A stretch of 64,000 nucleotides of DNA from Gordius sp. MW1 (Eukaryota > Nematomorpha > Gordioida > Gordea > Gordiidae), in assembly GCA_964036665.1 (NCBI GenBank), contig OZ038526.1, forward strand, positions 21,700,001 through 21,764,000, read 5' to 3'. A program made the translations under genes and the position numbers. The notes under the pieces were generated by a model. It was not told where the DNA came from. It ran no database searches and saw only the letters and a list, made by a program, of their open reading frames with translations. Of the stretch, positions 1-64,000 are shown piece by piece (positions within the stretch are counted from its first letter, which is position 1; each line of letters opens with the position of its first letter).

Positions 1-68
1 CCCGAAAGTAAAAATTTACGACAGTGGCAGCGGGCCGGGCAGGGGCCGGGCCGGGCATTTCTGACCTC
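1..68. mobile_element. End of a GGGCCGGG-rich hAT-type MITE, cut by the window edge
   Basis: A run of GGGCCGGGC motifs is followed by the terminus TGACCTCTG. The same terminus and subterminal motif bound the element at 20077-21024, which has a perfect 8-bp TSD. Only one end lies in the window, so length and TSD cannot be checked. Confidence 0.6.
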
Positions 69-436
69 TGATAGTAACACCGAGTTTATCAGGTTATTTC
101 ATAATAACCTCATGCAATAATTTAAGTTAATATAACTTAAAATCTATGCAATTTATGGGCTCGTTTTTTGGTGTCCGTCCGTCCGTCCGTTACCCTTCAA
201 GTTATCTGCCCCAGCTTTCTGACCTGGAGGTTCGTCTTCAAGCCCAGGAGAGGACAAATTTTTTTATTTTTTTTAAATTAAATTAATATTTTGTTCTTGT
301 TAACACCATTAATAATATGACTTTTTGACCGTTCACTGGCTCCTGACCAATGAAAAAATGACCATTGGCAAAATAAATCGAATTTTTTTCCCCGTGCTTG
401 AATTTGTATATTAGGTTAACATTGATAATTACCCTA

Positions 437-538
437 TGCCCTCCCCTACAAGGGCCTATGCCTCTACTGATATGGGTCCCTGTGCCCCTACAAAAGCCTA
501 TGCCTCTACTGATGTGGGTTCGAATCCCGGCGAGGGCA
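437..538 (+). repeat. tRNA-like module inside the Helitron-like element
   Basis: The stretch starts TGCCCTC and ends GAGGGCA, a perfect 7-bp acceptor-like stem. It contains a B-box/T-arm sequence, GGGTTCGAATCCC. The central part is duplicated (GCCTATGCCTCTACTGAT occurs twice), so it is too long and lacks a normal D-arm. It is best read as a tRNA-derived or SINE-like relic, not a working tRNA. Confidence 0.5.
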
Positions 539-752
539 AATTCTTAATTGCTGGTTCCAATCCCGGAGAGGGCAAAATGTTTTTTTTTAAATTAAATTAA
601 TATATTGTTCTTGTTAATACCATTGATAATATGACTTTTTGGCCGTCCGCTGGCTCATGACCAATGAAAAAATGACCATTGGCCAAATAAATCGAATTTT
701 TTTTTCGTTTTTGAATTGGTATATTAGGTTAACATTGATATAATTACCCTAT

Positions 753-853
753 ACCCTCCCCTACAAGGGCCTATGCCTCTACTGATATGGGTCCCTGTGC
801 CCCTACAAAAGCCTATGCCTCTACTAATGAGGGTTCGAATCCAGGAGAGGGCA
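753..853 (+). repeat. Second tRNA-like module, degenerate
   Basis: This repeats the 437-538 module (ACCCTCCCCTACAAGGGC, then GAGGGTTCGAATCC and GAGGGCA) with substitutions in the acceptor-like stem. The two modules lie about 315 bp apart inside the same element. Confidence 0.45.
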
Positions 854-1540
854 AAATTTTTATTTTTTTAAATTAAATTAATATATTGTTCTTATTAGTA
901 ACCTTGATAATACGACTTTTTAACCGTGTCCTGGCTACTGAACAATAAAAAAAATTACCATTGGTTAAATTGTGATTCGAAATTTTTTTCGTTTTTTTTT
1001 TAAATTAATATATTGTTTTTGTTAATACCATTGATAATATGGCTTTTTGGTTGTCCGCTGGCTGCTGACCAATGGAAAAAATCACCATTGGCCAAAGTGT
1101 GAATCGAAATTTTTTTTTCGTTTTTTTCGACTCGTATGTATTTATAACCCGTCTCTTGGTAGTGACCATTGGAAAAAATGACCATTGGCCAAATTGTGAT
1201 TTGAATTTTTTTTCGTTTTTTTTCGGCTCTTATGTATTTTGTTCTTGTTAATACAATTAACAAAATTTATTTATTTAATTTAAAAAATTTTGACCGTATA
1301 CTGTAACATTTTTATTATACTTTTAAATATTTAATTCGAGAAAACTTCAACCTTATATGTATGACGTCATTATTGTATATGATGCTATAAATGAAACTGG
1401 CCGGGAAATGTCCGATATTTTTAAAACTAAAAGGTAATTTAGGAATCTAAAAAAGTTATTTTACCCCTGGCCGCCCTGGGCATCTACGGCTAAATTTTCG
1501 CGCGAATCGGGCCGGTAGTTTCAGAGTTTAGAGATTTTTT

Positions 1541-1921
1541 ATCGGAAAATATTCATCATATTATTATATAATAAACATATTCATTATAAATTATGGCAGC
1601 AAAAAAGTTTAGTTTTTCTCCACACATAATATAGCTAGACCTACTACGATACCCCTCTAACTCTACTATTCCTCTCCAGCTCCACAACTCCCTTTTGTTG
1701 CCACGCTTTGTGACTCCTTCGAGATTTTATATCGGAAAATATTCATCATTTTTTTATATAATAAACATATTCATTATAAATTATGGCAGCAAAAAAATTT
1801 AGTTTTTCTCTACACATGATATACCTAGACCTACTACGATACCCCTCTAACTCTACTATTCCTCTCCAGCTCCACAACTTCCCTTTTGTTGCCACGCTTT
1901 GTGACTCCTTCGAGATTTTAT
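1541..1921. repeat. Tandem duplication, about 190-bp unit, two copies
   Basis: The motif ATCGGAAAATATTCAT recurs at about 1541, 1731 and 1922, giving unit lengths of 190 and 191 bp. The two units differ at only a few positions, which implies a recent duplication. A partial third unit follows. Short ORFs run across the unit on both strands but show no recognisable protein. Confidence 0.8.
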
Positions 1922-2224
1922 ATCGGAAAATATTCATATCGCCCCTTTTAAGATTCATCAGTTAAGTTATTTGTGCAACTAACTTTCCCCTTCCCACTTT
2001 ATCAAATAAAATCAATAATATAAGTTATATATTTCGTGGGGCTATTCGTTTTCATTACCCATGTGACGTAATCGATTGAGGGGTGGAGATGTAGTTTGTT
2101 TCACGAGTATTGATAAAACTTACCACATAATTATCATGTTATTGATCCACATTTTACTCACCGCAACTATGGGTGCAAGAGTATTAACAATTGGTGCCTG
2201 TTCTTGTTAGTAGATGTATAAGTT

Positions 2225-2405
2225 TTAGTAAGGAATGATACTTACTATTGTAGGGGGAGGCATAAAGTGGCGAATGCCCCCCCTCCCCCAAATTTAAAAA
2301 ACAGTAATATTTAAAAAAACTATGACTAAAATTTCAAAACATCAATTTGCCCCTCCCTAAATCATAATTGCCCCCTTCTAGCCCTAATCCTGCCTACGCC
2401 CATGT
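2225..2405. mobile_element. Remnant of the CATGGGCGTAGCC MITE family
   Basis: The stretch has a G-rich start (GTAGGGGGAGGC), a CCCCCCCTCCCCC run and the terminus GCCTACGCCCATG, which matches the family ends at 12507, 39212 and 45060. The left terminal repeat is degraded and no TSD is visible. Confidence 0.45.
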
Positions 2406-3299
2406 TGTATGTATGTTGTAATTATTGTATCATCGCACATGCTACAAGGATAAAATTCCCACCCCACATGTCTTGCCTGTATGCCATCCTCTATGAATAG
2501 ATATTAATTGCTACGTAAATTATGGTTTTTTATCGCATTATCCTATAAATAAATTCTAACTTTCCTAAGCCAACTTCTTAAATTTTAACGAACGATCTAA
2601 ATTACTAAAAAATAAAAGACGTGATTCAACTAAAGACAAAAACAAATTTACACGGTTTAGAATAATGGAAATTAAAAAATTCAATGGATTGTTTGACCTT
2701 ATAAAATAATTCAATTTTGGGCAGTCATAAGAAGATCGCTAATTCATTACTATTTTTTGTTAATTTAAATCGACATGAATTAAGTTGTATTGTTATTGGG
2801 AGTACTTATTTATAAAGCTTGATTCGCGGCAAAAAAAAACAAAATTTATTACACCTATAATCTGGCTGAATATAACCATAGTCTAAACTCTAAAGAAATA
2901 CAATATATCACCTAAACTCAGATCTAAGGCAAATATTCGAAATTTGGACAAATACTCTAAGATATTTTTGTTAAGTTATTGAAAAATTCATATTTTTACA
3001 CTACACCTATTAACTTTAATGATTTTTTGAAATTTACCGCAGATATTTGAGGTCACTAAAATTGTGGGAAATAAAGTATTTCTCCTAATCCTATTGCTTT
3101 ACTGGTTTCTCCCCTTTCCCCTTCCCTTAGAATTATAGCAACATTAGTTAGTTTAGTAGTGCAGCAGTGAGTAACAAAAATGCGTAGCGCAAGCGCTCAT
3201 AAAACGAATTCATTGCCAAGGTTAATCTAATCCGCCACCACACACACAACCTCCATCACACAGTGCAGCAGCAGTACTATTCATACCCACGGGGGGGGG

Positions 3300-3982
3300 G
3301 CGGGGCATAGCTTTTCGATACCCCTTAAGTTATTTGCCCCAGGTTTCTGACCTGGAGGTTCGATTCAAGCCCAGGAGAGGACAAATTTTTTTTTTAATTA
3401 AATTAATATTTTGTTCTTGTTAGTACCATAAATAATATAACTTTTTGACCGTCCGCTGACTCCTGACCAATGAGAAAAATGACCATTGGCCAAATAAATC
3501 GAATTTTTTTCTTAGGTTAACATTGATAATTACCCTATGCCCTCCCCTACAAGGGCCTATGCCTCTACTGAAGTGGGTTTGAATCCCGGCGAGGGCAAAT
3601 TCTTAATTTTTAATTAATATATCGTTCTTGTTAATACCATTTATAATGTGACTTTTTGACCTTCCGCTAGCTACTGACCAATGCCACTGGCCAAAGTGAG
3701 ATTAAAATCAAAAATTTTTTTCTTGCTTATAATTATAGGCTAGTTATTTGATTGTCTGCTAACCATTAAAAAAGATCACCACTAGCCAAAGTGATGGAAA
3801 ATTTGTATAAATAATTAACTAATAATTTTGCATTTTATACCCCCCTATAGGCATTCTCGCCCCTTCCCACCTTTCTCGCCCATAAATTGCATAGCAAATA
3901 TGCTACTTCTATACGGAGTATAGATGAGTCGTTCCCCCTTCCTTTCCCCCCTCCTCCTTCCCACGAGGGCCGAAGGCCCGAG
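3300..3982 (+). mobile_element. Helitron/pearl-like element, partial copy with 3' end
   Basis: It carries the CCAATG/CCATTGGCC core repeats, a tRNA-like module and the conserved 3' block: ATAAATTGCATAGCAAATATG, a pyrimidine-rich run and the terminal hairpin GGGCC-GAA-GGCCC. The 3' block matches 7595-7812 and the inverse of 36066-36300. The 5' block is missing; a G10 run at about 3291 abuts the start. Confidence 0.6.
3538..3597 (+). repeat. tRNA-like module, short 60-nt form
   Basis: The acceptor-like ends TGCCCTC and GAGGGCA are perfectly complementary, and a T-arm-like GTGGGTTTGAATCCC lies between them. At 60 nt it is shorter than a tRNA and appears to lack one arm. It is the un-duplicated form of the module at 437-538. 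Confidence 0.45.
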
Positions 3983-4486
3983 TTATGTCATAATTTTAAA
4001 CCTAATTTTATGCAATTTCATATTCTTTTTTAAATTTTTATAATTGCAGCTCCAAAAGTGCAACGAACGGATAATATATCATAAAAAACAACAGAGTTGG
4101 CTCAACAATTTTATCGAATTTTAAGCCACTTTTTTCTCCTTTTCGACTATTTGCCACAGGCTAAAGGCTACTTTATAATACAAAAAATGGCGAGTTGACT
4201 TAATTCAGTAACTTATATAACTTAGAGAAAATTAGTGATATCCTATTATATCCTTTAAAATATATGAATGTGCATGATCTTAACTAATCACAATTTAACT
4301 TAAAATTTTATCCTCCTAAGCCTCTCTCTTTCCCAAGAGCTTTTGTTAAGTGATATTAACTTAGTATTATTTTTTTCAAAAAAAGATGATAAGACTAAAT
4401 AATATAAAATTCTTTTAAGCTGGGTAGTCAATCTTTGTATTTCATTAGTCAATGGGGGCAACTTTGTTACATCCATTGACTAGATA
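3983..4486. other. AT-rich DNA, nothing recognised
   Basis: No convincing coding signal, terminal repeats or RNA gene seen. Confidence 0.5.
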
Positions 4487-4913
4487 TACTGGGCTCATCA
4501 ACTTTAAATAAGTGTATACCATTTTTCCGCCATTTTGAAATGTGCACAAATAAGGGAAGGATAGAAATTTTAGTTGATTAAAGTATGATTGAAGCCTTAT
4601 AATAAATTTTGAACGAGTTAAAAATTAAAAAAAATCATTTTGAAGTATATCATTTACAAAAATCATAAAACTAAAACATAAAAATACTGTGATGATGTGA
4701 TGTAAACGCAATTTAGTGCCATCTGCATTTTATTAAATATTCATTTATCAACATTCTTTTTTATTTATAAACTAATGGTAATGTGGAAGGTAAATTCACT
4801 TTTTTGTTTTAACAATGGTGTACACTGCATAAAGACATGGGAGATAGTTAAATTCAAAATGGTGCATCACCTATTACAATATGAAGCATGTGACATGAGC
4901 AGTATATGGTTAC
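4487..4913. mobile_element. MITE with CTGCTCAT-type ends, copy 1
   Basis: The ends are CTGGGCTCAT and ATGAGCAG, with TATA on both sides. The interior aligns with 14488-14815, sharing for example GGTAAATTCACTTTTT, TTTTAACAATGG and TGACATGAGCAGT. It has no coding capacity. The superfamily is not resolved. Confidence 0.5.
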
Positions 4914-5394
4914 AATCATTTAAGGCGCGATAAATTTAAAAGGTAAAAATGAACTTAAAAAGCTCTAAATATCCCAAATTTACATTCAAACCCGACGCAA
5001 CCCGGTTAAATTTTAATTCCGACCCGGTTTTAAACCATTATACTTTATATTTAAAATATTTTTAAAATTTAAAAACTATTTTTTATTTTTTTATTATTCA
5101 AAGCCATAAACCTGAACGTACCTCAAAGGGACAAGTGAAATGTCTAGTTCGTTTGTAAGTTTATAAAATCATAAAAAATCATAAACAGAATAAAAAATGT
5201 AAAATATAATTTTAAAACTTTAAATTTTGAAGGTAAAAATAGCCATATATTATGTAGAACGGTAGAATATAAAGACATTCTTTTGTATAATTTTTTTTTT
5301 ATATTTAAAGATTTATTATATTGGTATCACACGGGTAAAATACATTGGTAAATAAAATACTAAAAAGAAAACGCGTTAAAATCTAATTGGATGG

Positions 5395-5580
5395 CATTGA
5401 TCCGTGTATGGAAATCGTGTTAGATTTGACGATTTCCATAGTCATCTTTTCCTGATGTAGAAGAATACCTTAGGTTCTAAAGAAAGTCATAGCTTTCCCG
5501 ATTAGTTTGAGGAAAGCGAGAGCCTCTGAACCTCCGTTTCCAATAGTGGTAGCCACCACGTTAAACTAATTGCTATAATA
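5395..5580. other. Candidate structured element, stem-loop cluster
   Basis: This stretch is richer in GC than its surroundings. It holds a perfect 11-bp stem (TATGGAAATCG pairing with CGATTTCCATA, loop of about 12 nt), then GCTTTCC pairing with GGAAAGC, then GTGG-TAG-CCAC. I recognise no snRNA, snoRNA or ribozyme core. It could be a structured RNA or a small fold-back repeat; the strand is unknown. Confidence 0.2.
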
Positions 5581-6200
5581 TGGAAATCTTAAAGAACATA
5601 AGAAGCTACAAAAGTTTATTTTAATTTTATTTAGAGTAATAAACAATTATTAAAATTGTAAAATCCAATATAATTTCAATCTATGGATCTGCCTCCTCAT
5701 TAATCTAATATATTTTAGTATGTATCATACACAATTATCTGGATATAAACCTTAATTAATGGAAAAAAAAACTTTGTACATTACTTATTATAAATTTAAA
5801 TAATACCCAATGTTTTTAGATTTTTAAAAATGTTGACCACTTTTCAGTTCTAGTAAATTTATTTTAAAATTTTTAGTGGTCGCAACACGAATTTTAAAAA
5901 GTAATAAATTATTACATACCAATGTAAAGTTTATTTATAATATGTTTCCAAAATTTTCTGCAATCAAATTTTCAATCAATATTATATCATTAAAGTCTCC
6001 GATTATAATACAAATTATTGATTTTAATCGTGAGTAATAACAAAAATTTAGCATATATATTTTAAAATTTTAGAAAATAGTGCTTCATTATAGATTCTTT
6101 AAATGCTTTTTTAAAACTAAAGAAATATTAAATTTAATATATATATATTAAATTTACTTTATTTCAATGTCAAAACATACCTCAACAACATAATTTTACA
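5581..6200. other. AT-rich DNA, nothing recognised
   Basis: No gene, repeat boundary or RNA can be supported. Confidence 0.5.
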
Positions 6201-6479
6201 TATTAATTGCTATGCAATTTATGGGCTCGTTTTTTGGTGTCCGTCCGTCCGTCCGTTGTCCGTTGTCCGTTACCCTCCCTATCTATTTGCATTGGGTATA
6301 TAAGGTTATCGCTTTTTTAAATTAATGCATGAGAAAGAGGTGCCCCACCCCTCATCTCTATCTCCCTCGCTGTGTTATTTTTTAAATTAATGCATAAGAG
6401 GTGCCCCACCCCTCATCTCTATCTCCCTCAGTGTGTTATATATATATAAGATTTGTTAAATTATCTATTATATAATAAA

Positions 6480-6712
6480 CATAGATAAAAGTTGTTTACT
6501 TTTAATTGCTATGCAATTTAACTAGTTATATAATAAACATAAATAAAAGTTGTTTACTTTTAATTGCTATGCAATTTAACTAGTTTTTGTTATATAATAA
6601 ACATAGATAAAAGTTGTTTACTTTTAATGCTATGCAATTTAACTAGTTATATAATAAACATAAATAAAAGTTGTTTACTTTTTGATTGCTATGCAATTTA
6701 ACTAGTTTTTGG
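6480..6712 (+). repeat. Four direct repeats of about 60 bp in the element's 5' part
   Basis: Each unit contains ATAATAAACATA, AAAAGTTGTTTACTTTT and TGCTATGCAATTTAACTAG. Two units carry an extra TTTTTG after CTAG. The hairpin AATTGC-TAT-GCAATT matches the element's own 5' end, so the terminus has been copied inside the element. Confidence 0.75.
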
Positions 6713-6789
6713 GTTAGAATCCCGGAGATGATTGTTCTTGTTACTATCATTGATAATTAGACTTTTTGACCGTCCGTTGGCTGCTGACC

Positions 6790-7390
6790 AATGAAAAAAA
6801 TGACCATTGGCCAAAATGTGAATCCGAGTTTATTTTTTCGTTTTTTTTTTGACTAATATGATTGTTCCTGTTACTACCATTGCTATTATGACTTTTTGGC
6901 CGTCCGCTGGCTCCTGACAGATGGAAAAAATGACCATTGGCCAAAATGTGATTCGAAATTATTTTTTTCGTTTTTTTTGACTATTATGATTGTTCCTGTT
7001 CCTACCATTGCTATTATGACTTTTTGGCCGTCCGCTGGCTGCTGACCAATGGAATAAAATGACCATTGGCCAAAATGTGATTCGAAAACTTTTTTTTCGT
7101 TTTTGTTTTGACTATTATGAATTTATATCCACTTTTACCGTGTCCTGGCTGCTGACCAATGGAAAAAAATGACCATTGGCCAAAATGTGATTCGAATTTT
7201 TTTTTCCGTTTTTTTACTCTTATGAATTTATATCCACTTTTACCTTGTGCTGGCTGCTGACCAATGGAAAAAAATGACCATTGGCCAAAGTGAGCATCAA
7301 AATTTTTTTTTCCGTTTTTTTGGCTATCATTGACTTATAGAGTATCTGTTGGTACTGACCAATAGAGAACAAGTGACCATTGGCCAAATT
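6790..7390 (+). repeat. Core minisatellite of CCAATGG/CCATTGG units
   Basis: ACCATTGG starts at about 6803, 6933, 7062, 7172, 7277 and 7376, giving units of 130, 129, 110, 105 and 99 bp that shorten toward the 3' end. Each unit has CCAATGG, an A-rich loop and CCATTGG (7-bp inverted repeat), then TTTTTTTCGTTTTTT and GCCGTCCGCTGGCTGCTGAC. ORFs across it are a by-product of the repeat. Confidence 0.8.
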
Positions 7391-7812
7391 TTTGATTTTT
7401 TTAATTATAAATTGTTCAAATTCAACAAAAAATTTCTCCCAACAATTCTGCAAATTCTTAACATTGTGTTGTTTTATAATATAATGTTTGTTAGACCCAT
7501 AATCACTAAAGGCCATAAAAACTAATGTAATACGCAACTAGATGCAAACACTAAATCTAACCCTAACCCTTGCATATATTACATTTTGCCTATAATGGAA
7601 AATTTGTATAAATAATTAATTAATCATTAGGCATTTAATACCCCCCTATAGGCATTCTCGCCCCTTCCCACCTTTCTCGCCCATAAATTGCATAGCAAAT
7701 ATGATACATTTATACGAAGTACAGATGAGTCGTCCCCCCTTCCCTTCCCCTCTTCCCTTCTCTTCCCCTCTTCCCTTCTCCCCCTTCTCACGAGGGCCGA
7801 AGGCCCGAGTTT

Positions 7813-8352
7813 TATTTATCTAAATCAAATTTTTTTCATTTGTTACAAATTAAAAAATTGATTTTTATTACATTTTTATTAAATTTAAATATATTTTTGT
7901 TCACTTTAGCGGGCGTAACAGAGGATTTAACAGGACGTATATAGCATAAACAAAACTATTATTTAAAGATACATATAACGCGTTTATAAAAAAAATAATT
8001 TTATTATAAATGTTTTTGAATCTTATAAAACCAAGCCAAAGGAGGGCTCCCCCCTTACTTTTATTAAAATTTAGACTTTATAGAATATGGTTATGCTTAG
8101 AGACTAGTAATCAAATTTAAGTGAGAATAGCTGATTTCTTGCATTGAAAATTATTAAGTAACTAGTTCGCCATTTTTGTTATTTTTTCAAAAGACGGACA
8201 CTTGTGAGAGTTATGGAAGAAAAACTGATAAACATTAAGGGGTTTTGTTTTCATATATAAGTTTAGCCTATAATTATTCAACAAAATGAGTAGCCTTTAG
8301 TTCGTTAATTTCTTCCTCAAAGATGGCGTCCTACAACCTTGCTTAATAATTA
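7813..8352. other. AT-rich DNA, nothing recognised
   Basis: No coding or repeat signal can be supported. Confidence 0.5.
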
Positions 8353-9146
8353 CACAGGTCTACAAATATTGACTTTGTCATTCATCCCGCAACCAGACTG
8401 ATGTTATTAGTTTTTTCCCAATCAAAACTTCCAGTTTTTTAGATAAATGAGGTTGAAGGTGCAAAAAATGCTTATTTTAACCTTTTTTAAGGCTATGTTG
8501 CCATTTTTTAAATTTTACTGAAAATTTTTATTTATTCCTGTAGATTAAAGTTTCATCTATAGGTCTTATTTTAGTTTTTTTCCACTTCTATTTAAGTTTA
8601 TTCGCGTTTACGTGAACCCCTTCCCCTTATCAAAGTTGGAAATTAGAGTAAATACTACACACGCGTACTAACACATTAATCTCTCCCTTTCTCCATCTCT
8701 TCCACTCTCGCCCCCATATCTATCCAAGCACACATGAAGGGGGCGGGAGTGGAGGAGAAAGAGAGGAGAGTAGGTGAAGGGAGAGAGATATGTGTTAGTA
8801 AACACCGCATGTGTAGTATAAACTCTAGTGTATTCCTTTTGCCAGATATATTGATACGAATTTTAATAAGGGGAAGGGGGTCACCTAAATGCGAATAAAT
8901 TTAAATATAGAGGAAAAAACTAAAATAATGGACTTAGTGACACTTTAATCTACAAAAATAAATGAATATTTTTTAGTATAAATTAAAAATGCCGTGGCAA
9001 AATAGCCTTAAAAAAGGTTAAAATGGGACCTTTTTGCACCTTCAACTTCGTTTATCTAAAAAACAGGAAGTCTTGGAAAAAACAAAAACAGATATTTGTT
9101 CAGCGCAAAATTCTCTATCAAGGATGATTTTTTTTGTAGACCTGTG
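8353..9146. mobile_element. Fold-back MITE with CACAGGTCTACAAA ends, copy 1 (794 bp)
   Basis: Both ends carry CACAGGTCTAC and are flanked by TTA, a possible 3-bp TSD. Almost the whole element is an inverted repeat. The centre holds TCTCTCCCTTTCTCC facing GGAGAAAGAGAGGAGAG around ACACATGAAGGGGGCGGGAG. Related copies lie at 23040-23911 and 27368-28285. It has no coding capacity. A TTA TSD would suit the PIF/Harbinger superfamily, but this is inference. Confidence 0.7.
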
Positions 9147-10844
9147 TTAACAGCTGTTCGGAAATCTATTGTATTATTAGTCTAGGATTAAGCACAAGTT
9201 TAAATGTTGTGTATATAACTTCATTATATCCTTTCTAATACTAATGTATTTTATTTTAGTTTTATGATAAGGAGCCTACTATCTTCTATAGGTATGAAGA
9301 TCTATCAGTTTAAAGGGCATACATACTCTTATAAATTAATTATTTACCAAGTTTTTAGTTTGATGTGCTAAGTTTAATTTTTCATTTATATAATTATTTT
9401 TGTTACTCAGATTTTAATTTATCTCATAAATTAAATCATAAATTTTCATATTGTATTTTACGATTAGCAACCTCTAACGAAAGGAAACACCTACAATTAT
9501 CATGAAATGAGAATGTTTTCATAAAACGCGCACTTTTTATTTTGACCATACATTTTATTGTTTGTATATGCTCCCCGAACACAACTTACTTGTTCCCTTG
9601 CAATTATTTTGTTAATCAATAAACAATTAAGCATCCAGGATGTCAATTTAATATTTTAAAAAGGCAGGTTTATGGCTTAAAATTTGGTTATATTAATATT
9701 GCTATTTCGGTAAATAATAAATGCTTTAACTTATTAAGCTTTTAAAATTTAATAAATAACTTAACTAAGTTAAAGCGAATCCTTTCAATAATGTTAACTT
9801 TAAAAATAGAAACAAAATGTTAAATTTGTAATATTTATAAATCATTATTGCGAAGAACTATCAAAGATTTTACACTTTACAAAATTAGACATGTTAAAAA
9901 AAACAAAGTGCTGAGGAAATTTTAGGGCAAATTGGCCCTTTGAAAACCACGTGGAAAGCAAACATTAAAAGCTAAATTATTGGGTATTAAAAATAACAGA
10001 AAATATATACAACACTTTGATTAGAAAAATAGGTTTATAATAATGGTTCTTAGTAATATATGTAAAAAAAATTAAAACCTTTTATATTTCATATTACGGT
10101 TGGTAGGGCGCTGGAAGTTTCTAGCCATCTAAAACACTATAAATTTTAAAATTATTCAGTAAAAGAAGCCAAATTTTGTAAAGATAATTTGCTTTATAGA
10201 GCATTTGACCCCACCTTACCTATGGAGTGTTAAGTAAAGTGCATATAAAGTATAGCAAAACTAAAAACAAGAGAATTAAATAAGTTATTTGACGTTGTCA
10301 TAAGATACTGTTACTTGGGCTCCTTGGCAATTTTACCTTAAATTAATTCACACTTTACACTATAAGAGTTGTATGATGAAGCAATTAATGCAGTGATGCT
10401 CGAGAAGACCAGGTATTTCTATTGTCCATTCATGCCTTTAAAATCCAAAAGCTCACAAAAATTCTCCTTCACTAATTCATCGTCAAAGATTCTTGTATTA
10501 AATTTTTGCAGATAGAGGGGATCAATGGTTTTTTTTGTTTTTCAATGAGGGTTTTTTGCATGATGGAATACATATAAAAAGCTAGACGATCTGAATCAGA
10601 TCCATAGTTCATAATAAAATTTTAACTTAGTAATTTAATCACGTTGAATTTACTAAAACCACATGAATATTTCACACACAACGCATTGGTTATTAAAACC
10701 GAGTGGTGGAATTGAAATTTATAAATGTAATGTTTTGTTGGCAAGGATGTCGAATATAGGGTTCTCTTCTGTCTAGAATTTCCTTCTGCGCCGAAAAAAA
10801 AATTTATGGTATTTTATTTTCGTATGCCAGGCTTCATCACTTGT
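9147..10844. other. AT-rich intergenic DNA
   Basis: No ORF, repeat pair or RNA gene stands out in this 1.7 kb. Confidence 0.5.
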
Positions 10845-11125
10845 TTCTAGAGAAGAGAGGGTCAAAAAGACGAGTGGGGAAGGGGGCAAAAAAGGGAGTA
10901 GCCAATGGGCAAAGACGGAGGCATAAAGGGGGTGAAGGGCAGGGGGCCCAAAAGAGGGTCAGAAATGGTTTGGCAAAGGGGGAAGAAAGGGAAAGGCAAA
11001 AGAGGAGGGGGGGAGCTGGGTAAAGGGGCTAAAGGGGTGTGGCAAGAGAGGCAAAAGAAGGGGGGGGGGGCAAAGGGACAAAAAGGGGGGGGGCAAAAAT
11101 GAAGAAGGGGGCAATGGTCAAACTC
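10845..11125. repeat. Polypurine (G/A) tract of about 260 bp
   Basis: The plus strand is almost wholly G and A, built from AAAGGGG, GGCAAA and G9 runs with very few pyrimidines. The overlapping lysine/glycine-rich ORFs here are a composition effect, not genes. Such tracts can form triplex or G-quadruplex structures. Confidence 0.85.
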
Positions 11126-12360
11126 TAAGCAGGGGAAGAGAGTTGCCCTAAAAGTTAGCCGCCCACAACTACAAAATGCACAAAAAATTAATAATCAAGT
11201 TAGGCCCGGAAAAAGGACAAAATGGTTGATCTATGGGGAGGAACGGTCATCATCCTACTTTCGGCCAGTTTTTTATTTTTTGCAGGCAAAATGTATATTT
11301 GAAGCTGATACCATAAATGCCAAAACCTGCAGCCTAAATATGAATTTTGATTTTGGCCGGGGTCAGGTCAAGTAGAATTAAGCAACGGTGAGCATTAATT
11401 TAAAGAGAATACTTTAGCCAGTTTCGCAATTACCCGATGTAAAGCAACAACCTAGATAGGTTACCAAACAAAATTCATAAACAATAGAATCAGTCTGGCA
11501 CAAAAACAATAATGGAATTTGGGCTGGGGCGAGGTCAAAAAAATTAAAGCCAACCAGCGGTCATTAGTTAGTCTATTTGCGAAAACAAAAAAAAAGTCAT
11601 TTACAGAAGCATATTAAAAACCCTATATGTTTCCACAGCAATTATTGGAAAATTACAGTAGAACAGGATGGACAGAAGCGAGCCCATAAATTGCATAGCA
11701 TTTAATGAAGGTTTTTTACAAATCAGGGTTTTATAAAGGAAACTTTTTAATTAGAAGATGTTTGTCAAAATTAAGATGTGTATAAACCAGCGATATATAA
11801 TTAAATATAAAAATTTTTTAAATTTAAATTTTTAAAAAAGCCTATTATAATTTAAAAGCTGTTTTGGAATAGTTTAATTTGACCTCTTTAAATATATATG
11901 ATAAAAATTTGTGGTGCCCTTAGCATTTGAGCCGGGATAGGGAAATTCATAGACTAATAATAGAATCTGGCGAGCAGCTCATAATTATTAAGTAAGGGAT
12001 GTAGGTCGCAAATTAACTAAAGGCTACTGATTTTGCTAAAATATTAAAATTAAGTGTAAAAAGAGAATTTTTTCATATTCTCATTTTTGTTTCCATAACT
12101 TTTGCAATCTACCCCCAAGTAATGTTTTACAAACGGCTGGGTTTTGCTGGCGACCTCTAATTTTAGTCGACTTAACATAAACAGACCAAAGATTTTTTAG
12201 TTTGTTTTTCTTATTCGCATAAATAGACCAAAGATTTAGTGGTCAAACCATTGGTCGGTCTGTGTTTAGTCGACTAAAACCAAAGGTCGACCAAACAAAA
12301 CTCAGCCGTTTTACAATACTATCCCCAAGTGCAGCTACACCAAAATGGGTGGTCTAAGCT
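11126..12360. other. Intergenic DNA with one Helitron-like end fragment
   Basis: The only recognisable item is a truncated, inverted 5' block of the Helitron-like family near 11668-11705 (GCGAGCCCATAAATTGCATAG). Nothing else is supported. Confidence 0.45.
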
Positions 12361-12507
12361 CATGGGCATAGCTAGGGGGAAGCAGGAGGCTTCCCCCCTC
12401 TAAATTGAAAAATTTGATATAATTATAGCTAAAATTTTAAAAATTGTTATTTTGCTTGCCCCTAGATCATTATCGCCCCACTCGTTCCAATCCTAGCTAC
12501 GCCCATG
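12361..12507. mobile_element. CATGGGCGTAGCC MITE, 147 bp
   Basis: The inverted ends are CATGGGCATAGCTAGG and CCTAGCTACGCCCATG. The flanking octamers TCTAAGCT and TCTAACTA match at 6 of 8 positions, consistent with a decayed 8-bp hAT-type TSD. The same family has perfect or near-perfect 8-bp TSDs at 44634-45060 and 45138-45341. Confidence 0.7.
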
Positions 12508-12704
12508 TCTAACTATTTTAAATATTTATTAATGCAAGAATCAGATGATCGTCGGTTATTGGTATTGTTCGTGTATTAGGAAATTAATGGCGCGTTTATT
12601 TAAATGTTACTGCTACGTTGCCAAGGTTGGTTATAAATGTGGCCTATCTTTGGGAATATAAACATTAGATAGTAATAAGAAATAACATGTATAGTTAGAT
12701 ATAG

Positions 12705-12967
12705 AGACCAGAAAAGCCCGGCCCGTCAGACCTTTGGGTGGGCCCGGGCGGACACCATAATGAGATTCGGCAATTCGGTCTGAATGAGATTTTTCTATAA
12801 TGTATTATTTAGTTTTTGTGTATTATTTTGTCTCTTTTTGTTCTTATTTAAAAAAATCAAGAATTTAATTTAGAATTTTTACAAGTATATAACAAAACTA
12901 GTAATAAAAGTTGTAAAATCATCATTTCGGGCCGCAGGTTGAGAAGTTTTAAATTTGACCTCTGAGA
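12705..12967. mobile_element. GGGCC-rich hAT-type MITE remnant
   Basis: It begins TAGAGACCAGAAAAGCCCGGCCCG and ends AATTTGACCTCTG. The ends and the GGCCCGGGCGG subterminal motifs match the family of the element at 20077-21024. The interior is AT-rich and non-coding. Confidence 0.55.
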
Positions 12968-13059
12968 TCTATAGTAACATAGACTAGTAAACAACTGATC
13001 CTAGCATTGAAAGTTAATGAATGACTCAGGTCTCTATAATTAAGCATGTGCACTTTTAA

Positions 13060-13960
13060 ATTTATTGTAGCAATTGTGGTATCTACAACTGCAAATGTTA
13101 TAGATTTGGATTCAGAGAAAGACATATTCTTCGATTCATTGGAAAAGGAAATACAAAGAATAGGAAAGGAAAGTTAATTATTGGGCGGACTTTAACCCCA
13201 CGTAGAGAAATATAGCATATGTATGAACGAAAACATGGAGGGCATGGGTATGGCCTAAAGAACATGTAAGGAGACAAGATTTTACAATAATCTAAAACAT
13301 GATCTATAATCAAGGGTCGCCTTTCAAAAGCGTAAAAATTATATCGCGACTAATAGATATGGAAGGCATTTCAGTTGAATGCTAGTACTGCAAAAGAATT
13401 TATGCATATTAAGGAAAGGTATAAAGGGGGAAGATATAACCAGACAGCATAATCCACCTTAAAAGTATTTTCGGAAAGAAGAAAGGTATATAAATCTTAG
13501 AAATAAATGCTAAAAGAGACCGAGATAAGCATAAATCAAACCATAAGAAAGTCTCCACGCTATTGGGTGTCATTAAATTTCCGGTAATGGTGCGGATACA
13601 AAAGAGACGGCAATACAGGTTCTAGGACAGACCACATGCAAAGCTTTGAATAGAGCACTATGGCATAAAGGAATATCGGCTAAGGTGGACTAAACATGAA
13701 CTAAGAAGGGATACGGTATTGGGCATGAAGATGTCACGGGGAGCAAGAGGACGTCCTCGTGTTATGTGGAAAGGGCAATTGGGCAAAGTTATAATGAATA
13801 AGAGAATTAATAGGGTCATGGTCCTTACTATCTCAGATGGGAATAACGAATGCGACTGTGGGACCAAATACATGATAAAGAAGAAAATAAGAGAAATATC
13901 AATAATACACGCTACACAATTCATATATATGTAAAAGAAGTGTGAGGCCGAACTATTTCA
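13060..13960 (+). pseudogene. RTE-type LINE relic, internally deleted
   Basis: The first part (near 13110) matches the endonuclease-domain stretch of the RTE copy at 59505-61447; both read TCAGAGAAAGACATATTCTT. The last part (about 13685-13860) reads like the C-terminal tail of RTE open frames, with an RLRW motif and a run of RGARGRPRVMW type. The reverse transcriptase core is missing and stops interrupt all frames, so this is a dead copy with an internal deletion. RTE elements normally encode an AP-endonuclease and a reverse transcriptase in one protein. Confidence 0.65.
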
Positions 13961-14487
13961 ATATTTGACGCGATCTTTGAATCATTTAACCTTTATTCAA
14001 CATTGTAATATTTGTCAATACAGAAGTGCACAATTCAAAATGTGGGACAAATTTGGTACACTAATTAACATATGAGCAATACCAATTCTCGAACCTCTTG
14101 TTACTCATTAGACAGAGTGCTTAATCAAGGCGTCCATAGAAATTATAAATGTTTATATTTTATAATACAAAGAAATTCTATGGCCTTTACAGTACACAGG
14201 GTTTATATAGGTTTTTAAATTAACTAACTTATAGGCATAAAATTCAAAACATTTGTCTATTTATTTAACATTGGGAGTTAAAAAAATGATAAATATTTAA
14301 ACTTAATTTTTCCCTTAACATTTTTCCCGCAACATAACACTATTTATTTCAAAAATTCTTAAAAACTTAATACGATATCGATATTTTATTCGAGCTGAGA
14401 GAAAAAAACTATCTTTAGAAAATTTACTTTTAAAAAATCAAAAATTGTCACCTTTTTAATTTTGTTAGATATATACAAATACATAGA

Positions 14488-14815
14488 CTAGATAGACTGC
14501 TCATCAATTTTAAATAAGCATTTTAAATGTGATAGCAATTTTGGTAATAAACAAAAATATTGCACTAGTTAACATTGCATTTCAAAATAGATATCATTCA
14601 CAAAATTCATAAAGAAATGCTGTGTAGATGTCATGTTAAAGCAATTAATTGCCATAAATAATTATTTACTAACATTCCTTTGGAAGGTAAATTCACTTTT
14701 TCTGTTTTAACAATGGGGTACAATGCAGAAAGGCATGGGGGGAGATTGTCAAATTCAAAATGGTGGTTTTAATAATACACATTTTGCCACATGATACATA
14801 TGACATGAGCAGTCT
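14488..14815. mobile_element. MITE with CTGCTCAT ends, copy 2
   Basis: The ends TAGACTGCTCAT and ATGAGCAGTCTA are inverted repeats. The interior is homologous to 4487-4913, with an internal deletion. Non-coding. Confidence 0.55.
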
Positions 14816-15113
14816 ATGTAGTATATGGATATATGAGAACTTAGCTAACTGAAACTAAATACGGTGCCAATTTATAAAAAAGTCACAAAACCTTTTATAA
14901 CATAACATATCCAATTTCAAACTAACATATATATATTAATATGCCAAAATTGAGTTAGTTTTTCACATGATTGTAAATTAAATGTAGTTTGTACTGTTTA
15001 CTTCAATGTAAAAAAGGTAATATAATACACCCCTTTTCTAAAAAAACCAAATACAACTTGTCAAGGTTAGTTTATATTAATGTAAAACCTTGAAGTTTTT
15101 TAGAAATCTTATA

Positions 15114-15121
15114 GTATAAAA
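15114..15121 (+). promoter_or_regulatory. TATA box of the secreted-peptide gene
   Basis: TATAAAAG lies about 80 bp upstream of the ATG at 15201, compatible with a start site near 15145 and a short 5' UTR. It supports the neighbouring gene call. Confidence 0.45.
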
Positions 15122-15200
15122 GATAGAATTTTTTGCCACAAAGTATATATATATTCTCTTATAATTTCACCAACTTTTAATAATCTAAAAGATCGCCAAA

Positions 15201-16204
15201 ATGTCACTAAAAGGTAATATCATTCTAGTAGCATGTGTTTTTATGATGGGCTTTTTGCACGAAAGCCATGCCCAAAATTTTACACGTAAGTAGTTTTCAT
15301 TTATTTTTTTTATTATATGATATAAAAATTTTGTAAAAATAATAATTAAATGTTTTTATTAGAATTGGGTATTACTTGTCCAGTAGCATATTGCCTAACG
15401 GGCTACCTTATCTTTAGAGATTCTAGTGGTTGCGTCGTATGTAAGTATAAAATTCAAGATAAATTTTCAAATTTTTTGTTTTTTTTTTAATTTTTGACAA
15501 AAATTTTTTTGTAAAAATAACAAAAAATTCTGAGTTTTTTACAAAAATAAAAACTAAAACTTTTAGGGCCTTACGGGCTTTTTTCACATTATTTAGCAAA
15601 GATTTACAATCTATTTTGTGACTCCCCCCGAATTTTGTGTGATTTTATAATTTTTTTTAAACATTTTCATTGCTCAACAAATAATGGACTTATGAAATCA
15701 ATCGGCAAACTGGTTGCAGATTCTGGTAGCTTACGTTGAACACAAATACATTTTGAATTTTTTCCCCCTAACTTTTTTATAAATCAAATTTAGTAGATTA
15801 AAATTTTACCGATTAAATTGCAAGGAATTGATTTAGCAACTTTGACAGCAAATATTTAAAAAACTTGACGTACAATGAAATAAATTAAAAATTTATTCGT
15901 GTTCACAGTGAAAAAGTCGACAAAAATTTGCAATTTTTCTTGATTGTAATTACTTTTAAATTTTTATAAAGGTTATCCACCTAGGGCCCAAGTAAAATTA
16001 TTTTAGTTTTTTGAAAAAGAACATATTAAAAATTTATTTGTACACATTTACAGCTTAAAAGTTTGGATAAAAAATCCCTAAAAGCAGCTCTAGATGTGCT
16101 TTTAGATGCTATATTGGACCAATCTGATTCAAAGGCAATTAATTAACTTCTCCTCATTTTCCTGACTAATTTTTGCAGCGCTAAAAGGAAGAAAAATAAC
16201 CTAA
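15201..16204 (+). CDS. Small secreted peptide with an antistasin-like cysteine motif (spliced)
   Basis: Exon 1 (15201-15285) encodes a clear signal peptide: MSLKGN, a hydrophobic core of ILVACVFMMGFL type, and a small-residue cleavage site at SHA/Q. It ends at a strong donor, C|GTAAGT. Exon 2 (15363-15440) follows a TTATTAG acceptor in matching phase and encodes CPVAYCLTGYLIF then DSSGCVV, the C-x4-C-x2-GY...GC spacing of antistasin-type protease-inhibitor repeats. It ends at T|GTAAGTAT. The last exon is uncertain: TTTTTGCAG at 16170-16178 gives a short in-frame tail ending at TAA (16202-16204), while an alternative acceptor at 15565-15566 gives a longer tail of random-looking composition. 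A TATA box lies upstream. Secretion is well supported; the inhibitor role is inferred from spacing only, and only part of one antistasin repeat is present. Confidence 0.55.
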
Positions 16205-17170
16205 AATTCATAATTAAAATTATATTATTTGTTTGCAAATATTTTTCATCACAATATATTGATTAACCGCTAAAATCGGACTTATATCGGATATTTCATG
16301 TTTACATGATAAAGATAAATAAACCAAACATAATTTTATTTTTTCGTATTAATCTATAGTTAAAAATAATACATATTTTGTAGTGAATGAAATAACTTAA
16401 AATGTTAAGTATCATTTTGAAATTATTTATTAATAGTAGTTATACCAATATAGATATTTTTAAGAACTGCAGGTAAAAAATTTAATTTTTCAAACTATAA
16501 ACATTCCTAAATTTGTATAAAAACACTTTTTTAAGTCTAGAGTAAAATAAATAATTTAATTAGAAATATCGACTAACTTATACTTTAAAACAATGTAAAA
16601 ACTCATTAGTTGGCAAAGTGAGGGTGGTAAGAGGGCACTGACTCCCCCCCCCCCCTTTATTTTAAATCTATACTGAGCTCAAAAATAATGATAAATAATA
16701 ATTTTATTATAATTATTTGTTTTATCTTTGTAAATAAAAAAATTGAAAAACTTAATAAGGAATATTTTAGGCGAAGTCATATGACAGTTTTCTGCGTGCA
16801 AACATTTCAAAAGTTTGGGGTCTTATGGACCCCATAATTGTGATGAATTTTCATTTTAAAAACAATGTATCAGATCGCAAGTCTCCTTACCAATTTAAGA
16901 ATGTTATAAATGTAAAAATAAAAACACTATACCAAATAACGAGGAAATAATGGGGGTTTTTACAAATTAAAATTAACCTACTCGCTTATAAGTTTGAAAA
17001 TTATTTATCAAACTAATCAAAATTTTAGTAAATAATAATAAAAACTCAAAAAATTATAACAAATAAAACAAATCGACAACTTTGTAGATATAAGGAAAAA
17101 TAAATAAAATTCCAAAAATAACTCTAAAAAAAGGATAAAAATGTGAGACGAAAGTGACGCGCGCGACGTT
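16205..17170. other. AT-rich interval between two converging genes
   Basis: It separates the 3' ends of the peptide gene (plus) and DBT (minus). A C12 run lies near 16643. No canonical AATAAA for DBT is seen close to its stop. Nothing else recognised. Confidence 0.45.
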
Positions 17171-20100
17171 TTATCTCAAATCCACAATCATATTTTCGGG
17201 ATGTTCTAGCAGACGCTTCCAGCAGGTAACGAAACGCGCTACCGTCGCACCGTCTACGACCCGGTGATCAGCTGTGACGCAGATGTTCATCACGTGACAC
17301 GGGGTAACGTGCTGGTCCCGTTCTCCTTCCTTCTCAAACCTGGGCAGTTTCTAAGGGATAATATAAAAAAAAGTCCATTTTTTATTATAAATATATTTTA
17401 CCCTTATCCTGGCTAAAGCGGCTATAGCAACTTCGGGTGGCAAAATAATTGATTGGGCGTGGGTTCCACCGATCTAACAAAATAATAAAATAAAAATAAA
17501 GTGTAAATTCCTAAAAAATATTTAGTTTTAAAAATATATAATTTTTTTATAAACTTGGAGCTTATCAAGAAAGAGTATAATAGTAGTTTGATATAATATA
17601 TAATTTTTCATCAATCCATTATGATATATAAAATGAAAAAAACACAAGTTTAGCTTTCTAATATGAACAGAATATTTCTTAATCGTATCTAATTGCTTTT
17701 TATAAGCAAAATCTCCTAGTTTTCATGGCTTACCAATCAAAAATGTAAAAGATAAACAAATAATATATTATTTTTTTTCAAATTTCCACCCTAATATCTA
17801 GTCAAAACGTTAAAAAAAAGTAGGTCGGGTTGACATTTTCCATGCTAATCCGTTCAACCATGGTAAAAATTAACCTAAATTGTTTCGATAAAGCTTAGCT
17901 GCGGTCCATATTTGACCGCGTTTAGGAGCAAGGAGAGGGGGTCTGGGTTGAAAATTATAACGGGTCCAGTCGGGGGGGGGGGATCAAGTTTAACTTTTAT
18001 AAAAAAAAACTTAGGTCAAATTATTTACGTAAGAAAGGGAAAAGAATGTGGGGGGGGGGGGGGGGCTTGAAAATTATAACGGTTCAAGTTCGATTCGTAA
18101 AAATTTTCAAATATTTTCAGGGCAGCCCTCGTTAGTCTAAGCTAAGTAATGACTTTGGTCTTGTTATTTACGAGGAAGGGGGAGAGAGTGTGGGGGTTTG
18201 GGCCCGTTATAATTTTTAAATAATTTTCAGGCGGGGTTAGGGGTCGAAGTCATGACTTACGGTTCCAATGTTCGAAATGGTAAAAGTCCCACGTGATAAA
18301 TCATCCGGCCCGAGCCGATCGGCTCGACAGAGTGCCGTTAGATTATTCAACTCCTGCGTTATTTCTCTCAAAGTTTTCCGCTGTACCCCTTTAACGTTCG
18401 GTACCAAAAGGCCACGAGCGCTATCCATCGCTATACCCACGTTATGATACGCCTGAACCAACCAACGAATAAATATTTATTTATGCGAATGTGACAAGTT
18501 TAGGCACAACTGGGGAAATGCATAACTGGAGAAAAGTCAAAATAGTTAGAAGAAAGTGTGCTTATATATATATACAGAATATATGTTATTCGAAATAGTT
18601 ATATATATAGTATAAAACTATACTTCTTTTTAAAATTGCAATATAGAGTAAAATAACAAACCTATACAAAATTTGTGTGCTTAAGTATACAATGAAGAAA
18701 CTAAGAGTGACAATGATATACAGCTTGCGATATATAATTGCAAAACAGAATTATTTATAATCCTCATAGTAAAGTTTCAGATATATGTTGCTTCTAAACT
18801 TTAGATTATTATTTGATGCCTATAAATATTATATGCATTTCGCCAGTTGTGCAGGAGCGGAATAAATGAATGAATGTCTCACTAGATATTCTACCGTTTC
18901 TTCGGACTCGTTAAATCGACTATTTAGAATGGGGAATTTCTCGAGAGCCATAGAGACGGACTGCAACATGCAAAATTAAATTCTAAATTACAGTCGATAA
19001 AGTCGTGGGTTCGAGCCCCACGTTGGGCGAATATTTTTTAAAAAAATTTCTTAAATGTAAAAGTTTAGAAATCGTTAAATCCAACATTTTCATAGGCGGA
19101 TCAATGCCATCCGTTTAGTTATAGCGCGTTTTTATATATTTTTTAGTCGTGAATGTAATTTTTTGTATACCATTTATTAAAGACTTCTTATTATTTTACT
19201 ATTTTAAATTGTATATTTATTAAAAATCCCAAAGTTAATAAAAGTGTTTTTGGGAAATATTAATACATTTTTTGAATGTTAAATTCCAAATTATGAAATA
19301 AGAATTATTATGTAATCAGGGTTAAAGATGTCCATTAATTTAAAGTATTTATTTTAATTAAAAAAATTAATATATATTAATAAACTTCAGTTTTAACTCT
19401 TTACATCATATTTCAACAATGATATTCTTAAAATCACAAAAAAATTTATGTAAACATCCAAAAACCAGCCAAAACCCTCCTTTTTGAATATTATGGAAAA
19501 AAAATAATTTACTTTTATGAAGAAGGGGGTAAGCGTTAATTTTGATGGAGTAGACCCTTTTTCACTTCCGCTCAGTATTGCCTCACCTAAACGTTCCCTC
19601 ATTTTGAGTAATTTTCTCACGTCTACTTCTTCGGTAAAAGAAAATTGCGGAATTTTAAGCGTTTCCCTCATTGTCTTTATCATAGCCTTCCTAATACCTG
19701 TTCAAATTAAGTTTTTTATCTTCAACATTTTAAAATATTTTTTAGGGTGGGGGGGGGGGAAGCATTCGCCCGTTCTTGCCCCTGATAGTTAAATAGTATA
19801 AAATCTACGTAATAGGTCAGGCAAATGTGAAAGTATTAGTGTAAGTTGACTTAAATAGTAGAACAATCATATTATTGAAATCAATTTAAGTCCAACCCCG
19901 GCCCGATCTTTCCAAGTTACATTTTACGAACCTAACTCGAGTCGGGCCGGGCCAATAAGTTAAGGTCGGGCTTGGGTTTATGATGCGAAGAAAACTATTA
20001 GTTATTTTTATATTGATACCACTAGGCTTAATTATCCATTCAAAAAACCCTGTTCAAAAATATACATACTTCCTATCAGAGGTCAGAAATGCCCGGCCCG

Positions 20101-22657
20101 GCCCCCTGCCCGGCCCGCCCAGCCCACGGGCCGGGCAACTGTCTTAAGTTTTACTTTTCGGACGGGCCCGGGCGGGCACGCTGATAAGATTCGGGCAATT
20201 CGGGCATGCCAAAAATTTTATCAAATTGATTTTCCTCGAAAAAAGAAAAATTCGCTATGGGCTGATGATGAAGATGATACAGCATTAGATGAGATCAATT
20301 CATACTTGAATGATGTTTTAGACAAGGACGTGGATGAAAAAATTTCCCTTTTAACATGGTGGAAAAATAAAGAAAACAAGTCACATTAAAGTTATCTAAT
20401 ATTTAACTATTTTAGGTATCCTAAATTAGCAAGATTAACAAAAATACTCTTTGCCATCCCGGCGACGAGTGCTGCAAGTGAAAGAAGTTTCTCTATCGCA
20501 GGAAGATTAATAGAGGAAAGACGCACAAGATTATCCCCGGAAATTGTCGACGATTTGTTATTTTTACATAATAATTATGAATAATAAAATATTGTCATCT
20601 TTGTTCTGATCAATATGCCATTATTTAATGCTTATTTTGTAATAGTGGTTAAAAGATTTTGGGATTGGATAAATTCTAGTCTAACGGGCAAATTTTATTA
20701 ATAAGGCCGGGCAGCTCTAATGGTTTGGGCATGGCTGAGCGGACACTTAGAAGGGTTCAGGCGGGGAATTTAGTTGAAAATTTAGACCGGGCCGGGTTTG
20801 GGCAGAAAAATTTTAACAAATCCGACCTCTGTTTGCGACCTCACAAATTCGGGACTAACGGGCAAATTTAATATTTCGGGCCGGGCAATTCGGGCAGCTT
20901 TAACGATTCGGGCGGGCTCGGGCGGACACTTAGATGGGTTCGGGCGGGCTCGGGCGGGCAGATTAATTATAAAATCGGACCGGGCCGGGTTCGGGCTGAA
21001 AAATTCTAACAAATCTGACCTCTGCTTCCTATACCTAGACAAAAGGTTTAAGGAAAAAAAGAAGCTTTATTTTTTTAGATTTTATATAATGATGCTAATT
21101 TTATTAATTCAAATTCAGGAAATGTGATTCTAAGAAACTCCAAAAAACTAATTTATAGATAATAATCTCTAAAAATATTTAAAGTTGCAAAAATATAATT
21201 ACCTTTCACTTTTTCTACTCTGTGGCTCGGGCTATCTATTTTAAAAAATTAAATAAAAATTAAAAGTTAAATTTTGTGTGTATTGTGTTTTGACTAATTG
21301 TTTTTCGAGAATATGCGATTTTTCCATTTCGACGAAAAATTTTACTCGAGGCGACATAACGTCTAACGTCTTCTTCGGTCACCCTACCATCAGGTCTTGT
21401 TGAGTTAATCACACCAATATCTAATACCTAAATTCAATATATTTTAATTTAATTAAATCAATATAAAGTTCCGTTTTTTGGCGTAAAAATTCTTGCAATT
21501 ATCATAAAAAAAACTTGTATTTCAACAATAAACTGTTTTTTTAATCCTAAATTAACTAATTTAAAATTTTATATAAAGTATACATTTATTTACATTTATG
21601 AGTGTTACTTTAAATTAATATTAAAAAAATGGTTTGTTTAATTATGAAAATGTAAAAAAATATTATACAAATTGATTAAGGTTTTTATATAAAACTAGAT
21701 TTTAAAAAGTTTAGTTGCCACTAATGGGCAACAAAGTTCATATATAACATATAAATGGGTAACAAAATTATTAAAAAATTTTAATCCACATTATTTCTAT
21801 TATTCGTTTTTCATTTTTTAATGTAAAATATGTTAAGTGAAAGTATAAACGAGTCTTAACTAACACTAAATTAATGCAAATTTGAGGAAGGAGGGGCCAA
21901 GATATTAACTTTTTAGAAAATTTATTCAAAAAATAATCAATAAAAAAATGTTAAGCTAAGTTCCAATTTCGAAATATAAAATGTATATATTATATAAAAT
22001 CTATTAAGGTGCATTTGAAAGTTAGATAAAAATAAATTTATACCAAAGTACAAAGGTGTTTTAAAAAGATTAATAAAAATAGCCTTAAATACAAAAGATA
22101 ATCCTACTCCTAAGTCTTTAGCTAGTTTTCTGACCATGGGAATGGCTAAACCATTTGGTTTAGAAGTTTTAAGTGGTTCTTTATTTTCTTTTATTTCACG
22201 AGGTGTATTGTAATCTGATGATGGTCCTAAATATTTAACATTTTTTTAAATATATGTTATACCTAAATTCTTGGAATTTTCTCTAGCATTTATAAGTTGA
22301 ATGTCAACCAAGGGATTACCAACTTGGATTATTTCATCAATATCCTTATGTAATTTCATAATTTTTCCATCAAATCTGCTAGTTATAGTTACACTTGCTT
22401 TGTCACTTTGGACTTCACAAATATTATCAAATTGTTTTACATCATCACCTACTTTAACAAACCTTTAATAACTATCATTAGAATATAAAGCTTAAAATTA
22501 CCATTCCTTAATGGCAACTTCCTTAATTCCCTCTCCTATATCAGATAGTTTATAGGGAATGATATGTGAGCAATTGTATTCTACTTTCTAATAAAAATTA
22601 TCTAATATTTCTTACTTGTAGAGCTAGTAAAGCTTTTAAAACCGACTTTTTTATCAT
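17171..22657 (-). CDS. DBT: DBT: lipoamide acyltransferase (E2) of branched-chain 2-oxoacid dehydrogenase
   Basis: E2 core of the mitochondrial branched-chain 2-oxoacid dehydrogenase complex; it transfers acyl groups from lipoamide to CoA in leucine, isoleucine and valine breakdown. Eleven exons (transcript order): 22657-22616, 22587-22502, 22462-22263, 22226-22108, 21427-21346, 21235-21203, 19697-19513, 18960-18883, 18452-18261, 17473-17402, 17350-17171. All junctions are GT-AG, phases agree, and they give 422 codons with a TAA stop (human about 482). The N-terminus has a short basic, hydrophobic leader ([13 protein letters not shown]). The lipoyl domain (about 24-95) has YKLSDIGEG and the lipoylated lysine in [10 protein letters not shown] (Lys64). 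The E3/E1-binding domain is about 135-175 ([19 protein letters not shown]). The acyltransferase domain (about 190-422) ends with the catalytic ADHRVVDG (His392, Asp396). The ATG follows an in-frame stop; a further upstream exon remains possible. The linkers are shorter than in vertebrates. A hAT element (20077-21024) sits in one intron. No frameshift or missing key residue seen. Confidence 0.93.
19003..19029 (+). pseudogene. tRNA-Lys 3' fragment in a DBT intron
   Basis: TCGTGGGTTCGAGCCCCACG then TTGGGCG equals the T-arm and 3' acceptor strand of animal tRNA-Lys. The T-stem CGTGG/CCACG is perfect. The D-arm, anticodon arm and 5' acceptor strand are missing, because DBT coding sequence lies just upstream. 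It is probably a SINE head or tRNA fragment, not a functional gene. Confidence 0.6.
20077..21024. mobile_element. hAT element (948 bp) in a DBT intron, perfect 8-bp TSD
   Basis: The inverted ends CAGAGGTCAGA and TCTGACCTCTG are flanked by CTTCCTAT on both sides (20069-20076 and 21025-21032). The subterminal regions are packed with GGGCCGGG/CGGGC motifs on both sides, typical transposase-binding clusters of hAT elements. The interior keeps the C-terminal end of a hAT transposase on the plus strand, opposite to DBT. The N-terminal domains are missing, so it is non-autonomous. Confidence 0.9.
20258..20584 (+). pseudogene. hAT transposase C-terminal fragment (dimerisation domain)
   Basis: An acidic stretch runs into [10 protein letters not shown], then [26 protein letters not shown] and [19 protein letters not shown]: the hAT C-terminal dimerisation region with its conserved ASER.FS core. 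The two parts join in frame across a 36-nt GT-AG intron (20380-20415). The open frame stops at TAA 20582-20584. The catalytic DDE part is absent, so the product cannot be an active transposase. Confidence 0.8.
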
Positions 22658-23036
22658 GCTGAACGTTAATACTACTGATATGAAAAATAAAACCTTGGTT
22701 TAAATAAAACTAACACTATGTACGCATTAAAGGTGTTAAATTACTTTCGAAACTGACCAGCGTTTTAATAATTTTATAGGTAACATATGACATCATGTGA
22801 TTCCATCCTCCACTAACACTTGGTTCCATTTTACATCATAGCTTAATCACTAATAAAACCATAGACTGCCGAACAGCTGACAATTTTTCAGCAAGTAAAG
22901 AAAGCGTCATTTTGAGGGAAATTTTAACCAAACAATAGAGCTCAACATAATTTATTGTTCTATTTTACTTATTTTGTTCTAGATTTTTTTAATGAGGCTA
23001 ATAGTCTTTTAAAATATATACATAACTTGGGTCTAA
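22658..23036. other. Region upstream of DBT
   Basis: This would hold the DBT promoter and any further 5' exon. No clear TATA box or initiator was found, and no second coding segment is convincing. Confidence 0.4.
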
Positions 23037-23039
23037 TTA

Positions 23040-23911
23040 CACCTCTACAAATTTTGCCTTGTGATCAAATCCCGCAATCCGACCAATAATTCGGATAGAG
23101 AATTTTGCGCTGAAAATTAATATGTTTTTAGTATTTTTCTACAATTACTAGTTTTTAAGATATACGCGGTTGAAGGTGCCAAAAATGCTCTTTTTAAGCC
23201 TTTTTGAGGCTAGATTACGATGGTATTTTTGATATTTAGTGAAAAATAGTAATATATTCATGTAGATTAAAGTTTCATCTATAGGTCCATTAATTTATTT
23301 TTTGGATACACCTCTATATATAAATTTATTCACGTTTTTGTGAACCCCTTCACCTTATCAAAATTCGTCCCACTATGTCTGGAAAAAGGAGTACATTAGA
23401 TTAGAGTACATACTACACACGCGCTGTTTACCACCACATCTCTCTCTTCCTTTCTCCATCTACTACACTCCCGTCCCCATATCTATCCAAGCACATATGA
23501 AGGGGGCGGGAGTGGAGGAGAAAGAGAGGAGAGTAGGTAAAGGGAGAGAGATATGTGTTAGTAATCATCGCGTACTTTGTATGAACTCTAATGTACTCCG
23601 TTTAGCAGACATTGTGGGACGAATTTTGATAAGGAGAGGGGGTTTACGCAAACGCGTATAAATTGTAATATAAGGGTGATATAAAAAAAATAATGGACCT
23701 ATAGATAAAACCTTAATCTACATGAATATATTACTATTTTTCACTAAATATTAAAAATGCCGTGGCAATTTAGCCTCAAAGGGCATTTTTGGCACTTTCA
23801 ACCTCGTATGTCTAAGAAAATGGTAATCGTAGAAAAAAACTAAAAACATATTATTTTTCAGCGCAAAACTCTCTATCAGAATTATTGGTTGGATTGCTGG
23901 ATAGACCTGTG
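23040..23911. mobile_element. Fold-back MITE, copy 2 (872 bp)
   Basis: The ends are CACCTCTACAAAT and ATAGACCTGTG, flanked by TTA on each side. The centre contains CTCTCTTCCTTTCTCC opposite GGAGAAAGAGAGGAGAG around GAAGGGGGCGGGAGTGG. Arms of about 380 bp are inverted copies. Homologous to 8353-9146 and 27368-28285. Non-coding. Confidence 0.7.
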
Positions 23912-25884
23912 TTATCTTAATTCTGAATAATAATTTTTCTCATCATCCACATAGTGGTCAGAATTAACATAAATTTTTTTGAAGAAATCGAATTAGGCCC
24001 CATTATTATATTGCTGATTTACCTTTAATATTTCATTTCCTCATTAGATTGCAACATTTTATGGATTTCTTCTTCATTATATTTATAACTTCTTGGATAT
24101 TCCTTCTCATCCTATTTATAATTGATATTTTTATAAATAGTGCCCAACTCAGTGGGATATTGAAAAAACAGAGGAATTCTAAATAGATATATTAAGAATG
24201 TAAGGCAAAGCTTAGTTGGCAAAAACCATATGCTTTTGTAGATGTAACTTTGTGTCTTACTTTTTTCTTTGTATGCCTATTACCTTTCCCATAGTCTTAA
24301 TTTTATAATTACCTATATAATCCTATTCTAATCGTTATCAACAATATATTCAGTTTGATTCCTTACATTATAATAAATCTCTGAACATCCCCAATTATTT
24401 CCTATTTTTTAGAGATATATTATAACTTTAAATCAATCAAAAACAACTCTGACATGGCAAGCTTGAAAAAAAGTCCTATTATAGGTGCAAAATTAGGCGG
24501 GGGGGGGGGTGTATGATTATCAAATTTGATATTTAAAGAAACACCATCCTTACTACTTGGTGAAAGCAATTACACTATTGTTAATCTTTGAGGGATAGGG
24601 ATATTCAATATTAAACTTTGTAAGGGATAGGGATATTTATCCTAGAATCATATTTTGAGAACGGATTATTTGATTATTCGAACCGTAGTTGTACAAAAAG
24701 AAAATGAATTTAACATATAATTTTTATATAGATATGAATATATGTTTATTATTTACAATACACGAAACATACATATATACACTCAAAACTAATTAATAAG
24801 TAAGGCATGGAGTTATTGGTCACGAACCCTTACAACTAAATATATACATATATCTCATACACGCTAAAATGCAATTCATTGATTATGTGCCACCTTCCTT
24901 TTTATGAACAATTATAATTATTTCGACGCTCTCCAAAAATTTGATCAAATTGATAGTCCAACATGTGCCTTAAGAGGGTAAGAAAGTAAACACAAGTCAG
25001 GGAGGGGACGGAAGACGAGGTAAAGAAATAACTTGTTGTGTATAACACTATTGTTGTATTTATTCGTATAAACAATTTAAAAAATCAACGATTATAATAT
25101 AATTTTGTATATATATAGTAAGGTTGCGTGATAATGGGGTGATACGCGTGATAGTGGAATGATACAAAATTAGGGTAGATGGAGTAATATGCAAAAGTAA
25201 TAATTATGTCCTTGAATAGTGATAATAACATAAGTGGTCTGGTGCTATAACAACTATGTTATCAAAGCCAAATTTGAAAAATTTTGATGTCGAATTTTTT
25301 TTGATATTGTAGGTGAAGAAGCTTGAAAATATATATAAAAGTCAGTAAATTTGGGAATCATTTTATCCACGATAGACTCCGATAAGAATTTTTAAGCAGC
25401 GAGAACACTCGATTTAAGAGCGTTTTAAGCGTGTGTTCTAATTTTTTAAAACATGCTGTATGCGATCGTGATTTAAAAGTGAAAATAGATATATGGGGAT
25501 TGCAACAGACAGATGTTAGTTGTTTAAGCATGTTAATATTATTAATGTAATTAGGTTTGTCTATTTTTTAGATTTAAATACATGATAAGCAATGTCGACA
25601 AATTCCCTTTCTGTCATCAAATTAAAAACTGTATATAATTAAAAAACATAAAAGATAAATATATAAGCTTAAGTCAATGAGAAAGTATTTAAATTCGAGA
25701 TTTGCATAGACTAAAATTCTAAATTCCGGCTTGAGCCATACACGCACAAATATATTTTTTGTCGGCCTTAACGAGCCCGCAGATTTTACAGTAAAATTTG
25801 CTGCAATGCCAGCACTAATTTTAAAAAGCCTACATTGCTTTAAATTATTTTTTGTTGAAACGGTGAATTAAAGGTATTCTACGG
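23912..25884. other. AT-rich intergenic DNA
   Basis: About 2 kb with no supportable gene. Notable only: a G10 run near 24500 and GATACGCGTGATA-type repeats near 25125-25170 that recall the ATCACGCG motif of the LTR at 51905. Confidence 0.4.
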
Positions 25885-26612
25885 GAGTGGTTCTTAACCT
25901 TTTTATACACGCGACCCCCCAAATATTTTATAATTTGTTTGCGGCCCCTCATTTTGTTCATAATAATTTATTGTTATATTATCTATAATATATTGATTTT
26001 CTATTATTTTTTCATTTTTATATATAATAAACATAAAACACAACTTTATTATTTCATTATCTATTTAAAATTTAAATAGATAATGAAAAAATAATAACAT
26101 AAAATCTTCATAATTAAACATAAAAACAATGTTTAAAAAAAAATATATGCATTCGGAAATATATTTAATGAGATTTCTGTTGCTGAACATCTTCAGCCAA
26201 TTTGTTAATTCTTGGTTCAATTAATTGTAATGCTATCCTCATGCAGGAAACTAGTCGCAATCGATTGCGTTTTTTAGTTTTTATATCCACCATAGTTGAG
26301 AAGCCTTTTTCACACAAATATTTACTAGCGAAAGGCAGCAAATTTTGAATTGCTGCTGAAAATAATGGAGGATATTCTGCACGAATTTGTATCCAAAATT
26401 GCCGCAAACTTTTAGTTTTAAACAAAGATTTTAAATTACAATCATTTATTAATTCTAATAATGAATCTTAAGACAACGAGTTCGAATCCCCTGGTGAGTT
26501 TTTTCTACAGCATTTCTGAATATTTTTATTTTATTCTAAAGAAATTTGGCGACCCCCCGGCAAACTTCTCGCGACCCCTAGGGGGTCGCGACCCCCAGGT
26601 TAAGAATCACTG
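25885..26612. mobile_element. hAT (Charlie-like) deletion derivative with perfect TSD
   Basis: The left end GAGTGGTTCTTAACC and right end GGTTAAGAATCACTG are inverted. The flanks are TTCTACGG at 25877-25884 and 26613-26620, an exact 8-bp TSD. The CAGTGRTTCTTAACC-plus-GGTCGCGACCCC end resembles Charlie-type hAT elements. Inside is a minus-strand transposase C-terminus and a short tRNA-like B-box (GAGTTCGAATCCC, near 26478). At 728 bp it is an internally deleted copy. Confidence 0.9.
26165..26425 (-). pseudogene. hAT transposase C-terminal fragment (ZBED/SCAND3-like)
   Basis: About 86 residues. The core LLPFASKYLCEKGFSTM followed by IKTKKRNRL is the hallmark C-terminus of the domesticated-type hAT proteins (LPF.STYLCE.GFS...KTK.RNRL). 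It lies inside the TSD-bounded element 25885-26612. The upstream catalytic region is missing, so this is a relic. Confidence 0.8.
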
Positions 26613-26620
26613 TTCTACGG

Positions 26621-27367
26621 CACCTACAAAATTATTAAAACAAAAAGACTTTCTTAATTATTGAGCTTTACTCAAGTTCTTTCATCTTCCATAGGACAGC
26701 TCGCTTTACTGAAGGTGCCCTCAGTTGGTTGGAATTGGCAAAATTTTGCTAACTTAAAATTTGATAGCAATGGTTGATTTTTTTTCAGCCATAGAAGCAC
26801 ATGACTAAAAATTAAATTTGGTTTAAAAAGAGAATATTAATAATTCTTTTTTTTTATAATTTAATATCCCAGATCTTAAATTAATTGAAATTTTATTTCC
26901 ATTGATGTACTAAGTGCATTCCTTTGTTTTAAATATCTTGCCCCAAGACTGGCCCGCACTTTTTACTCAGGCTCCTCCAATATAAATGAACTGGAATAAT
27001 TTGTCTATTTTTATTGTATAAGACATGCTTTAAATGGTTTTGTTTTCATAACTTTGATTTTTAACATGTTACTTAATAAAATATCAAACTTTACTAAATT
27101 TAACTTAAATCATATAGAGGGTACTGGAAATTTTTTGAATCTGAGTTTAAGCCAATATACCTATTTTTTGGACTTGTTTATTTGTATTTTTGAATAATGC
27201 GATATTAGTCATTCAATCTTAAAGAATGCTTTTTCAGTTTCATCATTATTGACCATGTTCATTTAAACATTTAGTTTTTGCTAAGAAAATCTATAAAAGG
27301 TATCAAACCAAGGTGGATCACAGACTAATAAAATAGATCAGTTATCTTTGAAGGAGATACCCCTGAT
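26621..27367. other. AT-rich intergenic DNA
   Basis: Nothing recognised between the hAT at 25885-26612 and the next fold-back element. Confidence 0.45.
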
Positions 27368-28285
27368 AGCACAGCTCTACAAATATTGACTTTGTGATTT
27401 CATCCCGCTATCAGACCATTTAGTTTAATAGAGAATTTTGCACTGAATAATAATATGTTTTTAGTTTTTTTTCAAAGCTTCCCGTTTTTTGGACAAACGA
27501 GGTTAAAGGTGCAAAAAATGCCAATTACCCCTTTCTGAGATTCAACAGCCACGAAATTTGTAATTTTTATCAAAAAATATTAATTTATTCTCATAGATTA
27601 AAGTTTCATCTATACTTCTATTATTTTATATTTTTTTATACCATCCTTATATTTAAATTTATACGCGTTTGCGTAAACTCCTTCTCCTTATCAAAATTTG
27701 TCCCACGATGACTAGTAAATGGAGTAAATTAGCGTTCATACTGCGTGCGCGATGTTTACTAACACATATCTCTCTCCCTTCACCTACTCCCTCTCTTTCT
27801 CCTCCACTCCCGCCCCTTTCATGTGTGCCTATGCCTAGATAGATATGGGGGCGGGAGTGGAAGAGATGGAGAAAGAGAGAGATGGATGTGTTAGTAAACA
27901 TCGCGTGTGTATTATGTAATCGAATGTACTCCTTTTTCCAGACATAGCGGGACGAATTTTGATAAGGGGAAGGGGTTCACAAAAACGCGAATAAATTTAT
28001 ATATAGAGGTGTAACAAAAAAAATAAATTAATGGGCCTATAGATGAAACTTTAATCTACATGAATATATTACTATTTTTCACTAAATATCAAAAATACCA
28101 TCGTAATCTAGCCTCAAAAAGGCTTAAAAAGGGCATTTTTGGCACCTTCAACCGCGTATATCTTAAAAACTAGTAATTGTAGAAAAATACTAAAAACATA
28201 TTAATTTTCAGCGCAAAATTCTCTATCCGAATTATTGGTCGGATTGCGGGATGTGATCACAAATTCAAAATTTGTAGAGGGTAAT
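27368..28285. mobile_element. Fold-back MITE, copy 3 (about 0.9 kb)
   Basis: It begins CACAGCTCTACAAATATTG and ends near TTTGTAGAGG. The long arms are inverted around CTCCACTCCCGCCCC and GGGGGCGGGAGTGG. Homology with copy 2 (left side) continues outside this element's right end (ACTTGGGTCTAATTA, inverted), so the true ends may lie further out. Non-coding. Confidence 0.65.
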
Positions 28286-28319
28286 TAGACCCAAGTTTTG
28301 TAGATATTTTTATTTGAGT

Positions 28320-29166
28320 TAGAGGTGTGCACGGATCAATCCGATCCGACATCCGATCCGATCCATCCGAACTCGGATTCGGACGGATCGGATCAACATT
28401 TTAATTTTGGAAGTCGGATCGGATCGGATCAACATTTTATTTTAGTCGGATCGGATCGGATTTTCAAATTTAAAATAAACAATAATAATTAAATTAATAA
28501 TTTTTAGTAACCTTTTCATAATTATATTTGCATTCTCTTTTTAATTTACCATTTTTGATGCCCAATACCACCTCTCACCTTGTATTTTCCTAGCATTTTT
28601 TCCCTAGCTAGACTTTCTTGTTTGGCGAGAAAGGAGCTAGTGTCGATCATAAACCAGCACCCGTTTCCTTTTTAGCACACGCATTTTTTTTTATATTAAT
28701 TTAATTTATAAATAGCTAATGTAATTGATTGAATAATTATAATTTACATAAAACATATAAATTAAAAATGTAACTGCTCAACTCCGAAAATTATCAATCA
28801 CAATCTCCCCTTTCCTTAAAGCAGATGCGTAGCTCCTTTCCCCGAACCAGAAAATTTAGATTTTTTATTATTTTTATATGATAATATGGAATTAGTCGAA
28901 TAAAATTTATATTTACTTCAGGTCTATTAAAATTGCTTTAACTTATTTTTATGTATTTTGAATTTAATCATCAATAAAAAGTTCTGTTCGTAAAATTTTA
29001 ATTTATAAATTTCGGATCGGATCGGATCGTATTTAGATTTTAAAAAACTCGGATCGGATCGGATTTCGATTTTAAAAAACTCGGATCGGATCGGATGGAT
29101 ATAAAATTTTTCAAAAACACCTCGGATCGGATCGGATCAAAAAAATTTGATCCGTGCACACCTCTA
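28320..29166. mobile_element. hAT-type MITE with GGATC arrays, perfect TSD (847 bp)
   Basis: The inverted ends TAGAGGTGTGCACGGATCAA and TTGATCCGTGCACACCTCTA are 20 bp with at most one mismatch. The flanks are ATTTGAGT at 28312-28319 and 29167-29174, an exact 8-bp TSD. Both subterminal regions carry arrays of CGGATCGGATC. The interior is AT-rich and non-coding. Confidence 0.92.
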
Positions 29167-29214
29167 ATTTGAGTACGGTGTTCATCATTCAAAAATAAAT
29201 GTAGAAACTAAAAT

Positions 29215-29360
29215 CCAAATGTAAGAGTGACAGCTGTAAGAGATTATAAGAATTTACATTTATTATGTGAACAATAGGTTTAAATTGTTCTTAAATCTTG
29301 TATACTTGGTGAGAGCAAATAGATTATCCGCTAGATGGCGGTGCAACTAATTTTAGTGTA
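29215..29360. repeat. Dispersed repeat, homologous to 38585-38735
   Basis: It shares ATTTACATTTATTAT, TACTTGGTGAGAGC (TACACTTGGTGAAAGC in the partner) and CCGCTAGATGGCGGT with the other site. No ends or coding capacity are visible. Confidence 0.55.
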
Positions 29361-29816
29361 ATTTTTTCCACATATATATTGTTTATTTAAACGTAAGAAC
29401 ATTATAAAAACGAAGTGTTAAAATTGGAAAAATATAAGAGTGGGTATAAAACTAAATAAATTATTATAATTCAAAAGCGTCGCATGTGTCATCTATTAAT
29501 AGCGGCCAGCTGTCGGCCAGGGATTTAAAATTGTACTTTGCTATAAAAATATTTTTTTAAGTAAAAAATTTGTGGAATATTTAGAGGGCGGCCACGGCTG
29601 ATTTCTTTGAAAAGCTTGGCGGCAGGACCAAAAGACCCAGAGTGGGAGGCAACGAGAGTGCATAAAATTCAATCTCATTAGCAGCCTACATTACTTTATA
29701 TAAATTCGCTCATGTTTCGGCCGATTAATTACATCAAGTGCGGATCAATCGTTTGTACAAGCTCTAGATGGCTGATCTGCCAACGTCAACCCAGGGACCC
29801 CCTTCCCCATAACCTT

Positions 29817-30357
29817 AAGACAAAAGGATTGGGACGCTGGTCTCGTTCCGCGCTCCGTTGATTACCTTTTATCGAGTTGTGACGCCCGCCAGCACTTCAA
29901 CCTTAAAACTTTGGTTTTTGATGGATTGGGTCACGAGTGGCTAGAAGCTTATCTTAGTTCACTTTCTGGTTTAACGTTGGAGGACCCTGAGTTAGCATAT
30001 CCCATCGGCCCCCTATTCAAAGGAATGTTTCTGCCGCAACTGCCCCCAGAAGGTAGACATTTGTACAAGGCACCCCCTACACTGCCTTTATAATAATTTG
30101 ACATAAGGCACGAAAAGGTGAATAGCTTTATGCAAGTCGCGCTTAAAAAAGCCAATATTGCGTCCGTTTTAGAGCCGTCAGACCCTTCGTTGAAAGAAAG
30201 GATGCGACCAGACGGCTCTACCCTGATCGCTTGGCAAAATGGTCTACCCCTTAAATGACATTTTACTTGCATAGACATTTTCGCCTCCTCTAACCAGAAC
30301 TACAACGCTCTGACCCCCGCTGAGGACCGCAAAACGAAGTTAGCATTGCTATTGAAA
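29817..30357 (+). pseudogene. Non-LTR retrotransposon ORF, C-terminal region, broken
   Basis: The first part reads QKDWDAGLVPRSVDYLL then LGHEWLEA. After an in-frame stop it resumes with ALKKANIASVLEP, MRPDGSTLIAWQNG and TCIDIFASS. The order HEWLEA, then RH, ALxxANxxSVLEP, RPDGxTLxxW and xDxFA matches the minus-strand fragment at 54433-54900. These tails follow the reverse transcriptase in some LINE-like proteins; the (K/R)PD...D pattern recalls the restriction-like endonuclease of R2-type elements, which is inference. The cysteine/histidine segment is not intact here, and several stops and frame changes show it is dead. Confidence 0.6.
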
Positions 30358-30359
30358 TA

Positions 30360-32040
30360 GAACATAGTTAAACAAATACCTTTACATTCACAAAGTGACA
30401 ATTTTATTATAGTGTAAGCATATTATGTCCTAAAATATTTACTTTTTATCAAAAGCAATCATTCATTTATTAATAAAGTATATGCACATATATTTTTATA
30501 TAGTGTAAAATGGCACAGAAACCCTACCTTTATAATGTAAAAGGACATAAATGGCAAATCAAATTTATTTTCTGTATTGGTGAGTTGAACGCGATATTTC
30601 GGGCTATTATAGCCATCATCAGAGGGGAAAAAAGGTGAAGCTGAAATCACATAAACTAAAAAGTGATTTATGACCAGTTTTTGAGGCGTACCATGAGCTC
30701 ATACATAACAAACTCCTAATGGACCGTTTGATAAGCACGGAAGTCCCTGGGGTGCATAATTTTTTTTTAGCTATTGTAGTTAATTTTATATAATTAGAAA
30801 ATCCATCACATCAGATAGGGTGATGTAACGCGAAACTTGATAATGCTATATTTACTACTTCATCAGAAGAACACATACTATATGTTCTTATCATATATTC
30901 ATGTTGAGAATACTAATATGCAATATAATTATAAAAAAATTATTTAAAAGCCCTAAGGATCATTTATATTTTATTCGACAAGCCAAAAATACGGATATTG
31001 AAATTTTAGGGTTTCGATGTGTAAATTACCCAATATCATAGGTATTCTAATTATTTTAATTAAAAATTATTATTTCTAAATGAGAATCACATAATGAAAT
31101 ATACAAAACTAAATAAAATTTTATAATTCTGATGGTCAAAAAAAGATCGCTAACAAAATCCGTTCTCGTCCAGAGGTCTAAATTTTCGTTTAATCTCAAC
31201 TCCCTTTATCAAAATCTCGCCTCGGTTCTTTCACGCCTCGGTTCTTTGAGACAAGACGAGATCGCGATTTTTGTCTGAATTTCACAAAAATATTTTTATT
31301 ACCAATAAATCAAAGAATATGTCTTTCTCTGACTCCATACTCCCGATTTGGGACCATACGCTTCATTTTGCATTTTGGGGTAAAAAAAATTTAAAAAATT
31401 TGCCTATATATTATGAACATAACGGTTAGATTAAAACAATCACCCCCATTACCTGTAACACCTTGTCCTTCGAAAATTCGCTTAGAAGGATAATGAGCCC
31501 GTTTCGACGATTTGGTGACTTACTGTAGATTTACTTGTATCCCTCTCCTAACTCCTAAACTTTGGTTTCAGATTATTAAAAAGATGAAAGTTGTATAAAA
31601 ATGTGAAAACAATAAGCGTAGGAATTATTAATAATGTGAAACCTATTGGAAAATTGCATTATAAACAAGGGGAAATATTTTAAAAATTTATTTAATAACA
31701 CAACTTACTTTTTTGTGAGCTTATTATATATGCCATCTGGCGAATATTTACATTATGTTAAATTTATTTCTAAATCAGCTTTATAAAGTTTATCTAGAGG
31801 TTAGGATTGTACAATCCATAACTTTTAAAATATGTTAGCCGAACATTAAATTTATTGATCATAGATTTTGTTCAAAAGTTTAGACTTCGTTATTAAACAT
31901 AACTTCAAGATGTAGACTATGAGTCGTCTTAACGCCTGTAAACGTTAAGAAAAACGACTGTTAGTTGGGGAGGTCTTTAGTATGTACTAGCCCATGGGTC
32001 TAGCCTCATCATAAAAATTGAGGTTAGATCCTTAATTAAA
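30360..32040. other. AT-rich DNA, nothing firm
   Basis: No gene supported. A short direct duplication (CGCCTCGGTTCTTT, twice near 31217-31245) and CTCGTCTC-type motifs near 31150-31280 suggest a decayed MITE; similar GAGACGAGAC motifs lie at 46680-46770. Confidence 0.4.
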
Positions 32041-32225
32041 AACATAAATTGCATAGCAATTAATACGCAATTTTTACGCAATTTTTACGCAATTTTTACG
32101 CAATTCGGTTTGTGTTTCAATCGTGTCATGTTTTTACACACGTGGAGGATGTAGGATAATTTTTATGCAATTCACAGGGCGTTCACCCTTTGCTATAAAA
32201 AATGTCCGTCTGTCTTATCCTTTCT
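32040..32225. mobile_element. Helitron-like remnant with an 11-bp tandem repeat
   Basis: ATAAATTGCATAGCAATTAA is the family 5' block, inverted. It is followed by four tandem units of ACGCAATTTTT (about 32066-32105). The rest is degraded, with TGTCCGTCTGTC near 32203. Confidence 0.5.
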
Positions 32226-32791
32226 TCCCTTGTCCAACTCGTTAGTTTATCATGATTCTGGTACCATTATTAATTGTCCTCAAATCCCTTTATGGCCTAA
32301 TAAGAAATATGATGAGAGTTAATTGACTATAAATCCCAAAATTTGCTGCATTGCAGATGTTTTAATGCGGTCACAAGGAAAGTTTAAAGGTTTATAAATC
32401 TTTGTTGAATACCCTGAAGAATCTCTTCCCCTTGGCAAAAAGTGTGTGTGTCCCTTACCTAACCCTCGCTTCCGCCCCCGAATTACCCTATACAAGCTGT
32501 GGCTACCCTCTTTACTATAGAGGCGCACGTTTTATTAAATATTAATGCATGAAGCAACACCAAATGATTGTAATTTTCGCAAGTATTCTCCAGGGTTAAG
32601 CAGGAAAAAATATAGGGCTTTATATTCTCTAGTACTAAATATAGATAGATAGTTGTTTAAATGGTTTTAAATATGATTGATGATGGTCAATAGACTATGT
32701 GAGGATGTTAGTTGGAGGAGTAGGCATAAGCATAGGATAGGGATAGTAGAAAATAGTGATCGTTAAGAAGTGGATGGGCATTAGAAGCCAG
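32226..32791. other. No supported gene
   Basis: A 69-codon minus-strand frame (32319-32528) is open but resembles no family I know and has no supporting splice or promoter signal. Confidence 0.4.
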
Positions 32792-32833
32792 CAGAGCTGT
32801 TGAAGCTACTTTACCACAGTAACTAGTTAAGTT

Positions 32834-33615
32834 TAGAGATGCACCGATACCAAGTATCGGCATGGTATCGGCGCCGACCTTGCCAAAAGAATCGGCCCGA
32901 TACTTTGCTAGTATCGGCAATTACCAAGCCCATACCTTTTTCAATATGAAACTTAAAAAATAATATTTATAGTATCTCCTACCATTAAAAAATAGAGGAC
33001 TTTTTAAATTTTTTGAAAATTGTTTCATTTGATTGGCTATAAATAATTCTATGTGGAGTATAATAAACTCATTGACCATCTGTTCCGAATAACTGCGCTT
33101 TTAAGTAAATATTGTTTTATTTTAAAAATTATTATATATTAAGCCTTAGATGGATTCTTTAGATACACTATGGAGTTATTTTGTTGTGTCAGCAGATGAA
33201 AAATTTGTAATCTGTGAATTATGCAAAGCTAAAATAAGTCGTGGGGGCAAAAACAAACATTATTTACTTTTTTATAAAATAAATTTATGTATTAATAAAA
33301 TATAAAGTGTACCATAATAAAATTTAAATTTCTTTTTTGATCTATTAATCACAATACTTTTGAATTAATTAATAACAAAATTTATTATTATAAATTAATA
33401 TTATATTATAAATTATAATTACAATTGTTTTATCGTCAAAATTCTGATCTACCAAAATTTGGATGTGACTTAATTTATAATATTTAATTTGCATATATTT
33501 TTTAGTATAAAATTTTTTTTATTATAAGTATCGGCATGGTATGTATCGGCAAAAAAATCTTAAGTATCGGCTGGTATCGGTATCGGCATAAAATAGTGGT
33601 ATCGGTGCATCTCTA
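32834..33615. mobile_element. Nested hAT (782 bp), perfect TSD GTTAAGTT
   Basis: The ends TAGAGATGCACCGATAC and GTATCGGTGCATCTCTA (last base variable) are inverted. GTTAAGTT flanks both sides (32826-32833 and 33616-33623). The subterminal parts repeat TATCGGCA/GGTATCGG. It keeps only the 5' part of a transposase gene (BED finger), so it is an internal-deletion derivative inserted into the older hAT 32792-35815. Confidence 0.92.
33150..33305 (+). pseudogene. BED zinc-finger N-terminus of a hAT transposase
   Basis: A 51-codon frame: MDSLDTLWSYFVV, then ICELCKAKISRGGKNKHY. The aromatic W..YF, the C-x2-C pair and the RGGK motif are those of BED fingers, which bind transposon ends. The closing histidines are lost where the deletion joins unrelated AT-rich sequence. 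DNA-binding remnant only. Confidence 0.75.
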
Positions 33616-33730
33616 GTTAAGTTACAGTTACTTTCACAAAAATGTAACTAATTAAAGTCACAAATTACTTACCTGATGGAACTAGTTACAACTAAAGTCA
33701 CAAAAAACAATATTTTTTGATATTATTTAT

Positions 33731-34003
33731 CTAAACATTTATATAAAAATCAGAAGGTAATAAATGATAATTCGATTTCAATAATACGTTATTTTCTATA
33801 TTGTCATCTAATAAGCTAGTTCGCTTTTCACTGAAAATTAATTTACCAAGACTAAAAAGACGCTCGACGGGGGCGCTAGATGGTAAGGGTACATTGAATT
33901 TAATGAAAAGTTTCTTCAATTTAGGGAAATTATTATATATTAACAAATCACTATTATTCGAATTTAAAATTGTATGAATTCTCACTGAGAGAACGCCTAC
34001 CAC
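33731..34003 (-). pseudogene. hAT transposase C-terminal dimerisation domain
   Basis: About 90 residues: FPKLKKLFIKFNVPLPSSAP, VERLFSLGKLIFSEKRTSL, then NVLLKSNYHL. This matches the hAT dimerisation core (P.SSA..ER.FS.G......KR..L). It belongs to the outer element 32792-35815; the DDE catalytic part is not recognisable. Confidence 0.75.
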
Positions 34004-34809
34004 TTAGTAGGTTTGAGGTCATGGCTTTGGACATAACTTATTCCTCTGAATATAAATACTCCAAAAAATTGGCAAAACCTAAAATTTAAGCTATGGACAG
34101 AAGGTTATTTAATTTGGAAGAAATAATATTAATAGCCTGCTAAAAAACATCTTAATATTACTGAGTATTGCATACCAGCAAGAAGTATTATGATTAGTGA
34201 AAATAACATTAGCAATGTCAAAGAATTTTTGGCTTTGGCTATGTAATTTCCAAATGATTGGGAAAAATGCCTTAAAGGCTCATGCAAATGTTGCTTTTTA
34301 TACATTATATAATCAGCATTTATGTTAAGTAATAGTAAGTTTAGGTAATTTAACACTGATTATATAGCAAATTTTAGGTTTTTGAAATGAAAGTTGTAAC
34401 CAGCAAAATTTGTCTATTTTCCATTTTCAATTATTAATAATTATATTCAAAAAAATTTTATATATTGCCTTTACAAAGTTTAATATTGATAACTCTTAAT
34501 AAATTTGCAAATAAATACATTATAAACACAAGCATAGTAAAATTTAAGAAGGGAGAGACAGAGCATTTTACAATGGAAAGGTCATTACTTTTCATAGCTT
34601 TTCTAATTTGCCATATTTATTTGAAGGGTGAGAAGGGAGGACAAAATCAAGACATTAAGATACCTTTTAATTGATAAAAATTTAACAATCAGTTCTCCAA
34701 TCTGTTAAATGTACTCAGAATAAAAATTATTTCAATTTCCACAAACTCAATTTAACTTTATTTTTATAAAATATTAACGCTAAATATTAGTTAATATTGA
34801 GTATTATTA

Positions 34810-34915
34810 ATTAAAATTACTGAGCATTTTTTGAAATTAGTGAGCATTTTATATTTATAGCTGAGCATTATTAAGTTTATGTACTGAGCATTTTTGAATT
34901 TTTTACTAAGCATTT
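34810..34915. repeat. Five spaced copies of a TGAGCATT motif
   Basis: ACTGAGCATTTT, AGTGAGCATTTT, GCTGAGCATTAT, ACTGAGCATTTT and ACTAAGCATTT follow each other at intervals of about 22-27 bp. The spacing suggests a degenerate tandem array inside the outer hAT. Confidence 0.6.
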
Positions 34916-36065
34916 AAATAACATCCATTTAAATATATTATTATTTCATAACATTCATTAATATTGTACTAAAGTAATTTATCAAATGGCTTTCAAAATT
35001 TAAATTTAGAGTTTGGGCCAAAATCATATGATATTTTAAGTTGATAAAAATTTGTTTTGCACATATATAAAAAGAACTGAACAATTGATAAGAGATAACC
35101 AATTAAAATTCATTAAATATTCATTACATTTTTTACATGTTGTGTCACATATTACATTTTTGGAATATAAATTACTAAAATAATATTTTATACAACGACT
35201 AGATGAACCCGGCAAACGTTGTTTTGCCATTTACCCGGGTGTATTAAATTACGTTGGAATTTTAGGGCATATATGATGATAAAGCGGTGTAAAAATAAAG
35301 TTTGATGTCTATATGGTCTACTTCTATTGTTCTATTTCCGTATACAGTGCAACGCGTACGAATACTCAAAAGGGCCGATTTGGCTCGAACAAATCTTAAA
35401 ACATGCTCCGGAGTGTCAGGAATAAACTGTGAAATTTTGAGCCAAATCGGTCTGGTAGTTTTTCAAAATTGGTGACGGCATATATATATATATACACACA
35501 CACACAGTTTCATTTTTATATGTAAGATTGAAAATTTACTGATAAAATAGATTTCAAATTTTCAAATTTGATCCGCGAAGGAAATTTAAATTAAAGCGAA
35601 GTACACGAACTAGACGTGTAATTTGAATATTATTTAATTTAAAAAATTCAATTTATAAAGTAACTGTAACTTTAGTTACACAGTTACTGAAATAATGTAA
35701 CTAACTACAGTTACAGTTACCATGAAGTAAAAGTAACTGTTTACAGTTACTTTACCGAAGAAAAGAAACTAGTTCCAGGAACTAGTTACATGTAATTAGT
35801 TACATAACAGCTCTGGAAGCCAGCAAGGTCACATTTTTAGCTCGAACCCGACCCGAGCCTAAAGCGTTACGTCAACCCGACCCGACGTTTTTAATTTTTT
35901 AAACGACTCGACCCAAAAACGATTCAAAATTTTCAATCTAAAAGTGAAAAAACTGCGATGAGCTAATATTTTTGAGACAAATAAAGTCGCTTTAGTAAAT
36001 TAAATGATGTCACAATTTTTGGCACAGAATTAACTGGACAATTTATTTTTAAATATATATATAAA

Positions 36066-37746
36066 AACTCGGGCCTTCGGCCCTCGTGGTAAGGGGGGAA
36101 GGGAAGGGGGGAAGGGAAGGGGGGTAGGGAAGGGGGGAAGGGAAGATGGGACGACTCATCTATACTTCGTATAAATGTATCATATTTGCTATGCAATTTA
36201 TGGGCGAGAAAGGTGGGAAGGGGCGAGAATGCCTATAGGGGGGTATTAAATGCCTAATGATTAATTAATTATTTATACAAATTTTCCATTTATAGGCAAA
36301 ATGTAGGCAAAATGTAATATAGGCAAGGGTTAGGGTTAGATTTAGTGTTTGCATCTAGTTGAGTATTACATTAGTTTTTACGGCCTACAGTGATTATGGG
36401 TCTAACAAACATTATATTATAAAACATCACAATGTTAAGAATTTGCAGAATTGTTGGGAGAAATTTTTTGTTGAATTTGAACAATTTTGAATTAAAAAAA
36501 TCAAAAATTTGGCGAATGGTCATTTTTTCTCCATTGGTCAGTACCAACAGATACTCTATAAGTCAATGATAGCCAAAAAAACGGAAAAAAAAATTTGATG
36601 CTCACTTTGGCCAATGGTCATTTTTTTCCATTGGTCAGCAGCCAGCACACGGTAAAAATGGATATAAATTCATAAGAGTAAAAAAAAACGAAAAAAAAAT
36701 TTTCGAATCACATTTTGGCCAATAGTCATTTTTTTCCATTGGTCAGCAGCCAGGACACGGTAAAAGTGGATATAAATTCATAATAGTCAAAAAAAAACGA
36801 AAAAAAATTTTCGAATCACATTTCGGCCAATGGTCATTTTATTTTATTGGTCAGCAGCCAGCGGACGGCTAAAAAGTCATAATAACAATGGTAGGAACAG
36901 GAACAATCATAATAGTCAAAAAAAACGAAAAAAATAATTTCGATACACATTTTGGCCAATGGTCATTTTTTCCATCGGTCAGGAGCCAGCGGACGGCCAA
37001 AAAGTCATAATAGCAATGGTTGTAACAGGAACAATCATAATAGTCAAAAAAAACGAAAAAATAAACTCGGATTCACATTTTGGCCAATGGTCACTTTTTT
37101 CATTGGTCAGCAGCCAGCGGACGGCCAAAAAGTCTTATTATCAATGATAGTAACAAGAACAATCATAAGAGTCAAAAAAACTCCGGGATTCTAACCCAAA
37201 ATAGTTAAATTGCATAGCAATTAAAAGTAAACAACTTTTATTTATGTTTATTATATAATAAAATGAAACAATAATAGAACAAGCGGACGGCCAAAAAGTC
37301 ATATTATCAATGGTAGTAAAGGAAAAATATATTAATTTAATTTAAAAAATAAAATAAAAAATTTGCCCTCTCCGAGAATCGAACCAGCAATTCAGAACGT
37401 TCGCCGGGGTTCAAACCCACAATAATAGAGGCATAGGCTTTTGTAGGGGCACAGGTACCTATATCAGTAGAGGCATAGGCCCTTGTAGTGGAGGGCATAG
37501 GGTAATTATAGCAATTAATATCAATATTACCCAATTCAAAAACGAATAGATATACTTATGCAATAATTTAACATAGCAATTAATACCCGACCCCGCCCGA
37601 AAGCGAGGGAGATAGAGATGAGGGGTGGGGCACCTCTTTCTCATGCATTAATTTAAATCGATAACCTAATATACCCAATGCAAATAGATAGGGACGGACA
37701 GACAACGGACAACGGACAACCAAAAACTAGCCCATAAATTGCATAG
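36066..37746 (-). mobile_element. Helitron/pearl-like element, inverted copy
   Basis: The reverse complement of the 6209-7812 arrangement. The terminal hairpin GGGCC-TTC-GGCCC is at 36069-36095, with a GAAGGGAAGGGG run and the 3' block (CATATTTGCTATGCAATTTATGG). Six to seven CCAATGGTCA...CCATTGGTCAG core units follow (36490-37130), then TGCATAGCAATTAAAAGTAAAC. A tRNA-like module is at 37402-37497, and the 5' block with GGACGGACAGACAACGGAC closes at 37690-37746. No protein-coding capacity; ORFs here only reflect the repeats. Confidence 0.65.
37402..37497 (-). repeat. tRNA-like module of the inverted Helitron-like copy
   Basis: On the minus strand it starts TGCCCTC and contains CTACAAGGGCCTATGCCTCTACTG twice in variant form, then GTGGGTTTGAACCCCGGC. 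It corresponds to 437-538. The acceptor-like 3' strand is displaced by an inserted stretch. Confidence 0.4.
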
Positions 37747-39057
37747 CAATTAATATGATGTTGCATCCACAATTTTAGGTGGCAATTAGCCCTTATCGCT
37801 TCTAAAGATAGCTTAACCGTTGAAAACGACCTTTCGCTATTCGAAGAGCAATGACCTATTTTTATTTACGAACCAATAGCGCTTAAGTGGAATATATAAA
37901 GGAATAGACTTTCTTATCATTCTAAAATGTCATAGATTTTAACATTTAAATTTTATTAAAATCTTTACCTCCTTATAAATATAAAACTTGGATAAAATCT
38001 ATTAAAAGTTAATTGAATCTTAAAGGAGGAATGTCTGTGTTTAAATATCAAAACATTAAAATATTATCTTGTTGATGTATACCTTTCTCATGTCACTTAG
38101 GCCAAATTAAAATTGGCGTCCAAACGATTAAAATAAAACGAAATAAATCAAATGAAAGGTATAAATTAAGCTATTTTGATATTAACTATAAGGTATTATT
38201 TATTAGAGAATTATTTTAATAGATAGTATTGTTTGGCTTATTTTTTAAAAGTTGTTGTGAATTTCATAACCTTCGACCGACCTAAAAGCATTTTAAAACT
38301 TGAACCCGACCCGAGATCGGGTCTGCTTTTGGGTCACCCGTGCAGGCCTCTAGAGGGCGGAACATAAAATATTCTCATTTAGGTCTTGACAATGAAAAAT
38401 TATATCAAATACGATCTCTTTGCAATTCCCAAAAAATTTTTAAGTATTGGAAAAACTATTCAAATATTTATATTGGTAAGGGTAATAAATAAAGAGATTA
38501 ATTTTTTATGTTTTAGAATGTTCATCATTTCGCAAAAATAGAAACTTTTCAAATTAATTTTAAAAGTAAAAATAAAATAAAAAACCGCTGTAATAGGTTA
38601 TAGGGATTTACATTTATTATATGAATAATGAGCTTGAATTGTTTTAAATTTATATTTAGATCCTGTACACTTGGTGAAAGCTAATAGAATAGTCCGCTAG
38701 ATGGCGGTATAATTATTTTTACTATAAATTGTAGTGCATAAAATATGAGTGAGAGCATGTTTATCCAACAATTAAAAAAATTTTATTTTTGTATTTTACC
38801 TAAAGAAGCTAAATTTTTTTGTTTAGTTTTTAATAAATAATCTCTAAATTTAATATAAAATAAGTCTATAACTTTTTTTTGTTTTTTTTTTAAATTAACA
38901 ATGTATTAATAATATAATAGTGAATGGAAAAATTATATATATCAACCCATAACATTGAATCTACTCCAATGTTAATATTAAATAAATGTTTCATAAAATT
39001 GTTATTTATTGCTATAATAAATGCTTTCAATTAAGTTCAATATGTCAGCCAAATGCA
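37747..39057. other. AT-rich DNA with small repeat remnants
   Basis: It contains a hAT-type MITE scrap with GACCCGAGATCGGGTC and GGCCTCTAGAG (about 38270-38355), and the partner (38585-38735) of the dispersed repeat at 29215. No gene. Confidence 0.45.
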
Positions 39058-39212
39058 CATGGGCGTAGCCAGAATTAGAATTAGAGGGGGGGGGGGGGGT
39101 AATAATGATTTAGGTTTGAAATGATAGCCATAATTTTAATCAATTTAACCAAATTTTTGTATTTAAAGGGGGCAGCCGCCCCTCCCTGCCTTCCCTTCTG
39201 GCTACGCCCATG
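39058..39212. mobile_element. CATGGGCGTAGCC MITE, 155 bp
   Basis: The ends CATGGGCGTAGCCAGAA and TTCTGGCTACGCCCATG are perfect inverted repeats. The flanks CAAATGCA and ACCATGCA match at 6 of 8. A G13 run sits just inside the left repeat. Confidence 0.75.
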
Positions 39213-39461
39213 ACCATGCAAATGATATTTTGCTAATGAACGAGTTTTTATTTTGTAAAATTAAAAACATTCTATATTGACTAATTGAATTTTATAACAC
39301 AGTGATCTTAATTGGTTAGAGCCAAGACCTTTATATAAACTACTTATTCGATAAAGAGTACCATCTTAAAAATTGTAGTCTTAATCATTTCTTAAATTTC
39401 GACTTATGCTAAATCTATTGGTTTTAATACCTATTTTAGCACCCTTAAATTTACATATTAT

Positions 39462-39785
39462 ATGCAAAGTTCATTTTTACCCTCTTTCTCACCAAAGGGG
39501 GAGGGGGTGATTTGCCCCCCCCCCTTGATTTTTACCATCTTTCTCACCAAGGGGGAGGGGGTGATTTGCCGCCCCACCCTTATTTTCTACCCTCTTTCTT
39601 ATCCAGAGGGCCCCCCCCGTTTAAAAATCCCCCTGTTTTTACCCCCCCCCCCCTTTTTTACCCTGAAAAATTAGGGGGGGGGGCAAATTACCCCCACCCC
39701 CCGGTGAGAAAGAGGGTAAAAAATAAGGGGGGGGGGCGGCAAATCACCCCCTCCCCCTTGGTGAGAAAGAGGGTAAAAATTAAGG
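39462..39785. repeat. C/G-run inverted repeat built from a CCCTCTTTCTCACC unit
   Basis: The left half has the unit TTACCCTCTTTCTCACCAAGG and GGGGGTGATTTGCC about twice; the right half holds its inverse (GGTGAGAAAGAGGGTAAAAA) twice. Runs of C or G up to 13 lie between. The whole can fold into a hairpin of about 140-bp arms. The proline-rich frames here are low-complexity artefacts. Confidence 0.75.
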
Positions 39786-40710
39786 GGACAGCCAAGATCT
39801 GTATAAAAAGCAGATAATTAATGTTTTACATTAATATATTATGTTATATAACTTAGTATTATTACAACACAATTAGCATCTACCTTATAAAATGTTATTA
39901 AGATGAATATAATTATATCAATCTATAAGACAGCTAAGATCTCTATAAAAAGGAGTAAATTAATGTTTTATGTATTATCTCTAATTCAAATATGGAATAA
40001 TTGAGGTTCATATTTAAAAACGTTATGATTTAACAATGGGATCGTCAAAGTTAACAATGCTTTTTCCGAATCCCCACCCAATCCCCTGCTAACAAAAAAC
40101 ACGTGATATGACAAAAAAACTCATCATTTCGTGTTTTTAAAGAAAAGCAATTCGTAATTGACGTTGGCTATTTTACAACGTTTGTCATTTCTGTACGCTA
40201 CACCGGTGTAATGATCTGAAACGTCGACATTTAAAAAACGACGACGCTCAGTTGAACATTCCTATTGGTTAATATGGCATAATAACGAGTTATATGCTAT
40301 ATCACGTGATCTTCCTAAAAGCTCAATAGGTTAGTTTTGGCACAAAAACATGTATTTTTTTTGAAGACACTAAAATGACGACACAAGACTTTCAAAATAT
40401 TTCAAATAATTACTATGCATAATTATCTAAATTATAAATTAAAATTTAGAGAATCACTAACAAACTATCAATTTAGCCATTTAAGTATATTATCAAATCT
40501 TTTTTTTCACATGTATTTTATAAATTTAGGTTAAATCAAGAAAATTATGAATATCAGTTTAGTCAAGCTCAAGCATTTGTATTTTCATCTCTAGTTTTGT
40601 ATAAAAATGCACATAATCATTTGAAGCTTATTAAAAAATCTTTTACTTTATTAGTCTAAGTTATAAACTTTACCTTAGTTTTAAGCTTATAGACAATAAA
40701 AATAATTAAT
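39786..40710. other. AT-rich DNA with one imperfect 143-bp duplication
   Basis: GACAGCCAAGATCTGTATAA (39787) recurs as GACAGCTAAGATCTCTATAA (39929), both followed by ATTAATGTTTTA. Nothing else recognised. Confidence 0.45.
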
Positions 40711-41430
40711 AGGATAGGCTTATAAACATAGATTAGATATAATGATCATTAGCTCAAGCTCAATGTATTCAAGTACTAACTCAGCTATTCCTTAGGTTAT
40801 TATAAATGTACCAAATACAAAATTGAGTTCATCAATTAGCCCTACCAAAATTACATTTAAAAGGATAGGCTTATAAACATAGATCAGATATAATGATCAT
40901 TAGCTCAAGCTCAACAGATATCCCTTAGGTTATTATAAATATACCAAATACAAAATTGAGTTCATCAATTAGCCCTACCAAAATTACGATTAAAAGGATA
41001 GGCTTATAAAATAGATCAAATGATCATTAGCTCAAGCTCAACAGATATCCCTTAGGTTATTATAAATAAACCAAATACAAAATTGAGTTCATCAATTAGC
41101 CCTACCAAAATTACGATTAAAAGGATAGGCTTATAAAATAGATCAGATATAATGATCATTAGCTCAAGCTCAAGAGATATCCCTTAGGTTATTATAAATG
41201 TACCAAATACAATATTGAGTTCATCAATTAGCTTTACAATTAAAAGGATAGGCTTATAAACATAGATCAGATATAATGATCATTACATTAGCTAATGTAT
41301 TTAAATACTCACTCAAATATCCCTTAGGTTATTAAATGTACCAAATACAATATTGACTTTATAAATTATATCAGCCATTTAAAAGGAATTATAAACATAG
41401 ATCAATGATCATCAGCTCAAGCTCAAATAC
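40711..41430. repeat. Tandem array, 123-151-bp unit, five to six copies
   Basis: AGGATAGGCTTATAAA begins at 40711, 40862, 40995, 41122 and 41245, with a degenerate sixth near 41380. Each unit carries AATGATCATTAGCTCAAGCTC, CCCTTAGGTTATTATAAAT and TGAGTTCATCAATTAG. Units shorten along the array. Non-coding. Confidence 0.85.
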
Positions 41431-41837
41431 ATATCAAAAGAAGTAAATGCAGAATGCTAAATATGAAAAATTTTAATTACAAATATGATAAATTTTAATT
41501 AATCTTGTAAACCATGGTTGAATTATAATCAATATTTTTTGTGAATTTTATAGGTTAGTAACTAAAAACATCTGTTGATTGACGTTTGTCTTAGCCCATA
41601 GAAATTTAATTTCAAATTTTAAGAAAAATTTTTGATTGGCATGTCGATTTTTTTGAGCGTCGTGGAAATGGATATTACACCGGCTACAGGCGGGTAAGGA
41701 CGGGCCTGAAGTCCGTTAAAATTGTGGGCGGGTTCGGGTCGGCCTAGAAGTTTTTAAAACGGGTATGGATGGACAAGAGCTTAAAAAAAAGGGCGGGCTC
41801 AAACGGGCCTAAAAATTTCAAAAAATTATCATTTTGT

Positions 41838-43232
41838 CTACGCCTCTGGATTTCGAATCGAATATTTTTGGTATTCGATTCGGATTCGAGTTTTTTATCA
41901 AAAAAAATATTCGATTCGAGATTCGTCGAATATTTGAATGAAGATTCGAATTCGATTCGAAAAAAATTTAAGGATTCGAAATCGATTCAAATATTTATTA
42001 ATTTAAAGGGCTACTTGCATATACATTTGAGAAATTTATTTGAAAGATTTTTAAAAAAATACACACATTGAAAATAAAAATTTAAAGGCGAACAAAAAAC
42101 TATGGCGATATGTGTAAGACAATCTAAAACCGTTTTTTAGCCAACTTTTAAGGCAAATTATCGTCCTAACACTTTTTTCCTTAAACGATTGCCTGTGTTT
42201 GGTTAATAAATTGTTCCGATTGAAAATATTCTTTCGCAAGAGGTAAATGGTCCAGGCATAGAAAGAAGATCCTTTGCCAATTTTTGGATGGCTAGAAAAC
42301 GACGTTAATTAGTTTTCACCATTGTCAACATTGGAGGCCACACGTGGTTTGTGCAAAAATGTCTCCAATGGAGACTTCGCCTTGTCGCTTTTAATAGACG
42401 ATCCAGTGTTGATACCTCGCTAGTTGATATAAAATCGGGCTGACTTCCTGTAGCAGTTTCCACATCTTTGATTATGCCATGTACTGGTGATAAACACTCA
42501 AATTGAACCTTAAATCGACAACACTCACTAATAAGACTATCTTCTTATTGAATGCCATTATCTTCAATTTTCTGTATGGCCATTTTGACAGCATGATCTT
42601 TTGTGATGATTAATAATTTACCGGTAATACCAAGTTCTAGGATTTGTCCCCCGGATATTAAATTAGTTGCACTGTAAAAGGGAAAAAGTATCAATTTAAC
42701 CTTTACAATTTGTTCCCATTCAATGTTGGATAGTAGTTCCTCCTAAGCGGAATTTAAAGGCTAAATTCAATGACTGCCTTACTAAAATAGCCTTTTCTTT
42801 CATTACATAGGTGCTATTCCATCTAACTATTTAAGTTTTGCCTTTATGTAATTAATTGGTGGGTCAAATTATTTACATATAGCCTTTAATCATGAAATAT
42901 TTTTGGGCTGTCTTGCAATTTTTATTAAAGTTCATATTTTGATTAAGTTGTGATCCTCGTTCTCCATAACTTATGTAAGTTTGAAAAATTTTATAAACTT
43001 TTTCGAATTGTAGCAGGAAAAATAACTAATGCGGTAAGATAAAAATATCTAATATCTGCGTAGCGCCTATTTAAATTAAACCCTAAAAAATAAGATTCAA
43101 TTTTTTCAAGGATTCGATTTGGATTTTCGAATCTTAGCAGCGTAAATATTCGATTTGAAACTTACACATATGGATTCGAATTCGTACGAATTGAATTCGA
43201 ATCGAATCTCGAATATTTCCCAGGGGCGTAAT
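41838..43232. mobile_element. Degenerate hAT with TTCGAATC-rich ends
   Basis: Both ends carry dense TTCGAATCGAATATT motifs in inverted arrangement (41850-41995 and 43090-43220). Between them is a decayed minus-strand hAT transposase. The outermost bases read CTGG...CCAG, but no convincing 8-bp TSD is seen, so the exact ends are approximate. Confidence 0.65.
42100..42850 (-). pseudogene. hAT transposase relic (frameshifted)
   Basis: In order on the minus strand: a WNSTYVM-type motif near 42830, then IEWEQIVKV and LFPFYSATNLISGG near 42715-42640 (the W...L.PF..AT..LSG stretch of hAT transposases), and finally LAKDLLSMPGPFTSCERIFS near 42280-42220, the start of the dimerisation domain. Several stops and frame changes separate them. 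All the order marks of a hAT are present, but it cannot be active. Confidence 0.65.
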
Positions 43233-43529
43233 TTTGCCCCTCTTTAAATCTTTATTTCCCCCTCGCTAATTCAAATCCTGGTATGAATACATTCTATTCT
43301 ATACAAATGTTTAAACTAATTGCAATACACGGCGAGACATTTTAAATTATATATATGCAGGGTATGATGATTACTTCTTAAATAATTCATCAACATATTC
43401 TATTTAAATGTAAAGATTCCCATATAAATATATTTAGTCGGTGATTAAATTGTCTTGTGTTATTATAAAAGATGTTATTAATAATTTATAATGAGTAGCA
43501 TGCAAGTATAGTACCCAAGCTTCATAGGA

Positions 43530-44166
43530 GACTAGAGACCTGCAACGGGCCTCTTTTGGTCAGTCGGCCCGTCAAAATATTAAATTATAATCCCTGCCCA
43601 CTAATTTTATATAAAAATTTTATAACTCTTTCGGCCCGAGCCCTTAAAAATTTTGATTTTTATTATTTTGTTTAATTTTTTTATCGATATGGTAAACAAT
43701 ATGTATGTGTTAAAAATGTTAATAAAAATATTGTAAATATAAGAAATTAATAATTCCCAATCAGACGAGATCTTCTATCTTTTAAAAGGCGACCACAGGA
43801 ATGAAATTTCTTTTAAAGTGGCGCTTCGGGATTCACAAAACTATATAAGCCAAATAGACTTTTAAAACCCTTATTGATCATGTGTATAAATTATCTTTAA
43901 CACTTATAATGCGGCTTGAGATATTGATGGATTAATAAACTAAGATGAAAATAAAATTTAACTTTCCCTGTTAATTTATATACATGAAATAAATATTAGA
44001 ACATTTTAATAACACTTTCTTTTATACTAAATCCAATTAATTTTATAACTGGATTTTAACGGGCCTTAGGTATATCTAAGCCCGGCCCGAGCCCGTTAAA
44101 TTCTATTACGAGCAGAAGGCCGTCCAAGCCCATCACGGGCCGGGCCGGGCCAAGGAGGTCTCTAGT
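43530..44166. mobile_element. GGGCC-rich hAT-type MITE
   Basis: The ends TAGAGACCTGCAACGGGCC and GGCCAAGGAGGTCTCTA are inverted, with CGGGCCGGGC motifs near both. The interior is AT-rich and non-coding. Flanking octamers are similar but not identical. Confidence 0.6.
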
Positions 44167-44633
44167 AGGGACATGCAAGGTTCAGCCAAGCCCTTTAATT
44201 GGTATTGTACGTGCTTATTTTATAACTAGCTGAGCCTTGCTACTTCGACTCAATCTTTAATTCTGTATGATCAGTATATGTAGATGGGCTTTATAATTAA
44301 ACTTGGATGTGGTGTGGGTAAGGGAATATAAATATTTAAAATTTTCTTAAAAACATAGATTGATTTTTCTAATTAAAACTCCTAACAGGTAAGTTTTATA
44401 TACGTAAGCTTTGATAAAGAAATAAATAGAAGAGCATTGCCTAAAAACATATGTAATAACTATTTAAATTATTTATACACATCCAAAATAGTTTCTTTTT
44501 ATTATTATAAATCGTAAAGGAAAATTTTTAATGAATTAGATATTTTTGTATAATTGATACCATAGGATTTTATGAGATATACTTGAATATGAAAATTAAT
44601 AGATATATTATGAATATAATAAGATTATTGGTA

Positions 44634-45060
44634 CATTGCCGTAGCCAGGCTTTAAATTAAGGGGGGGGGCAGATTAATATTTTTTGCTTGACTATTCAAA
44701 AAATTTCCTGCGACCAAAAAAAAAAGAAACTTGACAATTCAACAATTTTCCTGCGACCAAAAACAAAAAAAAGAAACTTGACTATTCAAAAATTTTCCTG
44801 CGACCAAAAAAAAAATTAGGAAAGGAAATAAATGATGACTACACAAACACAATCGCAACTAGTAATCTAATCTCAAATTTAATTTTACCAAAATAATTTA
44901 AATTTATGTGTAAATTTGCTAATAAGCATCTGTATTAATTTGAGTTAAGTTCAAATTGGGGGGGGGGGCAAAACGTAATTTTTTTTTTAATTTTTAAGGG
45001 TTTTTGTATGGAAAAATTTTTTTAAGGGGGTCGGCGGCCTTCCCCCCGGGTACGCCCATG
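44634..45060. mobile_element. CATGGGCGTAGCC MITE, 427 bp, perfect TSD
   Basis: The ends CATTGCCGTAGCCAGG and CCGGGTACGCCCATG are inverted. TATTGGTA flanks both sides (44626-44633 and 45061-45068), an exact 8-bp TSD. Two G9-10 runs face inwards. A three-unit repeat lies inside at 44685-44815. Confidence 0.85.
44685..44815. repeat. Three tandem units with TTTTCCTGCGACCAAAAA
   Basis: CTTGACTATTCAAAAA, TTTCCTGCGACC and an A-run repeat three times with a period of about 50-55 bp, inside the MITE 44634-45060. Confidence 0.75.
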
Positions 45061-45137
45061 TATTGGTATTAGAATGTATTTCAGGTATAAAAATGACTTA
45101 TCTTATTTGCCACAAATCAAAAAGTTGTATTCTGACT

Positions 45138-45341
45138 CATTGGCGTAGCCAAGTTTGGATTGGAGGGGGGGGGGGGTGAGGGGGCAAAACGTTTAAAAGT
45201 TCAATTAGAGGGGGGCAAAACATAATTTTTTTTTAATTTTTTCAAAGTTTTTGCATTGAAATTTTTTTTTCTCTCGTAAATTATGGGGGGGGGGGCAGCC
45301 TCCCCCCCCCCCCCCGCCCCCCCCCCCTGGCTACGCACATG
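45138..45341. mobile_element. CATGGGCGTAGCC MITE, 204 bp, near-perfect TSD
   Basis: The ends CATTGGCGTAGCCAAG and CTGGCTACGCACATG are inverted. The flanks TTCTGACT and TTTTGACT match at 7 of 8. Long G and C runs occupy both inner sides, including about 25 nearly pure C at 45302-45327. Confidence 0.8.
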
Positions 45342-46070
45342 TTTTGACTATTTTACTAATAAATGACTTTAATTGCTTTAGTGGATAATAACATATAGAG
45401 CTTGTAGAGTGGTGAAAAACCCGTGAATGTGAGATTGTTTTATATACTACATCATGTTGTAGTACGAAAATGGTGCTTTTCATATGGTATTAACCTTTTA
45501 TTTGGCACAGGTTTATATATTATAAATAGATGCGCTTGGTCAGTTATTCAACCACACTTATCTAAATATTCTTTTTAATTTGCTCATTTGTCATTTACTA
45601 ACAGTTCTTACTTATCTTCATTACTTAATATTTTTATCTTATAATATATGCTATGCTCCACAAATTGATAAACAAATAAACTTTCCTTCCTACAATATTA
45701 AAATATAAGTATAAAACTGTTTATAATAAATTATTTAAAATGGATATATTTAACAAATATGGATATTAAAGTATAAGTATAAGATTGTTTATAATAATTT
45801 ATTACAAAATGGATATATTTAAAAATATTGACAGATTATTATTTTATGATGTTTTGTATAACTCGCGAACACAAATTAAATCCTCTCTTAGCTTCTGAAC
45901 TTTATAATTTTAACCAATCATATTTAACAGTATTCAAGTTAACAGCTGTCAAAAATAGATGTTTAAGTCCATTAAGTCAGCTTTAAGTTACGTTTTAAAG
46001 GCATTCGTGAGAAAAGCCTGTAACCTGTAAAAATAACTATTTTAACATTAATTTAACTATACATATATAT
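45342..46070. other. AT-rich DNA, nothing recognised
   Basis: No gene supported. A short imperfect duplication (ATTAAAATATAAGTATAA, near 45698 and 45767) is present. Confidence 0.4.
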
Positions 46071-46076
46071 GTAGAC

Positions 46077-46147
46077 AGCGTGGGGACTAGTTGGTATAGC
46101 TTTGTCTTTGAACAAGAGCTCGCGGGTTCAAATCCTGCTTTCAGCAC
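46077..46147 (+). tRNA. tRNA-like sequence (Gln-like anticodon TTG), probably a pseudogene
   Basis: It has an A-box-like GACTAGTTGGTATAGC, an anticodon-loop-like CTTTGAA and a T-arm GCGGGTTCAAATCCTGC with a good stem. The anticodon stem has mismatches and the acceptor strands (GCGTGGG and TTTCAGC) pair poorly. It is probably a tRNA pseudogene or SINE head. Confidence 0.35.
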
Positions 46148-47530
46148 TTTGTTTCAAAAAGTTGTAAAATATATCACATCGTCAACATGACTGTCAGCGC
46201 TGGAGCCGAGCGACCTCTCATCTAAATATCTAAAGAAGCTGACCACCTTAGTGTGACAAATAGCTATTGAAGAATATACATATGTAGACTAAAAAATGAC
46301 AATTTTTTGTAAAAAAAACTTATCTAAGTGCATTTTTGTAAAATACAGAACCATACTCGCCAAAAAGCTTATACATACAATGAAGATTAAGCTATAAAAT
46401 CTTGAACTAACGTAGTTCTTGATAAAATTTATACTACCAAAAAGGCCAGATCCATCTATAATTACGTTTTATTATTAAATTTTATAACTATCGTGGGTGT
46501 AAGATCTCCATGAATACCTTCGCGGGTTAAATGGTAACAACCTTTTACTGTCGGGTAAAGTGTGTGTACAATCTGTTTATAAATGTCCGCAAAGTTTTGA
46601 AATAAAAAAATGGGTTTCAATTTTTATTTTTTAAATATTTTTTTAAATATTAGGGTAAAAATTTAAAAAATTTTTAAATTAAAACATATCGAGATTTCTC
46701 GTCGAGACGAGGTCGAGATCTTCATAATCGCACCCGAGACGAGACGATATTTTATTTTAAAGATGGAGACGAAACGAGATCAAAACATTAACTGTTTAAT
46801 ACAAATTTGTAAATTAACTAGAATTCACAGCGAGACATTTGTATTCAAAATTATATGCAGGATATGATGATTAAACAACTCTTTAATAATTTATCAATGT
46901 CTATGATTCAAAATTAAATTAAGGTGTTCCGCTTATTACAAAAAAAATAATATTAATAATTTAAAATAAAAATAAGAGCAAAAATATTCATCGAAATGAA
47001 TAAATATTCATGAAAAGATTAGATTTACGTGTGACTAATGCATATTATAGTACCCAAGCTTCGTAGTAGAGACCTGCAGGGTCCCCGCCCGGCCCGCTAA
47101 TTGACGTGGAACTTGCTCGTTTTTTGATGTATTAACAATGGTATGATATAAGATTGTTCTAACAAACTTATAATTTTTAAAAATGACACACTTAGGGCCT
47201 AAAATCAATGAGGACTACTATCTGCCCTTTTATATGTGGGATTGATATAATTATAAAACAAAAATTTTTCACAATTTGGTATAGTATATTTATACTAGTC
47301 CCAAGCCCAGCCCTATTATTTATTAACCAACCCTAGCTTAAACCATGCTTTAATAAGCTATACACAACAGTTGCAAGTTTAAATCAGCTGATAAAACATC
47401 ACACTTTAAAACCGAAACATTTGGGTACTTTACTGCTCAAGCATCTTAAAGCATGTAGCTTAAAATGTATTACATAGAACTGATATCATCTAATAAAGTT
47501 GGCATAAAAACCAGGTGGGCTATATCTTAG
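46148..47530. other. AT-rich DNA with MITE scraps
   Basis: It contains GAGACGAGACGATA-type motifs (46690-46770) and a GGGTCCCCGCCCGGCCCGC scrap at about 47079, both resembling hAT subterminal repeats. No gene. Confidence 0.4.
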
Positions 47531-47752
47531 AGACCTGGACGAGTGACCGAAACCCAACCCTACTTGGAAACGAGCCCATGTCGGGTCAGGTTCGGATTGA
47601 ATTTCTGAAATGGCTTAATGTTGAGTCGGGTACAGGTTGAAGATTTTCAAATGCTTTTGGGTTCGGTCGGAACCATATGTCGGGTCGGGGGTCGGTTTAA
47701 AAATTGTAAAAAAAAATTCGGGTGAAAAAGTGACCTTGCAGGTTTCTAGCGC
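47531..47752. mobile_element. hAT-type MITE with GGGTCGGGTC motifs
   Basis: The ends TAGAGACCTGGACGAGTGACC and GTGACCTTGCAGGTTTCTA are inverted and partly degenerate. The interior repeats GGGTCGGG/TCGGGTC. Non-coding; TSD not clear. Confidence 0.55.
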
Positions 47753-47754
47753 CG

Positions 47755-48095
47755 GGGTGGGCAAATATCATAAATTTATATTTCGAGCAGGTACCATATA
47801 AAATTTGAGACAATAGGGCCAAACGAGATTCTTTATATAGCGTATTATTTTGTTTTTGTATATTATTTTGTCACTTTTTTATTTAATTTTATAACACACA
47901 TATAAATGGTAGTTTTTATCCAAATAATAATCTATATTCAAAACTCTAACAAAAATAGTGCTAAAAAACATTATTTAGGGCCGGGCAGCTTCATAAAATT
48001 GGGCTTGGCCAAGTGGACTGTTAGAGGGGTTCGAGTCGGCAATTTTAAATGTGTTGATTTCGATCAAAAAAATGCAAACAAATTTGACCTCTAAT
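47755..48095. mobile_element. GGGCCGGGC MITE remnant
   Basis: The right end AAATTTGACCTCTA and AGGGCCGGGCAGCTTC match the family of 20077-21024. The left end is degraded. An ORF across it has no known homology. Confidence 0.5.
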
Positions 48096-49263
48096 AGGGA
48101 TATATATTTTACCTAATAATATGAAAATAGGAAAAAGTGTGGTTATATTAGGCAATAACTATATGATGAGAGCACCCTTGGGAGGACAGGTCTCTTGAAT
48201 TTGAGACAAAGCTATAACATAAATCAAATTCTGATTCAAGGTTGATTTTTGTGCCTTCTAAATAACTAAAAGATAATTTAGGCAACATTTAATGCCCCTT
48301 GAGGTTCTGGCAAGGCAGCATATCTCGCGGAAGCAAAATTTGAAAGTTAGTTGGAGTCGGAACTTGTTTTTTCTTATCGAAATTCATTCATTTAGTTGTA
48401 TAATGAAAAAATAAAGCAGGGGATAAATATTGTTAATTTCTATAAACACCTAAATGGACTCAAATATTACTTCGGAATTTCTGCATCTAAGCAATTCCAC
48501 TTCTTTTAAAATTAATCTGGGCGTACCCATGATCTGAACTAGAAGAGGGCAATAATGCTTTAAGGAGGGGCAAAATGATAATTTTTTGAATAAACCATAA
48601 TTATATTAAATTTTTTATGAATTTTTGGTTTTAGAGGGGGCAGTCGCGTCTCCCTGCCACCTCCTAGCTACCTCCAAGTCAATTACATAAATTAGCTTTA
48701 GCGCTGCTAAAAAAAAAATCGGATACTCTTAGTCAACACTGTTTCTTATAAATTTCATCTAATGGTCAAAATATACCTTTTACATTTTTGCATAGCAAAG
48801 ATGTATATTAGAATCTTTATCTAGATAAGAAAGTCAATTAACTCTTTTGTCAAAGAGAACGACCTCATTAATAAAACTATGGAATATCCAATTTAAATGT
48901 GATTATTAGCGAAATGAGTTGTAAACGAGGATGTAGTATATAAATGGAATGTATGGAGAAGCGGAGCGAAGTTGAGGTGAGATGTTAAATGGAGTGATCG
49001 CTTTGGTTGAATTGTGTTTGGCTTATGTCTAGTTGGAGAAAATTCTAGAATATCCAGGGGGTATAGGCTAAATCCTGAAAACGCAGAAAGTCGAAACTAC
49101 GAAAATGCTATTGCTACGATTTTCAAATTTCCATATGCATGTGTGTGTTTTTGCTTTGAAGGCGTTCGAGAGCTTAGTAAGTGCAATTTAAGATTGAGAT
49201 GGCGCATAAGGCCACGTTATTACAACGTGATTAATTGTACCTGTAATGTTTTAATATAAAATT
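48096..49263. other. Intergenic DNA, weak MITE remnant, no gene
   Basis: A decayed CTGGGCGTACCC...CTAGCTACC pair (about 48518-48673) is probably a CATGGGCGTAGCC MITE. An 81-codon plus-strand frame at 49014-49259 is unrecognised and unsupported. Confidence 0.4.
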
Positions 49264-49688
49264 TTACAAACAATATGCAGAATTTTGTTCACAATAACTG
49301 GAAGTTTTCTCAGCTTGGGTTCTTTTATGACCAAGATTCACAATCTTATGGAAGAACTGGAAAATCATTTCTTTAATGATTCTGAGTCGCGTAAGAAGCG
49401 TCAACTGACGAGATCTCCATATGGCATAACAAGAATAAAATTTAACAAAAGTCCTTTGCAGTTTTGAATCCACATCAGCTTCCGCATACATGTCTGGTGT
49501 GAGGTCTACTCCCAAGTATCGAATTTTTTGAGATACAGTAATTGTGTTGTTGTTGATAAATAACTTTTCATCTAAGGGAACGTTTAGTGTTAGTATCGCG
49601 CATTTGTCAGCATCGATAAATAGTCCAGCTTGTTTGGCCTGAATGGAGAATCTATTCACCATGGAATGTGCCTTCTGTATAGAGGCCA
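49264..49688 (-). pseudogene. LINE reverse transcriptase fragment (palm end/thumb)
   Basis: The frame reads VNRFSIQAKQAGLFIDADKC, then RYLGVDL and SKLQRTFVKFYS. The K(C/T)..L....YLGV.L segment is the conserved end of the palm and start of the thumb in non-LTR reverse transcriptases. The copy is cut on its upstream side at about 49689 by a repeat beginning TAGTGATGGGAAAA. Clade not assigned. Confidence 0.65.
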
Positions 49689-49997
49689 CTAGTGATGGGA
49701 AAACCCGGGGTTTTATAAACCCCAAGCCTGAGGTTTTAGGTTTAGCCTAGGTTTTGCATCCACCTAAGGGTTCCCAAATCCCAAACAAAAATTTTGGGGT
49801 AGATTCAAACTCTAGCTCAAAACCTTAGGCCGGAACGAAATGCAAAACCCAGAGTTAAGGTTGGGTCAGGTAACCATGGGGTTTCCATAAATAAGGTATA
49901 GTTTTTATATCCTAATATTTTGACTGAAATACAGTCACTAAGCAATTTTTTAATTAAATTATTAATTATCATTTGTTTAGATTTAAAAAAAAATATA
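49689..49997. mobile_element. Half of a MITE with AACCCCGGGGTT motifs
   Basis: It starts TAGTGATGGGAAAACCCGGG, immediately inside the LINE fragment, followed by GGGGTTTTATAAACCCC, GAGGTTTTAGGTTT and GGGTTTTGCATTTC-type inverse motifs. The right end is not found: the LTR element at 50002 abuts it. It shares TAGTGATGG with the insertions at 61449 and 62823. Confidence 0.5.
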
Positions 49998-50001
49998 GTA
50001 T

Positions 50002-50637
50002 TATTAAATCCGCAAAAGGCTACCAATATTAAGTCCACACTCCTATTATTTAATACAGAAATAAATATGCACAATTGGCGTAGTAAATCAATAAATATAA
50101 TATCGATCGGATAAGGTAATATTGGACGATGGCCGGCGAGATTTATCCCTACAACCAATAGGCTAGAATAGGTGACGTCTACGGGCAAAATGAAGGTATC
50201 GGATTAAGGGACGTTTGTCTCTGCCGCTGGACGAATGTGTTCTAAAGATGAAAAATAAACATATCCTCTCGCAGGACTAACGTGTCCTGAGTCGAAAAAT
50301 AAATATCTCGTCCCGCAGGACTAACGTGTTTCTAAAGAACAAATTAAATAACTGATTTTATCATGGTCAAATTCTTGCTATTTAAACCTTGTCGATGCAC
50401 TTCTTTGCATGAGGGATGCCGACCGTTCGATGTACTGCACATCTTCACTAATGAGACGTGCCTTTTACATATTTGTCTGCTTCTACTTAGTGTCCATTTA
50501 TTCACATAACTAATTACATTACATTTTATTCACACACCCATTACTTTAAACATTATTCCCACCATTAGTTGGCCAGATACAACACGCCACCTTATTTGCA
50601 TAAGCGCCACTGACCACATTAAACCACAACTACAACA
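50002..50637 (-). repeat. 3' LTR of the older Ty3/gypsy element
   Basis: It aligns over its length with 55258-55900, with scattered substitutions and indels, e.g. GTCCACACTCC against ATCCACCCTCC. The divergence indicates an older insertion than the nested element. Confidence 0.75.
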
Positions 50638-50689
50638 CTCCCCTTTTACCTTTTCCGGCACCTTTTATTTAGGTCCAAGGGAAAACTGC

Positions 50690-50890
50690 TGTAGGGCCTC
50701 CGTATCACACCTCTATCGGTGTTTATTGTTAAAATCTTAGACGTCTTATCATCTACACGTAACTCAAAGTAAGCCTTCCTAAGATCTATTTTTAAAAAGA
50801 ATAACCATTTCGATTCTAAGTAGGGGGTATAACATCTATCCCATCTATAACGTTATTGACCTTATCAACCCAAATAAAAGGTATTAGACG
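50690..50890 (-). pseudogene. Reverse transcriptase fragment of the older Ty3/gypsy element
   Basis: The frame reads LDLRKAYFELRVDDKTSKIL followed by TINTDRG, matching the IDLR.AY.Q..VD...KK.L..NT..G block of Ty3/gypsy reverse transcriptases. It lies directly upstream (minus strand) of the polypurine tract and LTR, so the rest of pol has been deleted. Frames upstream are broken. Confidence 0.65.
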
Positions 50891-51395
50891 GGTAGGGCAA
50901 AACGAGTAATTGCATCTGAGTTAACCTTTATCGAAAAAAATGTTATCCTTCAAACAACCTAGTTTTTCACGAAAAAATTTAGCTATATTGACTTTAATTC
51001 TATCAATGTTCTAATGCCACAGTCTCCCGACGTACTGACCATCACAATCAACCCAACCAGGGGTCGTAGGCGTATTATCGTAAACCCTTGCCTCTGAAAC
51101 CGAAGGTTGGCTTATTAACTGTGTCCATTGCCTTATTAATAACACAAGGATTTATGCTCGTTTACAGATGCTGCCTTGAAACCGGGTGTTGCATGGCCAT
51201 CAGCATTAATAATTAAACAATTGATTTTTATATTTCCTATAGTATTGTCTATTTTCTAATCGATAATGAATGACTCTTCTAAAACTCTCGCCTGCACATA
51301 CTCGAACTTTAGTATTCCCTAAAATTTAATATTCGACCCGTCTAATTGTTTCACTAAAACATGACTTTTAGTAATGTGTTTAAAAGGCCATAATT

Positions 51396-51900
51396 TTAAA
51401 AAATTACATTTACTAAAACCGAAATTGGGGCCCCAGAATCTACCAAAAAATTTATTTGATTACCTTCAATATTTAAATAAACCACCGGAGTTTCGCCCAT
51501 ATGGGTCGCACGAGCGTTGTCTATAATGAGGTGTGTTATTTTAAAAATTATTAACAATCTACAATTGCGTCTGAAATGCCCCAATTAGTTGCAATAAAAG
51601 CAACGCGGGACCGAGGTCCTAACCCTGTAAATCTGTGTTACGCGCTGCATTTTGATTACTATAATTATTATTATTTTTTAATATCAATTTTTTTATTAAA
51701 TAAAACTATAAAAAACTATAAAAATTATATGCGAGGTAAACATTCAAAAATTGCTATAGCGTTAAAATGACAAATTATGATTCCGATTTTCTGTTTAATG
51801 AAAAAAGTTTCCCTATTGTCAAGGGTATTGGCAGCTATACGGCGTCCCAATTCTTTCAGAAGGGCTTGGGTTTTAGGACCTATTGTTGTAAGGGTAGTGG
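51396..51900 (-). pseudogene. Gag end and protease fragment of the older element
   Basis: Starting at about 51900 on the minus strand: a gag-like stretch (LLKELGRRIAANTLDNRETF), then a broken zinc knuckle ending GHFRRNC near 51560, then FLVDSGAPISVL near 51425, an aspartic protease site with DSG intact. The frame is cut at 51900/54378 by the younger element. Stops separate the pieces. Confidence 0.65.
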
Positions 51901-51904
51901 GCAC

Positions 51905-52124
51905 TGTTGTATACTGCAACTGCATACTCCACCATGCGCGTTTATTCAAATTAGGTTATTCAAATTATATTCATTATCACGGCACTATCACACAATCACC
52001 CTACCATCACGCGATCACCTTATCATCACGCGATCTCCCTACCATCACGCGTTCTTACCCTTTATATACAAAAAATCGCTAATAGTATATATATATCCAC
52101 CAATAAATATATCAAGACGCAACA
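51905..52124 (+). repeat. 5' LTR of the young Ty3/gypsy element
   Basis: It has TG...CA ends. It contains three ATCACGCG motifs (CCATCACGCGATC, TCATCACGCGATC, CCATCACGCGTTC) about 20 bp apart, and TTTATATAC (possible TATA) near 52062. The motif cluster may be a regulatory array. Confidence 0.9.
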
Positions 52125-52811
52125 ATGGCGCGGTCGACCCTTACTTTCCACCCATATAGTCCTTCGGATAATATTGACCTCTACATATCACAGTTCAACC
52201 ACTATCATCTAGTAGTTGGCGGCGATAAGAAATCCCTTTTCTTGACGGTATGCGGATCGGATAATTATGAACTGCTGATCAATCTTCTTTCCCCTTCGGA
52301 CCCGTTACAAAAGACTTTCGAAGAAATAGTGTCCACCTTGAAAAGTTTCTTCGCTCCCTCTCTGAGTGCAATTGTCCACAGATGTAAATTCCACAAATGC
52401 GTACAAGTAGAAGGTGAAAATATTGATTCCTTTGCAGCTAAACTTAAAGGTATATCTATCAATTGCAACTTTGGTGCCTCTCTCGAGGAAAACCTAAGGG
52501 ATCGGTTCGTGGCGGGGTTACATAATAACAAGATTGTGGAGCGACTATTGATTGTAGATAATCTGACATGGCAAGGGGCATTAGATATTGCGAGATCAAT
52601 GGAACGGGCAAGATTCCAAAGCCATATGTTGACCCAACAATTGGAACCCGTTCATACAGTGACTAAACCCACAGCATCAAATATGAAATGTTTTGCCTGT
52701 GGGGGAACCACCTTCGAGTCAACTGTAAATTCCGTTTTGCGACGTGTTATAAATGCCATACCCAAGGCCATATCGGAAAGATATGCCGTGTCAAACAGGT
52801 TTCCTCATTAG
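52125..52811 (+). pseudogene. gag of the young Ty3/gypsy element, frameshifted at the zinc knuckle
   Basis: A 228-codon frame starting with ATG immediately after the LTR. The capsid-like part includes NIDSFAAKLKGISINCNFG and LRDRFVAGL, typical of Ty3/gypsy Gag proteins that package element RNA. The frame enters the first zinc knuckle (KCFACGG, near 52690) and then shifts at a run of five G. The remainder of two CCHC knuckles (CX2CX3HX4C and CX2CX4HX4C) lies in the next frame, 52700-52790. The base change in the homopolymer is the likely cause; a programmed frameshift is less likely at this site. Confidence 0.75.
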
Positions 52812-53500
52812 ATTATTTCCATTTAAAAGACTCGTTGCGGCCATGCTATGCTTTGAAGGTAAATGACCGTATGTTAAATTTTGAAATTGACACTCGGTCA
52901 GCGGTCACCTTGATTAATGCTCTCAATGGGGCCCACCTTACCACTCAACCGTGTTGTACCGAGTTAAGGGGTTATGATGGTTCGTCTATACCGCTAAAGG
53001 GATCGGCAAGAGTAATTGTGCAAGAAGAGGACGCAACCCACCAACTCTTGCTTTACGTCGCTGATGGGAGCGGGCAAAACATTTTGGGAAGAGACTGGTT
53101 AAGGATATTTTCACACATATTACGTCAACTAGCTGAGGATTGGGAGCAAAACAAACCTTTCCATACGAGATTAATCCACGATGATGTTGTAACCAATGAT
53201 ATTATTAAAAAATATCCGTTGTTGTTTAAAAATAAATTGGGGGGCGGGGTAGTTGGTTATGAAGCAAAGCTAAAATTAAAAGATGAGTTATGTCCACGTT
53301 TTTTTCGCCCTAGACCTATTCCCTATACGTTAAAACCTAAAATTGACGAAGAATTAGATAGGTTAGTTAAAGAAGGTATCTTAAAACCCATAAAATATAC
53401 TGCAAAACAAATAATATTCGTAATGCATATTCCAGCCCGTATTATCCTCGATCCAACGGAGAAGCCGAACGTTTTGTACGAACATTCAAGGAGTTTTTGA
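52700..53500 (+). pseudogene. Protease and truncated reverse transcriptase of the young element
   Basis: After the zinc knuckles the frame has FEIDTRS at the aspartic protease site, where the family has DTGS or DSGA; the glycine is replaced by arginine, so the protease should be inactive. Further on are ILGRDWL, then PRFFRPRPIPYTLKPKI and LDRLVKEGILKPI, the start of the reverse transcriptase domain. It then jumps directly to integrase sequence at about 53425-53450: the catalytic RT motifs, RNase H and the integrase core are lost in one deletion, and the join shifts frame. Confidence 0.75.
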
Positions 53501-54144
53501 ACAAAACTAGAAATTTTAAAAACGATAAATTATATAACTTTCTGTTTTCTTATAGGAACACCATTCACCCAACAACTGGATTAACTCCAGCCAATCTATT
53601 AATCAAAATTCAACCAATCGGTCCATTAAACTTACTCAAACCACATGTAACTGGTCTTGACAAAGACGAGTTGGCACCTATCAAACGAAAATTTGTAATT
53701 GGAGATAGAGTATGGGTTAGAACTTTCACAACTAATGATCAATTATGGGTAACGGGAAAAATATTAAAAATCTTAGGCCCAGTATCATACATGATAGAAA
53801 TGGATAATGGGGCATTATGGAAGAGACATGGTGATCATCTTAGAAAATCTTTAGATAACGCGGACACGCTAAACAATGAAGATCAATTGGCTGACATTTC
53901 GCACTCACTACCGGATGCTCTGCCACAAAATGTTCCCAGTGATTTACTTGACGCCACCGCTCTGCAACAGCCTAATCTACCACATGATGAAGCTAGCGAT
54001 AAAATGCTTGTTTCCATTCCACCCCCGCTCTCACCTCTACCCCCTCGTACGGACTCCCCTTATTCACCTATACCCTCACCCAAAATAACGGTCCGGCGAT
54101 CTACACGAATCCGAAAACCTATAGAAAGATATGGAATAACTTAA
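53470..54144 (+). pseudogene. Integrase C-terminal part of the young element
   Basis: It starts in AERFVRTFKEFL (another frame, about 53465) and continues in the long frame 53497-54144 with LFSYRNTIHPTTGLTPANLL, GDRVWVRTF and a small barrel-like domain ending WKRHGDHLRKS. It closes with a proline-rich tail and RRSTRIRKP. The catalytic D,D,E residues lie in the deleted part. Confidence 0.75.
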
Positions 54145-54156
54145 GGGGGTAGGAGA
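54143..54156 (+). promoter_or_regulatory. Polypurine tract of the young LTR element
   Basis: AAGGGGGTAGGAGA directly precedes the 3' LTR; one T interrupts. It is the expected primer site for plus-strand synthesis. Confidence 0.7.
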
Positions 54157-54377
54157 TGTTGTATACTGCAACTGCATACTCCACCATGCGCGTTTATTCA
54201 AATTAGGTTATTCAAATTATATTCATTATCACGGCACTATCACACAATCACCCTACCATCACGCGATACCTTATCATCACGCGATCTCCCTACCATCACG
54301 CGTTCTTACCCTTTATATACAAAAAATCGCTAATAGTATATATATATATCCACCAATAAATATATCAAGACGCAACA
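54157..54377 (+). repeat. 3' LTR of the young Ty3/gypsy element
   Basis: Near-identical to 51905-52124: one base absent in GCGATACC (GCGATCACC in the 5' LTR) and one extra TA pair. Followed by the TSD GGCAC. Confidence 0.9.
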
Positions 54378-54432
54378 GGCACTATGGGGGAAAAAACTAG
54401 TGAGGAATTAAGTTCTGCGTATTTAGCGGACT

Positions 54433-54900
54433 TTAATCTTCAGAATCAACAAGGGGGTCTTTGTTTTGGTTAGCAAAGGCATCCGGACAGGTGTAGTCCC
54501 AAGCTAGGCATAGCTCTTTTGCCCATGGGATAAGGGTCTGTTTATCAGGTTTTTTCTGGTCGCTAAGGCAAAGACCATTAGGCTCCAATTGGGAGGGAAA
54601 GCCCGCCTTTTTTGAATGTCTTCTGTAGAAGAGCATTAACAGATGTGTGCCGTAGAAATCTGGCCTTATAAAATTTGCAATGCAAGCCGTGGTGACCTTT
54701 TGTACCAACAGATGAGCCACATAAGTTGCATTGATGAGAGGCAACTATATCACATCCTAGGCGGAGCCCTGTTGCAATCCTGAACTCGTTGCTGGAGAGT
54801 TGAAGGTCATGAGTCCGACAAAGGATGGCCTCCAACCACTCGTGGCCGGACCTTGATGCAAAACTTCTTAAAGCTGGTAACTCCTCAACAAACTTTTAAC
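54433..54900 (-). pseudogene. Non-LTR retrotransposon ORF tail with zinc finger and PD motif
   Basis: On the minus strand from about 54895: LPALRSFASRSGHEWLEAIL, then FRIATGLRLG, a C-x2-C...H-x4-C finger (CNLC, HHGLHC), ARFLRH and, one frame over, KKPDKQTLIPW and WDYTCPDAFA. This order matches the fragment at 29817-30357. Similar tails follow reverse transcriptase in LINE-like elements and look like a restriction-type nuclease domain (inference). One frameshift (near 54580) separates the halves. It lies within the older LTR element, so it probably inserted there. Confidence 0.6.
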
Positions 54901-55248
54901 CAAATTAAACGAAGCTTTTGGTACAAATATGATCATTAAAATAAGATAGGTGATCGATCAGAAATAAAGAGAAAATAAATTCATAGCGTTGACACCAATA
55001 ATTTGATTAAAGTCCATCTACAGGAGGTACTATATCAACTAATTATAAAAATTAATATCAAGATAATCATAACAAGTAAAGATTTTTCGATTATTACAAT
55101 AAAAAAAATTAAGAAGTTACGTGGTCCTTTTCCTTTTCTTTTGTACGCAACCCGAACGTCTAGTGCCTCGAATCTTGTAGATCAGGATTGACGGTAGATC
55201 AAAAATTCGGTTTTCGCCTCTAGCCGTGGGTATAGATTTTCCGCCTAG

Positions 55249-55900
55249 TGCTACCAATATTAAGTCCGCAAAAGGCAACCAATATTAAATCCACCCTCCT
55301 TTTATTTAATACAGAAATAAATATGCACAATTGGCGTAGTAAATCAATAAATATAATATCGATCGGATAAGGTAAATATTGGACGATGGCCGGCGAGATT
55401 TATCCGTACAACGAATAGGCTAGAATAGGTGACGTCTACGGGCAAAATAAAGGTATCGGATTAAGGGACGTTTGCCCTTTGTTAGATTTGCCGCTGGACC
55501 AATGGGTTCTAAAGAAAAAATAAACATATCCCCCCTCAGGCCTAACGTGTCCTGAGTCGAAAAATAAATATCTCTTCCCGCAGGACTAACGTGTTCTAAA
55601 GAACAAATCAAATAACTAATATAATCATGGTCAAATTCTCGCTATTTAAACCTTGTCGATGCACTTCTCAATTTGAGGGATGCCGACCGTTCGATGTACT
55701 GCACATTTTCACTAATGAGACGTGCCTTTTACATATTCGTCTGCTTCTACTTAGTGTCTATTTATTCACATAACTAATTACATTACATTTCATTCACACA
55801 CCCATTACTTTAAACATTATTCCACCATTAGTTGGCCAGATACAACATGCCACCTTATTTGCATATGCGCAACTGACCACATTAAACCACAACTACAACA
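55249..55900 (-). repeat. 5' LTR of the older Ty3/gypsy element
   Basis: Pairs with 50002-50637. The proximal edge has TGCTACCAATATTAAGTCC, with a partial duplication of that motif 25 bp further on, so the inner boundary is uncertain by about 9 bp. Followed by AGTAT. Confidence 0.7.
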
Positions 55901-56114
55901 AGTATTCTAATATCAATATATAAAATAATAATATCAAATCAAAACTTGACTATTTTGTAATAATTAATGTAAATGTATTATATAGGTTAGCGCCATCTTT
56001 AAACGATTTTAATTTAGATGAACACATTATATCCCTGACGCATTGCCCTTCATATATTATTATAGTGACTGTGTGAGGTGTGTGTTGTGTAGTAGTAGCA
56101 CAGCACCATATAAC
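55901..56114. other. Spacer between the LTR element and the palindrome
   Basis: AT-rich; nothing recognised. Confidence 0.4.
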
Positions 56115-56457
56115 TCCCCCCCCCCTTCTCTTTCCCTCAGCTTATAATGAGAGCATGGGGATAGCCTTGCTCCAAAATAATCACACCCAAATAGTAAGGC
56201 TAAATATTTAGTCCCCTTGCACCAACCCTGCTCTACCCCGGGCCACCCCTGTTCCCAACCCCGTTCCACCCCGCTCCAACCCCACATCACCTAAATATTA
56301 TTTTGTATGTGAGGCGATGCGCTACTATGCTATGACGCATATGCAGAAGTTAGGAGAGGAAGGAAAGGGTAGGGGATAGTGCGTGCTGCTACAAGCTCAT
56401 ATGCTATGCAGTAGTTAAGAGAGAGAGACGGGGTAGAAGATAGTTATTGTTATTAAA

Positions 56458-56855
56458 GAATCCGTGTCAGCTCACAAAGGTCCAACTCACAAATAAGGGT
56501 TAACGATGGATGACGCATGCGCATTATAAAAAGGGTTAACGTTTAGATAATCAGTATATTAGAATTAAATTTCAAATAAGGAGGGAATTTGATGTGCATC
56601 TAATCCTAACCCTAACCCTAACCTAAAACGCTGACCTAAAACACTACCCCGAACTTTAACCCTGTCCCTTAAAGTTTTATAGTGCAGCAATAATTGTTAA
56701 ATGCATACGCATGCGCATTATTAAAAATCTGATAAATGAGCAGCTATCTGATTGGTCTGTTAAATGCATACGCATGCGCATTATAAAAAGGTTAACGATC
56801 GTTAACTCCTGTTAACGATTTGTGAGTTGACCCTTTGTGAGTTGACTTGAAAGGG
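56458..56855. mobile_element. 398-bp MITE with TCACAAA inverted ends, perfect TSD
   Basis: TTATTAAA flanks both sides (56450-56457 and 56856-56863), an 8-bp duplication. The end blocks GTCAGCTCACAAAGGTCC and AACTCACAAA face their inverse TTTGTGAGTTGACCC at the other end. Inside are three GCATGCGCATTATAAAAA-type motifs and CCTAACCCTAACCCTAACC, a telomere-like run. Non-coding. Confidence 0.85.
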
Positions 56856-57519
56856 TTATTAAATATGGTGCGTGCTGTGCACCGATTTTAATTTTTAACG
56901 ATAATAGTGGTGTTACATTTCTATAAGTAAAAATGGATGCCTAAAAGTGGAAAAAAATATATGTTTAAAGTTCAATTGGGGGGGGGGGGGCAAAACATAA
57001 AATTTGTTAAAACTTTTAATTATAGTGGTATTGTTTAAAAAAGTCGTTAAAATTCACTTTTCAAAAATACTTTCATTTTCTGTAATCAAATTTACTACTT
57101 CTTAATCTGAGATTATCTCGAAATATTGGCATTTTTATTAGGCAACTTGATGACGACAATATATTGTTAAAGCTTAAAAAGAACTGATATTAATTATTTA
57201 GTGACAATGTTTGCCTTAGAGTTCTACTAGCCAACCGGGATCTCTTCTTTTTCATTCTCATTATATCGCCGGCCCTAGTTGATTTCATTCATCTTAATAT
57301 TTTAATTTATTATGAGAAGGTATTAGCAGATAAATTTACTAACTAGGTTTAATTTAAAATTATTTCATAGGTAAATATGAGTATCCCAGCGTATGATATA
57401 TATCACGCTTTAAAAACTATTGTTAAAATTGTTTTTTCGAAAAAATTATTTGCAGATGGAAAACCGACATTATGGCTTGGTGGTGCTTGAACGAGAGCAC
57501 TTAAAAAAACTTGAGTAAA

Positions 57520-57675
57520 ATGGCAAAAGACTATCTTTGCCAACAACCATCTTCCGTGGCATCGGAAAGAATATTTTCAAGGGCCGGCAATATAATGACA
57601 AAGAAGAGATCCCGGCTGGCTAGTAGAACTCTGAGGGAAATATTGTTACTAAATAATTGGAAAACTAATCTATAA
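57520..57675 (+). pseudogene. hAT transposase C-terminal dimerisation fragment
   Basis: The frame reads MAKDYLCQQPSSVASERIFS, then AGNIMTKKRSRLASRTL and ILLLNNW and ends at TAA. This is the hAT dimerisation domain (P.SS.ASER.FS..G......R.RL). The catalytic domains are absent. An inverted partial copy of the same coding stretch sits at 57212-57285 as part of the palindrome. Confidence 0.8.
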
Positions 57676-58979
57676 AACCTATATATCTTTGCGATTTTAC
57701 TTATATATCTATACAAATGTTAATCTGTACGAATAAACATAACACGGCGTTTGATCAAAAATTAAATATTTACATAAAAATTGCTTTGTCTTATTAAATA
57801 TCAATTTTTTAAGCTTATATATTGTCGTCATCAATTTGTTCTTTTTTAGACTTTGAATTAAGAAAAACTAATAAAAATGCCAATATTTGCGAAAGTCTCA
57901 GACTAAGAAGTAGTAAATTTGATTACAGAAATAGAAAATATTTTTGAAAAGTGAATTTTAAAGCCTTTTTTAAACAATACCAAATAATTAAAAGTTTTAA
58001 TAAATTTTATGTTTTGCCCCCCCCCTAATTGAACTTAAAACATATATTTTTTTTAACTTTTAGACATCCATTTTTACTAATAGAGGTACACCACTATTAT
58101 CGTTAAAAATTAAAATCGGTGCACAGCACGCACCATATTTATTAACAATAACTATCCCCTACCTCTCTCTCCCTTTCTTAACTACTGCATAGCATATGCA
58201 TAGCTTGTAGCAGCAGGCACTAAACCTTACCCCTCCCTCCCTCTCTTAACTTCTGCATATGCGTCATAGCATAGTAGCGCATCGCGTCCCTTACAAAATA
58301 ATATTTAGGTGATGTTGGGGTTGGTGCGGGGTTGGGAACAGGGATGGCCAGGGGTAGAGCAGGGTTGGAGCAAGGCGACTAAATATTTAGCCTTACTATT
58401 TGGGTGTGAATATTTTGGAGCAAGGGTATCCCCATGCTCTCATTATAAGCTGGGTTGTGTGAGAAGGGAAAGAGAAGGGCCCTAAATTTTTGTTTTTGGG
58501 CGGGCATGTTGAAGATAAAATTCGGGCTTAATGAGATTTTTTAAATAGTGTTATTTCGTTATTTTTTATTTAATTGCATATGAAAATGCTAAAAAAGTTA
58601 AGAAACTTGATTTCGCCTTCACAAAGTTTCTCCAATTAGCCTTTATTATTTACTTATCATTCGTCGCTTTCGCTAAGTTACTACTTATTTTTATAAAAAA
58701 AAAAATCTATACCTTCCTTTTTTTAAATTGCATTTAAATTCTATTGATAAATTATTGTCTTCTTATCAAAAGTAAGTTTTAACAGGGCACAGATTGACTA
58801 ATTGAACTAATTTTATTGATTAAGAAGTTTATTTATGGGTAGGGCAAACGGGTTAACTCAAAAGGGGAGTATAATTTTTTTAATGTAATATTATTTATTA
58901 AATATGTTAACTTTAGACTTAATTAAAAATTGTCTGACTCCCGTCATGACCTAATTGGGTCTGATAAATGATGAAAGTG

Positions 58980-59500
58980 AGAGACAACTACCTTTCTTCA
59001 TATATATGAAAGATCATTCTGATTATCTTCTTTGGTATTCCCAATAGGCATAACGACTCCCATATATATAGGTGTTGAACAGAGTCAAAAGCTTTGGCTA
59101 AATCTAGGAACACAAGAACAAGGGGAGTTTTGCTAGTACTAAAAACATCTATTATATTTCTTAGTGTGACAACATGTTCTGTAGTTGGGGGACACCTCCT
59201 TAACCCCGCCTGATTGTGCCTGAGGGAAGCATCGACTTGATTGTACAACCTAATGTATAACACCTTTATAAAAAGCTTTGACTCCAAGCTTTTTATTGCC
59301 ACTCCATAATAATTGTTCGGATCCGAGGTGTCTCCTTTTTTTTAAAAATATGGCAACTCCTCTTTTCCCCAAACTTTGTAGAAAAGATCTTGGAGAGATT
59401 TTCCAGACATGCGGGAGTCCGCTTTAAGAGCTTCCGCAGTCGTCCCTGATCGATCACCGCTTTATGTGAATTGAGCGATTTAATGGCATACACTGCCTAC
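58980..59500 (-). pseudogene. LINE reverse transcriptase fragment (fingers and palm A)
   Basis: From about 59493 on the minus strand: AIKSLNSHKAVIDQGRLRKL, then in a shifted frame SLESKLFIKVLYIRL, LRHNQAGLRRCPPTTEHV and LVFLDLAKAFDSV, the catalytic motif A of non-LTR reverse transcriptases with its aspartate. The copy stops shortly after motif A, and frameshifts are present. The motif style is close to that of LINEs with a C-terminal nuclease, so it may be the same family as 49264-49688 and 54433-54900. Confidence 0.7.
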
Positions 59501-59504
59501 GACG

Positions 59505-61447
59505 GTCCCAAGTCAGTGTCGAGGGTTGGCGTCAGGTCGGAAACCGGCTATAAAAACCATATGATAGTTTCAAACAAGATTTTACAAGAAAAGGCTAGGG
59601 CGTCCTCCACAAACGACGCGCGCTGCATACCCCGCCCGTGCAATGTGAAAAATACACTAGGGTTATTGCTCAACTCACATCGAAGGCGGGTTAAGAAAAT
59701 TAGTTGTTGAAAGAATGCGAATAACGTGCTGGAATGTGGGAACGATGACGGGGAAGAGCATCGAGGTCGCACAAATGCTAAAAAGAAGAAAGGTACACAT
59801 CGCCTGCCTACAAGAGACGAGGAACGGAACGAAAGCTAGGATTGGGAGAAGGGCACAAGCTTTTCTACAGTGGGTCACCAAATCGTAAAAACGGGGTCGG
59901 TATCGTTCGAAGCGAATCGTTCAAGGAAAAGGTAGTGGAAGTCAAGCGTTGTTCTGACAGGCTAATGTAAGTGAAGATTTCAGTTCAAGGGGGCCTCCTA
60001 ACCGTTATGTGCGCGTATGCTCCCCAAATTGGGTGTTGGGAATCAGAGAAAGACATATTCTTATCATCGGGAGAAATCGCCAGGCAACATCGTCCCCTTG
60101 TTATGGATCTTAACAGAAGAGTTTTTTCCGAAAGAAGAAAGGTATATCCACCTCGAATTCGATATGAAAGGCTAAAGGATACGTCGACGAACGAAGAATA
60201 CCATCAAAAAGACTCCTCACTCTTGGGTGCAAGGAAGTTGCAAAGGGACGTAGACAACGATTGGGAGACGCTATCTAAGGACATTAAGGGAACAGCGATT
60301 AGTGTTCTAGGACAGACCAAAGGAGGCAAGCTATGAATAGGGAACTATGGTGGTGGGATCAATCGGTTAGGGATTTTATCGAAAGAAAGAAAAATCTATA
60401 TAGACGGTGGCCTAAATCAAAAAGGTCGGAGGATTATCAAGAATAGAGGGACGCAAAGAGGGCCGCAAAAAAGGCCGTTGCAAAAGCGAAGAATGCCGCC
60501 TTCACTGAGATGGCAAACAAACTGGATCATAAAGGGGGCGATAGGCTTAAGTACAAATTGGCCAAGATAAGGGGGAAGAAAAATCGCGATGTCGGAGTTC
60601 TTAAAATAGTCAAAAACGAAAAGGGTCAAACCTTATTCAAACCGAAAGAAGTGATGGAAAGGTGTAAAGGATATTTTAAGAAACTTATGAATATTGCAAA
60701 TGACAAGGATTCCCTTCCCAAAATTGAGCCAATATAAGCATGGTCGAACTCTTTCAAGAGGATGAAGTTAGGACACAGATGAACAAGATGCAAAAAGGAA
60801 AAGCAAATGGACTAGATGGAATACCTATGGAAGCATTGCTCGGATGTTGCAAAGAAAAAGTCACCACCATGATGAACCTCATTAAAAAGATATTGGTTGA
60901 AGAGCGAATTTCTAATCAATGGAGACCAGGCACGATTATACGCTTATTTAAAGGCAAAAGAGACCCTTAAGATTGTGGCAATTACAGAGGTATCAGGCTA
61001 ACTTACCACTCCTTGAAGCTTATGGAAAGGATCTTTGTAACAAGGCTGAAAAACGAGAGGGAAATATCGGCTAATCAATTCGGATTTATAGCTGGCAAAT
61101 CCCCAATCGACCCAATCTTCGCACTAAGACAAATGATGGATAAGTATAGTGAAAAGAGGAAAGACCTAAATATGATCTTTATCGACTTACAGAAAGCTTA
61201 TGACACGGTCCCCCGCGATTTAATATGGTGGTGCCTGAGTAAACAAAATATTCCTGACGCATATATACGGCTTATGAAGCCTCAAACTCTTGCGTTAGGA
61301 CGACAGTTGGAGACTTTAAATCTTTTCGGGTTAAATTGGATTACATCAAGGATCTAGTTTAAGTCCCTTTTTATTTAATATAATTATAGACACGTTAACG
61401 ATGGACATTCAGAAGCCATCGCCATGGTGCATGCTATATGCCGATGA
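59505..61447 (+). pseudogene. RTE-type LINE relic, cut at its YADD motif
   Basis: After a leader, ATG at 59714 opens MRITCWNVGTMTGKSIEVAQ, then HIACLQETRNGTKAR, the start of the AP-endonuclease domain in the RTE/CFDP2-like style. Frames are then broken. The reverse transcriptase runs 60740-61446: VRTQMNKMQKGKANGLDG, GIRLTYHSLKLMERIF, ANQFGFIAGKSPIDPIFAL, MIFIDLQKAYDTVPRDLIWW (motif A), [12 protein letters not shown] and LYADD (catalytic motif C). Immediately after YADD, at 61448, an unrelated repeat begins, so thumb and tail are missing. Stops at 60735-60737 and 60968-60970 show it is inactive. Confidence 0.85.
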
Positions 61448-61448
61448 T

Positions 61449-64000
61449 TAGTGATGGTAATTTGCTCACAGTGAGCATTGCTCACTGTGAGCTCTGTCCC
61501 CTCACAAGCACTTTTTATCCTACTCTACTCATGAGTAGGATACAGTATCAGATGAAAATGCTGGAGAGGCGAAGGGGTAGTAGCAAAAAGTAACTCATGT
61601 ATAGAGCTGTGTGCCTGAGCAGCATTATAAGTTAACTAACAACTTTAATATGAGCAAATGCTATGAGCAAGCAGTTTCTCTAAACTGCTCATAGCATCTC
61701 ATATCACATTATAATGTGTTGTTTTGTTTTAATACATTCTGTTGTTCAACAATAATATGGCTATTTGCATAGGCGTAAGTAGGATTTCCTCAAGGGGGGG
61801 GGGCTATCAAATTTGTAAGATGACAATTTAAATATGGTTTAAATTTATATTTTATCGTTTTTAAGAACAGATGTCAATGTTATAATTTTATTAAATGTGC
61901 GAACTAATTTTTTTTGCAATTTTCTTAATATATGACTAAAATATGTTTAAGGATATTAAAATTTATTTTTTATACATGCCCAAAAATTTTATAAAAATTT
62001 ATTTAATTATAAATTTTTGAATTTTCTGTCACACCCAGGTGGTAATAATTTTTTTGACAATTTTAATATGGTTTAAATTTATATTTTATTGTTTTTAAGA
62101 ACAGGTGTCAATGTTATAATTTTATTAAATGTGCGAACTAATTTCTTTTGCAATTTTCTTTATATATGACTAAAATATGTTTAATGATATTAAAATTTAT
62201 TTTTTATACATGCCCAAAAATTTTATAAAAATTTATTTAATTATAAATTTTTAAATTTTCTGTCACACCCAGGTGGTAATAATTTTTTGACAATTTTAAT
62301 ATGGTTTAAATTGATATTTTATTGTTTTTAAGAACAGGTGTCAATGTTATGATTTTATTTAATGTGCGAACTAATTTTTTTTGCAATTTTCTTTATATAT
62401 GGCTAAAATATGTTTAATGTTTTAAAATTTATTTTTTATACATGCCAAAAATTTTATAAAAATTTATTTAATTATAAATTTTTGAATTTTCTGTCACACC
62501 CAGGTGGTAATAATTTTTGGAAATTTGGAATGTATTAAGCTTTTCCCTTGTTGTGCTTGTGGCTCTGGTGTCGACTAAAAATTGTAATATTATCTAACAA
62601 AATTATAAAAATACAGATCTCTCCTAAGGAACTTGTGAAGAAATCTCCAAAATTGACTCATCTCTCAATGAATTATTTGCCATAAAAATTTTTGGGTTAA
62701 ACGAATAATAAAATAAGGAGAGAGGAGGACTTTTGAAAATAAAATTATGAAATGCTATGCCTATTATGAGAGATAGGGAAGAGGGGATAGGCGATATGTC
62801 ACATAAGGCGTAAGTAATTAATAGTGATGGTAATTTGCTCCAGTGAGCATTGCTCACTGTGAGCTCTGTCCCCTCACAAGCACTCTGTATCCTACTCTAC
62901 TCATGAGTAGGATACAGTATCAGATGAAAATGCTAGAGAGGCGAAGGGGTAGTAGCAAAAAGTAACTCATGTATAGAGCTGTGTGCCTGAGCAGCATTGT
63001 AAGTTAACTAACAACTTTAATATCAGCAGATGCTATGAGCAAGCAGTTTCTCTAAACTGCTCATAGCATCTCATATCACATTATAATGTGTTGTTTTGAT
63101 TTAATACATTCTGTTGTTCAACAATAATATGGCTATTTGCATAGGCGTAAGTAGGATTTCCTCAAAGGGGGGGGGGAATTTGTAAGATAATTTAATATGG
63201 TTTAAATTTATATTTTATTGTTTTTAAGAACAAGTGTCAATGTTATAATTTTATTAAATGTGCGAACTAATTTTTTTTGCAATTTTCTTTTTATATGACT
63301 AAAATATGTTTAATGATATTAAAATTTTATTTTTTATACATGCCCAAAAATTTTATAAAAATATTAGAAATTTTTGAATTTTCTGTCACGCCAGGTGGTA
63401 ATAATTTTTTTGACAATTTTAATTGGTTTAAATTTATATTTTATTGTTTTTAAGAACAGGTGTCAATGTTATAATTTTATTTAATGTGCGAACTAATTTT
63501 TTTTGCAATTTTCTTTATATATGGCTAAAATATGTTTAATATTTTAAAATTTATTTTTTATACATGCCAAAAATTTTATAAAAATTTATTTAATTATAAA
63601 TTTTTGAATTTTCTGTCACACCCAGGTGGTAATATTTTTTTGACAATTTTAATATGGTTTAAATTTATATTTTATTGTTTTTAAGAACACGTGTCAATGT
63701 TATGATTTTATTTAATGTGCGAACTAATCCTTTTTTTCGATTTTCATCATATGTATCTAAAATGATTTTTAAAATTTATTTTTTATAAATGGCGAAATTA
63801 TTTTTTATTATATAAATATTTTTTGTGACATTCTTAATATGACTTAATGTTTCTAAATTTATATTTAAAAATATTTTTAGTCCAGGTTACAATGCAAAGT
63901 TTTATAAAAGGTGGGAAATTTTGCTTTATACAATATTCTACATAGATAGCTAAAATCTGTTTAATGATTTAAAAATTTAGGCCTTTAAACATGCCAATAA
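61449..64000. repeat. Composite tandem repeat, 1374-bp unit with internal 233-bp repeats
   Basis: TAGTGATGGTAATTTGCTC starts units at 61449 and 62823. Each unit opens with three hairpins: GCTCACAGTGAGC-ATT-GCTCACTGTGAGC (one base lost in unit 2), ATCCTACTC facing GAGTAGGAT, and AGCAGTTT-CTCT-AAACTGCT. A G9-10 run follows. Next come about three repeats of about 233 bp (GACAATTT near 61822, 62056 and 62289; again near 63412 and 63637) with CACACCCAGGTGGTAATAAT at their junctions. Unit 1 ends with 300 bp of unique sequence (62520-62822). Unit 2 runs off the window. Non-coding. Confidence 0.8.

Follow-up and report, generated by a model that had tools for sequence, protein, structure and literature searches.

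In the planarian Schmidtea, intron lengths have been reported to be sharply bimodal, one group clustering around 57 bp and a second measuring 1–10 kb (PMC4978528). For dicyemids, an average of 26.2 nt was given for 16 introns of 7 genes (PMC2222250), and the genome of Dicyema japonicum was described as containing 48.9% repeats, with a mean intron length of 38.2 bp (PMC6736024); the genome survey that reports a dicyemid median of 27 bp gives 57 bp for an orthonectid (PMC6543705). A survey of human introns gave 30 bp as the shortest length apart from XBP1 and suggested that possibly none shorter exists in any species (PMC6549324), a statement which the dicyemid data, as published, already contradict. 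A validated human intron of 43 nt has been named (PMC8363638). Going by these reports, animal genes that mix tiny with large introns have been described before, and the combination of minimal introns with a repeat-filled genome, called unusual in the initial annotation of the DNA analysed here, is not unusual in view of Schmidtea (PMC4978528) and Dicyema japonicum (PMC6736024).

For the human DBT gene, a partial list of six intron positions was drawn from clinical variant names, namely c.51/52 and c.175/176 (PMC8898721), c.433/434 and c.939/940 (PMC11905697, PMC8162326), c.1017/1018 (PMC9654865; exon deletion p.Ala314-Lys339) and c.1281/1282 (PMC11905697).

Identity and structure of the DBT gene

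The window, by which we mean the whole 64,000-nt stretch of DNA that was analysed, contains a complete gene for the branched-chain keto-acid dehydrogenase (BCKD) E2 subunit, DBT, running on the minus strand from 22657 to 17171. In the chosen model, 11 exons and 10 GT-AG introns yield a spliced frame of 1269 nt (422 residues plus the stop), the introns measuring, from 1 to 10, 28, 39, 36, 680, 110, 1505, 552, 430, 787 and 51 nt. The four short intervals noticed in the initial annotation (28, 36, 39 and 51 nt, at 22588-22615, 22227-22262, 22463-22501 and 17351-17401) were all recovered with GT-AG ends, and their removal leaves a single frame that is open over 422 codons and includes the lipoyl, E3-binding and catalytic domains. 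The range of 430–1505 nt that it gave for the remaining introns has to be widened, as these measure 110, 430, 552, 680, 787 and 1505 nt and the 110-nt intron falls outside. Retention of any one of the 28-, 39-, 36- or 51-nt introns creates a premature stop, the first stop then lying at codon 20, 44, 115 or 380.

The N-terminal lipoyl domain (Pfam Biotin_lipoyl, 7.9e-19, above the cut-off) starts in exon 2 (22502-22587) with KLSDIGEG and continues in exon 3 (22263-22462), where the lipoylation motif (DKA) is present as SDKAS. Exon 4 (22108-22226) encodes the linker and the start of the E3-binding domain, the end of which lies beyond intron 4 (21428-22107) in exon 5 (21346-21427); this domain was matched by Pfam E3_binding at 1.6e-8, with 35 bits against a cut-off of 23.7. 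Intron 5 (21236-21345) is followed by the 33-nt exon 6 (21203-21235), in which RVEKVKG corresponds to RTEPVKG in the alignment with the solved BCKD E2 core. Downstream of intron 6 (19698-21202), the catalytic domain (Pfam 2-oxoacid_dh, 1.6e-74, above the cut-off) is found in exon 7 (19513-19697), exon 9 (18261-18452) and exon 11 (17171-17350), the last of which holds the catalytic DHRVVDG, aligned over DHRIIDG, and the stop codon; exon 8 (18883-18960, 26 codons) and exon 10 (17402-17473) lie between them, separated by introns 7 (18961-19512), 8 (18453-18882), 9 (17474-18260) and 10 (17351-17401). The best solved relative is the BCKD E2 core 2ihw (3.6e-68; 120 of 232 aligned residues identical), which we take to be the bovine protein. 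The next is the PDH E2 3duf (7.4e-56), so that BCKD E2, and not PDH or OGDH E2, is nearest to the product by comparison with solved structures only, not by a tree. When viral contigs were scanned with the C-terminal 147 residues, three pattern matches were returned, none of them confirmed as a relative. Provided that it is expressed and imported, the product would serve as a mitochondrial E2 core subunit with a lipoyl arm carrying acyl groups.

Judged from its sequence, the locus is apparently an intact, otherwise ordinary DBT gene. In all likelihood, it is an intact nuclear gene with introns of two sizes, the short ones being spliced conventionally and some of the long ones having grown by insertions. 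The description "two intron sizes" rests on the ten introns of one gene because no other host gene was found when Pfam was run on six unspliced frames of 1-15001, 22601-37601, 37601-49000 and 49001-63999. These scans, with E limits of up to 1 in some stretches and up to 0.1 in the rest, covered 15002-22600 only via the DBT product, and short exons can escape unspliced frames. Outside DBT, they returned mobile-element families and marginal matches.

The short introns 2, 3 and 10

How far the sequence forces the short introns was assessed by listing, for each of them, every nearby GT-AG, GC-AG or AT-AC pair that leaves an open frame. For intron 2 (22463-22501; phase 2, within the W codon of KEW/FVK), 39 nt was the sole GT-AG solution in the region tested, the other solution being a single 108-nt AT-AC pair that deletes most of the conserved start of the lipoyl domain; the 39-nt intron is therefore a firm prediction. 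Around intron 10, 29 solutions were found in all, the GT-AG ones giving introns of 51, 69, 72 and 90 nt, with GC-AG and AT-AC pairs also present. The 51-nt junction gives an ungapped fit of ARIR/KLPRF to GTIK/ALPRF of the solved E2 core, and the prediction of a 51-nt intron 10 is well supported. Intron 3 (22227-22262, phase 1) is located in a variable, poorly conserved linker and allows 40 solutions, eight of them GT-AG; 36 nt is the shortest of these and probably the correct length, the others being 48, 75, 84, 93, 105, 132 and 141 nt, so that the intron measures at least 48 nt if other sites are used.

The short introns (39 and 51 nt with good support, 36 nt probable, 28 nt possible) would lie near the minimum of the major spliceosome. 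They would be removed by ordinary U2-type splicing, the donor and acceptor presumably being recognised jointly across the intron. Non-spliceosomal excision of the short introns was weighed as well, and nothing supporting it was found.

The first intron

Traced towards the 5' end, the open lipoyl frame stops at 22587: a TAG immediately precedes this point, and the frame has no ATG of its own. An exon from further upstream must consequently be spliced on, either at 22588 or at one of two AGs slightly further downstream. Within 3 kb, 85 in-frame 5' solutions were found; seven of these either have a donor that agrees with the consensus at 7 or more of 9 letters or imply an intron shorter than 120 nt, and two of the 85 deserve weight. 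In the first, translation starts at 22657, and a 14-codon exon (22616-22657) ends at the donor CAA/GTAAGA, position 22615; splicing from there to the acceptor 22588 would remove the 28-nt intron 22588-22615, a structure that is not forced. In the second, the first exon is 22745-22786 (MLPIKLLKRWSVSK, also 14 codons), and an ordinary 157-nt intron (22744-22588) ends at the same acceptor. An upstream exon 1 replacing the 28-nt intron, a possibility raised in the initial annotation, hence exists as a candidate, and the choice is approximately even. Between 22860 and 22590, the donors of these two solutions are the only GT donors in the top 8%. The near-even odds, as well as the weights attached to the readings below, are figures of judgement and not a computed posterior.

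The 28-nt intron, to which we would give very nearly an even chance, draws most on its donor. With donor and acceptor matrices built from nine introns of DBT itself, this site scores 8.24 and belongs to the top 0.9% of the 5672 GT sites in the window, compared to 6.81 and the top 2.9% for the donor of the 157-nt intron. To estimate how often such structures arise by chance, 928 other acceptor-like sites of the window were examined for an in-frame ATG exon spanning 10 codons or more, with thresholds that were set after viewing the site. A decoy equal to the 28-nt structure (donor 8.2, 20–60 nt) turned up at one control acceptor out of 928 and in 4 of 5000 shuffles; at the donor score of the 157-nt intron (6.8), the same length range gave decoys at 4 of 928 control acceptors and in 31 of 5000 shuffles, and a range of 61–190 nt gave them in 114 of 5000 shuffles. 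A looser control yielded 8/928 for 20–60 nt and 26/928 for 20–200 nt. Moreover, the start codon of the 28-nt structure has A at -3, and among three candidate acceptors its donor keeps the frame open with 22588 only. The codons of its exon fit the usage of the gene less badly, with a score of -1.31 (top 39% of control stretches) versus -6.86 (top 88%) for the upstream exon, though both scores are negative, and neither first exon therefore looks typical of the DBT gene. The acceptor matrix separates poorly, true acceptors scoring between -5.0 and 6.2 when left out in turn, and this matrix ranks 22588 no higher than the top 24% of AG sites. Within the 157-nt intron, the acceptor-like TATTTTTCATATCAG at 22675 scores 4.0 versus 2.83 for 22588.

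Against the 28-nt intron stands, apart from the existence of the upstream exon, the fact that nine ATGs at 22862-22727 (counted from 22900) precede 22657, should the transcript begin that far upstream. The dicyemid median of 27 bp speaks for the 28-nt intron, but in the open-access literature searched introns below 30 nt are documented for dicyemids, with such introns possible in other animals; most introns of an orthonectid are reported to exceed 30 bp (PMC6543705), an acoel annotation with introns down to 6 bp may reflect an artefact (PMC10565955), and the human survey reports no canonical intron below 30 bp (PMC6549324). The three lineages described as having the shortest introns, which include dicyemids, are reported to show no branch-point signature (PMC2483917), and an unclear branch point is thus no argument against 28 nt.

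The ordinary 157-nt intron is a real possibility that we would put clearly below even. It requires no unusual splicing, and the first six intron letters at its donor (AAA/GTAATT) are identical to those of introns 2 and 6 of DBT. It follows 14 codons in phase 0, which recalls the human intron 1, in phase 0 after 17 codons (c.51/52, PMC8898721), but the same is equally true of the 28-nt intron. On the other hand, a solution of this kind (donor 6.8, 61–200 nt) arose by chance at 18 of the 928 control acceptors, its ATG at 22786 has C at -3 and is preceded by seven ATGs within 76 nt, and splicing would have to bypass the acceptor-like site at 22675. With respect to an import signal, the leaders encoded by both first exons are basic and lack D and E. 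The leader of the upstream exon is the more basic one (net charge +4) and has the higher hydrophobic moment over 11 residues, features also seen in import signals; with an 11-residue window, 1.8% of 883 control peptides match or beat it in being basic and amphipathic, compared to 7.5% for the leader of the 28-nt structure. With an 18-residue window, however, the latter is the more amphipathic (0.379 versus 0.209).

That the first exon lies elsewhere upstream, both candidates being decoys, appears unlikely. The 85 in-frame solutions within 3 kb leave room for such an exon, and a good solution within 61–1500 nt was present at 206 of the 928 control acceptors, but this reading demands two candidate exons arising by chance within 200 nt. 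Finally, DBT sits among repeats, but that it is a decaying copy whose short gaps are left unspliced is highly improbable, given that 422 codons stay open over 11 exons, that all three domains are kept, together with SDKAS in the lipoyl and DHRVVDG in the catalytic domain, and that every gap starts with GT and ends with AG.

To return to the 28-nt intron, the fuller claim that it is a major-spliceosome intron in a repeat-rich, non-dicyemid genome, with kilobase introns in the same transcript, falls somewhat short of an even chance. If true, one spliceosome would handle introns of 28–1505 nt, reaching beneath the 30-nt floor that the human survey suggested for any species.

Long introns and mobile DNA

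The initial annotation described kilobase introns bearing transposons. Mobile DNA is indeed present in introns 6 and 8. Intron 6 (1505 nt), the only one above 1 kb, contains a 948-bp hAT element (20077-21024, plus strand) with 11-nt CAGAGGTCAGA ends and a perfect 8-bp target duplication, CTTCCTAT, an 8-bp duplication and short terminal inverted repeats being hallmarks of hAT elements. A 55-aa piece at 20417-20581 matches the C-terminal part of the Hermes transposase (E 6e-13) on the plus strand, antisense to DBT, and the element also includes internally repeated GGGCCGGGC-rich stretches. Without the element, intron 6 would measure 549 nt. Intron 8 holds a 349-nt element (18504-18852, strand unassigned) with 21-nt terminal inverted repeats, a pattern that appeared in 0 of 500 shuffles; the flanks are identical over just 2 nt, which makes for no convincing target duplication. 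Its subtraction reduces intron 8 from 430 to 81 nt, and intron 8 gave no other match in the window at E 1e-3. Introns 6 and 8 have been lengthened through insertion of mobile elements.

In introns 4, 7 and 9, repeats or inverted arms are present but no clearly delimited insertion was recognised, and a mobile insertion behind every long intron is unsupported for these three. Intron 4 was considered as an inverted-repeat element, but its 22-nt arms were equalled in 3 of 500 shuffles, and intron 9 has internal repeats and G runs. Intron 7 includes a tRNA-like T-arm (CGTGGGTTCGAGCCCCAC) at 19004-19021 that may be a SINE end and gave a weak Rfam match (E 0.57). No structural RNA reached gathering scores in the window, and a search of 16900-23000 with an E limit of 1 returned two weak matches.

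Elsewhere in the window, further matches to the hAT dimerisation domain were observed at 33770-33931 (minus strand, 1.1e-5), 42194-42319 (minus, 0.0026) and 57448-57660 (plus, 5.8e-16), together with a sub-threshold BED zinc finger at 33165-33248 (plus). Similar 105-residue open frames at 23344-23658 (plus) and 27662-27976 (minus) both start with TPSPYQNSS and share YVWKKEYIRL; they look like inverted copies of a single repeat, and one lies upstream of DBT. Gag/integrase retroelement pieces extend over several frames at 51740-54397, flanked on either side by similar frames (CNCILHHARLFKLGYSNYIHYH), and two reverse transcriptase (RVT_1) stretches at 58916-59332 (minus) and 60959-61472 (plus) are LINE-like in sequence, one of three matches being above the Pfam cut-off. 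Repeated frames with ANGHFF-like phrases at 286-1266 and 6750-7537 (minus) and 36916-37191 (plus) represent a dispersed, minisatellite-like repeat.

Implications

Annotation pipelines may discard or merge very short introns. A planarian annotation is reported to have merged introns below 30 nt, which there were usually 1–5 nt (PMC4978528), and according to a review very short introns are filtered as noise in many studies (PMC13149111). If the 28-nt intron is true, such filters would corrupt the start of the DBT gene, and the minimal space in which a spliceosome can work could be studied at this locus as a compact natural test case. If it is false, the locus shows how easily an AT-rich leader produces a false micro-intron. 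The outcome is a good gene call plus one mildly interesting intron, the rest of DBT being ordinary.

Comparison with described genes

With dicyemids, the gene shares a repeat-rich setting and, if the 28-nt intron is correct, an intron in the range near 26–28 nt that dicyemids show at conserved positions. In contrast to dicyemids, at most one of its ten introns is below 30 nt, and the gene does not fall into an ultra-short, dicyemid-like class with introns mostly below that length. Dicyema proteins are, furthermore, described as highly divergent (PMC2222250), whereas the DBT analysed here shares about half of its aligned residues with the mammalian core. On intron lengths and conservation, as judged from published descriptions only, a dicyemid origin is unlikely. 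The likeness to Schmidtea mediterranea lies in bimodal lengths, although here the short set is at most 51 nt, save for the 110-nt intron, and a single long intron exceeds 1 kb.

Compared to human and bovine DBT, the domain order and the catalytic and lipoyl motifs are the same. The human gene has two introns before the lipoyl domain (c.51/52 and c.175/176), while the gene described here has one; in contrast to the human gene it has several introns shorter than 52 nt, and its predicted presequence is far shorter. Intron 1 shares phase 0 with c.51/52 and intron 3 shares phase 1 with c.433/434, neither region being alignable. At the level of the residue, three of the six human positions agree, with introns 7, 8 and 10 at c.939/940, c.1017/1018 and c.1281/1282. 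By alignment to the solved E2 core, introns 7 and 8 flank a 26-codon exon (exon 8) that has the extent of the human Ala314-Lys339 exon, and intron 10 was placed at Lys427 by a hand count from Ala314 on the alignment row, human and bovine numbering being assumed equal there. Introns 6 and 9 presumably agree with human c.772/773 and c.1209/1210. The long introns lie partly at positions common to human DBT. The 51-nt intron, found at an old position, is not a recent gain, and the short introns may have reached their present size by shrinkage.
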